From positions 248,001-312,000 of the forward strand of contig NZ_CP060096.1 of NCBI RefSeq assembly GCF_017357865.1: a stretch of 64,000 bases of DNA, in the 5' to 3' direction. The position numbers and the translations under genes are program-made. Below are positions 1 to 64,000 of this stretch, in pieces. Position 1 is the first letter of the stretch. Each line of letters opens with the position of its first letter. The DNA is from Aceticella autotrophica. Lineage in GTDB: Bacteria > Bacillota > Thermoanaerobacteria > Thermoanaerobacterales > Thermoanaerobacteraceae. Below the pieces are notes generated by a model that saw only the letters and a list, made by a program, of their open reading frames with translations, searched no databases and was not told the DNA's origin.

Positions 1-1
1 A

Positions 2-1807
2 ACAGATGGAGGCATTACTTGGAGTAATGTAAGCACAGGATTGCCAACAGCATGGATTACATGCCTTGCAGTTGACCCCAATAATTCCAATACCATATAT
101 GCCGGAACAGACCATGGTCATGGTATATACAAAACGATAGATGGTGGTGTTTCATGGAACAGTGTAAGTAATGGGCTGCCGCAATCATCAGACGGGGCAT
201 CAATCACTTCTCTTGCAATTGACCCAAATAACACGAATATAATATATGCTGGAACAGATGATGGACATGGTATTTATAAAACTATGGACGGCGGTATTAC
301 CTGGAAAAGTATAAATACAGGGTTACCAACAAAAAACTTACAGATTACTTCACTTGCGATTGATGCTGCAACGGGAACATTATGTGCCTCCGGTTTTAAT
401 GGAGACAACTTAAATGATATATACAGAACAACAAATGGTGGTGTTAGTTGGAGCAGTATAGGCAATGGATTACCATTGACATTTAGGACGTATTCGCTTA
501 CAATTGATTCTAAGACAGGAATTCTATACGCAGCAACAAGTAACGGAGTCTATAAATTAGCGACAAGGGGTAATGGAAATAATCAGTTAACGGTAATGAT
601 TAATCCAGATGGGGACTATGAAGGAGTGAATATTGCAACAGATGAATCAAAAGATTTTACATTTGCTGCAAATCCATCAGATGCTGTAATAACTGCTTCG
701 TCAGATAACGAAAATATTGCTGGTGTAACATCTGAAGGGAATAAAGTAACGGTTACAGGCAAGACGGTAGGTACTGCAAATATTGCTGTCACAGCGAAAA
801 AAGAAGGATATGCAGATGGACGATACAATTTCAAGGTTAATATCGTTAATTTACAATGGCAAGCCGTAAATAATGGATTGTCGGAAATAGCCACAACCGC
901 TATTCCACTTGTGGCTCATACTACTGAGAACACAATATATATCGCTGTAAAGGACAGCGTTTATAAAACAACAGACGGTGGTGCTACATGGATAAGTGTG
1001 GGCAGTGGGTTGCCGGCAGGAAAGCAGATTTATTCGCTTGCTATCGATCCTAAGACAAATACGCTTTATGCTGCAACAAATAATGTTATTGATAGTGTAT
1101 ACAAAATAACAGAGGGTGGAACCATTTGGATGAGCGTAGGCACTGGATTGCCGTCTGGGGTATGGATCCGTTATATTGCAATAGACCCCGAAACAGGTAC
1201 GGTATATGCTGGAACAGGTAATTACAGTGGCACACGGGGCGTATTTAAGATTGCAGCAGGGGATTCTACTTGGAGCAATATAAGCAGCGGTTTACCGACA
1301 ACAGGAGTTTTCTCACTTGCATTTAATTCCAAAACAAATGAAGTATATGCCGGAACGGGAAGTGGTATATATAAAACAACAGATGGCGGTGTTACATGGA
1401 TAACAATTAATAACGGATTGCCGTCAAACAAATATGTCAATTCAATAGAAATCAATCCTGTTACAGGTACGGTATTCGCAGGAATAAAAAATGGGACAAT
1501 ATATAATATTTATAAAACAACAGATGGTGGTGTCAATTGGAGCAACATAAGCGACGGTAAATTGCCATCAAATGTACTAAATGCTCCTTTAGCTATTGAT
1601 TATAAAAATGGGATATTGTATGCTGCAATAAGTAATAATGTTTATAAAACGAAAGATAGTGGTGAAACATGGATTAAAGTCAGCAATACAGGTTGGCCTA
1701 CAAATGTAACAACAATTGATTCACTGATAACCGATTGTAACGGCATAATATATGCTGCTACAAAAAGTCCAAAGGTTGGCATATATAAATTTAATACAAC
1801 ACCATAA
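2..1807 (+). CDS. Asp-box (BNR/YCF48-like) repeat protein, 5' end outside window
   Basis: The reading frame is open from the first bases of the window, so this is the C-terminal part of a longer protein; the TTG at 41 is internal. About ten repeats of the form Y-K-T-T-D-G-G-x-x-W followed by G-L-P are visible, the Asp-box motif of beta-propeller proteins (sortilin, sialidase and YCF48 types). Between the two groups of repeats, at about 600-870, lies an Ig-like bacterial domain (BIG2 type) with the D-x-x-x-A-x-V-T-x-x-G pattern. This suggests an extracellular or surface protein with two propellers joined by an Ig-like domain. It ends 75 bp before cas4, with a terminator between, so a functional link is not implied. 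The substrate is unknown. Confidence 0.8.
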   Translation, partial: TDGGITWSNVSTGLPTAWITCLAVDPNNSNTIYAGTDHGHGIYKTIDGGVSWNSVSNGLPQSSDGASITSLAIDPNNTNIIYAGTDDGHGIYKTMDGGITWKSINTGLPTKNLQITSLAIDAATGTLCASGFNGDNLNDIYRTTNGGVSWSSIGNGLPLTFRTYSLTIDSKTGILYAATSNGVYKLATRGNGNNQLTVMINPDGDYEGVNIATDESKDFTFAANPSDAVITASSDNENIAGVTSEGNKVTVTGKTVGTANIAVTAKKEGYADGRYNFKVNIVNLQWQAVNNGLSEIATTAIPLVAHTTENTIYIAVKDSVYKTTDGGATWISVGSGLPAGKQIYSLAIDPKTNTLYAATNNVIDSVYKITEGGTIWMSVGTGLPSGVWIRYIAIDPETGTVYAGTGNYSGTRGVFKIAAGDSTWSNISSGLPTTGVFSLAFNSKTNEVYAGTGSGIYKTTDGGVTWITINNGLPSNKYVNSIEINPVTGTVFAGIKNGTIYNIYKTTDGGVNWSNISDGKLPSNVLNAPLAIDYKNGILYAAISNNVYKTKDSGETWIKVSNTGWPTNVTTIDSLITDCNGIIYAATKSPKVGIYKFNTTP

Positions 1808-1814
1808 AAACATG

Positions 1815-1853
1815 AAAGGGATAATTCCCAAAAGGGATTTATCCCACTTTTTT
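1815..1853 (+). terminator. Intrinsic terminator after the Asp-box gene
   Basis: The arms GGGATAA and TTATCCC enclose TCCC-AAAA-GGGA, and the hairpin is followed by a run of six T. It separates the Asp-box gene from the cas4-cas1-cas2 operon. Confidence 0.75.
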
Positions 1854-1881
1854 AAATAAAACACTGGATTAAGGTGATAAT

Positions 1882-2379
1882 ATGGATATGAAAGTTACAG
1901 GTACACTTATGCAAAGTTATACCATATGCAAAAGACAGGTATGGCTTATGGCACATCAGATAATTCCTGACCAGGAGCACCCATTTATAGAGATGGGGCG
2001 TATTATTGACGATAATTCTTACGATAGGGACAAAAAGAAACTCCATTTTGAAAATGTGGTTATTGACCTTGTGAGAAGTGATAAAGACAATTTTCTCGTT
2101 GGTGAGGTTAAGAAAAGTTCTAAGGCTGAAAAAAGCGCTAAAATGCAGTTGCTTTTTTATCTATATAGGCTGAAACAAAGCGGTATAATTGCAAAAGGAC
2201 AGCTTTTTTTCCCGGAGGAAAGGAAAAGGATTAACGTAGAGCTTACAGAAACAAATGAAAAAGAAATACTTAATGCGATAAATGAAATTACCGATATAAT
2301 AGATAGAGAGAAGGCACCGGATTTTGTAAAAATACCTTATTGTAAAAATTGCGGATACAGGGAGTTTTGTATGTCATGA
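1882..2379 (+). CDS. cas4: CRISPR-associated nuclease Cas4
   Basis: This 165-aa protein is a RecB-like nuclease with an iron-sulfur cluster. Cas4 trims prespacers and helps Cas1-Cas2 choose PAM-proximal ends. Visible features are Cys17 in the N-terminal region (T-I-C-K-R), a nuclease core with G-E-V-K-K at about residue 70, and the C-terminal cysteine trio C-K-N-C-G-Y-R-E-F-C. The four cysteines fit the 4Fe-4S ligands. The ATG at 1882 follows AAGGTGATAAT. The stop codon overlaps the cas1 start in ATGA, so translation is probably coupled. The protein is short and single-domain, as in type I-B and I-C systems. Confidence 0.93.
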   Translation: MDMKVTGTLMQSYTICKRQVWLMAHQIIPDQEHPFIEMGRIIDDNSYDRDKKKLHFENVVIDLVRSDKDNFLVGEVKKSSKAEKSAKMQLLFYLYRLKQSGIIAKGQLFFPEERKRINVELTETNEKEILNAINEITDIIDREKAPDFVKIPYCKNCGYREFCMS

Positions 2380-3368
2380 AAAAATCAATATATATTTTTT
2401 CAGATGGTGAATTACATAGGAAGGATAACACATTATTTTTTGAAGGTGAAAATGGAAGGAAGTTCATTCCGGTTGAAAACACCTCGGAGATAATGATATT
2501 TGGGGAGGTAAGCCTTAATAAAAGATTTTTAGAGTTTATATCACAATCAGAGATAATACTTCACTTTTTTAATTATTACGGGTATTATGTGGGTTCGTAT
2601 TATCCGAGGGAACATCTTAATTCGGGATATATGATTTTAAAGCAAGCCGAGCATTATAATGATGATAATAAAAGATTGTACCTTGCGCAGAAATTCATAG
2701 AAGGTGCTTATAAAAATATACGGCAGGTTCTTAAGTATTATCAAAACAGGGATAAAGACTTAGAAGACATTATTTACTGTATTGAAAAACTCGGTGAGCT
2801 TATAAATGGCACGTTAAGTGTAAATGAATTAATGGCAATAGAAGGCAATATAAGGGAGTATTATTATAAATCATTTGATGTGATATTGAATAACAGAGAT
2901 TTTGAGTTTGATGTCAGAAGTAAAAGACCTCCAAAGAATTCCTTAAATACCCTTATAAGCTTTGGAAATTCTTTAATGTATACGACTGTCTTAAGTGAGA
3001 TATATAAGACACATTTAGCTCCGAGGATAGGATATCTGCATTCAACAAATTTCAGAAGGTTTTCATTAAACCTTGATATTGCAGAAATATTCAAACCAAT
3101 CATAATCGACAGGGTTATATTTTCCGTGGTAAGTAAAAATATGATCAAAAAAGATGATTTTGATGACAATGCAGAAGGGTTGATATTAAAGGAAAGAGGC
3201 AAAAAAATCTTTATAGAGGAATATGTAAGTAAGCTTACAACAACCATAAAACACAGAACAATCGGGAACAATGTTTCATATCGCAGACTCATCAGGCTTG
3301 AACTATACAAACTGGAAAAGCATTTGATGGAGGAACAAGGATATGAACCATTTTTAGCGCAATGGTGA
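2376..3368 (+). CDS. cas1: CRISPR integrase Cas1 (type I-B-like)
   Basis: Cas1 is the metal-dependent integrase that, with Cas2, inserts spacers next to the leader. The protein has 330 aa from the ATG at 2376, which lies in the ATGA overlap with cas4; an upstream in-frame TTG is unlikely as a start. The N-terminal beta domain begins K-K-S-I-Y-I-F-S-D-G-E-L. The catalytic helical domain has the expected glutamate in M-A-I-E-G-N-I-R-E, histidine in G-Y-L-H-S-T-N and acidic residue in L-D-I-A-E-I-F-K-P. It sits between cas4 and cas2, 13 bp before cas2. No other type I-B gene is visible in the window, and the nearest array is 35 kb downstream. Confidence 0.95.
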   Translation: MKKSIYIFSDGELHRKDNTLFFEGENGRKFIPVENTSEIMIFGEVSLNKRFLEFISQSEIILHFFNYYGYYVGSYYPREHLNSGYMILKQAEHYNDDNKRLYLAQKFIEGAYKNIRQVLKYYQNRDKDLEDIIYCIEKLGELINGTLSVNELMAIEGNIREYYYKSFDVILNNRDFEFDVRSKRPPKNSLNTLISFGNSLMYTTVLSEIYKTHLAPRIGYLHSTNFRRFSLNLDIAEIFKPIIIDRVIFSVVSKNMIKKDDFDDNAEGLILKERGKKIFIEEYVSKLTTTIKHRTIGNNVSYRRLIRLELYKLEKHLMEEQGYEPFLAQW

Positions 3369-3381
3369 AATAGGTGAGGAA

Positions 3382-3645
3382 ATGTTTATAATACTTGTAT
3401 ATGATGTAAATGAAAAAAGGGTCAACAAGGTTTTAAAAACCTGCAGGAAATATTTGAACTGGGTGCAGAATTCAGTTCTTGAAGGGGACATATCAGATGC
3501 CAATCTTAAAAAGCTTAAAATAGAGCTTTCACATATAATTAACAAAAAAGAAGATTCAGTCATTTTTTATCTTTTAAGAACGACTAAATATTCAAAGCGT
3601 GAAATAATGGGGCTTGAAAAAGGCGGAGAAAATATGTTTATTTGA
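3382..3645 (+). CDS. cas2: CRISPR-associated protein Cas2
   Basis: This 87-aa protein begins M-F-I-I-L-V-Y-D-V-N, the ferredoxin-like first strand with the conserved aspartate of Cas2. It continues with R-V-N-K-V-L-K-T-C-R-K-Y-L and the V-L-E-G-D-I strand. Cas2 forms the dimer that bridges two Cas1 dimers in the integrase. Length and gene order (cas4-cas1-cas2) are normal. A GAGG motif lies just before the ATG. A separate promoter for the next gene begins right after the stop, so the operon ends here. Confidence 0.95.
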   Translation: MFIILVYDVNEKRVNKVLKTCRKYLNWVQNSVLEGDISDANLKKLKIELSHIINKKEDSVIFYLLRTTKYSKREIMGLEKGGENMFI

Positions 3646-3658
3646 TAGTGAGGTCGTT

Positions 3659-3686
3659 TTGATAAAAATAAGGTTTATGGTATAAT
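3659..3686 (+). promoter_or_regulatory. Sigma-A-type promoter
   Basis: TTGATA at 3659-3664 and TATAAT at 3681-3686 are separated by 16 bp. The pair lies between the cas2 stop and the start of the RACo-like gene. Confidence 0.7.
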
Positions 3687-3741
3687 AGTTATTAAATAAG
3701 AAAACTTATCGAAAAAGTAGCCGACAAAAGGAGCAGAGGAT

Positions 3742-4665
3742 ATGGAAAAAGTATTTTTTAAAAAATATTTAGAAGTGAAAATGCCTGGGAGTGGTGATAA
3801 TACCGGTTATGTAGATAGATTAAAGGAAAAGCTGGAGAATTTGCTCAATGGAAGCGTTGAAATTTCATTTAACCTCTATGAAAAAATCTATAAAGAATTT
3901 GAGAAAGGGAAAGGTAAGCTTACCTGTTCCCTTATGTATGATGCAGGATATCATTTGTTATGGGTTCAAGCCGGCGATGTGAAGGATTGCTATGGAATAG
4001 CTATTGACATAGGCTCTACTACAATATCAGGAGAGCTTGTTGACTTAAACAGCGGCAAGACTGTTGATTCCGCTACTTGTACCAATTCTCAAGTCAAGAT
4101 TGGAGAAGACGTTTTACAGAGGGTGTTTTATGCATTCAAAAAGGAGGGAAGGGATGAGCTTCAGAAGTTAGTTATACAGGATATTTTATTTATAATCAAT
4201 AGATTTTCAGAAAGAATAGACATGGAAAATCTATTGGGAATAAGCATAGGAGCTAATACCATTATGGTTCATCTGTTTTTAAATCTTCCTGTAGAAACGA
4301 TTAGCACGGTTCCCAAAACTCCCATAGTTAATGCTCCCGGATTTATAAAGGCATGTGAAATAGGAATTAATACAAACCGATTTGCAAGGGTTTATATTTT
4401 GCCGAGCATTGGGAGTTATGTAGGCGGAGATGTTATAGGGGGAATACTTGTTTCTGAAATGTGGAAAAAAGATAATATATCATTTTTTATTGATATAGGT
4501 ACAAATGGGGAAATGGTTCTTGGCAACAAAGATTGGATATTATGTGCTTCCGGTGCGGCAGGTCCTGCTTTTGAGGGGGTCAGCATAGAAAAAGCCTTGT
4601 TTTTGTCTCATACGTATTTAAGTCTTTATCCTACTGTGGCAAAAAGGCTTGATAGCAAAGACTAA
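3742..4665 (+). pseudogene. Truncated RACo/DUF4445-like ATPase (ASKHA fold)
   Basis: The 307-aa frame matches the ATPase part of corrinoid-protein reductive activators (RACo family). Visible motifs are A-I-D-I-G-S-T-T near residue 90, I-D-I-G-T-N-G-E-M near residue 250 and S-G-A-A-G-P-A-F-E-G near residue 275. Family members continue well beyond G-P-A-F-E-G and usually carry an N-terminal 2Fe-2S domain; both are missing here. After that motif the sequence loses family character and stops within about 35 residues, directly before aspA. The likely cause is a deletion that joined a broken gene to the aspA upstream region. The start is supported by AAAGGAG and a good promoter, so a shortened protein may still be made. 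Confidence 0.65.
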
Positions 4666-4747
4666 GCACTATTCACAAGACAAACTTTATGATATAATTG
4701 AATCTATTAAAAATAAGCAAATAAAAAATGAAAAACAGGTGATGGTT

Positions 4748-6163
4748 ATGAATTATAGAATTGAACATGATTTAATCGGTAAAAAAGAAGTACCTGAAGA
4801 TGCCTATTATGGTATTCATACGTTGCGGGCATTTGAAAATTTCCAAATTTCGGGGCAGTGTATTCATAAGGAGCTTATCATAGCACTTGCGATGGTTAAA
4901 AAAGCTGCGGCAATTGCTAATATGAGGGTAGGCTCTTTAAGTGAGAAAATAGGAAATGCTATTGTTAAAGCCTGTGACGAAATCATATCCGGTAAATTTC
5001 ATAACCAGTTTATAGTTGATGCACTTCAGGGTGGTGCCGGTACCTCTACCAATATGAATATAAACGAAGTTATATCAAATAGGGCTATTGAACTATTGGG
5101 GGGTAAAAAAGGTGATTATTCCATTGTGCATCCATTGGAACATGTAAACATGAGCCAATCAACAAATGATGTTTTTCCGACAGCTGTCAGGATTGCAGCT
5201 ATAAAGCTTTTAAAACCTCTAAGTGAAAGTTTTGCTGATTTACAAACAGCATTACAAATAAAAGAGGAGGAATTTTCAGATACAATTAAGATGGGCAGGA
5301 CAGAGCTGCAGGATGCTGTTCCTGTCATGCTTGGACAAGAGTTCGGAGCGTATGCGCAGGCAATAGCAAGGGATAGGTGGAGGATTTACAAGGTAGAAGA
5401 ACGACTCAGGCAGGTTAATATTGGAGGGACAGCCGTTGGTACAGGTTTAAATGCCGATAAAACCTATGTATTCTTGGCAATCGAAATATTAAGGGATATT
5501 ACGGGTTTAGGGCTTGCCAGAGCGGAGTACATGATGGATCCGACTCAGAACAACGATGTTTTTGTGGAGGTATCCGGCATGTTGAAAGCGGCTGCTGTCA
5601 ATCTTATAAAGATATCAAATGATATAAGGCTTATGTCATCAGGACCCAAATGCGGACTTATGGAAATCACCATACCGGAGGTACAGGCAGGTTCATCTAT
5701 AATGCCCGGTAAAGTAAACCCTGTTATACCTGAGGCTGTCAAACAGGCTGCATATCAAGTAATTGCATGTGACGGTGCAATTACTATGGGGGCACAGGCA
5801 GGAGAATTTGAGCTTAATTTTACACTTCCTTTAATCGCACACAATCTCTTTATGGAAATTGACCTGCTTTATAATGTAACAAGGTTATTCATAAATAAAT
5901 GCATAAAAGGCATAAAGGCTGATAAAAACCGTTTGTCAAGAATGGTGGAAAACAGCTTTACGTATGCAGTGGCATTAAGCCCTTACATTGGTTATGAAAA
6001 AGCTTCTGAGATAGCGATGATTGCAAAGGATGAAGGCAGGACCATAAGAGAAATAGCGATTGAAAAGGGATTGTTTACGAAAGAAGAACTTGATATTATA
6101 TTTAATCAATATGAGATGACAAAACCGGGTATACCGGGCAAAAAGAAATTGGAGGATGGATAA
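4748..6163 (+). CDS. aspA: Aspartate ammonia-lyase
   Basis: Aspartase interconverts L-aspartate with fumarate and ammonia in the cytoplasm. The 471-aa length is typical. The fumarase/aspartase signature G-S-S-I-M-P-G-K-V-N-P is present, as are the substrate-binding regions around T-S-T-N-M-N and S-Q-S-T-N-D. The ATG at 4748 is chosen because AGGTGA lies just upstream and the protein then begins N-Y-R-I-E-H-D, as in homologues; the frame is open about 100 bp further upstream. The stop abuts the hydF start. Aspartase genes are found among hydrogenase maturase genes in several Clostridia, so this pairing is meaningful. Confidence 0.95.
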   Translation: MNYRIEHDLIGKKEVPEDAYYGIHTLRAFENFQISGQCIHKELIIALAMVKKAAAIANMRVGSLSEKIGNAIVKACDEIISGKFHNQFIVDALQGGAGTSTNMNINEVISNRAIELLGGKKGDYSIVHPLEHVNMSQSTNDVFPTAVRIAAIKLLKPLSESFADLQTALQIKEEEFSDTIKMGRTELQDAVPVMLGQEFGAYAQAIARDRWRIYKVEERLRQVNIGGTAVGTGLNADKTYVFLAIEILRDITGLGLARAEYMMDPTQNNDVFVEVSGMLKAAAVNLIKISNDIRLMSSGPKCGLMEITIPEVQAGSSIMPGKVNPVIPEAVKQAAYQVIACDGAITMGAQAGEFELNFTLPLIAHNLFMEIDLLYNVTRLFINKCIKGIKADKNRLSRMVENSFTYAVALSPYIGYEKASEIAMIAKDEGRTIREIAIEKGLFTKEELDIIFNQYEMTKPGIPGKKKLEDG

Positions 6164-7393
6164 ATGATGAATACAACGCCGATATCTTCAAGGCTGCATA
6201 TAGCATTGTTTGGCAGGAGAAATGCAGGAAAATCAAGTTTGATAAATGCACTGACAAATCAAGAGATAGCACTTGTTTCAGATGTTGCGGGAACAACAAC
6301 AGACCCCGTACAAAAAGCGATGGAGATACTTCCTATTGGACCTGTAGTATTGATTGATACAGCGGGGCTTGATGATACAGGGGTACTTGGAGAGTTAAGG
6401 ATAAAAAAGACTCATGAAGTATTAAACAGGACTGACCTTGCTTTATTAATAATTGATGGCACAATAGGTGTGACAGAATTTGAAGAAAATATTTTAAAAC
6501 AAATTAGAGAGAAAAAAATTCCTGTTGTAGGAGTTATCAATAAAAGTGATATTTTAAATATTAATGAAAATATTAAAAAAGAATGGGAAAAGAAATTAAA
6601 GCTTGAATTAATAGAAACATCAGCTTTTAATAAAACAGGCATTGAGGAGTTGAAACTGGCAATAATCAAAAAGGCACCTGGTGATGATATGGAATTATCC
6701 ATCGTAGGAGACCTTATAAATCCCGGTGATTTTGTTGTTTTGGTTATACCGATTGATAAAGCCGCACCTAAGGGAAGACTTATACTGCCTCAGCAACAGG
6801 TAATAAGGGATATACTTGAAAATGATGCTATGGCAGTAGTTACAAAAGAATACGAATTGAAAGAAACCCTTGAATCCTTAGGGAAAAAACCGGCACTTGT
6901 TATTACGGATTCGCAGGCTTTTTTGAAGGTAAGCGCAGATACCCCCAAGGATATACCTTTAACATCTTTTTCAATACTTTTTGCACGTTATAAAGGAGAT
7001 CTGGAGGAGCTGACAAGGGGTGTGAAGGCAGTTGAGAAATTAAAACCCGGTGATAAGGTGCTGATAGCGGAAGGATGTACACATCACAGACAATCAGATG
7101 ATATTGGAAAGGTAAAAATTCCAAGATGGATAAGGCAGATAGCCGGCGGAGATATTGAATTCAGTTGGTCAAGCGGCATGACATTTCCGGAAAACCTTAA
7201 TGAATATAAGCTGATAGTTCATTGCGGCGCTTGTATGTTAAACAGAAGAGAAATGATGTACAGGATTTCCTATGTAAGGGATAAGAAAATTCCAATCGTA
7301 AATTATGGAGTCATGATAGCATATGTACAGGGAATAATACCAAGGGCTATAGAAATGTTTCCCGCGGCAAAAATGATATATATGGAAGAATAA
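6164..7393 (+). CDS. hydF: [FeFe]-hydrogenase H-cluster maturation GTPase HydF
   Basis: HydF is the scaffold GTPase on which the 2Fe subcluster made with HydE and HydG is assembled before transfer to hydrogenase. The GTPase part shows the P-loop G-R-R-N-A-G-K-S-S, the switch T-T-T-D-P-V, D-T-A-G and N-K-S-D. The C-terminal cluster-binding part shows C-T-H-H and, about 50 residues later, H-C-G-A-C, the C-x-H...H-C-x-x-C ligands of the family. The length of 409 aa is normal. It starts directly after the aspA stop, with GGAGG inside the end of aspA. HydE and HydG are not in the window. Confidence 0.96.
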   Translation: MMNTTPISSRLHIALFGRRNAGKSSLINALTNQEIALVSDVAGTTTDPVQKAMEILPIGPVVLIDTAGLDDTGVLGELRIKKTHEVLNRTDLALLIIDGTIGVTEFEENILKQIREKKIPVVGVINKSDILNINENIKKEWEKKLKLELIETSAFNKTGIEELKLAIIKKAPGDDMELSIVGDLINPGDFVVLVIPIDKAAPKGRLILPQQQVIRDILENDAMAVVTKEYELKETLESLGKKPALVITDSQAFLKVSADTPKDIPLTSFSILFARYKGDLEELTRGVKAVEKLKPGDKVLIAEGCTHHRQSDDIGKVKIPRWIRQIAGGDIEFSWSSGMTFPENLNEYKLIVHCGACMLNRREMMYRISYVRDKKIPIVNYGVMIAYVQGIIPRAIEMFPAAKMIYMEE

Positions 7394-7418
7394 AAGACAG
7401 GGTATCCTGCCTTTTTTC
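7394..7418. terminator. Terminator between converging hydF and the HTH-TPR gene
   Basis: GACAGG-GTAT-CCTGCC with one mismatched pair, preceded by four A and followed by six T, lies between two convergent stop codons. It may serve both directions. Confidence 0.5.
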
Positions 7419-7423
7419 AAGTT

Positions 7424-8737
7424 TTAAATATCACATAAAATTTCTATGGATTTATTAAAGTATTCTTTTGCTTTATCAATGTCACTAAGTACTAAATATA
7501 AATTGCCAAGAGCCTTATAAGCATCTGATAAATCCTTTTTTAATCCAAGTTTGCTTAAAATTTTAACAGATTCTTGAAGTTCTTCCTTGGCTTTGTTAAA
7601 TTCATTTAATTTTAAGTGTACATAACCAAGGATGGTGTATATTCTTCCTATCTCGTCTTTTTTGTTTATATATGTTGCAATCTTAAAAGATGAATCAAGG
7701 TAGTGCAATGCATTTTTGTAATCTCCTCTGAGAAATTGAATTCTTCCAAGTTCTGTTAGATTGTATGCGATGCCCGTTTCATCCTTTAATTCTTTATAAA
7801 TCAAATAACTATAATAAAAATATTTTTCAGCAAGATTATATTTCTTCAAATCTGTATAAACCAATCCCATATAAGTGTATTCATTTGCAATATCATCTTT
7901 CAAATCTAATGCTTTACTTATAACAAGAGCACTTCTGATGTATTTTAATGCATCTTTGTATTCTTTAAGCTTGTAACTTACAAAGCCGAGACCGTTGTTG
8001 CACTTAGCTATATAATCGACAGTTTTTGTTTGCGTTGCATAATCAAGGCATTTAACGTAATAATCTCTTGCTTTTATATATTTTCCCAATTTATTATATA
8101 GATTTGCAATGCTGAAAAGTATCTTGCATTTAAGTTCATAATTTCTCATATCACTTTTTTTAAATTCTTCAGCTGCTTTGATATAATTTGACAGTGAATT
8201 TGAAAAATCATGTAAGTTTCCATAGCATAGCCCCATATAATAGTAGATTTCCACTAATATTTCCGGTATTGAATGTTCTATAAAATACGGCAAGCATAAC
8301 TTTAATATTTCAATTGACTTTTTATAATTATTTATAAGGATATAAGTTCTTGCAAGATAAAAATTAATAATATTATATGAATAATCATCGATTTTATTTT
8401 TTAAAATTTCATTGTAATTTAAAATAGCTTCCTCATAATTGCCGCAGTCTAAAGCCTTTCTTCCACATATAATAAGATTTAAAACATTTTTATACAGTGA
8501 TATTTCTTCCTGCAGCTGACCCTTCTCCTTGAAATCATCATCAAGGAAATATACGATGGGTTTATTTAATTTGTCGGCAATAAAAGATAAGGATTTAAGA
8601 GACGGATTTATCTTTCCTTTTTCAATTAAACTTATGTATCCCTTTGAGAATTCTCCACCTGAAAGGTCTCCTTGCTTAAGGAATAATTTTTTTCTCTCTT
8701 CCCTTATTTTTCTTCCAAGTTTTTCAATATCTATCAA
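7424..8737 (-). CDS. XRE-type HTH regulator with TPR repeats
   Basis: The N-terminal 60 residues form an XRE-type helix-turn-helix (K-Q-G-D-L-S-x-G-x-x-S-K-G-Y-I-S-L-I-E-K-G-K-I-N-P-S). The rest is a long run of tetratricopeptide repeats, with patterns such as A-x-x-Y-x-x-G-L-x-Y-x-x-L-x-x-Y and a final A-Y-K-A-L-G-N-L-Y. This architecture is known from peptide-sensing regulators (the PlcR/Rgg/NprR type) and from related stand-alone regulators. I start at the TTG at 8737, because AAAGGAGTG lies seven to eight bases before it; the GTG 24 bases upstream would place this ribosome site inside the gene. No small peptide gene is visible beside it, so the ligand is unknown. Confidence 0.85.
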   Translation of the reverse strand: MIDIEKLGRKIREERKKLFLKQGDLSGGEFSKGYISLIEKGKINPSLKSLSFIADKLNKPIVYFLDDDFKEKGQLQEEISLYKNVLNLIICGRKALDCGNYEEAILNYNEILKNKIDDYSYNIINFYLARTYILINNYKKSIEILKLCLPYFIEHSIPEILVEIYYYMGLCYGNLHDFSNSLSNYIKAAEEFKKSDMRNYELKCKILFSIANLYNKLGKYIKARDYYVKCLDYATQTKTVDYIAKCNNGLGFVSYKLKEYKDALKYIRSALVISKALDLKDDIANEYTYMGLVYTDLKKYNLAEKYFYYSYLIYKELKDETGIAYNLTELGRIQFLRGDYKNALHYLDSSFKIATYINKKDEIGRIYTILGYVHLKLNEFNKAKEELQESVKILSKLGLKKDLSDAYKALGNLYLVLSDIDKAKEYFNKSIEILCDI

Positions 8738-8975
8738 ACTTTCCACTCCTTTATCGTACACTTATAAAACTTATTATAAGTTAACTTTTAAAAATTTTCA
8801 ATTAAAATTTTTAATAATGCAGTATATTTTAAAATAATTTAAATTTCATGGAATGATATTGTAAATTAATTATAGGGAAAATAAAATAAATTTTTAACAC
8901 AGTATAAAAACACCGTTATTTTTTTTAAACAACATGATATAATAGGTATATAAATTCTATTATGAGGTGATATTC

Positions 8976-10463
8976 ATGAGAAAACTAACTATTGCAGGAC
9001 TTGGACCAGGTTCATATGAGCAATTAACAATAAGTACTATTGAAAAAATGAATAAAGCAGATAAGGTTCTTTTGAGGACTTCTAAGCATCCTGTTGTTTC
9101 ATATTTAAAAGAAAAAGGTATTATTTTCACCTCATTTGATAAAATATATGAGAAAGGAAGGACTTTTGAAGAGGTTTATGATACTATTGCAAGGGAAACC
9201 TTAAGAATTGCAGAAAAATATGATAATGTCGTTTTTGCTGTTCCCGGGCATCCCTTTGTTGCTGAAAAAACTGTGGAACAAATATTAAAGTTTTGTAAAG
9301 AGTATGACGATATAGAAATAGAAATAATACCTGCTGTAAGTTTTATAGACGTGATAATAAGCGAGTTGAAAATAGACCCTATATATGGGGTAAAAATATT
9401 AGACGGCTTTACCCTAAACTCAGTAAAACCCGATAAAAGATGTGGCAATATAATAACTCAGATTTACAGCAGGATGGTTGCATCTAATATAAAACTTGAA
9501 CTTATGGATATTTATGGCGATAATTACATAGTTACGCTTATATCGAGAGCTGGAATAAAAGGTGAACAAAAAATCCAGCAAATACCATTGTATATGTTGG
9601 ACAGGATTGAGTGGATAGATTATCTTACATCAATTTATATCCCGCCGGTTTCAGATATTGTTCAAGAAAGGTATGACATACATGACCTTTTAAATATAAT
9701 GGCTGTTTTAAGAGGTGATTCCGGCTGCCCATGGGATAAAGAGCAATCTCATAAGACCTTGGAAAAATACCTTATTGAAGAAAGCTACGAAGTTATTGAT
9801 GCAATTGAGAAAAATTCCGATGAAAAATTGCAGGAGGAATTAGGAGATGTTTTGTTACAGGTAGTTTTTCATTCGCAGATAGCAAATGAACGATGCGCTT
9901 TTGACTTTAATGATGTTTGTGATGCAGAATGTAAAAAGATGATCAGAAGGCATCCGCATATATTTGAATGTAAGAATATGGTAACTACAGAAGGCGTGTT
10001 AAAGCAGTGGGATGAAATTAAGAAGTCAGAGAAAGGATTAAAGTCATATACGGACACCCTTAAGGATGTACCTATATATATGCCGGCATTAATCAGAGGT
10101 TATAAAGTGCAGGACAAGGCAGCAAAAGTAGGTTTTGACTGGGATAAAGTGGAAGATGCTTTATCAAAGGTATATGAAGAATTGGATGAATTAAAGGAGG
10201 TGTATAAGGGGGATAAGAGGGAAAGAGCAGTAGAGGAATTAGGGGACTTGATATTTGCTGTTGTCAACGTGGCGAGATTTTTGGAAATTGACCCTGAGCT
10301 GTCTGTACATAAAACCATAGAAAAATTTATAAAAAGATTTGAATATATTGAGAAATCAGCCACAGCCAAAAGCAAAAAAATGGAAGATATGACATTGGAT
10401 GAGATGGATGAACTATGGAATGAAGCTAAAATGTATAATTTTAATAAAAAAAATGAAAAATAA
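8976..10463 (+). CDS. mazG: MazG-family protein with N-terminal tetrapyrrole-methylase-like domain
   Basis: The first ~220 residues resemble SAM-dependent tetrapyrrole methylases (L-T-I-A-G-L-G-P-G). The C-terminal part has two MazG nucleotide-pyrophosphohydrolase units: L-R-G-D-S-G-C-P-W-D-K-E-Q-S-H with E-E-S-Y-E and E-E-L-G-D, then Y-K-V-Q-D-K-A-A-K-V-G-F-D-W with E-E-L-G-D-L-I-F-A. This is the layout of Bacillus YabN. MazG hydrolyses non-canonical NTPs. The ATG at 8976 follows GAGGTG. The gene heads the mazG-hup-rqcP-yabP-yabQ-divIC-yabR run conserved in many Firmicutes. Confidence 0.93.
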   Translation: MRKLTIAGLGPGSYEQLTISTIEKMNKADKVLLRTSKHPVVSYLKEKGIIFTSFDKIYEKGRTFEEVYDTIARETLRIAEKYDNVVFAVPGHPFVAEKTVEQILKFCKEYDDIEIEIIPAVSFIDVIISELKIDPIYGVKILDGFTLNSVKPDKRCGNIITQIYSRMVASNIKLELMDIYGDNYIVTLISRAGIKGEQKIQQIPLYMLDRIEWIDYLTSIYIPPVSDIVQERYDIHDLLNIMAVLRGDSGCPWDKEQSHKTLEKYLIEESYEVIDAIEKNSDEKLQEELGDVLLQVVFHSQIANERCAFDFNDVCDAECKKMIRRHPHIFECKNMVTTEGVLKQWDEIKKSEKGLKSYTDTLKDVPIYMPALIRGYKVQDKAAKVGFDWDKVEDALSKVYEELDELKEVYKGDKRERAVEELGDLIFAVVNVARFLEIDPELSVHKTIEKFIKRFEYIEKSATAKSKKMEDMTLDEMDELWNEAKMYNFNKKNEK

Positions 10464-10537
10464 GCTTAAACTTAGAAGGATTTTTAGATTTTATGTAGAA
10501 TAAGTAAAAGTAAGATAATTTATAAGGAGGTATAATT

Positions 10538-10813
10538 GTGAATAAAGCTGACCTGATAACAAAAATGGCAGAGAAATGCGATTTAACCAAAAAGGATACG
10601 GAGAAAGCATTAAATGCTTTTGTGGATTCCGTACAAGAGGCATTAAAACAGGGCGAAAGAATACAGCTGGTAGGTTTTGGGACATTCGAGGTTAGGGAAA
10701 GAGCAGAAAGAAAAGGAAGGAATCCTCAGACAAAAGAAGAAATAACCATTCCAGCATCAAAAGCACCGGTATTTAAAGCAGGCAAAGCTTTAAAGGATAT
10801 TGTAAATTCTTAA
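10538..10813 (+). CDS. hup: HU-family DNA-binding protein
   Basis: This 91-aa protein is a histone-like HU subunit: M-N-K-A-D-L-I-x-x-M-A at the start, [20 protein letters not shown] in the DNA-binding arm, and [12 protein letters not shown] at the end. HU dimers bend and compact DNA and support site-specific recombination. The GTG start at 10538 is fixed by AAGGAGG. A strong terminator follows. Confidence 0.97.
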
Positions 10814-10846
10814 AAAGAATCAGGTCGTATGACCTGATTCTTTTTT
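10813..10846 (+). terminator. Intrinsic terminator of hup
   Basis: A perfect hairpin, AAGAATCAGGTC-GTAT-GACCTGATTCTT, is followed by a T run. It begins at the hup stop codon. Confidence 0.92.
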
Positions 10847-10875
10847 ACAAGATTTAAAGTGATGGGGGGATATCT

Positions 10876-11115
10876 GTGAGACTTGATAAATTTTTGAAGG
10901 TATCAAGACTAATAAAAAGACGCACAATTGCAAAAGAGGCATGTGATAAAGGAAGGGTATTAGTAAATGGCAAGGTTGCAAAAGCTGGAGACATATTAAA
11001 AGAAGGAGATAAAATAGAAATAAAATTTGGTTCTAAAGATGTAAAGGTAGAAGTCTTAAGCTTAAAAGAACATGTGCTTAAAGATGAAGTTCAAAGTATG
11101 TATAGACTGCTATGA
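10876..11115 (+). CDS. rqcP: S4-domain RNA-binding protein RqcP (YabO)
   Basis: This 79-aa protein is little more than an S4 domain: M-R-L-D-K-F-L-K-V-S-R-L-I-K-R-R-T, then G-R-V-L-V-N-G and A-G-D-x-L-K-E-G-D. RqcP works with RqcH in ribosome-associated quality control, promoting alanine tailing of stalled nascent chains. The GTG start at 10876 is preceded by GGGGGGA. Its place after hup and before the spo/yab genes is the usual Firmicutes order. Confidence 0.9.
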   Translation: MRLDKFLKVSRLIKRRTIAKEACDKGRVLVNGKVAKAGDILKEGDKIEIKFGSKDVKVEVLSLKEHVLKDEVQSMYRLL

Positions 11116-11193
11116 TAATAATTTATTCAAAAAGTGTATATATAAAAAAATTCCTCAAATACTATTGTTAGAATATTAATGGGAGGGATTTTT

Positions 11194-12162
11194 TTGAAAA
11201 AGAAAATACTTATTTTGATTTTGTTAGCTTTATTATTATTATCTTCCTGTACCAAGCCATCAAAGTTTACGGAACCTGCAAAAAAACCCGGTGTTTCACC
11301 TCCGCCTATTCCCTCAAAGATAAGCATGGGTGAAAAAAAAGAACCAGTACTTAAGGTATATGTAAAACAAACGGGAAAAATCGAATCAATGCCTATTGAA
11401 AAATATATAACAGCGACTGTTGCCGGAGAGATAAAAAATGATTGGCCTATGGAGGCATTAAAAGCACAGGCGATCTTAGCAAGAAGTTATGTATTAAACT
11501 TTGTCAGTACAAAGACATCAAAATACCCCGGGGCAGATATATCCACAGATTTCGAAGAGGCACAGGCATGGAACCCTGCTAATATTAATTCAAGAATTAA
11601 AAAAGCAGTAGATGAAACAAGGGGAGAGGTTGCTGTCTATAACAATAAATATATTGATGCATGGTTTCATTCACATGCGGCAGGTCAAACAGCGATGGCA
11701 AAAGAAGGGTTAAACTATAAAAAACCGGAACCACCGTATATAAAGAGCGTAAAGTCAAATGATAGCCCCGATGCACCCGCAGATATAAAACACTGGACAG
11801 TGAGCTTTACAAAGCAAGAAATTGCAGAGGCACTCCAGAAAATGGGTTTAAATATCAAAGACTTTAAAAATATTTCCATAGGTACTAAGGGAGCATCCGG
11901 AAGAACGATTAATTTAAATTTTGACAAGACATCTGTTAATGCACCTGACTTTAGAATAGCAATTGGAAGTGAAAGGTTAAAATCAACTATGCTTGATAGT
12001 GTTAATTATGACGGAAACAAGCTTACAATTAAAGGGCGAGGCTTTGGGCATGGTGTTGGTATGTCGCAGTGGGGTGCATATCAGATGGCAAAACAGGGTA
12101 TGAAGGCAAAGGACATAATAATGTACTATTTTAAGGGCTTAAATATCGTTAAAATATGGTAA
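11194..12162 (+). CDS. SpoIID/LytB-domain lipoprotein
   Basis: The protein has a short lysine-rich N-terminus, a leucine-rich membrane segment and the lipobox L-L-S-S-C, so it is probably a lipoprotein outside the membrane. The SpoIID core is visible: I-E-K-Y-I-T-A-T-V-A-G-E-I, M-E-A-L-K-A-Q-A-I-L-A-R-S-Y, a central H-S-H-A-A-G region, and the C-terminal G-R-G-F-G-H-G-V-G-M-S-Q-W-G-A-Y. SpoIID proteins are lytic transglycosylases that act on denuded glycan during engulfment or germination. The TTG at 11194 is chosen because GGGAGG lies seven bases before it; the ATG at 11179 would include this site. It could be spoIID itself or a paralogue. Confidence 0.87.
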   Translation: MKKKILILILLALLLLSSCTKPSKFTEPAKKPGVSPPPIPSKISMGEKKEPVLKVYVKQTGKIESMPIEKYITATVAGEIKNDWPMEALKAQAILARSYVLNFVSTKTSKYPGADISTDFEEAQAWNPANINSRIKKAVDETRGEVAVYNNKYIDAWFHSHAAGQTAMAKEGLNYKKPEPPYIKSVKSNDSPDAPADIKHWTVSFTKQEIAEALQKMGLNIKDFKNISIGTKGASGRTINLNFDKTSVNAPDFRIAIGSERLKSTMLDSVNYDGNKLTIKGRGFGHGVGMSQWGAYQMAKQGMKAKDIIMYYFKGLNIVKIW

Positions 12163-12190
12163 ACAAATCCTCCTTTTAGGAGGATTTGTT
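12162..12190 (+). terminator. Hairpin after the SpoIID-like gene
   Basis: AACAAATCCTCC-TTTT-AGGAGGATTTGTT is a 12-13 bp perfect stem directly after the stop codon. The T run after it is weak. Confidence 0.75.
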
Positions 12191-12252
12191 AGTTCTAAAA
12201 ATTATACAAGCATCATATGAATTAATAGAAATATTAGAGGGGGTTCAAATAA

Positions 12253-12546
12253 ATGGAAAATACAAGAGGGACAAATAGAGCAGAAGTTCAAAATATAACC
12301 ATTGAAAATAGAGAAAAAGTTCATGTGACAGGGGTGCAGAATGTAGTAAGCTTTGATAATGAAGCAGTTGTTCTTGAAACAGCTCTTGGACTTTTAACGA
12401 TAAAGGGTCAGGAACTTCATATAAACAAGCTTAATCTTGATGATGGGCAGCTTGCGGTAGATGGGGAAGTTTTAAGTCTTACATACAGTGATAGAAGTGG
12501 CATTATTGGAAAATCAGGAAGTTTTTTCAGCAGGATGTTTAAATGA
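12253..12546 (+). CDS. yabP: Spore cortex protein YabP
   Basis: This 97-aa protein matches YabP, needed for spore cortex formation: I-E-N-R-E-K-V-H-V-T-G-V-Q-N-V-V-S-F-D, then L-G-L-L-T-I-K-G-Q-E-L-H-I-N-K-L-N-L-D, and a short C-terminal tail. AGAGGGGG precedes the ATG. YabP and YabQ normally lie side by side; here a phosphatase and an opposing pyrophosphatase gene separate them by 2.4 kb. Confidence 0.92.
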   Translation: MENTRGTNRAEVQNITIENREKVHVTGVQNVVSFDNEAVVLETALGLLTIKGQELHINKLNLDDGQLAVDGEVLSLTYSDRSGIIGKSGSFFSRMFK

Positions 12547-12627
12547 GCTGAGCAAATCGGTTTTCTTGTTGCAAAAACATTTCTCCTATTATAATATTAA
12601 ACTATAATGTTATAAAGGAGAAATAAT

Positions 12628-13251
12628 ATGCATACAGTAATTCTTGTTGATTTTGATGGCACGATAACAAAAGAAGATACCTGCATTGCAATGGCTAACA
12701 ACTTTGCAAAAAAAGGATGGAAAATGATAGAAGAGGAATGGAGGTCAGGGAAGTTAACTACCGAACAGTGTTCCTTAAAGTTATTTGAATTTATGGATAT
12801 CGATCAGAAGAAACTCGAAAAACTTTTGTACAGTATAGAAATAGATGAATCTTTCATAGATTTTCTTGATTTTTGTAAGATAAAGAAATATCGTGTGATT
12901 ATTACAAGCGATGGATTTGACTTTAATATTAAGACAATATTGAGCAGGTATAATATAAATCTTGAGTTTTACAGCAACAAACTTAAATTTACGGATGGGA
13001 TAATAAATGCTGAATTTTATACTTCTAAGGAATGTGAAAAATGCGGCATGTGTAAGTTGAATGTCTTAAAGAAATTTAAAGATAATAATACAAGGATTAT
13101 ATATATAGGTGATGGTTATTCCGATATCTGCGTTGCAAAATATGCTGATGTGGTATTTGCAAAAAATGTGTTGCTAAGCTATTGTATTGAAAATAATATC
13201 TCACATATACCATTTAATAATTTTAGCGATATAATTAAAAAATTGAAGTGA
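12628..13251 (+). CDS. HAD-family phosphatase (MtnX/SerB-like)
   Basis: The 207-aa protein has the HAD motifs: D-F-D-G-T near the N-terminus (nucleophile aspartate), I-T-S-D-G at about 92-96, and G-D-G-Y-S-D near residue 160 for metal binding. A C-E-K-C-G-M-C segment at about 135 resembles the MtnX branch, which acts on phosphorylated methylthioribulose-type intermediates; a serine-phosphatase-like role is also possible. AAAGGAG precedes the ATG. The stop is inside a hairpin shared with the converging pyrophosphatase gene. Confidence 0.8.
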   Translation: MHTVILVDFDGTITKEDTCIAMANNFAKKGWKMIEEEWRSGKLTTEQCSLKLFEFMDIDQKKLEKLLYSIEIDESFIDFLDFCKIKKYRVIITSDGFDFNIKTILSRYNINLEFYSNKLKFTDGIINAEFYTSKECEKCGMCKLNVLKKFKDNNTRIIYIGDGYSDICVAKYADVVFAKNVLLSYCIENNISHIPFNNFSDIIKKLK

Positions 13252-13277
13252 TAAATTTAAATAGAATTTATCACTTC
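13245..13277. terminator. Bidirectional terminator between HAD phosphatase and pyrophosphatase genes
   Basis: The arms GAAGTGATAAATT and AATTTATCACTTC are perfect complements around a 7-nt loop. The hairpin overlaps both convergent stop codons. No long T run follows on either strand. Confidence 0.75.
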
Positions 13278-14876
13278 AGAAATTTGTGGGATAATTTGTT
13301 TTTTTCTTGATATAACCTTTGGAAGGTAAAAGCTGTTGCCTTTAATATCAACATTAAATGCTTTTTCTAAGATATCTGTATGATTTCCGGCAAATAATAT
13401 TTCGGAACCTTCTTTAATTATATCTGTAAGCATCAGTAAAAGCATATCATAATTCTTATTTTTCCTTTCGCTTTCCATAAATTCCAGTAATTTTGTCTTT
13501 AGTTCCTCGGTGTTTGACAAGGTATTAACCTGACCTACGCCTATTTTCAGGTTGTTTATCACAAAATCTTTAAAATCCGTATAAAATATTTCTTTTACAG
13601 ATTTGTCTTCAAGTGATGTACCGGCTTTAAGCATTTGATTGCCGAAATCATCTATATCAATGCCTGCTATTTCAGATAGTTTTTTTGCTGCTCTTATATC
13701 TTCAGGAGTACAAGTCGGCGACCTGAAAATAAGGGTGTCCGACAATATTGCTGCACACATGATACCTGCTATTTTTGGTTCGGGAGTGTGGCTGTTTTCT
13801 TCGAGAATCTTATTTATTATTGTTGATGTACAACCTACCGGGTGATTTCTGAATAATATAGGCATGTCGGTTTCAATACAACCTACCCTGTGATGGTCGA
13901 TTATTTCAAGTATTTTAGCCTCTTTAACCCCATCTACGGCTTGAGATAGTTCATTGTGATCAACAAGGATTATTTTTTTCCTTTCATAATTAAGTATATG
14001 CCTTCTTGCTAAGAGACCTAAAATCCTTCCGTTTTTGTCAATGACAGGAAAGTTTCTAAACTTGTATTTAAGCATAATATTTCTAATATCATCGATATAA
14101 TCGGTTTCTTTAAAGGCGATAATTCCTTCTTTTTTCATAATATAAGAAATTGGTAAACATTGACTAACAAGTTTTATTGTATCAAAAGTGTCCCATGGAA
14201 CCACAATAAGTGTGCAGTTAAATTCTTTGGCGATATTTATGACCTCTTTTGGGACGTCATGATTACCGGTTATGATTAATGTTTTTGCTCCTTTTTTTAT
14301 TGCTTCTATTTGTATATTTTCTCTGTTGCCTACAATAAGGATACAACCTTCGTTTATTCTTTTAAGGGCACTTTCTGTAGACATGGCAGCTACTACAATA
14401 TTGCCTTTAATAGAATTTGCGTTTTTGATTAATATTTTGCCGTTTAATGTTTTTAAAATATTATCCAATGGGATTTCATATTTTGATAATTCCTGTAATG
14501 AAAAAAGATATGCTTTTGCTATATCGGCAAGGGTAGCGATGCCTTTTAATTTTTGTTCGTTATCAACAATTAATACGGTTTGCAAATTTGTTTCGGAAAG
14601 AAGTTTCCATGCATTATACATCGGTGAGTCTTCGGTTATTGTCAAAGGCTTGTCATATGTAATATCCTGTATCTGTGTATATACATTGTCAATATACATA
14701 GGTTCTTTTACATCAAAATAATTCAGTACAAATTGTGTTTCTTTATTTATAGGACCAAGTCTAACGGGAATAGCATTCAAACCTTCTAAATTTCTTTTTG
14801 TATACGCATATGCTATTGCAGAACATATTGAATCCGTATCTGGATTTTTATGTCCTGTTATGTAAACTACACTCAT
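13257..14876 (-). CDS. ppaC: Family II Mn-dependent inorganic pyrophosphatase with CBS and DRTGG domains
   Basis: The 539-aa protein is a CBS-type pyrophosphatase. The DHH part begins at the N-terminus with G-H-K-N-P-D-T-D-S and continues after the insert with D-H-N-E and I-D-H-H-R. The insert carries two CBS motifs around a DRTGG-like segment (I-T-G-N-H-D-V-P). A DHHA2 domain closes the protein. It hydrolyses pyrophosphate in the cytoplasm, and CBS/DRTGG inserts in this family bind adenine nucleotides or diadenosine polyphosphates. GGGGGT precedes the ATG. It is encoded opposite to the surrounding genes and lies between yabP and yabQ. Confidence 0.93.
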   Translation of the reverse strand: MSVVYITGHKNPDTDSICSAIAYAYTKRNLEGLNAIPVRLGPINKETQFVLNYFDVKEPMYIDNVYTQIQDITYDKPLTITEDSPMYNAWKLLSETNLQTVLIVDNEQKLKGIATLADIAKAYLFSLQELSKYEIPLDNILKTLNGKILIKNANSIKGNIVVAAMSTESALKRINEGCILIVGNRENIQIEAIKKGAKTLIITGNHDVPKEVINIAKEFNCTLIVVPWDTFDTIKLVSQCLPISYIMKKEGIIAFKETDYIDDIRNIMLKYKFRNFPVIDKNGRILGLLARRHILNYERKKIILVDHNELSQAVDGVKEAKILEIIDHHRVGCIETDMPILFRNHPVGCTSTIINKILEENSHTPEPKIAGIMCAAILSDTLIFRSPTCTPEDIRAAKKLSEIAGIDIDDFGNQMLKAGTSLEDKSVKEIFYTDFKDFVINNLKIGVGQVNTLSNTEELKTKLLEFMESERKNKNYDMLLLMLTDIIKEGSEILFAGNHTDILEKAFNVDIKGNSFYLPKVISRKKQIIPQISEVINSI

Positions 14877-14960
14877 ATTTTACCCCCTGTATTTATAAAT
14901 TATGATGAATCATATCATCTTCTAATACTAATATAATATAGCATAGGAGGTGTTGAGTAA

Positions 14961-15437
14961 ATGGTAATAACTGTAAAGAGCCAGCTTTATGCATTTTTTG
15001 TTACATTTTATGGAGGTATCGCTATCGCTTTTATATATGATATTTACAGGATTGTTAGAATTATTGTTAAGCCCAAAAAAATTATTTCCAACATTGGTGA
15101 TATTATTTTCTGGATTATCGGCACAATCGTTATGATATATTTTTTATACATAAGCAACTATGTAGAATTAAGGCTGTTTAATTTTCTTGGATTTTTTATA
15201 GGGGCACTGTTATATGATATCACTTTAAGTCCTTTTATAATTAAACTGCTTCTTAGGGCTTACAAAATAATTATTAGAATATTAATAAGATTCTATAACA
15301 TAATCGTATATCCAATTAAAATGATATTAAAGATTTTACATATACCATATAAATTTTTAACAAAAATTTTTTTGATACCATCGGAATTTTTCAAAAATAT
15401 TAGTTTGCATTTTAATTTTTTTAAGAAAAAAAAATAG
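14961..15437 (+). CDS. yabQ: Spore cortex membrane protein YabQ
   Basis: The 158-aa protein has about four N-terminal membrane segments (L-Y-A-F-F-V-T-F-Y-G-G-I-A-I-A-F-I-Y-D, then I-I-F-W-I-I-G-T-I-V-M-I-Y) followed by a basic, aromatic-rich tail. This fits YabQ, which cooperates with YabP in cortex formation. AGGAGGTG precedes the ATG. DivIC follows 69 bp downstream, as is usual. Confidence 0.88.
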   Translation: MVITVKSQLYAFFVTFYGGIAIAFIYDIYRIVRIIVKPKKIISNIGDIIFWIIGTIVMIYFLYISNYVELRLFNFLGFFIGALLYDITLSPFIIKLLLRAYKIIIRILIRFYNIIVYPIKMILKILHIPYKFLTKIFLIPSEFFKNISLHFNFFKKKK

Positions 15438-15506
15438 AGGAATTTTTATTTACAAGTTGAATAAATTATGTATAATATTAATATAAGATATAGGGGATTG
15501 ATAAGA

Positions 15507-15812
15507 ATGATAAAAAATAAAAAATTAAAATTGAAACCAATTTTAATTATAATTTTTTTAATTTATTTTGTTGTTACGTTTTTTCAGCAGGGGATTACAT
15601 TAAATAAGCTTGATAAACGGTACAATGAAATAAAATCAAAAGAAGCAACCGCTCTAAATGAAAACAAATATTTAAAGGACAGGATAAAATATATGCAGAG
15701 CGATAGTTTTATAGAAGAAGAAGCCAGGCAAAAGCTTGGGCTGGTAAAAAAAGGCGAGATAATATACATAGATAAATCAAAAGAAAAAATAAACACATTG
15801 AACAAAGATTAA
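15507..15812 (+). CDS. divIC: Septum formation initiator DivIC/FtsB-like
   Basis: The 101-aa protein has a lysine-rich cytoplasmic start, one membrane helix (L-I-I-I-F-L-I-Y-F-V-V-T-F-F), and a coiled coil (L-x-K-L-D-K-R-Y-N-E-I) leading to E-E-x-A-R-Q-K-L-G-L-V-K-K-G-E, the family signature. DivIC works with FtsL and DivIB at the division septum. I choose the ATG at 15507 with AGGGGA upstream. The stop codon lies inside the 17-bp target duplication of the following insertion element, so the gene just escaped disruption. Confidence 0.88.
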   Translation: MIKNKKLKLKPILIIIFLIYFVVTFFQQGITLNKLDKRYNEIKSKEATALNENKYLKDRIKYMQSDSFIEEEARQKLGLVKKGEIIYIDKSKEKINTLNKD

Positions 15813-15823
15813 AAATTTAAATC

Positions 15824-17592
15824 TGTCAATAGTCTGTGAAAATGTCACCTAAAAAAGAGCAAATTTATTCAGTGAAAATGTCATGTTTAAATATGCTTTT
15901 ATGTTTCAGTGATGGTAACAAATTTTTCTTAAAACGAAGTAAAATTGTAGCAAAAGATTTTGAATTGATAATAATATAAAATTGTCGAAGAGCCTTTCAA
16001 AGCACGCGTTAATTGTAGATATACTATGTATAGAATATTATGTCTTGTAATCTAAAGACATAAAAACATGCAATTTATTCTATACATCTCTTTAAAAGAG
16101 AAACCTTAAAAAAGGCATAGGAAATTAAGCCTTGATAAATACCATCAAAGCGAGTATCATAATATATGACAATATTTTTCTATGCCCATGCACGCGTAGA
16201 ATTGAAAAGCTGATTAAGCATTTCAACGATCTCACGATCGGTTTCTTCATACGCGTAATTGGGCTTCTTCTTTTGTGCATGCCGCCATGGGTGATCGGCA
16301 CTTGGCTTTACTATAGTTTGTTTCACAGTTTTCTCTTTAGATAACTTTAAAGATTCTTTTTTTGGACGTTCATCAAGAAGCAAAGTATCATATATAACAT
16401 CAGCATAGAAAGCTTTTACGCCTATTTTAGAACTACTTAAGACAGTAAGTTTAGCTTTGGGCATAGCTGGAGCCTTTTTACCATTCTTGATAAGTTGATA
16501 ATACTTACCCTTGTAAGAAAAAGCAGACCCTTCAATGATAGTACGCTCTTCCTTTACGCATAAGATATAATCAAGGTTAATATTAGAATCAAGCGTTCTA
16601 AAAGCATGTTCAGGATTTTCAGGTTCGACACCAAACTTTTCATTGTAAGCGACAATAAATTGCGATAAAAATGCATTAGCAGCTTTCATAGTATCAATTC
16701 CATGAATCTTAAACTCAACAGGAAGCCTGCTTTGAAGCGTATCCCATAGCTTTTCAATGCGGCCTTTAGCTTGTGGAGAATTAGCCTTAATAACGTTGAT
16801 TCCAAGCTCTCCCATAGCTCTTTCAAACTGAGTAAAATTAACTGTCTTTCCCTCTAATTGTTCTTCTATAGATAGTTTACCGCTGTTAGGAGAGACAAAG
16901 ATAGTGTGACGGTCAGAATATATACTGATAGGGATACCATGGTTGTTAACGATTTGTCTTATGACTTCGAAATATCCTTCCATACACTCGTTAGGAGCAA
17001 AAAAAAGTGCAAGAATTTCACCGGTAGCGTCATCTATAGCTCCATGTAGAGTAAATGATTTATCTCCTATGATCCATTCATGTGGAGAAGCATCAATCTG
17101 AACCAGCATTCCCTTTTGAGGCTTTCTCTTTCTTCGATGATGAGATTTACGCTTACGATGTTTTTTAGGGCTTTTAATACCCTCTTTAGTCAATATCCTA
17201 TATATTGTAGAATAACTCACATTAATATTTTCATGTTCTTCCAGTAACTCAGAAAAATGCATGAAATTAGCCTCTTGGTACTTTGTTTGTTTTAACTCAA
17301 CAATTTTGGTTCCGATTTCATCCGAGAGAGCATGCTTAGGCTTCCTACCTCTATTTTTATGAATTATGAACGCAGGACCATCTTTTAAAACCCCTCCTTT
17401 TAACCTTATTACTTGGCGTTCACTGAGGCCCAGAAGCTCAGCAGCTTCTCTTACGGTTATAATTTTATCAATAGTCTGATTGATAACTCTAAGACGACTT
17501 ATTTCTTTTTGAGTCATATTGAATATCTCCTCTCTCATACATGACATTTTATCAGAATAAATTCAATATGACATTATCACAGAATAATTACA
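15824..17592 (-). mobile_element. IS1202-type (ISNCY) insertion sequence, copy 1
   Basis: The 1769-bp element has imperfect terminal inverted repeats of about 24 bp starting TGT (TGTCAATAGTCTGTGAAAAT at the left, TGTAATTATTCTGTGATAAT at the right on the other strand). It is flanked by an exact 17-bp duplication, GATTAAAAATTTAAATC, at 15807-15823 and 17593-17609. The target sequence is itself nearly palindromic. A second copy of the same length lies at 26113-27881. About 340 bp between the transposase stop and the left end are non-coding and hold a long hairpin near 16015-16085. Confidence 0.92.
16180..17517 (-). CDS. IS1202-type DDE transposase, copy 1
   Basis: The 445-aa protein has an N-terminal helix-turn-helix (V-R-E-A-A-E-L-L-G-L-S-E-R-Q-V) and an integrase-type core with D in V-Q-I-D-A-S-P-H-E-W, D in Y-S-D-R-H-T-I-F, and E in Q-A-K-G-R-I-E-K-L-W. 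I start at the ATG at 17517 after GAGAGGAG; the upstream ATG at 17547 lies before this ribosome site. The protein is identical to copy 2, so at least one recent transposition took place. The gene is intact and the element is probably active. Confidence 0.93.
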   Translation of the reverse strand: MTQKEISRLRVINQTIDKIITVREAAELLGLSERQVIRLKGGVLKDGPAFIIHKNRGRKPKHALSDEIGTKIVELKQTKYQEANFMHFSELLEEHENINVSYSTIYRILTKEGIKSPKKHRKRKSHHRRKRKPQKGMLVQIDASPHEWIIGDKSFTLHGAIDDATGEILALFFAPNECMEGYFEVIRQIVNNHGIPISIYSDRHTIFVSPNSGKLSIEEQLEGKTVNFTQFERAMGELGINVIKANSPQAKGRIEKLWDTLQSRLPVEFKIHGIDTMKAANAFLSQFIVAYNEKFGVEPENPEHAFRTLDSNINLDYILCVKEERTIIEGSAFSYKGKYYQLIKNGKKAPAMPKAKLTVLSSSKIGVKAFYADVIYDTLLLDERPKKESLKLSKEKTVKQTIVKPSADHPWRHAQKKKPNYAYEETDREIVEMLNQLFNSTRAWA

Positions 17593-17749
17593 GATTAAAA
17601 ATTTAAATCTTGATATAAAGTATTTTTTAATATATAATAACATTATCAATCTATATGAGGGTAGTGAAATTTTGCTTTTATTTGTAGAAACATGTAAAAG
17701 TATCATATGCCTTCGTATTAAATAAATCAAAGGGAGGATTATCATTTAT

Positions 17750-18172
17750 ATGCCATTTCAGGTTGGAGAGGTAGTTGAAGGAACCGTTCTCAATATTACA
17801 GACTTTGGGGCGTTTATTCAATTACCGGAAGGCAAGACGGGATTAGTTCATATTTCAGAGGTTGCAAACACATATGTAAAAGACATTAAGGATTTTTTAA
17901 AGGAGCAGGATAAGGTTAAGGTAAAAGTGCTTTCGATGGACAAAGGAGGACGTATAAGTTTATCTATCAAAAAAGCTCTTCCAAATCAGGTACCACAAGA
18001 GAGAAACAAAAGGGATTATGAAAGACAAGATAATAGGAATTATAACAATATTTCATTTGAAGAAAGAATGTCGAAGTTTTTAAAGGATTCTGATGAAAGA
18101 CAACAGCAGCTTAAAAAGAATTTTGATTCAAAAAGGAAAGGAAGCAGTTATAAAAAGAATACAAATTTCTAA
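17750..18172 (+). CDS. yabR: S1-domain RNA-binding protein (YabR-like)
   Basis: The first ~75 residues are an S1 domain: F-Q-V-G-E-V-V-E-G-T-V, T-D-F-G-A-F-I-Q-L-P-E-G-K-T-G-L-V-H-I-S-E-V, and G-R-I-S-L-S-I-K-K-A. The rest is a charged, probably disordered tail rich in R, K, N and Q. It matches Bacillus YabR in sequence and location after divIC. AGGGAGG is 12 bases before the ATG, slightly far. In the ancestral arrangement it lay next to divIC; the IS1202-type element now separates them. Confidence 0.9.
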   Translation: MPFQVGEVVEGTVLNITDFGAFIQLPEGKTGLVHISEVANTYVKDIKDFLKEQDKVKVKVLSMDKGGRISLSIKKALPNQVPQERNKRDYERQDNRNYNNISFEERMSKFLKDSDERQQQLKKNFDSKRKGSSYKKNTNF

Positions 18173-18197
18173 CTTCGGGGAAAATCCCGAAGATTTT
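18172..18197 (+). terminator. Terminator after yabR
   Basis: CTTCGGG-GAAAAT-CCCGAAG is followed by ATTTTT, immediately after the yabR stop codon. Confidence 0.85.
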
Positions 18198-18217
18198 TAT
18201 GTCTGGAGGCTAACACT

Positions 18218-19126
18218 TTGAGGTATTCAGTTGTAGATATAGGTACAAATTCAATACGACATCTTATATGTGATGTAACAGATTATAAGCTGTTTAAAAT
18301 AAAAAAAGAGGTAAAAACAACACGTATTGGTGAAGGTCTTGCAAAGAACGGCAGATTAAGCAGTGATGCCATAAAGAGAAGTATTGAGGCCATAAAAACA
18401 TATATGGAAGATGCAAAAAAATTTAATGTAGATATGATATATGCATTTGCTACCTCTGCCATTAGGGATGCAAAAAACGCCGATGTTTTTATTGATGAAT
18501 TATCAAACATAGGTATTGATTTTGATGTAATAGATGGGGAAAAGGAAAGCCTGTATGGATACCTTGGAGCTTTACGGGGTTTAAATAAAGACAGCGGGCT
18601 TGTGATTGATATTGGAGGCGGAAGTACCGAATTTGCCTATAAAGGAAAAGGACTTACTGCAAATAGCTTTGATATTGGTGCAGTAAGATTAACCGAAAAA
18701 TTTATAAAAAATGACCCTCCAACATTAGAAGAATATAATTCAATAAGAAACTATATAATAGATATGTTGTCAACCTTCATAAATAATATCAAAAGAGTTC
18801 CTGAGAATATTATAGGAATCGGCGGCACAATAACATCCCTTGCCGCAGTATCGCAAGAACTTAAGATATATTCCAGCGATAAGGTACATGGATATATATT
18901 AAATAGAACTGAGATAAAACGGCTGCTTGATATTTTCATGTCTAAAAATAAAGATGAACGTAAAATGATTTTTGGATTACAGGAAGGAAGAGCTGATATT
19001 ATAATAGCAGGTACGGTAATTTTACTAACTTCCTTAGAATTATTGAATATTTCTTCAATTACAGTCAGTGAATGGGATAATTTGGAAGGTTATATAATAA
19101 ACAAAATAAACAGCACGACAGAATAA
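18218..19126 (+). CDS. ppx: Ppx/GppA-family exopolyphosphatase
   Basis: The 302-aa protein begins Y-S-V-V-D-I-G-T-N-S-I-R, has A-T-S-A-I-R-D-A-K-N, the phosphate-binding I-D-I-G-G-G-S-T-E-F and G-I-G-G-T-I-T-S-L-A. All are signatures of the Ppx/GppA family, which removes phosphate from polyphosphate or from pppGpp. It is the short single-module form. The TTG start at 18218 follows TGGAGG. The last 41 bp of the gene lie in the 111-bp target duplication of the adjacent IS1634-type element and reappear at 21169. Confidence 0.92.
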   Translation: MRYSVVDIGTNSIRHLICDVTDYKLFKIKKEVKTTRIGEGLAKNGRLSSDAIKRSIEAIKTYMEDAKKFNVDMIYAFATSAIRDAKNADVFIDELSNIGIDFDVIDGEKESLYGYLGALRGLNKDSGLVIDIGGGSTEFAYKGKGLTANSFDIGAVRLTEKFIKNDPPTLEEYNSIRNYIIDMLSTFINNIKRVPENIIGIGGTITSLAAVSQELKIYSSDKVHGYILNRTEIKRLLDIFMSKNKDERKMIFGLQEGRADIIIAGTVILLTSLELLNISSITVSEWDNLEGYIINKINSTTE

Positions 19127-19196
19127 CATATATTTTATAAATACAAAAATTTAAGCTAAGGGGTATTGACATAGAGGTATTTATGTAATATAATAA
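19086..19196. repeat. 111-bp target duplication of the IS1634-type element (left arm)
   Basis: The sequence from AAGGTTATATAATAAAC to the TATAATAA before the element reappears to the right of the element. The right arm starts at 21169, is interrupted at 21223 by the IS30-type element, resumes at 26073, is interrupted again at 26112 by IS1202 copy 2, and finishes at about 27928. Long, variable target duplications are characteristic of the IS1634/IS1549 group. The duplicated segment holds the ppx 3' end and the tRNA-operon promoter. Confidence 0.88.
19166..19194 (+). promoter_or_regulatory. Orphan copy of the tRNA-cluster promoter
   Basis: TTGACA and TATAAT with a 17-bp spacer are identical to the promoter at 27900-27928. 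This copy, created by the target duplication, now points into the 3' end of the IS1634-type transposase gene, antisense to it. Confidence 0.8.
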
Positions 19197-21168
19197 CCTG
19201 ACTTTTGCAGCAAAAAGAGATAAAAAATGCCCTCAACCACTTTAAAATAAAGGGTTTGGGGCATTCTAATTTTGTCAAAAAGTTGTAGTGGAAATCAACT
19301 TTTTTTCGTCTCCCCTAAAAATTTTTTTATATCTTTTAAAGTCATAATCTTTTTACTAAAATCAATATTTAACTCTTTTCCGATATCTTCAAGAATATCA
19401 TTATAAAAATCAAAAAGATAATAATTCTCCTTTATATGACTACAGGAGGCTTTACTCAGACTCTCAAGCATTTCTCTTACAGAATATTTACCCTTTAATC
19501 TGTGTTCAAGTATCCTTACAATTACAAGTGATATAAAACATGTCAGAAAATGAGCATCAATATGCTCCTTCAACGACAAATAAACCGGTCTACTCTCAAA
19601 ATCACTTTTGGTTACCTTAAAGGACTCTTCTATCTTCCAAAGTCCACGGTACATCTCAATTATTTTCTCGGGTGACTCCTTATATTCACTGGTAACAATA
19701 GCATAATAACCGTCGAACTTTTCTTCTTCACGTAACTTCTCTTTATTAAAAGCTAAATGTTGACGTACACTCTCCGATATTTCACCGGTATTAGCATCAA
19801 ATGTAAGGTTTTTTACGTATTTTAAAGCACCATAAGATATAGACTTATTGTACCTTGCAGGATTTTTAATAAGGTCCATTGCCTTAGCTAATGCAGCTGC
19901 TCGATCTTGCTTTGCCTTTGCAGCATATTCGGGGCTATAGAAGATAACCTGTCTTTCATCCACTACCTTTTTTATCTTTTTCCATTCGTTGCAGTCACTT
20001 GAATTTCTCTTGGATAAAGTCTTGATTTTATTTTAAAACCATCACCTTTGCTAACATATCCATTTTCATCAAGGACATACTTCTGAAAATTTTTGTCGGC
20101 ACCGCGAACAGAATAACTTAATACATAACCATTTTTAGCAGATAGAATATACCAAATGTTATCTCCTGTGGTTAATCCTCTGTCTGCTACCACGATAATT
20201 CTGCCTAAGGAATATTCACGTTGAATCCCGCTTAGAGACGGAATCAGAGTAGTTTTATCCGGCGTATTTCCTGGAAAAAGCTTATATGTAATAGGTATAC
20301 CATTTGTGTCCATAAATAATCCCATCTGTACAATCGGATCAGGACGATGTTCTTTAGAAACTCCTTTTTTACGCAAGTCATCCTGTTCATCTATTTCAAA
20401 GTAATAATTTGTGACATCATAGTAAACAAGATCTGTGTTGCGATTATACTGAGATTTAATGTGTTCATGCAGCCAAAGCTGAAGAGCATCACTGTGTTTG
20501 TTAAACAGAGTAAGGCATCTGTATATATCATCCAAAGAAAAATTAAATTTTTCAAAGAATATATCCCTGTTTTCATAAGTTTTTTTCTTAGAAGCAGGAT
20601 AAAGCAGGCGTGAAAATACAAGCAATTTCATGATGGCATTTGCATCATATTTTTCTTTTGAATGCCGTTGTCTGTTTCTTAAGAATGTATCTACATCAAG
20701 TTCATGATAAATTTTACTCAAAGCTGCATAACCGAAATTCTTGCGGTTAAATGAGTTGGCTAAAATTAACTCATTTTTTGCAATAGTAAACGTAAGAGGT
20801 GAATTCTCCGATAGCCTTTCTTCCTCCAGCTTTTTTGCCTCGTTGGTGAAAAATCCAATAGGGTCATCATACTCTTTTTCTAATTTATCAAGATAGCCAA
20901 GGGATTTTACAGTAATAGATCTTGTAGTTTTAGTATTTTTATCCCAATAATTATGAACGATAGATAGGTATGTACGTCCTGTTTTTTTATTAGTGGCTTT
21001 TCTAAGATACATGGTAATAACACTCCCCTCTATTACTTCTATTATATCATACCAATCCAAAAAAATCCATAAAAATATGACAAAAATTTAAAAAAATTTT
21101 ACCCGAAATCATTAGTAAAATTAATGGTTTCGGGTTATGTTACTTTAAAATGTGCTGCAAAAGTGGGG
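19197..21168 (-). mobile_element. IS1634-type insertion sequence
   Basis: The ends carry a 16-bp inverted repeat matching at 14 positions (CCTGACTTTTGCAGCA at the left, CCCCACTTTTGCAGCA at the right). A 111-bp target duplication flanks the element. It holds one transposase frame broken by a frameshift. It was the first insertion at this site, because later elements lie in its right duplication arm. Confidence 0.88.
19295..21012 (-). pseudogene. IS1634-type transposase, frameshifted
   Basis: The upstream frame (to 19972) ends after A-T-N-G-K-R; the downstream frame resumes at V-V-D-E-R-Q. The break lies at A-rich bases near 19975-19985 and needs a -1 shift. Catalytic regions are on both sides: V-Y-Y-D-V-T-N-Y-Y-F-E and I-V-V-A-D-R-G-L-T-T upstream, Y-R-G-L-W-K-I-E-E-S-F downstream. 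Together they give about 570 aa, the normal family length. The start is the ATG at 21012 behind GAGGGGAG with a TATAAT box upstream. The A run is only five bases and the local codons do not form a usual slippery heptamer, so I favour a mutation over programmed frameshifting. Confidence 0.82.
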
Positions 21169-22555
21169 AAGGTTATATAATAAACAAAATAAACAGCACG
21201 ACAGAATAACATATATTTTATAAGGTAAGTTGTAAAATAAAGTGACGGAACAAGCAAAAATTGGACTCATGGTAAATCCGATGTATAATATTAAGTGAGA
21301 AAACAAAACAATACAAAGGAGATTATACCATGAGTCAATATGATAATATCATAGAATTGAGAAAATATAAACACCTTACAGCAAAAGAAAGATACAAAAT
21401 AGAGATATTGCTGAAGGAAGGACTAAAACCTTATGAAATTGCACAACGAATGGGAAGAGGGACCAGGACAATTGAAAGAGAAGTAAATAGAGGGAAGGTA
21501 AGACTTCTAAATTCTGATTTAACATATAGAGAAGAGTACTGTGCAGATGCAGGACAGCGCATATATAATGAAAATGCAAAGAATAAAGGACCTGGTCTAA
21601 AGATAGGGAAAGACCATAAACTGGTTAAATATATAGAAAACAAGATAATCAAAGAAAATTACTCACCTGATGCAGTAATTGGAGAGATAAAAAAAAGAAA
21701 ATAAAATTTAAAGCCCAAATATGTACAAAGACATTATATAACTATATAGATCGGGGTGATGTATTTCTAAAACTTACAAATAAAGATCTTCCCGTAAAAA
21801 AAGAAGGAAAAAAGAGAGACTATAAGAAAATAAAAATACCACATAAAAATCTTAAAGGAACAAGCATTGAAGAAAGACAACCAGAGGTAGATAACAGAAA
21901 AGAATATGGGCACTGGGAAATGGATTGTGTTGTAGGAAAACGAGAAGGGAAAGGTGCGGTATTACTGGTATTAAGCGAAAGAAGCATACGAGAAGAAATC
22001 ATTATTAAAATGCCGGCAAAGACGCAAGAATCAGTTATTGCATCACTTGACAGATTAGAAAGAAAATATGGAAAAGCATTTAAAGAGAAATTCAAAACAA
22101 TAACGGTTGATAATGGCAGTGAATTCTTGGATTATGAAGGAATAGAAAGGTCTATAAAGTATAAAGAAGAGAAAAGAGTCAAATTGTATTATGCACATCC
22201 TTATAGCTCATGGGAGCGAGGGACAAACGAAAATATCAACAAACTAATAAGGCGGTTTATACCAAAAGGGATGGATATAAGCAAGATAAGCAATGCGAGG
22301 ATAAAATACATAGAAAATTGGATAAACAGCTATCCAAGGAGGATATTTGGATATAAATTGTTAAACAGCAAGATATCACATCCTAAAAAATAGAGATTAA
22401 ACAAGCTGACTTATCATAAAAAGTATAAAGATTAAACAATCACTAAATATTATTTTTACTCAAAAATTCACATTATACAATCTATAAGAACATATTATTC
22501 TAAAATCATAGTCCTATTGTTTTAAGAATATTCATTTTGGGGTTTTACGCTTTTT

Positions 22556-22684
22556 GGGTAAATGCCATCTTGAATGTACCTTCTCCCCCGGATTGAACCG
22601 GGAGAAAGTTGTTTTATGGCACCAACCCTCTCCGAAGTGCTCAGGTTGCACCCCTGCATTTCCCTATCCCCTCCGGAGAAGAAG
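22556..22684 (-). ncRNA. Candidate structured RNA in transposon copy B
   Basis: This GC-rich stretch between the ATPase gene and the element end repeats the structure described at 50155-50286. An 11-bp stem closes on a TTCAAT loop, a flanking stem pairs GTGCCAT with ATGGCAT, and a further stem pairs CTCCGGAG with CTTCGGAG. Transcription would follow the ATPase gene. No homology to a known RNA family was recognised. Confidence 0.45.
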
Positions 22685-22702
22685 ATACACTCATACATAC
22701 AA

Positions 22703-23506
22703 TTACTCTGTAATATTTATATCGCTTTGAGCTCTAAATACTAGCTCGCCATTTATAGTTTTTTGACTTTCTTTAGCTCCTAATATCATTGACATTTCTG
22801 CAAGTAAATTAATTTTTCTTAAATATCCATTTGTGCTTGAATATATTAATTCAATTGCGTCATTAGTAAATATTGTTTCATTGCAGTTTGCACATTTTAA
22901 TCTGGATGTTATATATTCTTTTGTTTCATCTTTGTTTAAACCCTTAAATGAATAATTTAAAACTATTCGCTGCCTTAATGCTTCATGTGCTTGTCTATTC
23001 AACTGTATAATTAATTGTGTCTGTCCTGATAATATAAGTAATGCATAATTTTTTGTGTCCATGTCAAAATTAAATATAATGCGTAAATCATCAAGGATTG
23101 AGTTGCTTATGAACTGAGCCTCATCAACGATGATAACGGGAGTTATGTTTTTTGAATGATAGCTTAATATTACATCCTGTATCTGGCGAAACATATCGCA
23201 TTTTCTATGCTTCGGTATTAACCCTAAGCCGTCGGACAAATACTTGTAAAAATCCATAACTGTAAGCGTTGATATCGGTATGTATACAACCTTGTACATA
23301 TTAGGATTTAAAGAATTTACAAAGCATTTTAGTGTATATGACTTACCAGATCCAGGATCTCCTGTTATTAGCCCAAATCCTTTTTTGTCTTTTAAAAATT
23401 CTAATCTGCTCATTGCTTGTATATAATCCTGTGATTTGTAGTGATATTTTACATCACATTCTTTAGAAAATGGATTAAAAGTTAATCCATAATATACATT
23501 GAACAT
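22703..23506 (-). CDS. AAA+ ATPase of transposon (TniB/TnsC/ExeA-like), copy B
   Basis: The protein has a Walker A motif G-D-P-G-S-G-K-S, a Walker B motif V-I-I-V-D-E-A-Q, and a sensor-like L-I-L-S-G-Q-T. These fit transposition regulators of the TniB/TnsC/MuB type, which bind target DNA and activate the DDE transposase. The start is placed at the ATG before F-N-V-Y-Y-G-L with AGAAGGA upstream; an ATG seven codons earlier follows directly after the transposase stop. It differs from copy A by one residue (Asn for Asp in I-F-T-N-D-A). It ends I-N-I-T-E, followed by the folded segment. Confidence 0.88.
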   Translation of the reverse strand: MFNVYYGLTFNPFSKECDVKYHYKSQDYIQAMSRLEFLKDKKGFGLITGDPGSGKSYTLKCFVNSLNPNMYKVVYIPISTLTVMDFYKYLSDGLGLIPKHRKCDMFRQIQDVILSYHSKNITPVIIVDEAQFISNSILDDLRIIFNFDMDTKNYALLILSGQTQLIIQLNRQAHEALRQRIVLNYSFKGLNKDETKEYITSRLKCANCNETIFTNDAIELIYSSTNGYLRKINLLAEMSMILGAKESQKTINGELVFRAQSDINITE

Positions 23507-23527
23507 TGTTTTTCCTTCTTTCTTCAT

Positions 23528-24766
23528 TTACAAAGAAAAGTCTATTTCTTTTCTTCTTATCTTAGAATTATCAATTTTGTTTACGGGATGTATTGTTTGC
23601 AAGAGTTTGCCGTCTTCACTAAAAATATATGCTTTATCAAGTGATTTTGGATAATATCGTATATTTACATAATCACCGATATACTGCATTGGCACTTCAA
23701 ATTTGACTTTTTCTATTGATACTGTGGCATCTTTAATTACACGCCTTTTGACTCTATAGAGAAATATGTTATCAATCTCTTCTTTAGAATCTATGAATTT
23801 CATCGTGTCAGTATATTTAATGAATTTCTCTATGGGCTTCATATTTATTGATGAATGTACTGTTTGATGGTATATTCCTTCAATATATTTATTCAAGTTC
23901 TCATTCAATTCGTCTATGGAAGATATTTTCTGCCAATCAAATCCATACATCCATTGGTCTTTTAATGTTCTGAAAAACCTTTCAATTTTTCCTTTCGATT
24001 CTGGCGAATACGGTTCAGCATAACATAAAGACGTTCCTAATGATGCACATATTAAATGCAATTGTTCGCTTTGGAATACCTTGCCGTTATCAACAAATAG
24101 TTTTTTAGGAACACCTCTTTTTGAAACAGCTTTTTTGTATGCATCAATAAGTGATATGACATTATCTGTCTCATAAAATTCTGCATGTGTTATTAACCTT
24201 GATGAATCATCCAGAAAAGCAATAAGGTATGTCTTAATCTTCTTGCCGTTAATAACTAAGTATGGACCCATAGATATATCAGATTGCCAGCAGTCATTAG
24301 GATACTCCATTTCAAAAGCTCTCCTGTCTTTTGTATTCAATGCTGATGTAGATATTTTAGTTTTTCGAAGATATCTTTGGATTGTAGATAAGGATACCTT
24401 ATCAAGGTCAATAAACTTTTTAACTAAAAGTTCCTGATAGATTGACTTAGCTGATCTTCTTGGATTATCAACTTTTAGATTCTTAATATAGGCTTTAATG
24501 TCATCAGTTAAAACTCTTGAAGCACCTTTGTCGCATCTGCTTTTAGGATATAGACCTTCAAATCCATATTTTCTGTAACAGTAAAGCCATGTCTTAATTG
24601 TATTAGGAGAAAATTCTCTTTTACCTAACGAAGGCACATCATAAACCTTAGAAGTAATAACCTCCATATATTCTTTTGCTGTTTCCTGAGTGTAATTTTC
24701 ATTGATAAGCGGTGCTATCAAAGAAAATTTAAAATAAGCAATTTTTTGTTTAACATCATTATCCAT
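23528..24766 (-). CDS. DDE transposase of three-gene transposon, copy B
   Basis: The 412-aa protein has an N-terminal helix-turn-helix region and a retroviral-integrase-type core with D163 (C-W-Q-S-D-I-S), D226 (F-V-D-N-G-K) and E262 (E-S-K-G-K-I-E-R-F), giving DD(35)E spacing. The C-terminal beta-rich part resembles Mu/TniA-type transposases. The amino acid sequence matches copy A. It lies between the zinc-ribbon gene and the ATPase gene, with 230 non-coding bases upstream containing GATTAAAC motifs. Confidence 0.92.
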   Translation of the reverse strand: MDNDVKQKIAYFKFSLIAPLINENYTQETAKEYMEVITSKVYDVPSLGKREFSPNTIKTWLYCYRKYGFEGLYPKSRCDKGASRVLTDDIKAYIKNLKVDNPRRSAKSIYQELLVKKFIDLDKVSLSTIQRYLRKTKISTSALNTKDRRAFEMEYPNDCWQSDISMGPYLVINGKKIKTYLIAFLDDSSRLITHAEFYETDNVISLIDAYKKAVSKRGVPKKLFVDNGKVFQSEQLHLICASLGTSLCYAEPYSPESKGKIERFFRTLKDQWMYGFDWQKISSIDELNENLNKYIEGIYHQTVHSSINMKPIEKFIKYTDTMKFIDSKEEIDNIFLYRVKRRVIKDATVSIEKVKFEVPMQYIGDYVNIRYYPKSLDKAYIFSEDGKLLQTIHPVNKIDNSKIRRKEIDFSL

Positions 24767-24996
24767 TCTAAAAGCCTCCTCAATTATCTTTGAAAGTATT
24801 ATTAACTGGATAATGATGGTGCATTCACAAATGTTATGTGGAGAAATAAAATGCGAATTAGATAAATTTACATAGACAAATTCAGATTAAACATTTTTAA
24901 TCGAATTAAAATAATTATACAGTCAAAAATAGCGATTAAATTATGATAAAATATGACTTTTGCAAAAAAGCAAAAAAAATCTACCAAGAATTAAGT

Positions 24997-25569
24997 CTAA
25001 ACTTTTTTGAAAAAATGTACTTTCATCAAATCAAAATAGTGTAAATTAAACTTTACCTTTTCTTTTGTATATTTATAAATATTGCTTATCAAAGTTTTAG
25101 GTGATAAACTGTTCATTGTTTCAATGTATTCTTGAAAATTAGCAAAAAAGCTGTGAATATAATTCATAATCGAGAGAAATCTCATTTTGAAATAACTGAT
25201 ATTTTGCTGTTTCACAAAAGACAAATTAAACTCTTTAATGATCTCATCAGCAACATATGTAGTGCCATGTCCATCGATAAATATTTTTTTCAAGGAAGTT
25301 AGAATAACAGATAAAGGATAGATGAAATATGGCACTAAAAAGTCCGGTATTAAAGCATGTGTTTTATGGCATACAGGACAAATAACTCTTGCTATGGTAA
25401 TATCTATGCAATTATTGTCGATAAAGACACCCCTGCAGTAATAGCCATGCCTGTGCAATTTACCGTTGTAATTGCAATTAGGGCATCCAGATGGTGTATC
25501 TATGTACAAATATGATTTATTTTCGATATATTCATGTATATTTTTAATTGGAAAGGCTATAATTATCAT
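24997..25569 (-). CDS. Zinc-ribbon protein of three-gene transposon, copy B
   Basis: The 190-aa protein has a four-cysteine zinc ribbon (C29-P-N-C32 and C64-P-V-C67) with H-R-H-G-Y-Y between, then a helical C-terminal part. Similar small zinc-ribbon proteins are found beside DDE/ATPase pairs; I believe this is the type annotated DUF6431, but cannot confirm it. By position it could be an accessory or target-choosing factor, comparable in role to TniQ, though no TniQ similarity is visible. AGAAAGG precedes the ATG. Copy A has a 2-bp shorter spacing here. Confidence 0.75.
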   Translation of the reverse strand: MIIIAFPIKNIHEYIENKSYLYIDTPSGCPNCNYNGKLHRHGYYCRGVFIDNNCIDITIARVICPVCHKTHALIPDFLVPYFIYPLSVILTSLKKIFIDGHGTTYVADEIIKEFNLSFVKQQNISYFKMRFLSIMNYIHSFFANFQEYIETMNSLSPKTLISNIYKYTKEKVKFNLHYFDLMKVHFFKKV

Positions 25570-25819
25570 TGTGATACCTTTCTTGGGGAGGTAATTAATT
25601 TTACCGCCCCATTATTTTTTTCTATAATTGTAGGCAAGATTAACCAATCTTATACATGGATATGAAAATTAATTAACTTTACATAATGGATAAGGTTAAA
25701 TTATTTTGCTTTTTATATCATTTTTTATATTGAAATAATTTGCTATATAACAATAAATCAGCAAAAGATATGATGACTGCATAAAAGGCAAAAACTATTT
25801 TAAGAATCCAGTTGACAAC

Positions 25820-25946
25820 GAGCCTCTCCTATATGATGACCAGCCAGCGAGCCATCCCTCCATGCCCCCGAAGCATGTACAAGGAGAAAGGCTATGGGGC
25901 ATAAATGGCTGGCTATCCAGTAAGGCTATCATACAGGAACCTCTCA
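25820..25946 (+). ncRNA. Long imperfect hairpin in the IS30-type element
   Basis: Nested complementary segments can be read inward: TATGAT with ATCATA, AGCCA with TGGCT (twice), and ATGCCCC with GGGGCAT around a GAAGCATGTACAAGGAG loop region. The stretch is clearly more GC-rich than its surroundings and has no open frame. It lies between the IS30 transposase stop and the element's right end. Function unknown; it may be an RNA or an element end structure. Confidence 0.4.
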
Positions 25947-26112
25947 TTATAAACCGCACTTAAAAAACTTTTTGATTAGCTTTGCAATAAACCATATTGA
26001 AATGAAATAAGTAATCAATTAACATTATACATATTTACCAAATATTTCACGTCACTTAAACTTGCAATTTTTACATATATTTTATAAATACAAAAATTTA
26101 AGCTAAGGGGTA

Positions 26113-27881
26113 TGTAATTATTCTGTGATAATGTCATATTGAATTTATTCTGATAAAATGTCATGTATGAGAGAGGAGATATTCAATATGACTCAAAAAG
26201 AAATAAGTCGTCTTAGAGTTATCAATCAGACTATTGATAAAATTATAACCGTAAGAGAAGCTGCTGAGCTTCTGGGCCTCAGTGAACGCCAAGTAATAAG
26301 GTTAAAAGGAGGGGTTTTAAAAGATGGTCCTGCGTTCATAATTCATAAAAATAGAGGTAGGAAGCCTAAGCATGCTCTCTCGGATGAAATCGGAACCAAA
26401 ATTGTTGAGTTAAAACAAACAAAGTACCAAGAGGCTAATTTCATGCATTTTTCTGAGTTACTGGAAGAACATGAAAATATTAATGTGAGTTATTCTACAA
26501 TATATAGGATATTGACTAAAGAGGGTATTAAAAGCCCTAAAAAACATCGTAAGCGTAAATCTCATCATCGAAGAAAGAGAAAGCCTCAAAAGGGAATGCT
26601 GGTTCAGATTGATGCTTCTCCACATGAATGGATCATAGGAGATAAATCATTTACTCTACATGGAGCTATAGATGACGCTACCGGTGAAATTCTTGCACTT
26701 TTTTTTGCTCCTAACGAGTGTATGGAAGGATATTTCGAAGTCATAAGACAAATCGTTAACAACCATGGTATCCCTATCAGTATATATTCTGACCGTCACA
26801 CTATCTTTGTCTCTCCTAACAGCGGTAAACTATCTATAGAAGAACAATTAGAGGGAAAGACAGTTAATTTTACTCAGTTTGAAAGAGCTATGGGAGAGCT
26901 TGGAATCAACGTTATTAAGGCTAATTCTCCACAAGCTAAAGGCCGCATTGAAAAGCTATGGGATACGCTTCAAAGCAGGCTTCCTGTTGAGTTTAAGATT
27001 CATGGAATTGATACTATGAAAGCTGCTAATGCATTTTTATCGCAATTTATTGTCGCTTACAATGAAAAGTTTGGTGTCGAACCTGAAAATCCTGAACATG
27101 CTTTTAGAACGCTTGATTCTAATATTAACCTTGATTATATCTTATGCGTAAAGGAAGAGCGTACTATCATTGAAGGGTCTGCTTTTTCTTACAAGGGTAA
27201 GTATTATCAACTTATCAAGAATGGTAAAAAGGCTCCAGCTATGCCCAAAGCTAAACTTACTGTCTTAAGTAGTTCTAAAATAGGCGTAAAAGCTTTCTAT
27301 GCTGATGTTATATATGATACTTTGCTTCTTGATGAACGTCCAAAAAAAGAATCTTTAAAGTTATCTAAAGAGAAAACTGTGAAACAAACTATAGTAAAGC
27401 CAAGTGCCGATCACCCATGGCGGCATGCACAAAAGAAGAAGCCCAATTACGCGTATGAAGAAACCGATCGTGAGATCGTTGAAATGCTTAATCAGCTTTT
27501 CAATTCTACGCGTGCATGGGCATAGAAAAATATTGTCATATATTATGATACTCGCTTTGATGGTATTTATCAAGGCTTAATTTCCTATGCCTTTTTTAAG
27601 GTTTCTCTTTTAAAGAGATGTATAGAATAAATTGCATGTTTTTATGTCTTTAGATTACAAGACATAATATTCTATACATAGTATATCTACAATTAACGCG
27701 TGCTTTGAAAGGCTCTTCGACAATTTTATATTATTATCAATTCAAAATCTTTTGCTACAATTTTACTTCGTTTTAAGAAAAATTTGTTACCATCACTGAA
27801 ACATAAAAGCATATTTAAACATGACATTTTCACTGAATAAATTTGCTCTTTTTTAGGTGACATTTTCACAGACTATTGACA
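26113..27881 (+). mobile_element. IS1202-type insertion sequence, copy 2
   Basis: It has the same 1769-bp length and termini as copy 1, in the opposite orientation, and is flanked by the 18-bp duplication AATTTAAGCTAAGGGGTA at 26095-26112 and 27882-27899. It is inserted in the right arm of the IS1634 target duplication, immediately upstream of the tRNA promoter, and leaves that promoter intact. Confidence 0.92.
26188..27525 (+). CDS. IS1202-type DDE transposase, copy 2
   Basis: The protein is identical to copy 1: N-terminal helix-turn-helix, catalytic D in V-Q-I-D-A-S-P-H, D in Y-S-D-R-H, and E in G-R-I-E-K-L-W. Start at the ATG at 26188 after GAGAGGAG. The gene is intact. The 356 bp after the stop contain the same long hairpin as copy 1, near 27620-27690. 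Confidence 0.93.
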   Translation: MTQKEISRLRVINQTIDKIITVREAAELLGLSERQVIRLKGGVLKDGPAFIIHKNRGRKPKHALSDEIGTKIVELKQTKYQEANFMHFSELLEEHENINVSYSTIYRILTKEGIKSPKKHRKRKSHHRRKRKPQKGMLVQIDASPHEWIIGDKSFTLHGAIDDATGEILALFFAPNECMEGYFEVIRQIVNNHGIPISIYSDRHTIFVSPNSGKLSIEEQLEGKTVNFTQFERAMGELGINVIKANSPQAKGRIEKLWDTLQSRLPVEFKIHGIDTMKAANAFLSQFIVAYNEKFGVEPENPEHAFRTLDSNINLDYILCVKEERTIIEGSAFSYKGKYYQLIKNGKKAPAMPKAKLTVLSSSKIGVKAFYADVIYDTLLLDERPKKESLKLSKEKTVKQTIVKPSADHPWRHAQKKKPNYAYEETDREIVEMLNQLFNSTRAWA

Positions 27882-27899
27882 AATTTAAGCTAAGGGGTA

Positions 27900-27928
27900 T
27901 TGACATAGAGGTATTTATGTAATATAAT
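27900..27928 (+). promoter_or_regulatory. Promoter of the tRNA cluster
   Basis: TTGACA at 27900-27905 and TATAAT at 27923-27928 are separated by 17 bp and lie 27 bp before the first tRNA. This is a consensus promoter, as expected for stable RNA. Confidence 0.9.
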
Positions 27929-27954
27929 AATAACGTCGCTTGAAAGAGAAGGAT

Positions 27955-28043
27955 GCCGGAGTGGCGGAACTGGCAGACGCACAGGACTTAAAATCCTGCG
28001 GTCCTAAAAGACCGTACCGGTTCGATTCCGGTCTCCGGCACCA
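27955..28043 (+). tRNA. tRNA-Leu(TAA)
   Basis: The acceptor stem GCCGGAG/CTCCGGC is perfect, with an encoded CCA. The anticodon loop CTTAAAA gives TAA. A long variable arm (CGGTCCT...AGACCG) and the T arm with GGTTCGATTCC fit a class II leucine tRNA. Confidence 0.97.
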
Positions 28044-28052
28044 ATTGAATAT

Positions 28053-28128
28053 CGCGGGGTGGAGCAGTTGGCAGCTCGTCGGGCTCATAACCCGGAGGTC
28101 GTAGGTTCAAGTCCTACCCCCGCAACCA
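28053..28128 (+). tRNA. Initiator tRNA-fMet(CAT)
   Basis: The first base C is opposite A in the acceptor stem, the initiator hallmark, and the anticodon stem has three consecutive G-C pairs (GGG-CTCATAA-CCC). CCA is encoded. Confidence 0.97.
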
Positions 28129-28140
28129 AATATAAAATAG

Positions 28141-28217
28141 GGCGGCGTAGCTCAGATGGCTAGAGCATGCGGTTCATACCCGCAGTGTCAGTGGTTCGAT
28201 TCCACTCGCCGCTACCA
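28141..28217 (+). tRNA. Elongator tRNA-Met(CAT)
   Basis: GGCGGCG pairs with CGCCGCT, the anticodon loop TTCATAC gives CAT, and CCA is encoded. The sequence resembles Firmicutes elongator tRNA-Met more than the lysidine-modified tRNA-Ile2, which would share the CAT anticodon. Confidence 0.93.
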
Positions 28218-28248
28218 AAATACCATATATCATTGATACGATAAATAG

Positions 28249-28275
28249 AAGCCTTGAGAAATCAGGGCTTTTTTT
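28249..28275 (+). terminator. Terminator of the tRNA cluster
   Basis: AAGCCTTGA-GAAA-TCAGGGCTT (one G-T pair) is followed by a run of T. Confidence 0.9.
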
Positions 28276-28291
28276 GCTTTGTTGAAAAATT

Positions 28292-28345
28292 GGCTCTTTG
28301 TCAATATTTAGGGAGGGTATTTGCTTAGAATGCCTGTCCTTTGTT
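28292..28345 (+). repeat. Direct repeat A flanking the bacteriocin/IS1182 region
   Basis: GGCTCTTTGTCAATATTTAG and the following 30 bases match 36533-36586 at roughly three of four positions, in the same orientation. Both copies stand just after a terminator. The sequence resembles insertion-sequence ends (possibly ISL3-like) but I cannot assign it. The rest of 28276-28548 has no clear gene. Confidence 0.55.
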
Positions 28346-28552
28346 ATTTAAGAAAGATTTTAGATAGATAAGTTGGGCTTGGGGGAGTTTGCCTAAAAAT
28401 TTGCATGACAAAAAGACCAATTTGACAGTCTACGAAAGATAGGCATGCAAGATAGTGAAAAATTAGATAATATTATGAATTAGTCTCATAAAATACTTGA
28501 AGCTATTAAAATTAAAGATAAGAAATAAATAAATCTTCCTTTGCCTTACTAG

Positions 28553-30461
28553 GAGTCCACTCGGAAAGAGCTTATCTACAGGTTAAAAATTTTTATCATC
28601 ACAAAAATTATCAGAATAATCTCTATTTAACTAAATATATATGACTTTGTTATTGATTTTAATATGTATGTTCTGCTTTATTGATCTGTTATTGCTATTT
28701 TTAATCTCATTAACCATTCTTTAAGCCGTTTTTGGGCAGACTTCTCCCTTCTTAATTTGTCTATTACAAATTTTAGAAATATGTTTCATTATTACTTTGA
28801 TATTATTGTTTATTGCTACCATTATCATTTGCCATCTTATTTTTAATTTCCCTCTATACCTTCCTTTACGTCCGCCATGCCTGGTAAGTTCTGATATGTT
28901 TCTTTCTACATTCGGTCTTTTTGCATAGTCTTCTTTAAATTCATCTGTTTTTTGATATTCTCTTTGTTCTTGTATCTCTTTTTCATATGGATGTATATTT
29001 ATTGTTCTCCCTTTTTTTGATTTTGTACATTGGTCTTTTAGCGGACAATCATTACATTCTTCTGCTCTAAATTTTACTGTAACTTGCTCATGTTTTTGCG
29101 TTTTTTCAGTATCAAATTGTTTTATGTGTCCGTTGGGACATTCTACTGTTCCTTTTTCTAAATCAATTTTGAATTCTTCTTTTGAAAATCCTCCACTTGG
29201 ATTTGTTGCTTCCGGTACTCTAATGCAAAAATCTGTTCCTTCTTCTTTCCTTTTTTCTATTTCTTCAAAGTCACTATATGCACAATCTCCATACAGTTTA
29301 TCTATATCAACGCCGTTTCTTCGGCTTTGTTCTATAAGATCACTCATATGTTCACCATCTGCTATATTTGCTCCATCGACTTCTATTCCTACTACTACTG
29401 AGCCTTTTTCTCCTCCTGTTATAATTTCAGCTTTGTATCCATCTGATAATTTCGATGAGGTCTTTCTACCATGGCGCATTTCGTCATCTACTACTGATAT
29501 TATTCTGTCTTTCGCTGTTCCTTTTATCATTTTTACATGCCCATCGTTTGTTATTTCAACATCTTGTAATGCTATTCTTTCTAATAATTCAATTGCTTTT
29601 TTTAAATCATCTTTTATATCTTTTTTTGTTTTTATATTTTCTACGAGTGATAGTGCATCTTTAACAAGTTCTTCGAGTAATTTTGCTTTTTCTTTTTCAT
29701 TTTCCCATGCTATTTTGGGTTTTTTGATATTTTCTTCATAATCTGTTCTTTTCAGTATTTTTTTTGATGCATCTTCCATTTCGTAAAACTTCATGAAACG
29801 GAGAACCATCTTTATCCCTTGGTATATCATAGTGTAAGTATCTTGTCTGGCACAAGAGCCCCAAATCATGAATGAATCTATTATATGTAAGTTGTCTTTA
29901 TTAAACAGTCCTACTTCTTTTGCCTGACTAATTGTTTTAATAAATATTTCTTTTCCTATTTCACTGTTAAACAGTCTTTTTCTATGATCACATAATGTTA
30001 CTGCATCTATTCCATCAAAATCCCGTGGTGCGGTTAATGCATATTTAATTCTATCATCGAATCGTGATTCTTCTTCCATTTCACGATCAGAATATCCTTT
30101 TTCAAATTGTATCAGCATCGCTGTAAATGTATATACTGGGGATATGGATTCTCTGCCATAGTATGAGAAAAGTGGCTGAAACATTTCTTCATTAAGATTA
30201 TTAAATACCCATGTTCTTAATCTATGATAATAACTTACTTCAGAAATTTTCCCAAGTAACCAATAATCTGAAAATGACATTTGTCTATCTGCTTTTCCTA
30301 TCATTTTTATCACCACATTTTTTTTATATTATTTATATTATACCATAAAAAATACCTCTTAAGTGCTTATTTCGTGTGTGTTTAGGAGTATTTTTTTTGT
30401 AAATTATATGGCTTTCAATAACATATTTGTTAATTTATGATTGATGATTCCGAGTGGACTC
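28553..30461 (-). mobile_element. IS1182-type insertion sequence, copy 1
   Basis: Perfect inverted repeats GAGTCCACTCGGAA bound the element, with CTAG directly outside both ends (28549-28552, 30462-30465), consistent with a 4-bp palindromic target duplication. The length is 1909 bp. Copy 2, inverted, is at 34438-36345. Confidence 0.9.
28721..30304 (-). CDS. IS1182-type transposase, copy 1
   Basis: This 527-aa protein has the N-terminal DUF772-like region (L-W-x-x-x-F-Q-P-L-F-S-Y-Y-G-R type) and a DDE-type core (L-Y-G-D-C-A-Y-S-D). The C-terminal zinc-like motif is C-N-D-C-P-L-K-D-Q-C, typical of IS1182-family transposases. I start at M-I-G-K-A-D because GTGGTGAT lies just upstream. It differs from copy 2 by a single residue (Ser/Leu in K-D-A-x-L-V-E-N). 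It is intact. Confidence 0.9.
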   Translation of the reverse strand: MIGKADRQMSFSDYWLLGKISEVSYYHRLRTWVFNNLNEEMFQPLFSYYGRESISPVYTFTAMLIQFEKGYSDREMEEESRFDDRIKYALTAPRDFDGIDAVTLCDHRKRLFNSEIGKEIFIKTISQAKEVGLFNKDNLHIIDSFMIWGSCARQDTYTMIYQGIKMVLRFMKFYEMEDASKKILKRTDYEENIKKPKIAWENEKEKAKLLEELVKDALSLVENIKTKKDIKDDLKKAIELLERIALQDVEITNDGHVKMIKGTAKDRIISVVDDEMRHGRKTSSKLSDGYKAEIITGGEKGSVVVGIEVDGANIADGEHMSDLIEQSRRNGVDIDKLYGDCAYSDFEEIEKRKEEGTDFCIRVPEATNPSGGFSKEEFKIDLEKGTVECPNGHIKQFDTEKTQKHEQVTVKFRAEECNDCPLKDQCTKSKKGRTINIHPYEKEIQEQREYQKTDEFKEDYAKRPNVERNISELTRHGGRKGRYRGKLKIRWQMIMVAINNNIKVIMKHISKICNRQIKKGEVCPKTA

Positions 30462-30465
30462 CTAG

Positions 30466-30793
30466 TATATTTTAATGTTATTTTTAGAAAAATTGTAGGC
30501 GCTAAATTTTTGACGCTTACTGTTATTTTAGCCACACTAAGAGACCTAAGTGGGAGAATGCTGGTTCACCACTGATTTGTTTAGATTCTTCGTGGTCATT
30601 CGTAAGCGCCAACTCAGCCGGCGGCTTGCCAGGGCAGTATGCCTTTGTAGCTTTTGCCCTCCGAGTAGATGCCTCACTTGTGAGCATGACGAGCTACTCC
30701 GTTTTCATCATATTCCACAAAGATTGCATGGAGATATTGACTCTTGCCATCTTTGAATTTTTTTAAAATTTAACAGTAAAAAAAATATATATT
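30466..30793. other. Non-coding stretch with a degraded reading frame
   Basis: The stretch is more GC-rich than its surroundings. On the minus strand around 30600-30760 short runs such as K-D-G-K-S-Q-Y-L-H-A-I-F-V-E-Y-D-E-N-G are interrupted by stops in every frame, as in a decayed gene. The 68-codon plus-strand frame at 30550 has no family likeness and no ribosome site. I see no intact gene. Confidence 0.4.
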
Positions 30794-30822
30794 TTGAAAA
30801 GAAATGGAATGTATGGTATATT
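30794..30822 (+). promoter_or_regulatory. Promoter of the bacteriocin-like gene
   Basis: TTGAAA at 30794-30799 and TATATT at 30817-30822 with a 17-bp spacer lie 40 bp before the start codon of the peptide gene. Confidence 0.65.
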
Positions 30823-30861
30823 TAGTTTATGAATTATAACTGCAAGTAAGGAGGAGACAAT

Positions 30862-31194
30862 ATGAATATCAAATTAAAGTCTGGTAAAAAAATTACTGCA
30901 CTTTTCCTAGCACTTACTCTTACAGTAGGACTTGGAAGTGTAGCTTATGCAGAAACTTTCGGAGATGATAAAAATGGTGCTTCTAACGTAGAAGTTCTCC
31001 AAGTGAAATACGATGGAGCTGCATGGAATTACTCAGGTTCAGGTTATAATTGGGCATCTTTTAAATACACTAGAAACGGAAGAACTCTTCTTACCAAGGT
31101 CGCTTACAGCGGAAAGGTTACAGGTTCAGTGTGGGATGATTTAATCCATTGGGGCGAAGAGTATACTACAAAGTTTAGTTGGAATCGCGGATAA
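30862..31194 (+). CDS. Secreted small peptide, lactococcin-972-like bacteriocin candidate
   Basis: The 110-aa precursor has a clear Sec signal (N-terminal K residues, hydrophobic L-F-L-A-L-T-L-T-V-G-L, cleavage after A-Y-A). The ~80-aa mature part is rich in W, Y, G and S, with W-N-Y-S-G-S-G-Y-N-W and a C-terminal F-S-W-N-R-G. This resembles lactococcin 972, a Sec-exported bacteriocin acting on lipid II. Downstream membrane protein, FtsX-like permease and ABC ATPase genes match the usual immunity/export partners. AAGGAGGAG precedes the ATG. The family call rests on size, composition and neighbours, so it is tentative. Confidence 0.55.
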   Translation: MNIKLKSGKKITALFLALTLTVGLGSVAYAETFGDDKNGASNVEVLQVKYDGAAWNYSGSGYNWASFKYTRNGRTLLTKVAYSGKVTGSVWDDLIHWGEEYTTKFSWNRG

Positions 31195-31582
31195 TCATTT
31201 TTCATTGTTTAAGGCTACTTATTAACTGAACGTTGTATGAAAGTATAAAAACCATTTATGCAGTTATAATTCCTTTTTAAAAAACTATTAATTAGGGTGA
31301 TATAGAGATGAGCAAAGCACCCACGCCAGAGTATCTGGAATAGGCTAAAAATCTTGAAGAAGAAAATATTGTTAAAAAAGGTAGAGCAAATAGATACAGC
31401 GTAAACTGTGCCTGCGTAAGAGGATAACTGCTGTTTTTAAGCAATTATCCTCAAAGACTCCATACTACGGTAAGAGTTAGAACCTTTGAATATGACAGCA
31501 GCTAACGCCACTGCCAGTGTAGAAATATGAGAAACCGTATTCAGATTTTGTGCGCTGTTTTCATTTCAAACCCATGAAAGAA
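31195..31582. other. Intergenic stretch with gene remnants
   Basis: At 31309 a start with a ribosome-site-like TAGGGTGAT opens M-S-K-A-P-T-P-E-Y-L-E but meets a stop after 11 codons; readable codons continue in frame (A-K-N-L-E-E-E-N-I-V-K-K-G-R) to a stop near 31425. This looks like a decayed small gene of unknown family. Nothing else is recognised. Confidence 0.4.
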
Positions 31583-31882
31583 CTATTTACAATTCCTTTT
31601 TAGCATAGGTGGCGAACCAGAGGACATAACGGCTGAGTGCTCCAGCTTTTTTAGAAAACGGTCATAAGTCCAGTAAGACGGCAATGGTTTCATAACATCA
31701 AAACTGCAATAAGGGGCAATCATGCGATTGTTTTCCAGATAATCAGCAAGATCTGTGATCGGAGAAAAGCCTTCGCTTTTCATCATGATAAATGCACAGA
31801 GCATTGCTTCTTTTGGGAAGCCTTTCCGTCCTGTTTTATCTGCTGGGCAAAGAAAAGCCCAGTGTTGTGAAGAGTTCATCAT
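31583..31882 (-). pseudogene. Transposase N-terminal fragment
   Basis: The 99-aa frame contains C-P-A-D-K-T-G-R-K-G-F-P-K-E-A-M-L-C-A-F-I-M-M-K and Y-C-S-F-D-V-M-K-P-L-P-S-Y-W-T-Y-D-R-F-L-K. This resembles the N-terminal region of IS4/IS5-like or IS1182-like transposases. No catalytic part follows and no inverted repeat was found. It separates the peptide gene from the transporter genes. Confidence 0.6.
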
Positions 31883-31961
31883 AAAATGTTGCTGAACTCT
31901 GGATTTTACTATGTTTTTTAAGTTTTACTCATAGATATAGAGTGATATTTTAGGAGGTCAT

Positions 31962-32408
31962 ATGAAGAAATCTTTGTTTAGACTTATTGATAGATTTGAA
32001 TTGTTGAGTTGCTATGTACTTTGTTTTGTTTTTAATATAATGTTTGATTATGTTAAAACTTTAAGTATAGACTCTTATCTTCTGCGAACTTTTTTAAAAC
32101 AATTCTATGACTATCAAGTTTTAATTATTTTTTTATTAACATTTATTGTTGTAATTTTTCATTATCAAATGTTACACAGAAAAAAAATAGAAGTATATTG
32201 TAGGATTCTTGTAGGTGATACGATACTGTCTGCTACTATTCGTTATATTTTTGAATGCTTGGTGATATTAGGGATCGCTTTTATTATATCAATAATTATG
32301 AACATTATGTTAGATATAAACTTAACCAATAACATTTATTTATTTTGTATTTTTGTAGTTTATATATTAATTAGTTCGAGGATGGTGAGTAGATTTGAAA
32401 ATTTTTAA
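31962..32408 (+). CDS. Small membrane protein of the bacteriocin cluster
   Basis: The 148-aa protein has about four hydrophobic segments (Y-V-L-C-F-V-F-N-I-M-F, V-L-I-I-F-L-L-T-F-I-V-V-I-F, C-L-V-I-L-G-I-A-F-I-I-S-I-I, I-Y-L-F-C-I-F-V-V-Y-I-L-I) and no recognised domain. AGGAGG precedes the ATG. It overlaps the next gene by 14 bp, so it belongs to the transporter operon. It may be an accessory or immunity subunit; this is inference from position. Confidence 0.7.
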   Translation: MKKSLFRLIDRFELLSCYVLCFVFNIMFDYVKTLSIDSYLLRTFLKQFYDYQVLIIFLLTFIVVIFHYQMLHRKKIEVYCRILVGDTILSATIRYIFECLVILGIAFIISIIMNIMLDINLTNNIYLFCIFVVYILISSRMVSRFENF

Positions 32409-33621
32409 GTTTTTTATAACAAAAATTTTTTTAAGAAAGGCTATGATTGTACTTAGTGTACTTTTATTGCTTTTTTTGAGTAATTACCTCGTTTTCATTG
32501 CAGATCGATCCACTGTTTCAACTCTTCAAGGGTACGATGAAATGAAACATTTAAATCAAGTAGATAATTATATAGCTAACTTAGATTCGAATAGTGACAT
32601 GAATATGGGTGAAATTGACAAAAGTGATACACAAAATGTATATGATTATTTAAATAATAATTTTAGCTATGCTTTATTCGCAGACGGATTTATTGTATCC
32701 TTGCCTAATGCTTATGATATGGAAGTTTCATTTGCTTATTTAAATGAAGAATACTATAAGTTAAATAAGCAATTTAAAATTTCACAAGGAAAAGACTTGG
32801 ATTTTGATTACTGTTTTGACAATGATATCGAAATCCCCGTTCTGATCGGAAAAGGGTTAAGTGAAACATATCCTTTAGGTTCTAAAATAAAAATTGAAGA
32901 CCCTGTGCTTCAGAAACAGATAACTCTAAAAGTCCAAGGGATTTTAAAACCAAATGTATATCATTCCAATTTATATTCACTCAGTTCAAAACAGTACTAT
33001 AATTTTTCTGTTATTATACCTATTAATGAAGATTTCATCAATAATTCAAATGTGGGACTTCAACTTCATGGACTCTTTGACATCATACTTCTTCATACAT
33101 CGAAAAATGAAATTAAAGGTTTACGTAAAGTTATTCAAGACAACTTAGGTTTAAAATTTAACTTTTATACCCAAGAAGAAAATTTCGAGTATTTCAATAA
33201 ATATTATTTCAGTTCATTAAAAATCATAACTATACTAACTGCAATTTTAATATTAATTTTAACTTGTCTTACTGTCTGGAGTTCATTAGCTAGTATACGT
33301 TTGATGATTAAAGACTTTACAATAAATTTATTTGTTGGATTAAGCTATTCAAAGTTACGAAAAATCTTTTACGGTTATTATGGAGTATTGTTTTTTATAA
33401 ATTTAATAATTCTCTTTATTATAACTGCTTATTCAAGATATGGAAATTGGATAAGAAAGGATGCTTCTTTTTGTACGTTTGGCTTATTTGGTGTAACACA
33501 AATGGATTGGTTGGCTTTATTGGTAGTACTATTTTTTGACATTATTATTGGGATAATTATTGTCGAAATCATGTTGTGGAGAATTAAAAAAGTTCCAATT
33601 TCTTTGGGGGTGTTGCAATGA
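32395..33621 (+). CDS. FtsX/MacB-like ABC permease (bacteriocin-associated)
   Basis: The 408-aa protein has one N-terminal membrane helix (V-L-S-V-L-L-L-L-F-L-S-N-Y-L), a ~210-aa external domain, and three C-terminal helices (around 275-300, 325-350 and 370-395). This is the FtsX/MacB layout seen in transporters for peptide resistance or release. The TTG start follows GGTGAG. It overlaps both neighbours slightly and is directly followed by the ATPase. Lactococcin-972 clusters contain a similar large integral membrane protein. Confidence 0.75.
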   Translation: MKIFKFFITKIFLRKAMIVLSVLLLLFLSNYLVFIADRSTVSTLQGYDEMKHLNQVDNYIANLDSNSDMNMGEIDKSDTQNVYDYLNNNFSYALFADGFIVSLPNAYDMEVSFAYLNEEYYKLNKQFKISQGKDLDFDYCFDNDIEIPVLIGKGLSETYPLGSKIKIEDPVLQKQITLKVQGILKPNVYHSNLYSLSSKQYYNFSVIIPINEDFINNSNVGLQLHGLFDIILLHTSKNEIKGLRKVIQDNLGLKFNFYTQEENFEYFNKYYFSSLKIITILTAILILILTCLTVWSSLASIRLMIKDFTINLFVGLSYSKLRKIFYGYYGVLFFINLIILFIITAYSRYGNWIRKDASFCTFGLFGVTQMDWLALLVVLFFDIIIGIIIVEIMLWRIKKVPISLGVLQ

Positions 33622-34283
33622 CAAAAATTATTGATTTAATTATTCAAGAAAAAGTGTACAAAAGTAAAAAGTCACGCCTTTCAATTTTAAATGATTTCAA
33701 ACTTGAAGTAAATAGTGGTGAAAGAATTGCTATTGTAGGTAAATCTGGAGTAGGAAAAACTACTTTGCTAAATATTCTTGGCTTGATAGATAGGAATTAT
33801 AACGGTTCTTATACACTTTTTGGATCAAAAACTAATGATTTAAATTTAAGCCAATTAGCAGAATGGCGAAATCAAAAGATTGGTTTTGTTCTTCAAGAGT
33901 CAGCGTTAATTAATTCTTTGACTATTGAAGAGAATATCAAATTACCTTTACTATATGCAAAATCTGGTGAAAATTGCAAATTAAAGGATTTTGAAAGTAT
34001 CATTAATGCAATTGGGATTGAATCAATATTAAAAAAGAAGCCACTTGAATGCTCTGGTGGAGAAAAATCTCGAGCTGTTTTTGCCAGAGCGGTAATTATG
34101 AAACCTCAGCTCATTTTATGTGATGAGCCTACTGCATCTTTGGATGGTGACAACAAAGAAAGAATTATAACTTTACTTTTTAAAATGAATCAAGAGTTTA
34201 ATACTACTATTATTACTGTTACACATGATTTAGAAGTGGCTAATCGTCATGAAAAAATAATTCATCTTGAAAGGAGGATGTAA
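33618..34283 (+). CDS. ABC transporter ATP-binding protein
   Basis: The 221-aa protein shows Walker A G-K-S-G-V-G-K-T-T, a Q-loop in F-V-L-Q-E-S, the signature C-S-G-G-E-K-S-R, Walker B L-I-L-C-D-E-P-T-A-S-L-D and the H-loop V-T-H-D. It belongs to the LolD/MacB/BceA branch that pairs with FtsX-like permeases. It overlaps the permease gene by 4 bp (ATGA). In this context it probably drives export or immunity for the small peptide. Confidence 0.9.
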   Translation: MTKIIDLIIQEKVYKSKKSRLSILNDFKLEVNSGERIAIVGKSGVGKTTLLNILGLIDRNYNGSYTLFGSKTNDLNLSQLAEWRNQKIGFVLQESALINSLTIEENIKLPLLYAKSGENCKLKDFESIINAIGIESILKKKPLECSGGEKSRAVFARAVIMKPQLILCDEPTASLDGDNKERIITLLFKMNQEFNTTIITVTHDLEVANRHEKIIHLERRM

Positions 34284-34286
34284 GAA

Positions 34287-34469
34287 ATGGGATTTATTGT
34301 AATGGTTTTATCGATGATTATAGGCTTATTTTTAATTGCTTTAGGATTTTCTCGTATAAAAAACAAAAAAAGTAGACTTTGGAATATAGTTGCTATTTCG
34401 CCCGGAATAGTATTAGTTCTTTTTGCGATTTGGCTAGGAGTCCACTCGGAATCATCAATCATAAATTAA
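34287..34469 (+). CDS. Small membrane protein, C-terminus altered by IS1182 copy 2
   Basis: The 60-codon frame encodes two hydrophobic segments (V-M-V-L-S-M-I-I-G-L-F-L-I-A-L-G-F and I-V-L-V-L-F-A-I-W-L-G). GGAGG is 12 bases before the ATG. The last nine codons come from the IS1182 end. Removing the element and one CTAG restores W-L-G-L-P-K followed by a stop, so the ancestral protein was about 55 aa and only its tail was exchanged. It is the last gene of the transporter operon. Confidence 0.65.
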   Translation: MGFIVMVLSMIIGLFLIALGFSRIKNKKSRLWNIVAISPGIVLVLFAIWLGVHSESSIIN

Positions 34470-36345
34470 CAAATATGTTATTGAAAGCCATATAATTTAC
34501 AAAAAAATACTCCTAAACACACACGAAATAAGCACTTAAGAGGTATTTTTTATGGTATAATATAAATAATACAAAAAAAATGTGGTGATAAAAATGATAG
34601 GAAAAGCAGATAGACAAATGTCATTTTCAGATTATTGGTTACTTGGGAAAATTTCTGAAGTAAGTTATTATCATAGATTAAGAACATGGGTATTTAATAA
34701 TCTTAATGAAGAAATGTTTCAGCCACTTTTCTCATACTATGGCAGAGAATCCATATCCCCAGTATATACATTTACAGCGATGCTGATACAATTTGAAAAA
34801 GGATATTCTGATCGTGAAATGGAAGAAGAATCACGATTCGATGATAGAATTAAATATGCATTAACCGCACCACGGGATTTTGATGGAATAGATGCAGTAA
34901 CATTATGTGATCATAGAAAAAGACTGTTTAACAGTGAAATAGGAAAAGAAATATTTATTAAAACAATTAGTCAGGCAAAAGAAGTAGGACTGTTTAATAA
35001 AGACAACTTACATATAATAGATTCATTCATGATTTGGGGCTCTTGTGCCAGACAAGATACTTACACTATGATATACCAAGGGATAAAGATGGTTCTCCGT
35101 TTCATGAAGTTTTACGAAATGGAAGATGCATCAAAAAAAATACTGAAAAGAACAGATTATGAAGAAAATATCAAAAAACCCAAAATAGCATGGGAAAATG
35201 AAAAAGAAAAAGCAAAATTACTCGAAGAACTTGTTAAAGATGCACTATTACTTGTAGAAAATATAAAAACAAAAAAAGATATAAAAGATGATTTAAAAAA
35301 AGCAATTGAATTATTAGAAAGAATAGCATTACAAGATGTTGAAATAACAAACGATGGGCATGTAAAAATGATAAAAGGAACAGCGAAAGACAGAATAATA
35401 TCAGTAGTAGATGACGAAATGCGCCATGGGAGAAAGACCTCATCGAAATTATCAGATGGATACAAAGCTGAAATTATAACAGGAGGAGAAAAAGGCTCAG
35501 TAGTAGTAGGAATAGAAGTCGATGGAGCAAATATAGCAGATGGTGAACATATGAGTGATCTTATAGAACAAAGCCGAAGAAACGGCGTTGATATAGATAA
35601 ACTGTATGGAGATTGTGCATATAGTGACTTTGAAGAAATAGAAAAAAGGAAAGAAGAAGGAACAGATTTTTGCATTAGAGTACCGGAAGCAACAAATCCA
35701 AGTGGAGGATTTTCAAAAGAAGAATTCAAAATTGATTTAGAAAAAGGAACAGTAGAATGTCCCAACGGACACATAAAACAATTTGATACTGAAAAAACGC
35801 AAAAACATGAGCAAGTTACAGTAAAATTTAGAGCAGAAGAATGTAATGATTGTCCGCTAAAAGACCAATGTACAAAATCAAAAAAAGGGAGAACAATAAA
35901 TATACATCCATATGAAAAAGAGATACAAGAACAAAGAGAATATCAAAAAACAGATGAATTTAAAGAAGACTATGCAAAAAGACCGAATGTAGAAAGAAAC
36001 ATATCAGAACTTACCAGGCATGGCGGACGTAAAGGAAGGTATAGAGGGAAATTAAAAATAAGATGGCAAATGATAATGGTAGCAATAAACAATAATATCA
36101 AAGTAATAATGAAACATATTTCTAAAATTTGTAATAGACAAATTAAGAAGGGAGAAGTCTGCCCAAAAACGGCTTAAAGAATGGTTAATGAGATTAAAAA
36201 TAGCAATAACAGATCAATAAAGCAGAACATACATATTAAAATCAATAACAAAGTCATATATATTTAGTTAAATAGAGATTATTCTGATAATTTTTGTGAT
36301 GATAAAAATTTTTAACCTGTAGATAAGCTCTTTCCGAGTGGACTC
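34438..36345 (+). mobile_element. IS1182-type insertion sequence, copy 2
   Basis: It has the same GAGTCCACTCGGAA inverted repeats as copy 1, with CTAG outside both ends (34434-34437, 36346-36349). The flanks join into one continuous reading frame and terminator when the element is removed, which shows a simple insertion. It is inverted relative to copy 1, and the two bracket the 4-kb bacteriocin region. Confidence 0.92.
34594..36177 (+). CDS. IS1182-type transposase, copy 2
   Basis: The protein equals copy 1 except for one residue. It has the same DDE-type core and the C-N-D-C-P-L-K-D-Q-C motif. Start at the ATG at 34594 behind GTGGTGAT; an in-frame GTG at 34582 is less likely. It is intact. 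Confidence 0.9.
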   Translation: MIGKADRQMSFSDYWLLGKISEVSYYHRLRTWVFNNLNEEMFQPLFSYYGRESISPVYTFTAMLIQFEKGYSDREMEEESRFDDRIKYALTAPRDFDGIDAVTLCDHRKRLFNSEIGKEIFIKTISQAKEVGLFNKDNLHIIDSFMIWGSCARQDTYTMIYQGIKMVLRFMKFYEMEDASKKILKRTDYEENIKKPKIAWENEKEKAKLLEELVKDALLLVENIKTKKDIKDDLKKAIELLERIALQDVEITNDGHVKMIKGTAKDRIISVVDDEMRHGRKTSSKLSDGYKAEIITGGEKGSVVVGIEVDGANIADGEHMSDLIEQSRRNGVDIDKLYGDCAYSDFEEIEKRKEEGTDFCIRVPEATNPSGGFSKEEFKIDLEKGTVECPNGHIKQFDTEKTQKHEQVTVKFRAEECNDCPLKDQCTKSKKGRTINIHPYEKEIQEQREYQKTDEFKEDYAKRPNVERNISELTRHGGRKGRYRGKLKIRWQMIMVAINNNIKVIMKHISKICNRQIKKGEVCPKTA

Positions 36346-36366
36346 CTAGGACTTCCAAAATAAAAT

Positions 36367-36400
36367 CTGGCTCCTGTATAACGCACTTGGGCTGAGCCAG
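36367..36400 (+). terminator. Hairpin ending the transporter operon in the ancestral arrangement
   Basis: CTGGCTC and GAGCCAG form a 7-bp stem around a 20-nt loop, a few bases beyond the ancestral stop of the small membrane protein. No T run follows, so this is a weak call. Confidence 0.4.
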
Positions 36401-36483
36401 ACAGATGAGGTTTGGGTATAATCTTTTCTCCCCATGAATGCGCCGCTGGAATGCAGAATTCCAAAAGTATGATTGAAACACCG

Positions 36484-36526
36484 ACCGCCATCTCAATGCC
36501 TATGCGCTGAGATGGCGGCCTTTTTG
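36484..36526 (+). terminator. Strong GC-rich terminator
   Basis: GCCATCTCA and TGAGATGGC form a perfect stem (extended to GCCGCC-like ends with one mismatch) around a 12-nt loop, followed by CTTTTTG. Confidence 0.8.
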
Positions 36527-36532
36527 TATTTT

Positions 36533-36886
36533 GGTTCTTTGTCAATAGTTGGGGCGGATAATTAATTAGAATTTCTGCCCTTTTGAAAATTATATAAAAT
36601 GAACCATTGTATCAAAAACATCGTCCAAAGACAATAAAGAACAGAAATCATCACCTATTCTGAAGTAGAAATTGTATTTAACATCTTCAGGAGGAAGGGT
36701 GATTTTTTAATGTAATTTTTTAGTGTATTTTTAACTACTTTAGAAGAAATAGGAACAGCGCCAGGTGCTATAGATGCTGTTTTAATATATTTCATATCAA
36801 CATGGTCTTTTCAGATATTTCTCTTGTTGCTATAATTATATCATAAAAATCTATTGTGAAATATAGCAGCAAAAGAGGCGATAAGT
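36533..36886. other. Direct repeat B and insertion-sequence remnant upstream of the HD-GYP gene
   Basis: GGTTCTTTGTCAATAGTTGG at 36533 begins the second copy of the ~54-bp repeat seen at 28292. On the minus strand at about 36610-36710 a frame reads L-P-P-E-D-V-K-Y-N-F-Y-F-R-I-G-D-D-F and ends in a stop; it looks like the tail of a lost gene, possibly a transposase. No intact gene is present. Confidence 0.45.
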
Positions 36887-37939
36887 ATGCGGTTTGTTCC
36901 CATTCCCTGCTTAAAAGAAAATATGATTCTTGGCAAAAACTTATATAGCAATAACAACCAGCTTCTATTGCGAGAAGGCCAGCCTATTACGCGTTCATAT
37001 ATAAAAAAGTTCGAAGAAATAGGCTTGCAAGGCATATATATTAAAGATAATATTTCTCAAGATATAGAAATCAAAGATATAATTCATAATGGCTTGCGGA
37101 GAAAAATTATTCAGAGGACAAAAGACCTGTTTCTGTACGCACAAAAAAACAACGATAAACAGGCTTTTATCGCATTAAATCAGTCAGAAAAAATAGTGGA
37201 AAAAATCGTTGAAGATATTATTAGCAATAGAAATCTCATTGTTAATATGATAGACTTAAAAACATTTGACGATTATACGTTTCAGCACTCGGTCAATGTT
37301 GCTGTTCTTTCTCTTGTTGTAGGCGTGGCAGTCAATATGGACAGAGAAAGATTGTATAAGCTTGGACTTGGTGCATTATTGCACGATATAGGCAAGGTTT
37401 TTGTTGATAAAACTATCCTGAACAAAGAAGGCAGATTAACCGATTCAGAATATGCAAAAATCAAAGAACATCCACATGCTGGTTATCAGTATCTGAAAAG
37501 CAAGTTCGTTATACCTGCTTTATCATATATTGCGGTATTGGATCACCACGAAAGATATGATGGGACAGGCTATCCTAACGGCAAAACAGGTGATCATATA
37601 TCGGTTTTTGGCAGGATAATTGCCATAGCAGATGTATATGACGCACTTATTTCAAACAGACCGTACAGAAAAGGTTTGTTGCCTTCCGAGGCTATAGAGT
37701 ACATTATGGGTGGATCGGGAACACTATTTGATCCAAATTTTGCAACTGTATTCAGCAGAAAAGTAGCAGTATATCCTGTAGGAACGTGTGTCAAATTAAG
37801 TGACGGAAGGATTGCAATTGTGGTAGAAAACTTTGAAGGTTATACTACAAGACCGAAGATCAGAATAATTGAAACAGAAGAGATATTGGAATTAAGAAAT
37901 ATCAATAACATAACAATAACAGGAATTGCAGAAATCTAA
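36887..37939 (+). CDS. HD-GYP domain protein (probable cyclic-di-GMP phosphodiesterase)
   Basis: The 350-aa protein has a DUF3391-like N-terminal region and an HD-GYP domain: H-S-V-N-V-A at about 135, L-L-H-D-I-G-K-V, then L-D-H-H-E-R-Y-D-G-T-G-Y-P and D-V-Y-D-A-L. The H-H-E and G-T-G-Y-P parts place it in the HD-GYP group that linearises cyclic di-GMP. A C-terminal ~50-aa beta region follows. GAGGCGAT precedes the ATG. It is the last ordinary gene before the CRISPR leader, transcribed towards it; a functional link to CRISPR is not indicated. Confidence 0.9.
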   Translation: MRFVPIPCLKENMILGKNLYSNNNQLLLREGQPITRSYIKKFEEIGLQGIYIKDNISQDIEIKDIIHNGLRRKIIQRTKDLFLYAQKNNDKQAFIALNQSEKIVEKIVEDIISNRNLIVNMIDLKTFDDYTFQHSVNVAVLSLVVGVAVNMDRERLYKLGLGALLHDIGKVFVDKTILNKEGRLTDSEYAKIKEHPHAGYQYLKSKFVIPALSYIAVLDHHERYDGTGYPNGKTGDHISVFGRIIAIADVYDALISNRPYRKGLLPSEAIEYIMGGSGTLFDPNFATVFSRKVAVYPVGTCVKLSDGRIAIVVENFEGYTTRPKIRIIETEEILELRNINNITITGIAEI

Positions 37940-38120
37940 GCAATACATTAAAAATACTGAATTATTTTTAAGAAATTCCCGGAGTTTTTTGTTGAGAAGA
38001 TGTGGGTTAAAAAAATTAATGATTTGCAAAAAAAATTTTTTGATAGAAAGAAGGATTTTTCACTTTTATGTCGAATATAAATAATGAAAATGTATAATAA
38101 TATTTTAAAGGTTTCTGATT

Positions 38121-38297
38121 TTTGTCGTCGACCTTCAATAGTGCAAAAAGTGCCGAGCAACGACGAAATTTTCAGTTTTATAAATTTTTTAAAAAGTATT
38201 GACTTATTAATGTTGTTTGCATATAATTAAGCTATAAGCTTGACATGGACAGGAAATATGTAATATTGGGAATATTTCATAATGTATGCTTAAATGT
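38121..38297 (+). promoter_or_regulatory. CRISPR leader with promoter
   Basis: An imperfect inverted repeat, GTCGTCGACC to GAGCAACGACGA, lies at 38122-38167; similar motifs occur in leaders of Firmicutes arrays. TTGACT at 38199 and TATAAT at 38222-38227 have a 17-bp spacer. The first repeat begins 71 bp after the -10 box. The repeats end in ATTGAAAC, the usual crRNA 5' tag, so transcription left to right is consistent. The remaining intergenic stretch from 37940 is AT-rich with no gene. Confidence 0.85.
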
Positions 38298-41200
38298 GTT
38301 TTTAGCCTACCTATAAGGGATTGAAACTGGTTTGCGTCATACATATGCGCAAGAACGGTATAAGTTTTTAGCCTACCTATAAGGGATTGAAACGGGGAAT
38401 TAGGGTCATATATATTGCATGAAAGGAGGAGTTTTTAGCCTACCTATAAGGGATTGAAACTAGAAAATAATACAAAAGCATTAGAAAGTTTAACTTTGTT
38501 TTTAGCCTACCTATAAGGGATTGAAACAAATAACTCCTGATGGTGAAATGCTTGTTAAATTTACGTTTTTAGCCTACCTATAAGGGATTGAAACTTAGAA
38601 AAAGAAAAAGGAGGAATTAAAAATGTTGTATAGTTTTTAGCCTACCTATAAGGGATTGAAACGTAGTATAATCAGTAATATACAAATTCTGATCCTTTGT
38701 TTTTAGCCTACCTATAAGGGATTGAAACTATTCCTGAACGTTTTGTTTTTGCTAATTTTCCAATGTTTTTAGCCTACCTATAAGGGATTGAAACTCCAAT
38801 AAACCGCCGATTCGCTAATTCCTAATGCTTGTGTTTTTAGCCTACCTATAAGGGATTGAAACGCATGATATTTGGCGGCCACAAGCAAGAGCAACCAAGT
38901 TTTTAGCCTACCTATAAGGGATTGAAACAGAAATTCAGTTTTTCTTGTATTCATAAATCCACCGTTTTTAGCCTACCTATAAGGGATTGAAACCTTGTTC
39001 TAAAGTAATTCTGAACAAGTAAATATATAAAGTTTTTAGCCTACCTATAAGGGATTGAAACTGTCTCTATCCACTCGGCTACTGTAATTTTAGAAGGTGT
39101 TTTTAGCCTACCTATAAGGGATTGAAACTCAGCAATGATAAGAAAAATCATTGCTGAAGAAATTGTTTTTAGCCTACCTATAAGGGATTGAAACTCGTTC
39201 TGCAACAATATCATTCCTACGGTATCTCTATCGTTTTTAGCCTACCTATAAGGGATTGAAACATTTTTGATACATCACCTACAAGACCAGTTGTAAAAGG
39301 TTTTTAGCCTACCTATAAGGGATTGAAACATAACTTTTTATAATTCCTACCAAGAAAATTCCTCAGTTTTTAGCCTACCTATAAGGGATTGAAACTTTAA
39401 ATATGCTACCGGCGTTTTATTATTAAAATTAGTTTTTAGCCTACCTATAAGGGATTGAAACCAGGGAATAGACACATCAAAATACACAGACAAAATGGCG
39501 TTTTTAGCCTACCTATAAGGGATTGAAACAAAATATAGCACTTTCTCTTGAAGAAGTGTAAGTGCTAGTTTTTAGCCTACCTATAAGGGATTGAAACCAT
39601 GCTAAAAGAGATGAAAGAAAGCATATCTATTAAAGTTTTTAGCCTACCTATAAGGGATTGAAACTTTAAACAGTCTTATATCTCAGGCTCAAGCAACTGG
39701 GTTTTTAGCCTACCTATAAGGGATTGAAACAAACAGGGTAATTCGGGTTATGCGTCACCCACAGCAAAGTTTTTAGCCTACCTATAAGGGATTGAAACTA
39801 AAATATTCCTTTCCGGAAATTGTCATTTTATTATGTTTTTAGCCTACCTATAAGGGATTGAAACAGAATATAATGTTGGTTTTTCTTGGCTTAATAATTT
39901 TGTTTTTAGCCTACCTATAAGGGATTGAAACCCTTTTGCATATTCACGACTATTAAAAATCAATTGAGTTTTTAGCCTACCTATAAGGGATTGAAACTAA
40001 TCAAATATGCTAATTTAAGCGGCAATCTATATGGCGTTTTTAGCCTACCTATAAGGGATTGAAACTTTGTGAAAAACTACCACTCCAGTCGATAGTAGGA
40101 GGTTTTTAGCCTACCTATAAGGGATTGAAACTAATAGAATACATTTTTACATACCTCCATTTTTAAATGTTTTTAGCCTACCTATAAGGGATTGAAACTA
40201 ACATCACCTACTACCTACAAAACAGCCTGACAAGTTTTTAGCCTACCTATAAGGGATTGAAACCATATTCATCATAAAATTGCTGCTTATCAAACATATG
40301 TTTTTAGCCTACCTATAAGGGATTGAAACCAAAAGATAATAGAAAATTCGGCAAATAAGTATCTGAGTTTTTAGCCTACCTATAAGGGATTGAAACGGTG
40401 TATCTGTTGCAAAAATGACATACTTTGCCTGCCCGTTTTTAGCCTACCTATAAGGGATTGAAACATATATTTCTTTTTCTTCTTTTCATTTTTTATACAA
40501 GTTTTTAGCCTACCTATAAGGGATTGAAACAATACTTTTTGCATTAATTCTTTAGTTATCTTAGGGTTTTTAGCCTACCTATAAGGGATTGAAACTTTAT
40601 TAAATCTGAAGTAGTCATATTATCGATCTCCAGTTTTTAGCCTACCTATAAGGGATTGAAACCAGATAAATTTCAGCAGTTGAGTTATAGCGAAAAGGTT
40701 TTTAGCCTACCTATAAGGGATTGAAACCAAACAATTTTAAGTGATTTTGGTATAACTAGTGGCTGGTTTTTAGCCTACCTATAAGGAATTGAAACTATCC
40801 TTATAAAAATTAATAATGATATAGTCAAGGAGTTTTTAGCCTACCTATAAGGAATTGAAACATAGGCATATATCCTTTGTATCCTGTAGTAATGTATGGT
40901 TTTTAGCCTACCTATAAGGAATTGAAACGAGTTCTCTGAAAGAGTGAAAGAAAATTCTTATGATAGTTTTTAGCCTACCTATAAGGAATTGAAACTTTGA
41001 AAAAAGCAACAACAGAAGTTGGGTTTTCTTCAGTTTTTAGCCTACCTATAAGGAATTGAAACTATGGCAAGCAGCAGAAGAATATGATTCTGCTTACAAG
41101 TTTTTAGCCTACCTATAAGGAATTGAAACATTTTTAATTATAAAGGTACTCTAATTATATAAAGGGTTTTTAGCCTACCTATAAGGAATTGAAACTTTGG

Positions 41201-44200
41201 ATTTAATCCTGATTCCGCCTGTGCAATTGAGTTTTTAGCCTACCTATAAGGAATTGAAACAGGGGTAGGAGGAGGTGATAATAATGCCAGCAATACGTTT
41301 TTAGCCTACCTATAAGGAATTGAAACATTTTCCATTCCTTAGTAAATTTTATTCCTAAGATAGTTTTTAGCCTACCTATAAGGAATTGAAACATTTTCCA
41401 TTCCTTAGTAAATTTTATTCCTAAGATAGTTTTTAGCCTACCTATAAGGAATTGAAACTTCTAAAAAATCCTCCTAATAGATAACAAGCATTATGTTTTT
41501 AGCCTACCTATAAGGAATTGAAACGAAAATGACAGGGTTAAAAGAATCGTGGAATAAATTGCGTTTTTAGCCTACCTATAAGGAATTGAAACCCTTCTTT
41601 TATGATGCCAAGAACAATTGATTATATTTGTTTTTAGCCTACCTATAAGGAATTGAAACGATGAACAAACCGAAAACAGCAAAGGAAATACAAGCGAGTT
41701 TTTAGCCTACCTATAAGGAATTGAAACCAGGATTATGCAATAACTTATGGATTGAAACAGGAGGTTTTTAGCCTACCTATAAGGAATTGAAACCTGTTAT
41801 ATCAGGTGCTGTTGAAGCTGTAACAACTATGTTTTTAGCCTACCTATAAGGAATTGAAACCGTCAAAACTTGTAACATGCTTGTTATATTTTCCAAGTTT
41901 TTAGCCTACCTATAAGGAATTGAAACAACATTTGTACGCCTGATTTTTCTTCTTCTACCACCCTGTTTTTAGCCTACCTATAAGGAATTGAAACCCAGAT
42001 ATGTCTGTTATAAGTCCTTCGTTTTCCAAGTTTTTAGCCTACCTATAAGGAATTGAAACCAGCCATGAAAGAGGAAATTGCGGAAACGCTGAACCGTTTT
42101 TAGCCTACCTATAAGGAATTGAAACGCGATTGGTGCCGGGAAAAGGGTGTAACCGGAGACCGGTTTTTAGCCTACCTATAAGGAATTGAAACGCCATAAG
42201 TTCTTTGGTTTGCTTTGGGATTTCTATATGTTTTTAGCCTACCTATAAGGAATTGAAACTTTTTAAAAGCTTTTCCAGATGCCGTAATTGTTGAAAGTTT
42301 TTAGCCTACCTATAAGGAATTGAAACTAATTCTCATATAAGTTATTTATAACTTTTTTATAGGTTTTTAGCCTACCTATAAGGAATTGAAACTTCCGGGT
42401 CTACAGCCAGTGTGGACGGCGTTTCCGTGGTTTTTAGCCTACCTATAAGGAATTGAAACTATCACCTAAATTTTTAGCCCAAGAAACATCTTCTGGGTTT
42501 TTAGCCTACCTATAAGGAATTGAAACGTAACGTAATGATAGTCCACTTTGTTTCCTGGAGTTGTGTTTTTAGCCTACCTATAAGGAATTGAAACCACGTC
42601 CTTTTTGATACTGTTTAGCTAAATCTAAAGTTTTTAGCCTACCTATAAGGAATTGAAACATTATTTCACCTTCTTTTTAGTTTGCATAGCCAACAGTTTT
42701 TAGCCTACCTATAAGGAATTGAAACATAATTCTTCCCGTGTCATTTATTTTCATCCTTTCAAAGTTTTTAGCCTACCTATAAGGAATTGAAACAGCGTTT
42801 CCTTGTAATATACTTTTTTTTCTTCATGGTTTTTAGCCTACCTATAAGGAATTGAAACGGTGTTGCTCCTGTTTGTTGTGATACAGCTGATAAGTTTTTA
42901 GCCTACCTATAAGGAATTGAAACCAGTATTAGGAGTTCCAAAAAAACACTTTGTATTATAGGTTTTTAGCCTACCTATAAGGAATTGAAACTTGCATCTT
43001 CTATTCTTATTTCTTCAACACAATTATAGGTTTTTAGCCTACCTATAAGGAATTGAAACGATTTTGCGTGATAAGTACCGGATAAAATTTGTTCAGTTTT
43101 TAGCCTACCTATAAGGAATTGAAACCAAATGTAAGTGGAACTTCTCCAACATTAGATGTTAGTTTTTAGCCTACCTATAAGGAATTGAAACAACTCTTTA
43201 TTAAAAGAATTTAAAAACACAACAGGTTTTTAGCCTACCTATAAGGAATTGAAACTATATCCAAACCATTTAGCATAATTATATATTTCCAAGTTTTTAG
43301 CCTACCTATAAGGAATTGAAACTGTTATTTTTGTAACGGACGAAGATAAAGAAGGTTTTGTTTTTAGCCTACCTATAAGGAATTGAAACTTGCATACAAG
43401 ATGTGGAAATTTTAAAAACTGCAAGTTTTTAGCCTACCTATAAGGAATTGAAACTAATACCTCCTTAATAGTATAAATGTAAGGAATGTGTTTTTAGCCT
43501 ACCTATAAGGAATTGAAACTTCTTTATATTTAAAAATATTTCTCCTATATCATTAGTTTTTAGCCTACCTATAAGGAATTGAAACCAGACATTATACTAT
43601 GAATAATTAGTACAAGAAAAGAGTTTTTAGCCTACCTATAAGGAATTGAAACACCTTCCTTGAAAAACTTATCTACCTGCAATATAATGTTTTTAGCCTA
43701 CCTATAAGGAATTGAAACCTTCTAATATTTCTATATATGATAATTCTGATACTTATGTTTTTAGCCTACCTATAAGGAATTGAAACAAAAAATACAAATT
43801 ATTTTTTTAATTCTTTAAGTCTGTTTTTAGCCTACCTATAAGGAATTGAAACTACGTTTTGGCTGAACAATGAAGAAGACAGGAAAAAGTTTTTAGCCTA
43901 CCTATAAGGAATTGAAACTCTGGCAATTTAAAAATTGGAAATAAAGGCATAAAGCGTTTTTAGCCTACCTATAAGGAATTGAAACTAAACCTGACCCAAT
44001 ATTCTATCCTTCTTGTGATGCAGTTTTTAGCCTACCTATAAGGAATTGAAACATAATTTTTTTAATTTTTTCTTTTGTTTTTCATTAAGTTTTTAGCCTA
44101 CCTATAAGGAATTGAAACATTTAAGTGAGTATGAGAAAGATTTGCGTAATGAAGTTTTTAGCCTACCTATAAGGAATTGAAACTTGGCACACGCACTTTA

Positions 44201-47090
44201 TGATGTTGTTTAGGCAAATGTTTTTAGCCTACCTATAAGGAATTGAAACACACAAAAGAACCTGTATTTCCTAAAAAATCGGGAAAGTTTTTAGCCTACC
44301 TATAAGGAATTGAAACCCGTTTTAGTTATCGAGGGACCACGTATTGCACATAGTTTTTAGCCTACCTATAAGGAATTGAAACTTTTCATCCTTTCAAATA
44401 TGTCATCCGCTCATCGTGGTTTTTAGCCTACCTATAAGGAATTGAAACAACAAAATAAAAAATCTGTCCGGAAAGAAGGCGAGAGTTTTTAGCCTACCTA
44501 TAAGGAATTGAAACATTGATAAATTTTGAAATCTTCGTCATTTTTATCAAGTTTTTAGCCTACCTATAAGGAATTGAAACACATTCGTTTCACCTTCTTT
44601 GTAGTACAAATCTTTTAGTTTTTAGCCTACCTATAAGGAATTGAAACTAGGCTACGAATTTATATCACGTGAGTTATTAAACCCGTTTTTAGCCTACCTA
44701 TAAGGAATTGAAACTGTGCCAAGATTGCTATGATGATAAAATTGACCCAGTTTTTAGCCTACCTATAAGGAATTGAAACATGGATCGATTGGTGTTAATT
44801 TGTCCGTTATCCAATGTTTTTAGCCTACCTATAAGGAATTGAAACACATCCATCATAGGGTTTAACTTATTATCAAATAACGTTTTTAGCCTACCTATAA
44901 GGAATTGAAACGAAACCAATACTTTTTTAAAGCCTTATGACAGACTTGTTTTTAGCCTACCTATAAGGAATTGAAACTTCCTGTTGGCGGTATGGTGTCT
45001 GTAACTGGAGTTTGTTTTTAGCCTACCTATAAGGAATTGAAACGCAGAAAGCCCCGTTATTTATGGCGGGGAGTACGTCGTTTTTAGCCTACCTATAAGG
45101 AATTGAAACTCGCATCTGCTTCTTTTGCTCCTCTTTTGCAAGAGCAAGTTTTTAGCCTACCTATAAGGAATTGAAACTTTTCTTCGCATGAGTGTGTAAT
45201 TTCCAGTACCCTCGTTTTTAGCCTACCTATAAGGAATTGAAACTTTTACCGCCTTTACCTCTTCTAACATGGACGTACAGGTTTTTAGCCTACCTATAAG
45301 GAATTGAAACCCATTTTGTTTGCGATAGATAAAGGCTGGTAAGCCACGTTTTTAGCCTACCTATAAGGAATTGAAACAATAAGCAACAACAGAATTCCAT
45401 ATTTTAGTATATAGTTTTTAGCCTACCTATAAGGAATTGAAACCATTTTTTGTAATAAAAATTACTATTTTTTATGGAAGTTTTTAGCCTACCTATAAGG
45501 AATTGAAACAGAAAATTGGCAAATCCTAATGAATAGGAGGTTTGAGTTTTTAGCCTACCTATAAGGAATTGAAACACAGCAAAACCGAAAGCAACAAAGG
45601 AAATGCAAACGTTTTTAGCCTACCTATAAGGAATTGAAACTATTGTCTTGAATTAAATAAGTTCCCACATCTGACAGTTTTTAGCCTACCTATAAGGAAT
45701 TGAAACTGAAAACTGCAGGCTTGAAAAATGTTTTGTATTGCGAGTTTTTAGCCTACCTATAAGGAATTGAAACTTGATAAGATAGACGTAGGTTTTCTTA
45801 AAGTTAGGAGTTTTTAGCCTACCTATAAGGAATTGAAACAAGACGCTATTCTTATGCCTTGGAAGTTACAAAAGGTTTTTAGCCTACCTATAAGGAATTG
45901 AAACTACCTTCGTGCAAGGGTATAAGCCTTTTGCACTTAAGTTTTTAGCCTACCTATAAGGAATTGAAACAGGTTCTAACACGAGAACACAATATACAAA
46001 ATCTACTCGTTTTTAGCCTACCTATAAGGAATTGAAACAAGTATGAAAAGCTGGCGAACCGTAGTCTTAACAACAGGTTTTTAGCCTACCTATAAGGAAT
46101 TGAAACAAGCAATATTATGACGTTGCAGTACAAATCCTAAAGTTTTTAGCCTACCTATAAGGAATTGAAACCGTTGATAATGAAGTTGTAAAAGTTTTAA
46201 GCGAAGAGTTTTTAGCCTACCTATAAGGGATTGAAACAGCGGTACGTCCTGCGTATTTAATTCTACATCCACCTCGTTTTTAGCCTACCTATAAGGAATT
46301 GAAACCGCATCGACCGTATATAGTTACCCGTCCACTTTCACCGTTTTTAGCCTACCTATAAGGAATTGAAACAAAAAGAGGAGGATTTTAATAAATGAAA
46401 AATGCAAAGTTTTTAGCCTACCTATAAGGAATTGAAACTTGCTTTCGGTTTTGCTGTTGATTTCTTCGCTTGTATGTTTTTAGCCTACCTATAAGGAATT
46501 GAAACGGAATATTGTTTTTATTGTTAGGATTGCTAAAACTAAGTTTTTAGCCTACCTATAAGGAATTGAAACTCCTCGAAAGACATGCGTATGCAGGTGG
46601 ACGAAATGAGTTTTTAGCCTACCTATAAGGAATTGAAACAGGAAAATGAAAAAGCTATTGCAACAGGTGCAGCAGGGTTTTTAGCCTACCTATAAGGAAT
46701 TGAAACGGTTTAAAAACTTTTATAAAATTAAAGATTGGCACGTTTTTAGCCTACCTATAAGGAATTGAAACTATTTAATTTTAGACTTTCTCTTTTTACT
46801 GTCATTGGTTTTTAGCCTACCTATAAGGAATTGAAACCGACAATTAATAATAAAACAGCTTTTTATATACGAGTTTTTAGCCTACCTATAAGGAATTGAA
46901 ACGGAAACCCCAATACGGAAACGCCGGCCACACTGGCTGGTTTTTAGCCTACCTATAAGGAATTGAAACAAGTGTATGGACGCATTGGCTACAAAATCCT
47001 TCAAAGTTTTTAGCCTACCTATAAGGAATTGAAACCAATATGGACTTGATAATAACTTGATTGAAAAAATAGTTTTTAGCCTACCTATAA
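38298..47090 (+). CRISPR. CRISPR array, segment 1 (repeats 1-133, leader side)
   Basis: I count 132 complete 30-bp repeats plus the first 19 bases of repeat 133, with spacers of about 35-38 bp. The consensus begins GTTTTTAGCCTACCTATAAG and ends GATTGAAAC in repeats 1-37 (first at 38298) or AATTGAAAC from repeat 38 (40766) onwards; repeat 120 (46208) is an isolated G variant. Repeats 46 to 48 enclose the same spacer twice. The repeat type is that of I-B/III-B systems in Clostridia. Segment 2 continues after the transposon. Short frames reading F-Q-F-L-I-G-R-L-K-T across this region are translations of the repeat and not genes. Confidence 0.99.
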
Positions 47091-47271
47091 TGTTATATAG
47101 CAAATTATTTCAATATAAAAAATGATATAAAAAGCAAAATAATTTAACCTTATCCATTATGTAAAGTTAATTAATTTTCATATCCATGTATAAGATTGGT
47201 TAATCTTGCCTACAATTATAGAAAAAAATAATGGGGCGGTAAAATTAATTACCTCCCCAAGAAAGGTCACA

Positions 47272-47844
47272 ATGATAATTATAGCCTTTCCAATTAAAAA
47301 TATACATGAATATATCGAAAATAAATCATATTTGTACATAGATACACCATCTGGATGCCCTAATTGCAATTACAACGGTAAATTGCACAGGCATGGCTAT
47401 TACTGCAGGGGTGTCTTTATCGACAATAATTGCATAGATATTACCATAGCAAGAGTTATTTGTCCTGTATGCCATAAAACACATGCTTTAATACCGGACT
47501 TTTTAGTGCCATATTTCATCTATCCTTTATCTGTTATTCTAACTTCCTTGAAAAAAATATTTATCGATGGACATGGCACTACATATGTTGCTGATGAGAT
47601 CATTAAAGAGTTTAATTTGTCTTTTGTGAAACAGCAAAATATCAGTTATTTCAAAATGAGATTTCTCTCGATTATGAATTATATTCACAGCTTTTTTGCT
47701 AATTTTCAAGAATACATTGAAACAATGAACAGTTTATCACCTAAAACTTTGATAAGCAATATTTATAAATATACAAAAGAAAAGGTAAAGTTTAATTTAC
47801 ACTATTTTGATTTGATGAAAGTACATTTTTTCAAAAAAGTTTAG
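47272..47844 (+). CDS. Zinc-ribbon protein of three-gene transposon, copy A
   Basis: The 190-aa sequence is identical to copy B: cysteines 29/32 and 64/67 form a zinc ribbon, followed by helices. Relative to copy B, two bases are missing just before the start (AAGGTCACAATG here, AAGGTATCACAATG there). That shortens the ribosome-site spacing and opens an in-frame ATG at 47206. I keep the start at 47272, the only start shared by both copies. Role unknown; possibly a target-choosing or accessory subunit. Confidence 0.75.
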   Translation: MIIIAFPIKNIHEYIENKSYLYIDTPSGCPNCNYNGKLHRHGYYCRGVFIDNNCIDITIARVICPVCHKTHALIPDFLVPYFIYPLSVILTSLKKIFIDGHGTTYVADEIIKEFNLSFVKQQNISYFKMRFLSIMNYIHSFFANFQEYIETMNSLSPKTLISNIYKYTKEKVKFNLHYFDLMKVHFFKKV

Positions 47845-48074
47845 ACTTAATTCTTGGTAGATTTTTTTTGCTTTTTTGCAAAAGTCATATTTTATCATAA
47901 TTTAATCGCTATTTTTGACTGTATAATTATTTTAATTCGATTAAAAATGTTTAATCTGAATTTGTCTATGTAAATTTATCTAATTCGCATTTTATTTCTC
48001 CACATAACATTTGTGAATGCACCATCATTATCCAGTTAATAATACTTTCAAAGATAATTGAGGAGGCTTTTAGA

Positions 48075-49313
48075 ATGGATAATGATGTTAAACAAAAAAT
48101 TGCTTATTTTAAATTTTCTTTGATAGCACCGCTTATCAATGAAAATTACACTCAGGAAACAGCAAAAGAATATATGGAGGTTATTACTTCTAAGGTTTAT
48201 GATGTGCCTTCGTTAGGTAAAAGAGAATTTTCTCCTAATACAATTAAGACATGGCTTTACTGTTACAGAAAATATGGATTTGAAGGTCTATATCCTAAAA
48301 GCAGATGCGACAAAGGTGCTTCAAGAGTTTTAACTGATGACATTAAAGCCTATATTAAGAATCTAAAAGTTGATAATCCAAGAAGATCAGCTAAGTCAAT
48401 CTATCAGGAACTTTTAGTTAAAAAGTTTATTGACCTTGATAAGGTATCCTTATCTACAATCCAAAGATATCTTCGAAAAACTAAAATATCTACATCAGCA
48501 TTGAATACAAAAGACAGGAGAGCTTTTGAAATGGAGTATCCTAATGACTGCTGGCAATCTGATATATCTATGGGTCCATACTTAGTTATTAACGGCAAGA
48601 AGATTAAGACATACCTTATTGCTTTTCTGGATGATTCATCAAGGTTAATAACACATGCAGAATTTTATGAGACAGATAATGTCATATCACTTATTGATGC
48701 ATACAAAAAAGCTGTTTCAAAAAGAGGTGTTCCTAAAAAACTATTTGTTGATAACGGCAAGGTATTCCAAAGCGAACAATTGCATTTAATATGTGCATCA
48801 TTAGGAACGTCTTTATGTTATGCTGAACCGTATTCGCCAGAATCGAAAGGAAAAATTGAAAGGTTTTTCAGAACATTAAAAGACCAATGGATGTATGGAT
48901 TTGATTGGCAGAAAATATCTTCCATAGACGAATTGAATGAGAACTTGAATAAATATATTGAAGGAATATACCATCAAACAGTACATTCATCAATAAATAT
49001 GAAGCCCATAGAGAAATTCATTAAATATACTGACACGATGAAATTCATAGATTCTAAAGAAGAGATTGATAACATATTTCTCTATAGAGTCAAAAGGCGT
49101 GTAATTAAAGATGCCACAGTATCAATAGAAAAAGTCAAATTTGAAGTGCCAATGCAGTATATCGGTGATTATGTAAATATACGATATTATCCAAAATCAC
49201 TTGATAAAGCATATATTTTTAGTGAAGACGGCAAACTCTTGCAAACAATACATCCCGTAAACAAAATTGATAATTCTAAGATAAGAAGAAAAGAAATAGA
49301 CTTTTCTTTGTAA
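48075..49313 (+). CDS. DDE transposase of three-gene transposon, copy A
   Basis: The protein is identical in sequence to copy B: 412 aa, catalytic D163, D226 and E262 in an integrase fold, N-terminal helix-turn-helix and C-terminal Mu/TniA-like beta domain. GAGGAGG lies 8 bases before the ATG. The gene is intact, which with the identical partner copy suggests recent activity. The ATPase gene starts just after its stop. Confidence 0.93.
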   Translation: MDNDVKQKIAYFKFSLIAPLINENYTQETAKEYMEVITSKVYDVPSLGKREFSPNTIKTWLYCYRKYGFEGLYPKSRCDKGASRVLTDDIKAYIKNLKVDNPRRSAKSIYQELLVKKFIDLDKVSLSTIQRYLRKTKISTSALNTKDRRAFEMEYPNDCWQSDISMGPYLVINGKKIKTYLIAFLDDSSRLITHAEFYETDNVISLIDAYKKAVSKRGVPKKLFVDNGKVFQSEQLHLICASLGTSLCYAEPYSPESKGKIERFFRTLKDQWMYGFDWQKISSIDELNENLNKYIEGIYHQTVHSSINMKPIEKFIKYTDTMKFIDSKEEIDNIFLYRVKRRVIKDATVSIEKVKFEVPMQYIGDYVNIRYYPKSLDKAYIFSEDGKLLQTIHPVNKIDNSKIRRKEIDFSL

Positions 49314-49334
49314 ATGAAGAAAGAAGGAAAAACA

Positions 49335-50138
49335 ATGTTCAATGTATATTATGGATTAACTTTTAATCCATTTTCTAAAGAATGTGATGTAAAATATCAC
49401 TACAAATCACAGGATTATATACAAGCAATGAGCAGATTAGAATTTTTAAAAGACAAAAAAGGATTTGGGCTAATAACAGGAGATCCTGGATCTGGTAAGT
49501 CATATACACTAAAATGCTTTGTAAATTCTTTAAATCCTAATATGTACAAGGTTGTATACATACCGATATCAACGCTTACAGTTATGGATTTTTACAAGTA
49601 TTTGTCCGACGGCCTCGGATTAATACCGAAGCATAGAAAATGCGATATGTTTCGCCAGATACAGGATGTAATATTAAGCTATCATTCAAAAAACATAACT
49701 CCCGTTATCATCGTTGATGAGGCTCAGTTCATAAGCAACTCAATCCTTGATGATTTACGCATTATATTTAATTTTGACATGGACACAAAAAATTATGCAT
49801 TACTTATATTATCAGGACAGACACAATTAATTATACAGTTGAATAGACAAGCACATGAAGCATTAAGGCAGCGAATAGTTTTAAATTATTCATTTAAGGG
49901 TTTAAACAAAGATGAAACAAAAGAATATATAACATCCAGATTAAAATGTGCAAACTGCAATGAAACAATATTTACTGATGACGCAATTGAATTAATATAT
50001 TCAAGCACAAATGGATATTTAAGAAAAATTAATTTACTTGCAGAAATGTCAATGATATTAGGAGCTAAAGAAAGTCAAAAAACTATAAATGGCGAGCTAG
50101 TATTTAGAGCTCAAAGCGATATAAATATTACAGAGTAA
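49335..50138 (+). CDS. AAA+ ATPase of transposon (TniB/TnsC/ExeA-like), copy A
   Basis: Walker A G-D-P-G-S-G-K-S, Walker B V-I-I-V-D-E-A-Q and the arginine-containing E-A-L-R-Q-R-I mark an ExeA/TniB-type AAA+ protein. It would recruit target DNA and activate the DDE enzyme. Start chosen at the ATG behind AGAAGGA; the ATG at 49314 is an alternative. It differs from copy B by Asp for Asn in I-F-T-D-D-A. It is followed by the folded RNA candidate. Confidence 0.88.
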   Translation: MFNVYYGLTFNPFSKECDVKYHYKSQDYIQAMSRLEFLKDKKGFGLITGDPGSGKSYTLKCFVNSLNPNMYKVVYIPISTLTVMDFYKYLSDGLGLIPKHRKCDMFRQIQDVILSYHSKNITPVIIVDEAQFISNSILDDLRIIFNFDMDTKNYALLILSGQTQLIIQLNRQAHEALRQRIVLNYSFKGLNKDETKEYITSRLKCANCNETIFTDDAIELIYSSTNGYLRKINLLAEMSMILGAKESQKTINGELVFRAQSDINITE

Positions 50139-50154
50139 TTGTATGTATGAGTGT

Positions 50155-50286
50155 ATCTTCTTCTCCGGAGGGGATAGGGAAATGCAGGGGTGCAACCTGA
50201 GCACTTCGGAGAGGGTTGGTGCCATAAAACAACTTTCTCCCGGTTCAATCCGGGGGAGAAGGTACATTCAAGATGGCATTTACCCA
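50155..50286 (+). ncRNA. Candidate structured RNA in transposon copy A
   Basis: Three helices can be read. CTCCGGAG (50163) pairs with CTTCGGAG (50204). GTGCCAT (50219) pairs with ATGGCAT (50273). Inside the latter, CTTTCTCCCGG (50233) pairs with CCGGGGGAGAAGG (50250) around a TTCAAT loop. The segment is GC-rich in an AT-rich element, has no open frame, and follows the ATPase gene on the same strand. It has no T run at its end and does not look like a simple terminator. Confidence 0.5.
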
Positions 50287-50483
50287 AAAAGCGTAAAACC
50301 CCAAAATGAATATTCTTAAAACAATAGGACTATGATTTTAGAATAATATGTTCTTATAGATTGTATAATGTGAATTTTTGAATAAAAATAATATTTAGTG
50401 ATTGTTTAATCTTTATACTTTTTTATGATAAGTCAGCTTGTTTAATCTCTATTTTTTAGGATGTGATATCTTGCTGTTTAACA

Positions 50484-51222
50484 CTATAAGGAATTGAAAC
50501 ACATTTAACTTTGATGTAAAACTTTGACTTATAAGAGTTTTTAGCCTACCTATAAGGAATTGAAACACAGCATCGAATAGCAATTTCTCATTCTTTTTTC
50601 TGGTTTTTAGCCTACCTATAAGGAATTGAAACCAATAGGAAAAGGTGGTAGAATTGGCGCACAAATTTGTTTTTAGCCTACCTATAAGGAATTGAAACTC
50701 TCTTCATTACTCATTTGTACCACCTCGCTCTTTTAGGTTTTTAGCCTACCTATAAGGAATTGAAACATCTTAATCCATATTTTGCAAGTGCAGCTTGAAA
50801 ATGTTTTTAGCCTACCTATAAGGAATTGAAACTAATGCCAAGGCATAAAGCCTCTTTTGGCAAGGACTGGTTTTTAGCCTACCTATAAGGGATTGAAACT
50901 GGTATTTTATTACAAAAAATGACTAAACTTGTTACTGGTTTTTAGCCTACCTATAAGGGATTGAAACAAGACATGTTTTTCTGACGCAAGCTTTTTTATC
51001 CTTTGTTTTTAGCCTACCTATAAGGGATTGAAACTGGGGAGATCCCCGCAACTCTCAATGCAGTACGATAAAGTTTTTAGCCTACCTATAAGGGATTGAA
51101 ACATTGGTATTGAAAAATTAAATTTGTAAGCATCTACTGGGTTTTTAGCCTACCTATAAGGGATTGAAACTGTTATTTATTCTCTTTTTCCCCCACATAT
51201 TAAAGGTTTTTAGCCTACCTAT
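50484..51222 (+). CRISPR. CRISPR array, segment 2 (repeats 133-144, distal end)
   Basis: The segment begins with the last 17 bases of repeat 133, then full repeats 134-143 and a degenerate repeat 144 (51206-51222) that keeps only GTTTTTAGCCTACCTAT. Eleven spacers are present. Repeats 133-138 end AATTGAAAC and repeats 139-143 end GATTGAAAC. Loss of the 3' half in the last repeat is normal for the old end of an array. Confidence 0.97.
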
Positions 51223-51239
51223 GGAAAGCGGAAAGAATT
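51206..51239 (+). repeat. Degenerate array terminus, copy 1
   Basis: TTTTTAGCCTACCTATGG followed by AAAGCGGAAAG is the array end. The same sequence, with one-base gaps, recurs at 52698-52722 on the other side of the 463-aa gene. Confidence 0.85.
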
Positions 51240-51276
51240 ATATTAAAATTAATATTAAAAAGAGGAGGGTTTTTAA

Positions 51277-52668
51277 ATGGCACATATCAACAGAAAATAC
51301 TTTATTTTTAGGACAGATATAAAAAATAGAAGTAAATTATATGAAGAATTAATTAACGGACGACTAAGACAAGGTTGGGGAATACCCGGAACAAGTATAG
51401 TAGATAAATTCGGTAATATAATTGATAAAAATAATTGGATTGAAAACTACAAAAAATCTGCTAAAAAATTATGGAATGTAGATATTACAGATAAGGATGC
51501 GAATATAAGATATGATATTCTTTCTTTAATGCTCCAGATAAAACCTAATGATGTAATTATAGTACCTAAAATGCCAACAGATCAGACTTTTATTATTGCT
51601 ATTGCAGAAAATGGATATAGCTTTGAACCTTTGAAAATATGTAATAATGATTTTGGACATATAATTTATGTTTTCAAAAAATATATCAAAAGTTTTACTT
51701 ATGATGATGACATAAACACATATATAATTTCTTCTAAATTTAAAGCTTATCAGGCAGCTATAAATAACATTAAGAACACAACTGTAATAAATGCAATTGA
51801 AAGGCTTTTGGAAAAAACATCTTCAAAAAGAGATACATACTTTAATAGTGTTTTTTATACTCCCAAAATTATTGTTACTTTAAAAACTCCTGAAAAAATA
51901 GATTCTATCGTATATAAAGCAGCAGATAAAATATTAAAAATGATTAACTTCAAAAAAGACCTTGATTTTTTCAATAGAGATGATGATAGAATAATATTTT
52001 CACCAGAATTTGAAAAAAAACTTGAAGAAATGCATCCAACTATTATTGAAGAGGTTTTAGATGGGAAAAAACCTGAAGGAGAACGAAAAATTGATGATAT
52101 TATTGATGATATTCTTGGATACTATGTTCCTATGAGTTCTCCAGGTAAAATAGTACTTAGATGGGAAAGAATAGGTTGTCTTTTCTGGCATATAATTTTT
52201 AAATCATCTTTCATAAAAACACAACTCCAATATAGTTTTCTTGAGAATATTGCGATTTTATTTGTTCTAAATACATATATTCATGAGCAATTTCACAATT
52301 TTTGCGATGTTTGCAGACACTTATTTTCTACAAAATTCGATAGAAACACTGAGGAAGCATTAGCAGTAGCATGGAGTTATATAAAGTTAAACGAGATGAA
52401 AGAAGAAGGTAACAATGAAATTGATATAATTCCTGATAATATTTTCTATGATATTATGAAAAGAATATATAGCTATAATCAAAATGGCTATAAGGATTGG
52501 ATCTATTATCAAACAAAAACTACCTTTGAGCAAGGAATATGCAGATATTTACTACCTAAATCGGCAAATTGTTTTAGTGCGAATGACATTAATATAGGGG
52601 AAATAATTATGAAGTTAAATGAACCTATTCTTTATGAGGGTAATGTATTAAAGTTATTAGAACCTTAG
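51277..52668 (+). CDS. Uncharacterised 463-aa protein with HEXXH motif, at the CRISPR array end
   Basis: I do not recognise this protein as a named family. The N-terminal ~115 residues contain L-Y-E-E-L-I-N-G-R-L-R-Q-G-W-G and I-K-P-N-D-V-I-I-V-P-K-M-P, a pattern resembling the EVE/PUA-like or Mrr N-terminal modules of restriction-type defence proteins. A charged middle region follows. The C-terminal part has Y-I-H-E-Q-F-H (residues 335-340) and 19 residues later E-E-A-L-A-V-A-W-S-Y, a HEXXH...E pattern of zinc metallopeptidases. No signal peptide or membrane segment is visible. GAGGAGGG precedes the ATG, 55 bp after the last repeat, with no clear promoter or terminator between. It could be read from the array promoter. 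Function unknown; defence-related proteolysis is a hypothesis. Confidence 0.7.
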   Translation: MAHINRKYFIFRTDIKNRSKLYEELINGRLRQGWGIPGTSIVDKFGNIIDKNNWIENYKKSAKKLWNVDITDKDANIRYDILSLMLQIKPNDVIIVPKMPTDQTFIIAIAENGYSFEPLKICNNDFGHIIYVFKKYIKSFTYDDDINTYIISSKFKAYQAAINNIKNTTVINAIERLLEKTSSKRDTYFNSVFYTPKIIVTLKTPEKIDSIVYKAADKILKMINFKKDLDFFNRDDDRIIFSPEFEKKLEEMHPTIIEEVLDGKKPEGERKIDDIIDDILGYYVPMSSPGKIVLRWERIGCLFWHIIFKSSFIKTQLQYSFLENIAILFVLNTYIHEQFHNFCDVCRHLFSTKFDRNTEEALAVAWSYIKLNEMKEEGNNEIDIIPDNIFYDIMKRIYSYNQNGYKDWIYYQTKTTFEQGICRYLLPKSANCFSANDINIGEIIMKLNEPILYEGNVLKLLEP

Positions 52669-52697
52669 ATTTTAATATGTTTGTTTAGAGATAGATA

Positions 52698-52722
52698 TTT
52701 AGCCTACCTATGGAAGCGGAAG
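52698..52722 (+). repeat. Degenerate array terminus, copy 2
   Basis: TTTAGCCTACCTATGGAA followed by GCGGAAG matches the terminus at 51209-51235 apart from single-base gaps, in the same orientation. The 463-aa gene is thus enclosed by direct repeats. The rest of 52723-52947 is AT-rich with no gene. Confidence 0.85.
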
Positions 52723-52947
52723 TCAGAAAAATAGGGATTGGAGGTCAAAAGTTAAATTTGTTCATAGCAGTCGAAATAAATTAATAGATCTAAAATATGA
52801 TTTCCGACTTTTGTTCACTTTTTAAAATGTGATGTTTAAACATAAAGGATGAATTTTTGGGGGAAATCTTGTCTCCTGAAATTCAGATATATAAGGCAAT
52901 AGTAATTGCCAAAAATTTATATTAAAGAAAGGGGAAAGGGAAAAGAA

Positions 52948-55900
52948 ATGCTTAGTATGTTTGCCGACACAAAAAAGCGGTTTCCAAAGATAATAGCATT
53001 AATTATTGCTATATTAATAATAATGCAAAGTATTTCGCTAACCGCATTTGCTGAATCTAATAACTTGTTGACTATACAATCCACACAATCGACAACCAAA
53101 ATATTTAACCAGGGTTCTTTAATGTCAGCAGCTCCAAAGATTGTAACAGGGGGGGATGGTGGAGGTACAGTAAGTGTACCCGTTGTTTATAACAAATTAA
53201 AAAAAGCATATAGTGTAAATAGCCCAATGTCGCCACCAACGACATATGGAATAACGGTAAATAATGCAGTATATGCAAATGTATATACAGACAAGCAGGC
53301 AGCGCCAGCAGGAGGTACAGTGACGATAAACATAAGCGATATAAAGCCAGGATACCAATTCAAATCAATAACGGTGAAAGATAGCAGCGGGAGCCAAGTA
53401 GCAACAACAGAAGTAAAAGCAGGACAGCAATATACATTCACAATGCCTGCAAGTGCAGTAATAGTATCTGCGGAAATTGAACCAACGACATATGGAATAA
53501 CGGTAAATAATGCAGTATATGCAAATGTATATACAGACAAGCAGGCAGCGCCAGCAGGAGATACAGTGACGATAAACATAAGCGATATAAAGCCAGGATA
53601 CCAATTCAAATCAATAACGGTGAAAGATAGCAGCGGGAGCCAAGTAGCAACAACAGAAGTAAAACCAGGACAGCAATATACCTTTACAATGCCTGCAAGC
53701 GCAGTAATAGTATCTGCGGAAATTGAACCAACGACATATGGAATAACGGTAAATAATGCAGTATATGCAAATGTATATACAGACAACCAGAAAGCGTCAG
53801 CAGGAGATACAGTGACGATAAACATAAGCGATATAAAGCCAGGATACCAATTCAAATCAATAACGGTGAAAGATAGCAGCGGGAGCCAAGTAGCAACAAC
53901 AGAAGTAAAACCAGGACAGCAATATACCTTTATAATGCCTGGAAGTGCAGTAACAGTAGAAATAATTTTACAAAACAATAATCCTTTACAAGTACTAAAT
54001 GGAAGTAGTAGAAATGTTGGTATAATATGTAATAACTATAATATCCAAAGTATATCGAACGGTTTTGAGATACATTTTTCTGATTCTAATTCGTCTCTGA
54101 GAAGTACTGATTATCCTAATCAGAAATTTGAAGTAATTGATCATTCCAAAGTTTCAAGCGATATTCTTAAAAAATATGACACTCTTTTGCTTTTTATGTG
54201 CAATCCATCATCTTTAACTGCAATTCAAAAGCAAAACATTACAGACTGGATAAAAGGCGGAGGGAAATTAATTATATGGGATTCAGATGCGGTACCTGAA
54301 GGTGAGTCATGGGATTACACTTGGTTAGGTTATCCATTTAAAAGTAATTGTCCTGGTCAGACAGGTTCCACTGGTCTTGGCTTGCATATAGTCGAGGAAA
54401 ACCAACTTTCTAGTAATGATCCTAACTCTCCTTATTATATAGATACAAATGTTATAAATAGTAGAACAGATGCGGTAGGAGATTCCAATGTAATGGTTAC
54501 TTATAGTCCGGGATGGTTTATAGATATGTTAGGAGAAAATAATAATAAAGTGAAGGGGCCGGTTCATGCTTATGCATTTTTAGGTTCTGGACTAATTATT
54601 TACAGCGGTCTTGACTGGGATGATGTGACGGGAATTGGTTATGGGCTCGGTCTTGGGGATCGTTATGGAGTTTATATGTTAAAAAAAATACTTATGCTGG
54701 AACTGAATGTTGTTCCAGGCAAAACTGTACTTCCTTGCAGCATTTCAGGAAAGGATGCAGTCGATAATTTGATGAGGCAATACCCCGGGTGGTTTAATAA
54801 AGATAAAGGTCCAAAACCAGATTCAAGAGTAGCTGAACCGATAAATACTGCAACAGGTGCACATGAACTTAGATTGACAATGTTGAGTGTTAAAGGTACA
54901 CAACCAATATCTTTAGACGTATGTTATAATAGTTTGCTTCTAAATAAAGGTCCGATTGGAAAGGGATGGGATCATAATTTTGAAACCTATCTTGAAGTAG
55001 AGCCAAGCGGTGATGTAATTATTCATTGGGATGCTAATCATAAGAATACTTTTGTTGAGTATGGTAAGGACCAGTTTGCACCCCAGGATATTTCGATGCG
55101 TTTTAATACATTACGCAAGAATATTGATGGAAGTTATGTTTTGACTTGTAAAGATCAAACAACTTATACTTTTAACAGTAATGGACAAATGATTCAGAAA
55201 GCTAATGGTCATGGGCAGTCTTTAGAAATGACTTATGATAGTAATGGTCATCTTGCAACAGTAAAAGATTCGCTTAGTGGTCAAGGTTTTAACTTCCATT
55301 ATAATACAGATGGTTTGATTGATAATATAAGCGATACTTTAAACCGGAAAGTGTTATTTGTCTATGATGTCAGTCAAAACTTGCTCAGCATTACGGATGC
55401 AGAAGGGAAAACAGTTCATTACTCATATAATGAGGATGGGCGCATTTTGACCAGCACTGATGCCGACGGAAAACAGATTTTCAGTAATACTTATGATGAT
55501 AAAGGACGCGTAATTGCTCAGGATGACGGTGTTACCGGGAACCAAATAGCTCATTTAAATTATGATGAAACCAGCGATCCAGGCAAACTTATCACAACAT
55601 ATACGAACCGCAACGGTAAAACAGTCGTATATACTTATGACCAAAATTACAATATGCTAAGTTTAAAAAATGAGCTTGGTTTAACCACAATTTTTGATTA
55701 CGACGCTTCTGGCAATTTAATCAAAGTAACTGATTCGGCTGGAAAAGTAAGCAAATACATCTACGACACATATGGTAATTTAACAGGAGTAACTGATCCG
55801 GCAGGAAATACGACAAAGATGACATATGATGATAGAAATAATCTCACATCGGTAGAAAATACAGCCGGAAAGAAAATTATTTACACCTATGATGCTAACA

Positions 55901-58728
55901 ATAATCCGATTAGCATTACTGACCCGTTTGGGAATATCACATCTTTGACATATGATACAAACGGGATGTTGCAGACTGTAAAAAAACCAGGTTCAGGGAT
56001 TTACACCATTGCTTATCAAAACGGTTTAGTTAAAATGCTTACTGATCCAGTTGGTAATACTATTACTTATGGTTATGATGCGGCAGGACGACCAATAAAA
56101 ATAACAGATGCTGCAGGCAAAGCTGTTAACATAGCTTATGATAATTGCGACAGAATAACAAGCATTATTGATCCTATGGGTAATAAGAGGACATATTCTT
56201 ATGATAGCCGTGGCAATATGCTTAATGTGACGGATCCAAATGGTAATGTTACTCATTTTTCCTATAATGGAAATAATAAACTAACAAATGTCAAGGATGC
56301 TCTTGGGAATGTGACAAAATACGAATATGACGGGGAAGATCGTTTGATTAAGATTACTGATGCATATGGTAATGTATTTACATTAACGCGTGATGAAAAA
56401 GGCAGGATTGTTGGCATAACCGATCCGACAGGAAGAACCCAAGGTTTTCAATATGACAATGTAGACAATCTGTTAAGTATGACAGATGCCAATGGAGCAA
56501 AGGTAATTGAATTTGGATATGATATGTTAAATAATCCTGTTACTATTAAAGATGCTTTGGGCAATACCGTTACAAACCGTTATGATAATCTAAACCGCCT
56601 AATAGAAAGTATCGACCAGCTTGGACGAAAGGCTCAGTATATTTATGATGACTTGAACCGTTTGGTTTCATCTTTAGATGCAGTTGGCGGATCGAGTAGT
56701 CAGAGTTTTGATGCGGATGGCAATAAGATAAACATGGTTGATCCTAACGGCAATAAAATAAGTTTTAAATATGACAAAGCCGGGAGATTAATAGAAGCAA
56801 CATCGGCAGATGGTTGCAAATCAAGTTTTGCTTATAACAACAGAGGATTAATCTCCGAATCGACAAACGGGCGTGGTCAAAAAACGACTTACAACTATGA
56901 CGACAATGGAAGGTTAGTTAGTTTCACAGACCAGGAAGGAACAGTGTCTTATACCTATGATGCAAATGGAAACGTCTTGACAGTAAGCGATGCAAATGGG
57001 ATATCTGTGCGCGAATATGATGCGCTGAATCGAGTAGTAAAATACACTGATGGGCGTGGCAATACCATTCATTATGTCTACGATGCCGCAGGTAATCTGA
57101 TTACCCTTGCATATCCTGACGGCAAAGAAGTTCACTATCAGTATGATGCCGCTAACCGTCTGACAAAGGTTACTGACTGGGCTAATCGTACTACAACTTA
57201 CCAGTATGATAATAACGGTCGTCTTATGAAAGCATTACAAGCCGATGGCAGTATTTTAACAATGGATTATGATAGTGCCGGACATTTGATTAAACAGACA
57301 GATGTAAGCGCCAATGGGAATGTGATAGCTCAGTATGATTATACTTACGATGCTGCAGGAAATTTAAAAACTGAAGATTCAGCTGCAATAAAGCCACCGA
57401 CTTCAAGTTCAAACACATCAATAACCTATACTGCAGGTAACCGTATTACTGCGTTCAATGGTCGAACCGTTCAATATGATGATGACGGCAACATGACTTA
57501 CGGACCTTTGAAAGGCTTAATGGTGAAGTATAGCTATAACTCTCGCAATCAGCTTGTTAGTGTAGGTGGAACAAGTTACATCTATGATGCAGAAGGCAAC
57601 CGTATTGCACTTATTGAAGGGAATAACAGGACAGACTATATTATTAACCCGGAAGCTACATTGAGTCAAGTTCTTGTAAAAAAAGATTCTCAAGGTCGAC
57701 AGACATATTACATTTATGGTATAGGTCTTATCGGGCAGGAGGAAGCTGACGGTACCTATCATACTTACCATTATGACATGCGTGGAAGCACTATAGCTTT
57801 GACTGATCAAACAGGGAAAGTAACCGATGAGTTTTCTTATGCACCTTACGGAGAACTGTCGTATCACAAAGGTAATACATTCACACCGTTTTTATACAAT
57901 GGTCGCGATGGTGTAATGACCGATGAAAATGGCTTGTATTACATGCGAAATAGGTACTATAACACCGATATCAAACGATTTATCAATCAGGATTATCTGA
58001 TTGGAAGCATAATCTACGGTCAGACATTAAACCGCTATGCATATGTTAATGGAAATCCTGTTCTATATATAGATCCTAATGGTAATTTTTGGGGATATGA
58101 TGATTTAGTTGTATTCCTTGCCGGTGGTGTTGCAAATGCAAGTTTTGATTATATTTTTGATTATATTGACGACAACATTTCGGATAGTTCTTTTAAGCCA
58201 GATTACCGTCAAATTATTGGTAGTTTTATTTTAGGAGGAATAGGTGCCCTTGCGGCGTATGACCTTCATGTCCCTATCCTTAAAGGACCTGTTACGGATG
58301 GTATTATTGGTTTACTAAGTAGCATAAAAGATCAATATTTTAAATCTCACACGGTAAATTGGAAAGATGCGCTATTGGATGCAGGTATAAGTATTCTTGG
58401 AGGCATTTCAGAAAGAGGAGCAATAAAAAGAATAAAGAAAGGTAATATAAAAAGATTCTTTAAAGAATTAGAGAAGAATGTCTCTACTTATTTAGATGCT
58501 ATAAAAGATAAAGATTTTATAAATTTAACATTAAAATCTTTTATAATTACATCAAAGCAAAAATTAATAGAAAATGGAATAGAATATTTATTTGAACAAT
58601 GTTATAAATCAATATTGAAAAATTTAGGTGACTATTATAAGGATGCTCAAAAATCTCTTAATGAATTGGTGGAATCCATGATAGAATATTCAGATGTAGT
58701 AAACCCAATAGGAAGTACTACAAAGTAA
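52948..58728 (+). CDS. Large secreted RHS/YD-repeat protein with C-terminal variable domain
   Basis: The 1926-aa protein has a Sec signal (K-K-R-F-P-K-I-I-A-L-I-I-A-I-L to F-A). Then come three nearly identical 82-aa beta repeats (about 97-342), a ~240-aa flavodoxin- or glutamine-amidotransferase-like domain (about 350-590, with Y-D-T-L-L-L-F and G-G-G-K-L-I-I-W-D), and a DUF6531-like start (A-E-P-I-N-T-A-T-G). More than 25 YD repeats follow, then the RHS core ending R-Y-Y-N-T-D-I-K-R-F-I-N-Q-D and N-P-V-L-Y-I-D-P-N-G. The last ~215 residues are unrelated, helix-rich, with a glycine-rich hydrophobic part. RHS shells often enclose a C-terminal toxin, but no toxin family or immunity gene is recognised. 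I start at the ATG at 52948 behind GGGGAAAGGG. Confidence 0.92.
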   Translation: MLSMFADTKKRFPKIIALIIAILIIMQSISLTAFAESNNLLTIQSTQSTTKIFNQGSLMSAAPKIVTGGDGGGTVSVPVVYNKLKKAYSVNSPMSPPTTYGITVNNAVYANVYTDKQAAPAGGTVTINISDIKPGYQFKSITVKDSSGSQVATTEVKAGQQYTFTMPASAVIVSAEIEPTTYGITVNNAVYANVYTDKQAAPAGDTVTINISDIKPGYQFKSITVKDSSGSQVATTEVKPGQQYTFTMPASAVIVSAEIEPTTYGITVNNAVYANVYTDNQKASAGDTVTINISDIKPGYQFKSITVKDSSGSQVATTEVKPGQQYTFIMPGSAVTVEIILQNNNPLQVLNGSSRNVGIICNNYNIQSISNGFEIHFSDSNSSLRSTDYPNQKFEVIDHSKVSSDILKKYDTLLLFMCNPSSLTAIQKQNITDWIKGGGKLIIWDSDAVPEGESWDYTWLGYPFKSNCPGQTGSTGLGLHIVEENQLSSNDPNSPYYIDTNVINSRTDAVGDSNVMVTYSPGWFIDMLGENNNKVKGPVHAYAFLGSGLIIYSGLDWDDVTGIGYGLGLGDRYGVYMLKKILMLELNVVPGKTVLPCSISGKDAVDNLMRQYPGWFNKDKGPKPDSRVAEPINTATGAHELRLTMLSVKGTQPISLDVCYNSLLLNKGPIGKGWDHNFETYLEVEPSGDVIIHWDANHKNTFVEYGKDQFAPQDISMRFNTLRKNIDGSYVLTCKDQTTYTFNSNGQMIQKANGHGQSLEMTYDSNGHLATVKDSLSGQGFNFHYNTDGLIDNISDTLNRKVLFVYDVSQNLLSITDAEGKTVHYSYNEDGRILTSTDADGKQIFSNTYDDKGRVIAQDDGVTGNQIAHLNYDETSDPGKLITTYTNRNGKTVVYTYDQNYNMLSLKNELGLTTIFDYDASGNLIKVTDSAGKVSKYIYDTYGNLTGVTDPAGNTTKMTYDDRNNLTSVENTAGKKIIYTYDANNNPISITDPFGNITSLTYDTNGMLQTVKKPGSGIYTIAYQNGLVKMLTDPVGNTITYGYDAAGRPIKITDAAGKAVNIAYDNCDRITSIIDPMGNKRTYSYDSRGNMLNVTDPNGNVTHFSYNGNNKLTNVKDALGNVTKYEYDGEDRLIKITDAYGNVFTLTRDEKGRIVGITDPTGRTQGFQYDNVDNLLSMTDANGAKVIEFGYDMLNNPVTIKDALGNTVTNRYDNLNRLIESIDQLGRKAQYIYDDLNRLVSSLDAVGGSSSQSFDADGNKINMVDPNGNKISFKYDKAGRLIEATSADGCKSSFAYNNRGLISESTNGRGQKTTYNYDDNGRLVSFTDQEGTVSYTYDANGNVLTVSDANGISVREYDALNRVVKYTDGRGNTIHYVYDAAGNLITLAYPDGKEVHYQYDAANRLTKVTDWANRTTTYQYDNNGRLMKALQADGSILTMDYDSAGHLIKQTDVSANGNVIAQYDYTYDAAGNLKTEDSAAIKPPTSSSNTSITYTAGNRITAFNGRTVQYDDDGNMTYGPLKGLMVKYSYNSRNQLVSVGGTSYIYDAEGNRIALIEGNNRTDYIINPEATLSQVLVKKDSQGRQTYYIYGIGLIGQEEADGTYHTYHYDMRGSTIALTDQTGKVTDEFSYAPYGELSYHKGNTFTPFLYNGRDGVMTDENGLYYMRNRYYNTDIKRFINQDYLIGSIIYGQTLNRYAYVNGNPVLYIDPNGNFWGYDDLVVFLAGGVANASFDYIFDYIDDNISDSSFKPDYRQIIGSFILGGIGALAAYDLHVPILKGPVTDGIIGLLSSIKDQYFKSHTVNWKDALLDAGISILGGISERGAIKRIKKGNIKRFFKELEKNVSTYLDAIKDKDFINLTLKSFIITSKQKLIENGIEYLFEQCYKSILKNLGDYYKDAQKSLNELVESMIEYSDVVNPIGSTTK
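53238..53975 (+). repeat. Three tandem 246-bp repeats in the RHS gene
   Basis: Units start at about 53238, 53484 and 53730 and are almost identical at the DNA level. Each encodes T-T-Y-G-I-T-V-N-N-A-V-Y-A-N-V-Y-T-D and ends near the next T-T-Y-G. A more diverged fourth copy occurs in the next gene at about 59219-59464. Confidence 0.95.
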
Positions 58729-58799
58729 TAAATAAATTACAAGTTTTAAAAATATTATATAGAAAATTATATCTGAGATATAAGTGCGGGATTTATACT

Positions 58800-58836
58800 C
58801 AAGCTGTAGGAGATGATATATTTTACTTCTACAGCT
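58800..58836 (+). terminator. Hairpin after the RHS gene
   Basis: AGCTGTAGGAG and CTTCTACAGCT form a stem with one mismatch about 70 bp after the RHS stop. No T run follows, so its role as a terminator is uncertain. Confidence 0.45.
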
Positions 58837-58916
58837 ACTACCTATTTCAACACAAGAAATCACATTAAACATCTTTAGAGTTGTAATAAATTAATTAAAA
58901 AAAGGAGGATTCTGAT

Positions 58917-60044
58917 TTGAAGAAAAAAGCTATTTCAATCATAATTGCTGTTGTAATTCAGTTGTTGCTTATAGTACATTGTATATTACCGGTATATGCG
59001 GTAGTTTATACCTATGATGACCTCAATCGTTTGACCTCGGCAACATATGATTCTTCAGGAAACATAACTTATACTTATGATGCCGCCGGTAATATAACTG
59101 GTATAATGACCAAAGGATTTATTACTAATGAAGCAAAAACAACGAATTCAAATAATTCTGGTTCAACAGAATTTAACACTGGAAATGGCACCAGTGGAAG
59201 CAGTTCAACAACGACACCAACGACATATAGAATAACGGTAAATGATGCAGTATATGCAAATGTATATACAGACAAGCAGGCAGCGTCAGCAGGAGATATA
59301 GTGACGATAAACATAAGCAATATACAGCAAGGATACCGGTTCAAATCAATAACGGTGACAAACGGCAGCGGGAACCAATTAGCAACAACAGAGGTAAAAC
59401 CAGGGCAGCAATATACATTCACAATGCCTGCAAGCGCAGTAACGGTATCAGTAATTTTTGAGCCGATTAAACCGATAATTCAGAAATTTAAAGATATTAA
59501 CGGTCATTGGGCAGAAGAAACCATCACAAAACTAGCTGATATGGGAATTGTTTCAGGATATGAAGACGGTACTTTTAAGCCCGACAACAAGATTACACGG
59601 GCAGAAGCTACTGCTATACTGGTTCGTGCTTTAAAGCTTTCACATGGTACAGAAAAAGATTTAAAATTTGCTGACAATGTAGCAATTCCCATTTGGGCAA
59701 AGGGTGTTGTTGCTGCAGCAGCAAAAGAAGGTCTTGTCAAAGGTTATCCACAACCGGATGGCAGTGTAACTTTTGAGGCTGATCGCCCTATTTCGCGTGT
59801 TGAGATTGCAGCAATTATAGTGCGTGTTATGGAAAAGAAAATTGGAAAAGCAATACCTTCTACTCTCAAGTTCATAGACAACACTGCAATTCCTGAGTGG
59901 GGAAAAACAAGCGTAGGCATTGCAGTATCAAAGGGGATTGTTGTTGGATATCCAGATAATACCTTCCGAGCGGATAATCCCGTAACACGTGCAGAGGCTT
60001 CTGTTATGGTGTTTAGATTATTAGAAATACTTGGAAACAAGTAA
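58917..60044 (+). CDS. S-layer homology protein with YD repeat and beta-repeat domain
   Basis: The 375-aa protein has a Sec signal (K-K-K-A-I-S-I-I-I-A-V-V to V-Y-A) and one or two YD units (Y-T-Y-D-D-L-N-R-L-T and Y-T-Y-D-A-A-G-N-I-T). After a Ser/Thr/Asn linker comes one copy of the 82-aa repeat shared with the RHS protein. Three SLH domains close it (F-K-D-I-N-G-H-W-A, F-A-D-N-V-A-I-P-x-W-A and F-I-D-N-T-A-I-P-E-W-G). SLH domains anchor proteins to wall polysaccharide. The TTG start follows AAAGGAGG. The YD start and shared domain suggest it arose from an RHS gene and may cooperate with it. Confidence 0.92.
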   Translation: MKKKAISIIIAVVIQLLLIVHCILPVYAVVYTYDDLNRLTSATYDSSGNITYTYDAAGNITGIMTKGFITNEAKTTNSNNSGSTEFNTGNGTSGSSSTTTPTTYRITVNDAVYANVYTDKQAASAGDIVTINISNIQQGYRFKSITVTNGSGNQLATTEVKPGQQYTFTMPASAVTVSVIFEPIKPIIQKFKDINGHWAEETITKLADMGIVSGYEDGTFKPDNKITRAEATAILVRALKLSHGTEKDLKFADNVAIPIWAKGVVAAAAKEGLVKGYPQPDGSVTFEADRPISRVEIAAIIVRVMEKKIGKAIPSTLKFIDNTAIPEWGKTSVGIAVSKGIVVGYPDNTFRADNPVTRAEASVMVFRLLEILGNK

Positions 60045-60054
60045 TGTAAAGTAA

Positions 60055-60092
60055 AGTGAAGTGATGGAATCTAAATTTCCCATTACTTCACT
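60055..60092 (+). terminator. Terminator after the SLH gene
   Basis: AGTGAAGTGATGG and CCATTACTTCACT form a long stem with one G-T pair around an AATCTAAATTTC loop. Only a short AT-rich stretch follows. Confidence 0.75.
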
Positions 60093-60224
60093 AAAATTTA
60101 AAAATTGAACAGTATTTTTGTATAACAAGTGGTCTAAATGATAAGGATTAAAAAGTGCAATAACAAATAATGCGATGTACTAAAAGTAAAATTGGAAAAG
60201 ATAATATTGAAAGGAGTTTTTTAT

Positions 60225-60656
60225 ATGGAATATGCTGGTTTTTGGAGGAGATTTGTGGCTTTTATAATAGACTATATAATAGTATTAATACCACTTAAGA
60301 TTATTCAGGCGGTTTTTTTCCCAATAAATCCGTCAAATGATCAGATATTGGCAACAGGTAGGATTTTTCACTCTATCGTTATGATCAACATAATTGGAAT
60401 AATGATAAATTGGTTGTATTTTGCACTGATGGAGTCGAGCAGCAAACAAGCAACATTGGGAAAAATGATAATTGGATTATATGTGACAGATTTAGAAGGC
60501 AATAAAATAAGTTTCGCAAGGGCGACGGGCAGATATTTTGCAAAGTTTTTGTCAGCACTTATTTTATGCATTGGCTTTATGATGGCAGGATGGACAAAGG
60601 AAAAACAGGCTTTGCATGATATAATCGCAGGCACACTGGTTTTAAGAGATAATTAA
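60225..60656 (+). CDS. RDD-family membrane protein
   Basis: The 143-aa protein has the RDD pattern: F-W-R-R-F-V-A-F-I-I-D-Y at the start, a second helix around 50-70, T-L-G-K-M-I-I-G-L-Y-V-T-D in the middle, and W-T-K-E-K-Q-A-L-H-D-I-I-A-G-T near the end. Function of the family is mostly unknown; some members are linked to ion exchange. AAAGGAG lies before the ATG at 60225; an in-frame TTG at 60192 is less likely. It stands alone between the SLH gene and the CRISPR type III genes. Confidence 0.88.
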   Translation: MEYAGFWRRFVAFIIDYIIVLIPLKIIQAVFFPINPSNDQILATGRIFHSIVMINIIGIMINWLYFALMESSSKQATLGKMIIGLYVTDLEGNKISFARATGRYFAKFLSALILCIGFMMAGWTKEKQALHDIIAGTLVLRDN

Positions 60657-60671
60657 AATATAGTTATTAAT

Positions 60672-60692
60672 CTACCTATAATGAATTTAATG
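60672..60692 (+). repeat. Degenerate CRISPR-repeat-like sequence
   Basis: CTACCTATAATGAATTTAAT resembles positions 10-29 of the CRISPR repeat (CTACCTATAAGGAATTGAAA), differing at about four sites. It lies 110 bp upstream of the type III operon. It may be chance in AT-rich DNA. Confidence 0.3.
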
Positions 60693-60781
60693 TAATGCAT
60701 AATGTTTTTGGAAAAATAAAATGGTAAAATAAAAATATAAAAACATAATTTAAATTTTTATAAAACATGGAGGGAATATGA

Positions 60782-62233
60782 ATGGAGGATAAATTAGATG
60801 TTTGTGATGATGAATTAGAAAAGAAAAAAGAAGAATGGAAAGTAAAACAAGCTAAGGATGCAGAGGATTATTACTATAAAGAGATATTTCCATTAGTGAA
60901 AAAAAATTTTGAGTTATGTACATGTTCTACGTATCAAAATAAATACGAAAATTTAATCATATCTTTAGGTTTATCTTTTGAACCATTAGTTTTAACAATT
61001 ACAGCGTTAAAACCTGAAAAGATATTATTTTTGCATACACGAGATTCCAATAAGAATTTGGATAAGGTAATTGAATTGACTGGATTATCACCATCTCAAT
61101 ATATCACAGAAGAGATTATAAAAGATGATCCTGCTGATATTTACAGAACTTTAAAAAAGGTATATGTTAATAGATGGAAGAGCCCGGACAAAACAGTTAT
61201 TGATTTTACAGGTGGTACAAAAGCAATGTCTGCAGGAATGGCTATGGCGGGGGCTTATTTTAAAATAGATTTGATTTATGTTGCCAGTGAATATGATAGT
61301 AAAATGCGTAAACCGGTGCCGGGAACCGAAGAATTGAAGATTGTGGAAGATCCTTATAAAGTTTTTGGAGATTTGGAAAAAGAAAAAGGAATAGCGCTTT
61401 TTAACAGAAATGATTTTGTATCGGCAGGCAAGATTTTTTCCGAATTAGAAAGGAGAGTTGCGGAGCGAGATTATGCTTTTTATAAATCACTATCAAATAT
61501 TTATTATCTTTGGGATTGTATGTCTTTTCATGAATGTATTGAAAAGTTTGAAGAATTATTTAGTGCAATAAACAGTTGGAAACCCATTGAAAAAGATTTA
61601 GAGGCTTATAAATATTATAATGCATTGCATCAGCAATATGAACTTATTAAGCCGCTGGAAGCAATAAGTTTAAATGATAAAAACGACGAATGCAAGTATA
61701 TTAAAGACAAAAACTTTTATGTACCACTTATTTTTTCGATATATGCCAATGCTTTAAGAAGAGGTAAAGAGGGGAAGTATGATGTGGCGATTCTGTTGCT
61801 ATACCGTGTTTTAGAATTAATAGCCCAGGTCAGATTGGCAAGTTATGAATTTAATGTTTCTTCTCCTGATTATTCGGTTTTCTCTAAGAGTGAAGAGGAA
61901 TTGTTATCGGAAATGAATGAAAACATTAAGCCTTTCAAAAACTTTAGAGAATATGGAGATTTGCCTCGTAGTAATATGGCATTATTTGATGCGTATGTTT
62001 TAATAAAAGCTATTGGGGATAAATTAATGGAGAATATTAAAATTAAATTAATATATTTTAAGGTACAATTAAGAAACAAATCCATTTTTGCACATGGTTT
62101 TAAGATTTTGCAGGACAAGGACTTTAATAACTTTCATGAAATAGTAAAAAGAATTTTAACTTCTTTTTGTGAAATAAATGATATAGATTTTGAAAATACG
62201 TATAAGAATTATGAATTTATAGAGTTATGTTAA
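60782..62233 (+). CDS. CARF-HEPN protein of type III CRISPR (Csm6/Csx1-related)
   Basis: The 483-aa protein has a CARF-type Rossmann domain (I-L-F-L-H-T-R-D-S at 81-89; V-I-D-F-T-G-G-T-K-A-M-S at 139-150, the ligand-loop motif) and a long helical C-terminal part. R431-N...H438 near the end matches a HEPN RNase motif (R-X6-H, at the long end of the usual range). Proteins of this kind, including the TIGR02710 group, sense cyclic oligoadenylate made by Cas10 and cleave RNA. GGAGGG precedes the ATG. It directly precedes cmr1 with overlapping codons, which supports the role. The HEPN assignment is less certain than CARF. Confidence 0.82.
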   Translation: MEDKLDVCDDELEKKKEEWKVKQAKDAEDYYYKEIFPLVKKNFELCTCSTYQNKYENLIISLGLSFEPLVLTITALKPEKILFLHTRDSNKNLDKVIELTGLSPSQYITEEIIKDDPADIYRTLKKVYVNRWKSPDKTVIDFTGGTKAMSAGMAMAGAYFKIDLIYVASEYDSKMRKPVPGTEELKIVEDPYKVFGDLEKEKGIALFNRNDFVSAGKIFSELERRVAERDYAFYKSLSNIYYLWDCMSFHECIEKFEELFSAINSWKPIEKDLEAYKYYNALHQQYELIKPLEAISLNDKNDECKYIKDKNFYVPLIFSIYANALRRGKEGKYDVAILLLYRVLELIAQVRLASYEFNVSSPDYSVFSKSEEELLSEMNENIKPFKNFREYGDLPRSNMALFDAYVLIKAIGDKLMENIKIKLIYFKVQLRNKSIFAHGFKILQDKDFNNFHEIVKRILTSFCEINDIDFENTYKNYEFIELC

Positions 62234-62265
62234 AGAAATTTAAGATAAAGGGTGAAAATAAAAAA

Positions 62266-63096
62266 ATGGATGAGTCAAGAATGGTTTGTGAAGTTATAAC
62301 TCCTATGTTTATGTCAGGAGCAGATGTAAAGAATACGGAATTAAGAACATCAGAATTTAAGGGAATGATGCGGTTTTGGTGGAGAGCAATAAAGACAGAA
62401 CAGGATATAAAGAAATTAAGAGAAGAGGAAGCAAAACTTTTTGGAGGGACTAATAAAGGTGAGGGGAAAAGTAAGGTTTGGATGAGGATTATTCCTCGGA
62501 AAATAACTTGTAATAACGAGAACCCCTTGCCACACAAAGATGGAAGGTTTACACTTAGAGCTATAATACCACCTTCTGAATTTGAGTTGATTTTAACATC
62601 TCAAGAACGTTCAAAAAAAGAGTTTTATGAAAATCTCTTTAAAATTTCAGCTATTCTTGGTGGATATGGTAAAAGGTCAAGAAGAGGCTTTGGGAGTATT
62701 AAAGTTATAGAACAGAAAGAACAAAATATTGATTTAGAGTTTATTAACAACTTACTGAATAGGATAGAAAAGAATGGATATAAAATTGTTAATAATAAAA
62801 TTATTAACAATAAAAAAGGCGGGAAATATCCATGGATAAAAGAAATTGCAATTGGGGGAAATTACGAAAAATATGAGAGTCTATTAAAAAAAATTGGTAA
62901 TGCTACTCACAAATATTGTGATCCTTCTCTTGGCAGTGGCAAACCGAGGATGGCTTCTCCTGTTTATGTATCTATAATAAAAGAAAATGATGGATATAAA
63001 CCAATAGTAACTACCTTGGAGGGTTGTTTTCCTTCAGGATATCCGCAAGGGAATTCTAACAAGCAAAAATTTTTTATAGATGAGGTGATATCATAG
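62266..63096 (+). CDS. cmr1: Type III-B RAMP protein Cmr1
   Basis: The protein has the Cmr1 signature V-I-T-P-M-F-M-S-G-A, followed by E-L-R-T-S-E-F-K-G-M-M-R-F-W-W-R-A, E-A-K-L-F-G-G and G-G-Y-G-K-R-S-R-R-G-F-G-S, the glycine-rich RAMP loop. Cmr1 sits at the head of the Cmr complex and contacts the 3' side of crRNA and target. Two starts are possible: ATG 62266 with AAGGGTG upstream (chosen), and ATG 62227 overlapping the previous stop. The stop overlaps the next GTG start by one base. Confidence 0.92.
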   Translation: MDESRMVCEVITPMFMSGADVKNTELRTSEFKGMMRFWWRAIKTEQDIKKLREEEAKLFGGTNKGEGKSKVWMRIIPRKITCNNENPLPHKDGRFTLRAIIPPSEFELILTSQERSKKEFYENLFKISAILGGYGKRSRRGFGSIKVIEQKEQNIDLEFINNLLNRIEKNGYKIVNNKIINNKKGGKYPWIKEIAIGGNYEKYESLLKKIGNATHKYCDPSLGSGKPRMASPVYVSIIKENDGYKPIVTTLEGCFPSGYPQGNSNKQKFFIDEVIS

Positions 63097-64000
63097 TGAC
63101 GGATTTTACGCAAAAATTAAGACAATTTCTACACGACCCCGTTGATAAGTGCATAGAGATTGAAAATTGTGTTAGCAGAGCGCAAATATATGAAAAATTA
63201 TTAGGTGTAACCGATATGGAAAAAGCAAAATATTCTGATGCTATTGCTTCTAACATGGAAGATTTTCAAAATAAGTCACTTTTTCTATTTACAATAGGAC
63301 CCGTCCAGCAATTTATTTCTCAGGCAAGGAAAACTCAAGATTTGTATATGGGGAGTTTTTTGCTTTCATATTTAACTTTTGTCGGCATGACTGAAATAAT
63401 TGATAAATACGGTCCGACAAATATAATTTATCCTGACTTGTCTGCTCAGCCTTTAATGGATTGGTATTTAAAAAAAAGATTTGAAAGAAAAGTAAAAAAT
63501 TCTACGTCCTTATTCATCGACCAACCAACAATCCCTAACAGATTTGTGGCACTAATTCAAGAAACAGGTGAAAAAGAGATAAAAGAATTAGCAGATAAGA
63601 TTAAAAAAAATGTTAGAAAGAAATGGAAAGATATAGTTGAGACAGTTTTAAAAGAATTTAATTTAAATTCAATAGTTGAAAAACAAACGGAAGATTTTCC
63701 TGAAATTTATTGGGTTGCTGTACCTTTTAGAAATAATGATAATGATGTAACCATTGAAGATTTTAAAGATTTCTTTAGCGATAATGTAATAGACGAATGG
63801 GAGAAGAATACTTCTGAAAATAATATCGGATTAATGTACCAACTTGCTTATTCTGCTCTTGAAAAATCTATTGGCATTAGAAAAAACTTAAGAAATTTCA
63901 AACAAACGGATGAGTATGGCAAAAAGTGCCATGTATGTGGCGGAAGAGAGGGAGTAATAAAAGCAGGAGTTGGCAACTTAAAAGTTGGCAAATATATAAG
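63096..64000 (+). CDS. cmr2: Cmr2 (Cas10), 5' part, runs off the window
   Basis: The frame starts at GTG 63096 behind GAGGTG and is open to the window end. It encodes F-L-H-D-P-V-D-K near the start (HD-type region), then F-T-I-G-P-V-Q-Q-F-I-S-Q-A-R-K-T-Q-D-L-Y-M-G-S-F-L-L-S-Y, the hallmark of Cmr2, and C-H-V-C-G-G-R-E-G near the end, the start of its zinc finger. Cmr2 is the large subunit that makes cyclic oligoadenylate and may cut DNA; the palm domains with the GGDD motif lie beyond the window. It follows cmr1 without a gap. Confidence 0.93.
   Translation, partial: MTDFTQKLRQFLHDPVDKCIEIENCVSRAQIYEKLLGVTDMEKAKYSDAIASNMEDFQNKSLFLFTIGPVQQFISQARKTQDLYMGSFLLSYLTFVGMTEIIDKYGPTNIIYPDLSAQPLMDWYLKKRFERKVKNSTSLFIDQPTIPNRFVALIQETGEKEIKELADKIKKNVRKKWKDIVETVLKEFNLNSIVEKQTEDFPEIYWVAVPFRNNDNDVTIEDFKDFFSDNVIDEWEKNTSENNIGLMYQLAYSALEKSIGIRKNLRNFKQTDEYGKKCHVCGGREGVIKAGVGNLKVGKYI

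Follow-up and report, generated by a model that had tools for sequence, protein, structure and literature searches.

A 463-aa protein with a HEXXH motif is encoded directly after a CRISPR array in Aceticella autotrophica, and this position raises the question of whether the gene is functionally tied to CRISPR or has used the array as a place to insert. The sequence-only reading had favoured the first answer, proposing an undescribed CRISPR-linked effector that was captured as a cassette at the distal end of the array. The window, which is the whole stretch of 64,000 nucleotides that was analysed, belongs to a genome of one 2.27-Mb contig that contains two further arrays with the same repeat. 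Features of the locus are collected in Table 1.

Table 1. Features of the array, its terminus and the 463-aa gene, with positions counted from the first letter of the window
Feature	Position	Strand	Basis or remark
CRISPR array, leader side	38298..47090	+	repeat GTTTTTAGCCTACCTATAAGGRATTGAAAC; leader directly upstream, about 38180-38297
Transposon, TG...CA ends, inside one repeat	47091..50481	+	6-bp duplication CTATAA
CRISPR array, leader-distal part, 10 repeats	50537..51170	+	repeat listing
Left copy of degenerate terminal repeat	51206..51235	+	GTTTTTAGCCTACCTATGGAAAGCGGAAAG
Inserted segment, 1.46 kb	51236..52697	+	26 % GC vs window 33 %; absent at two paralogous termini
Ribosome binding site AGGAGG	51263..51268	+	sequence; 8 nt 5' of ATG
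463-aa ORF	51277..52668	+	intact; Mrr-type N-terminal module and HEXXH C-terminal domain
N-terminal module, residues 1-188	51277..51840	+	common to Mrr_cat restriction proteins
C-terminal domain, about residues 268-463	52078..52665	+	unnamed family; profile and protein searches
HEQFH motif, residues 336-340	52282..52296	+	sequence and homologue alignment
EEALAVA, residues 359-365, candidate third metal ligand	52351..52371	+	homologue alignment
Right copy of terminal repeat (ancestral array terminus with flank)	52698..52721	+	TTTAGCCTACCTATGG-AAGCGGAA, in full TTTAGCCTACCTATGGAAGCGGAA
Terminus flank at all three arrays	52722..52917	+	80-86 % identity; then surface-layer-type gene

Comparison of the reading frame with the termini bore out the earlier description of an intact gene between two copies of the array terminus. 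The start of the gene, which had been placed 55 bp after the last repeat, was corrected according to the point of reference: the ATG lies 106 bp past the last canonical repeat, 41 bp past the degenerate terminal repeat and 52 bp past ...CTATGG. The residue numbers of the HEXXH motif (H336/E337/H340) were confirmed.

The N-terminal part of the protein carries the presumed recognition module of Mrr-type (type IV) restriction enzymes, and no Pfam match to the Mrr_cat nuclease domain was found in the 463-aa protein. In a genome of the same family (G011), a 339-aa protein matches residues 2-188 with its front part at 36 % identity (E 9e-39 for one genome), and its rear is an Mrr_cat nuclease. A second relative (G304) shares 39 % identity and is broken by a stop codon, with the same layout of front module and nuclease as read from its sequence. 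Identity of 30 % over residues 1-132 was found to a plasmid-borne 'restriction endonuclease' of Nitrosococcus (WP_013028125.1). The likeness to modules of restriction proteins that had been noticed at the N-terminus is therefore upheld, at 36-39 % identity to Mrr-type fronts. An HKD+Snf2 protein and a DruE-type helicase come after the G011 gene and place it in a defence setting. Judged by the partners with which it occurs, the module probably recognises foreign or modified DNA.

Relatives of the C-terminal domain were found by profile and protein searches in Chromatiaceae, on a Thiodictyon plasmid and in a Thiodictyon MAG with a second, divergent copy, in a Chromatiaceae MAG, in Lamprocystis and in Thiocapsa. 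One more genome was added by a class-level search, and one genus of the window's class contains relatives of 373-377 aa. Scanning of genome contigs recovered none with the single protein and five with a two-sequence alignment. The family is rare and patchily distributed, being present in 4 of 398 genomes of the window's own phylum (own genome included), in 1 of 369 genomes of the gammaproteobacterial class sample besides the query genome and, again leaving the query genome aside, in 0 of 398 in the sample of the phylum to which that class belongs. The fusion of the N-module with the HEXXH domain is known from one genome only. In the literature, of which coverage was incomplete, neither this family nor an intact gene located at a CRISPR terminus was found described.

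All eight members outside the same-class genus have the motif HExFHxxxD...EEA(L/M)A, with H336, E337, F339, H340, D344, D355, E359, E360, A361, A363 and A365 invariant. The HExxH and a downstream glutamate are thus conserved across these members, as in zincin metallopeptidases. Within the same-class genus, H, E and H are replaced by R, F and Y in all three aligned rows, and D344 and EEA are kept. This genus has six loci (L015-L020, for example L015:9255-10388 on the minus strand), the aligned ones lacking HEXXH and retaining the rest, and in all six the gene stands among non-defence genes and adjoins a large secreted-type gene. By their sequences, these relatives look like an inactivated side branch, and a repurposed pseudoenzyme is possible. 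The expectation that HEXXH is conserved among homologues therefore holds from this genome to the gammaproteobacteria but fails in one genus of the same class.

Sequence searches of Pfam, NCBIfam, PDB and PADLOC gave no match naming the C-terminal domain as a peptidase, and a search of PHROGs with the protein and family alignments gave no identification. No phage match was obtained by tblastn with the whole protein, nor any in scans of viral contigs for the N-module and the C-terminal domain. AlphaFold models, built from six-row alignments, were of low confidence (pLDDT 46 for the whole protein; pLDDT 59 and pTM 0.61 for the C-terminal domain). With these models, Foldseek gave no match at E <= 0.001 and VIA none at Z >= 5, and the lists returned consisted of unrelated helical proteins. 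The lack of a fold match should not be taken to indicate a new fold.

These results bear on an alternative that is unlikely but carries appreciable weight, namely that the helical C-terminal domain binds metal or has a purely structural role, as in a regulator or a non-peptidase metalloenzyme, and that HEXXH is not a peptidase site. The all-helical, low-confidence models, the lack of a match to any peptidase family and the genus that retains the domain and EEA yet loses H, E and H all speak for this alternative. Against it, the alignment of the eight members has just 24 invariant positions, and H336, E337, H340, E359 and E360 belong to them despite identity of only 24-29 % between the window domain and the others. 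The spacing also argues against it, as a glutamate comes 18-20 residues after HExxH and the two stand on consecutive predicted helices.

Genomic context was compared among the homologues. All seven stand-alone HEXXH genes outside the same-class genus (L013, L024-L027, L057 and L058) adjoin a defence-type or DNA-modification gene, and an IetA-like AAA ATPase, assigned by PADLOC match, is near four of the seven and near a broken copy (L028), counts that were taken without a random-locus baseline and from contexts that are not independent, since the carriers are mostly Chromatiaceae. The HEXXH gene is preceded, in this order, by an IetA-like AAA ATPase and a TmtA-like giant ATPase in L013 and by an IetA-like AAA ATPase and GmrSD in L025; it is also preceded by an IetA-like AAA ATPase in L058, by a PDDEXK_4/PDC-S26 protein in L024 and by Nmad3 in L026, and in L057 GmrSD lies directly downstream of it. 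In L027 a GmrSD spread over several frames stands ahead of it, and of two IetA-like genes there, one is ~4.2 kb upstream and the other ~6 kb downstream on the opposite strand. In L028 an IetA-like gene and a PDC-S11 protein stand ahead of a HEXXH gene broken by a stop. Relative to the ATPase of L013, identity was 75 % for L025, 39 % for L058 and 46-81 % over the aligned parts for the copies in L027 and L028. Upstream gaps of 1-98 bp in five loci suggest that the HEXXH genes there belong to operons.

At L013, L025, L027, L028 and L058, a variable gene (TmtA-like ATPase, GmrSD, PDC-S11) stands between the IetA-like ATPase and the HEXXH gene, an arrangement that may represent a modular defence system. 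As judged from broken frames, the system is decaying in two Thiocapsa genomes, with GmrSD split over several frames at L027:7668-9783 and the HEXXH gene interrupted by a stop and a frameshift at L028:9860-10611. In the IetAS defence system, IetA supplies the ATPase and works with IetS, a subtilisin-like protease. By analogy, the IetA-like context offers the strongest functional hint of a protease role for the HEXXH domain. The window gene has no IetA-like ATPase as a neighbour, and nowhere in its genome is there a close one (best 30 % over 177 aa).

The same survey addresses the proposal of a CRISPR-linked effector, which would work with the genome's type III system, be co-transcribed from the array and be activated on target recognition. 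CRISPR arrays were absent from the DNA examined around all 17 homologue loci (3-20 kb each), of which 14 belong to the C-terminal domain and three to the N-module, and scans with Pfam, NCBIfam and PADLOC detected no CARF, SAVED or other cyclic-oligoadenylate sensor domain in the 463-aa protein. In favour of such a link, the gene comes straight after the array and has the same orientation, a promoter scan near it gave sites no better than those in shuffled sequence, and the downstream region 60782-63096 contains a Csm6-like gene and Cmr1; against this, surface-layer-type genes part it from the cmr genes and the gene is missing from the genome's other two arrays. The neighbourhoods of the homologues thus count against a CRISPR link, and the proposal is improbable. 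The sequence-only reading had named homologues away from CRISPR and defence genes as its own refutation; the first part of this was observed and the second was not, as HEXXH-positive relatives adjoin genes of defence type.

The leader of the array is homologous to those of the two other arrays and all three leaders are on the left, which places the 463-aa gene at the leader-distal end. The array is interrupted by a transposon with genes for a DUF6431 protein, an integrase-core transposase and an AAA ATPase. Two further copies of this transposon are found near the other two arrays (G000:C1:204033-206965 and 351794-354726), and a pair at 22703-24766 on the minus strand was likened to the transposon genes solely by ORF lengths (412 and 274 aa). 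The left copy of the terminus is 30 nt long and in phase with the array, with a degenerate 3' half. The exact terminus 16-mer is found at only two places in the window, the left and right copies, and the other 143 matches are two bases off and represent normal repeats. Alignment of the left copy with downstream DNA scored 21, as against 13 for the best of 500 randomised sequences, and the duplication is far above chance. The duplication noticed earlier is thus real but imperfect, extending over ~25 nt with small indels between the copies.

The two paralogous arrays close with the same terminus, GTTTTTAG[C/T]CTACCTATAGAAAGTGGAAGTCAG..., at G000:C1:214468 and 357825, with no gene between array and terminus, and the ~220 bp past these termini are 80-86 % identical to window positions 52698-52917. 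In the window (52698-58728) and at both paralogous sites, this flank is followed by a surface-layer-type gene, which suggests joint duplication of the array terminus and that gene. The changes GG and GCGG are common to both window copies and absent at the other two arrays, indicating that the window copies derive from one terminus. On this sequence comparison, the ancestral flank lies with the right copy and the ancestral 5' end with the left. The empty paralogous termini and the bracketing copies together identify the 1.46-kb segment as a later insertion at the leader-distal end, as the description of a captured cassette had implied. Its low GC content and the empty sites are best read as marks of a foreign-looking, horizontally acquired gene. 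Terminal inverted repeats were not found in the segment, nor was the terminus pattern found in viral contigs. Recombination with the terminus as homology and repeat-duplicating integration would both fit the footprint.

A special form of integration, in which Cas1-Cas2 inserted the 1.46-kb DNA at the terminal repeat as a 'giant spacer' and duplicated that repeat, is very improbable. We know of no spacer of this length, and although the insert is bracketed by duplicated repeat-derived sequence, with a left copy that is exactly one 30-nt repeat long and in phase, the right copy starts with ATA instead of the repeat boundary GTT and the duplication covers ~25 nt instead of 30. Adaptation also normally takes place at the leader end, whereas this insert is at the opposite end, and homologous recombination would yield the same picture. 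A CreTA-like addiction unit, in which a crRNA-like antitoxin made from the bracketing degenerate repeats keeps the enclosed gene repressed, can practically be dismissed: ectopic degenerate repeats are the CreTA hallmark (PMC9458426), but both terminus copies lack the 3' half of the repeat and the tag ATTGAAAC and are unfit for such an antitoxin, the same degenerate terminus occurs without a gene at the two paralogous arrays, and the CreTA toxin, as described there (PMC9458426), is an RNA, whereas a 463-aa protein is encoded here.

Two further observations concern arrays of this type. In one paralogous array (L023, G000:C1:210533-212262), 27 leader-proximal repeats vary in their last 6 nt, on the crRNA tag side, in successive blocks (TTTGCT, TGGATA x3, TGGCTA, TGCCTG x2, TGCTGA x2, TGTTTG x3, TGTTTC x9, TGTAGA, TGTTAC x5, then TGAAAC to the distal end), with their first 24 nt and a unit length of ~66 nt unchanged. 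This pattern suggests that the spacer-side integration cut moved several times and that later acquisitions copied each new position. The viral contig IMGVR_UViG_3300016457_000449 starts with three repeats of the exact array type (L029:1-183), the last spacer of which runs into a phage gene, and also encodes a reverse transcriptase and variable formylglycine-type proteins (DGR-like). The contig is probably a chimeric assembly through a protospacer match; such a match, if true, would name a target phage.

With moderate confidence, the 463-aa gene is explained as a horizontally acquired, stand-alone restriction-type defence protein with a putative zinc peptidase in the place of the nuclease. The N-module, which elsewhere is fused to an Mrr nuclease, would bind foreign or modified DNA, and we infer for the C-terminal domain, from its HExxH and downstream EEALA, a gluzincin-like zinc peptidase that replaces the nuclease. 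Binding of foreign DNA would unleash or direct this putative peptidase onto a phage or host protein, with abortive infection or inactivation of the invader as the outcome. In the gammaproteobacteria, the peptidase-like domain is a separate subunit, and the adjoining IetA-like ATPase or restriction-type protein would supply sensing or driving. The segment was inserted once at the leader-distal terminus, and ~25 nt of the terminal repeat were thereby duplicated; recombination that used the terminus as a handle would be the simplest route, and the array would be a landing site for the gene rather than its partner.

A broader proposal is put forward more tentatively: the HEXXH family may comprise undescribed defence-associated metallopeptidases that act as one exchangeable module: in purple sulfur bacteria a subunit of its own next to IetA-like ATPases and various restriction-type proteins, and in the window protein a domain fused to an Mrr-type DNA-sensing module, with proteolysis replacing DNA cleavage. 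What is new here is the combination of known kinds of module with a previously unnamed domain. If the proposal is true, restriction-type sensors, whose known outputs are otherwise nucleases, gain a protease output, and a new peptidase family is indicated that has the IetA-like ATPase as a testable partner. The trailer end of an array, with paralogous empty sites in the same genome, would be a landing site for a defence gene, and adjacency alone is a poor ground for calling a gene 'CRISPR-linked'.

Among known systems, the type III CRISPR protease effectors CalpL and Craspase possibly have proteolytic defence in common with the window protein, which differs in having neither CARF/SAVED nor TPR-CHAT and in homologues that are not linked to CRISPR. 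Zincin metallopeptidases of gluzincin type likewise have HExxH followed by a glutamate, which in the C-terminal domain stand on consecutive predicted helices, but neither the sequence nor the low-confidence models of the domain matched a known zincin family. Five loci match the IetAS composition of an ATPase and a putative protease, with the HEXXH gene intact or broken, whereas the IetAS protease is of the subtilisin-like serine type and the protease candidate here is of the HEXXH family. IetAS also places its ATPase beside the protease, whereas the window protein has no ATPase neighbour and carries its own N-module. The Mrr-type restriction proteins (L005/L021, L012 and the Nitrosococcus protein) have the same N-terminal ~190 aa, including the GRLRQGWG motif, and end in an Mrr_cat or restriction nuclease where the 463-aa protein has its HEXXH domain.
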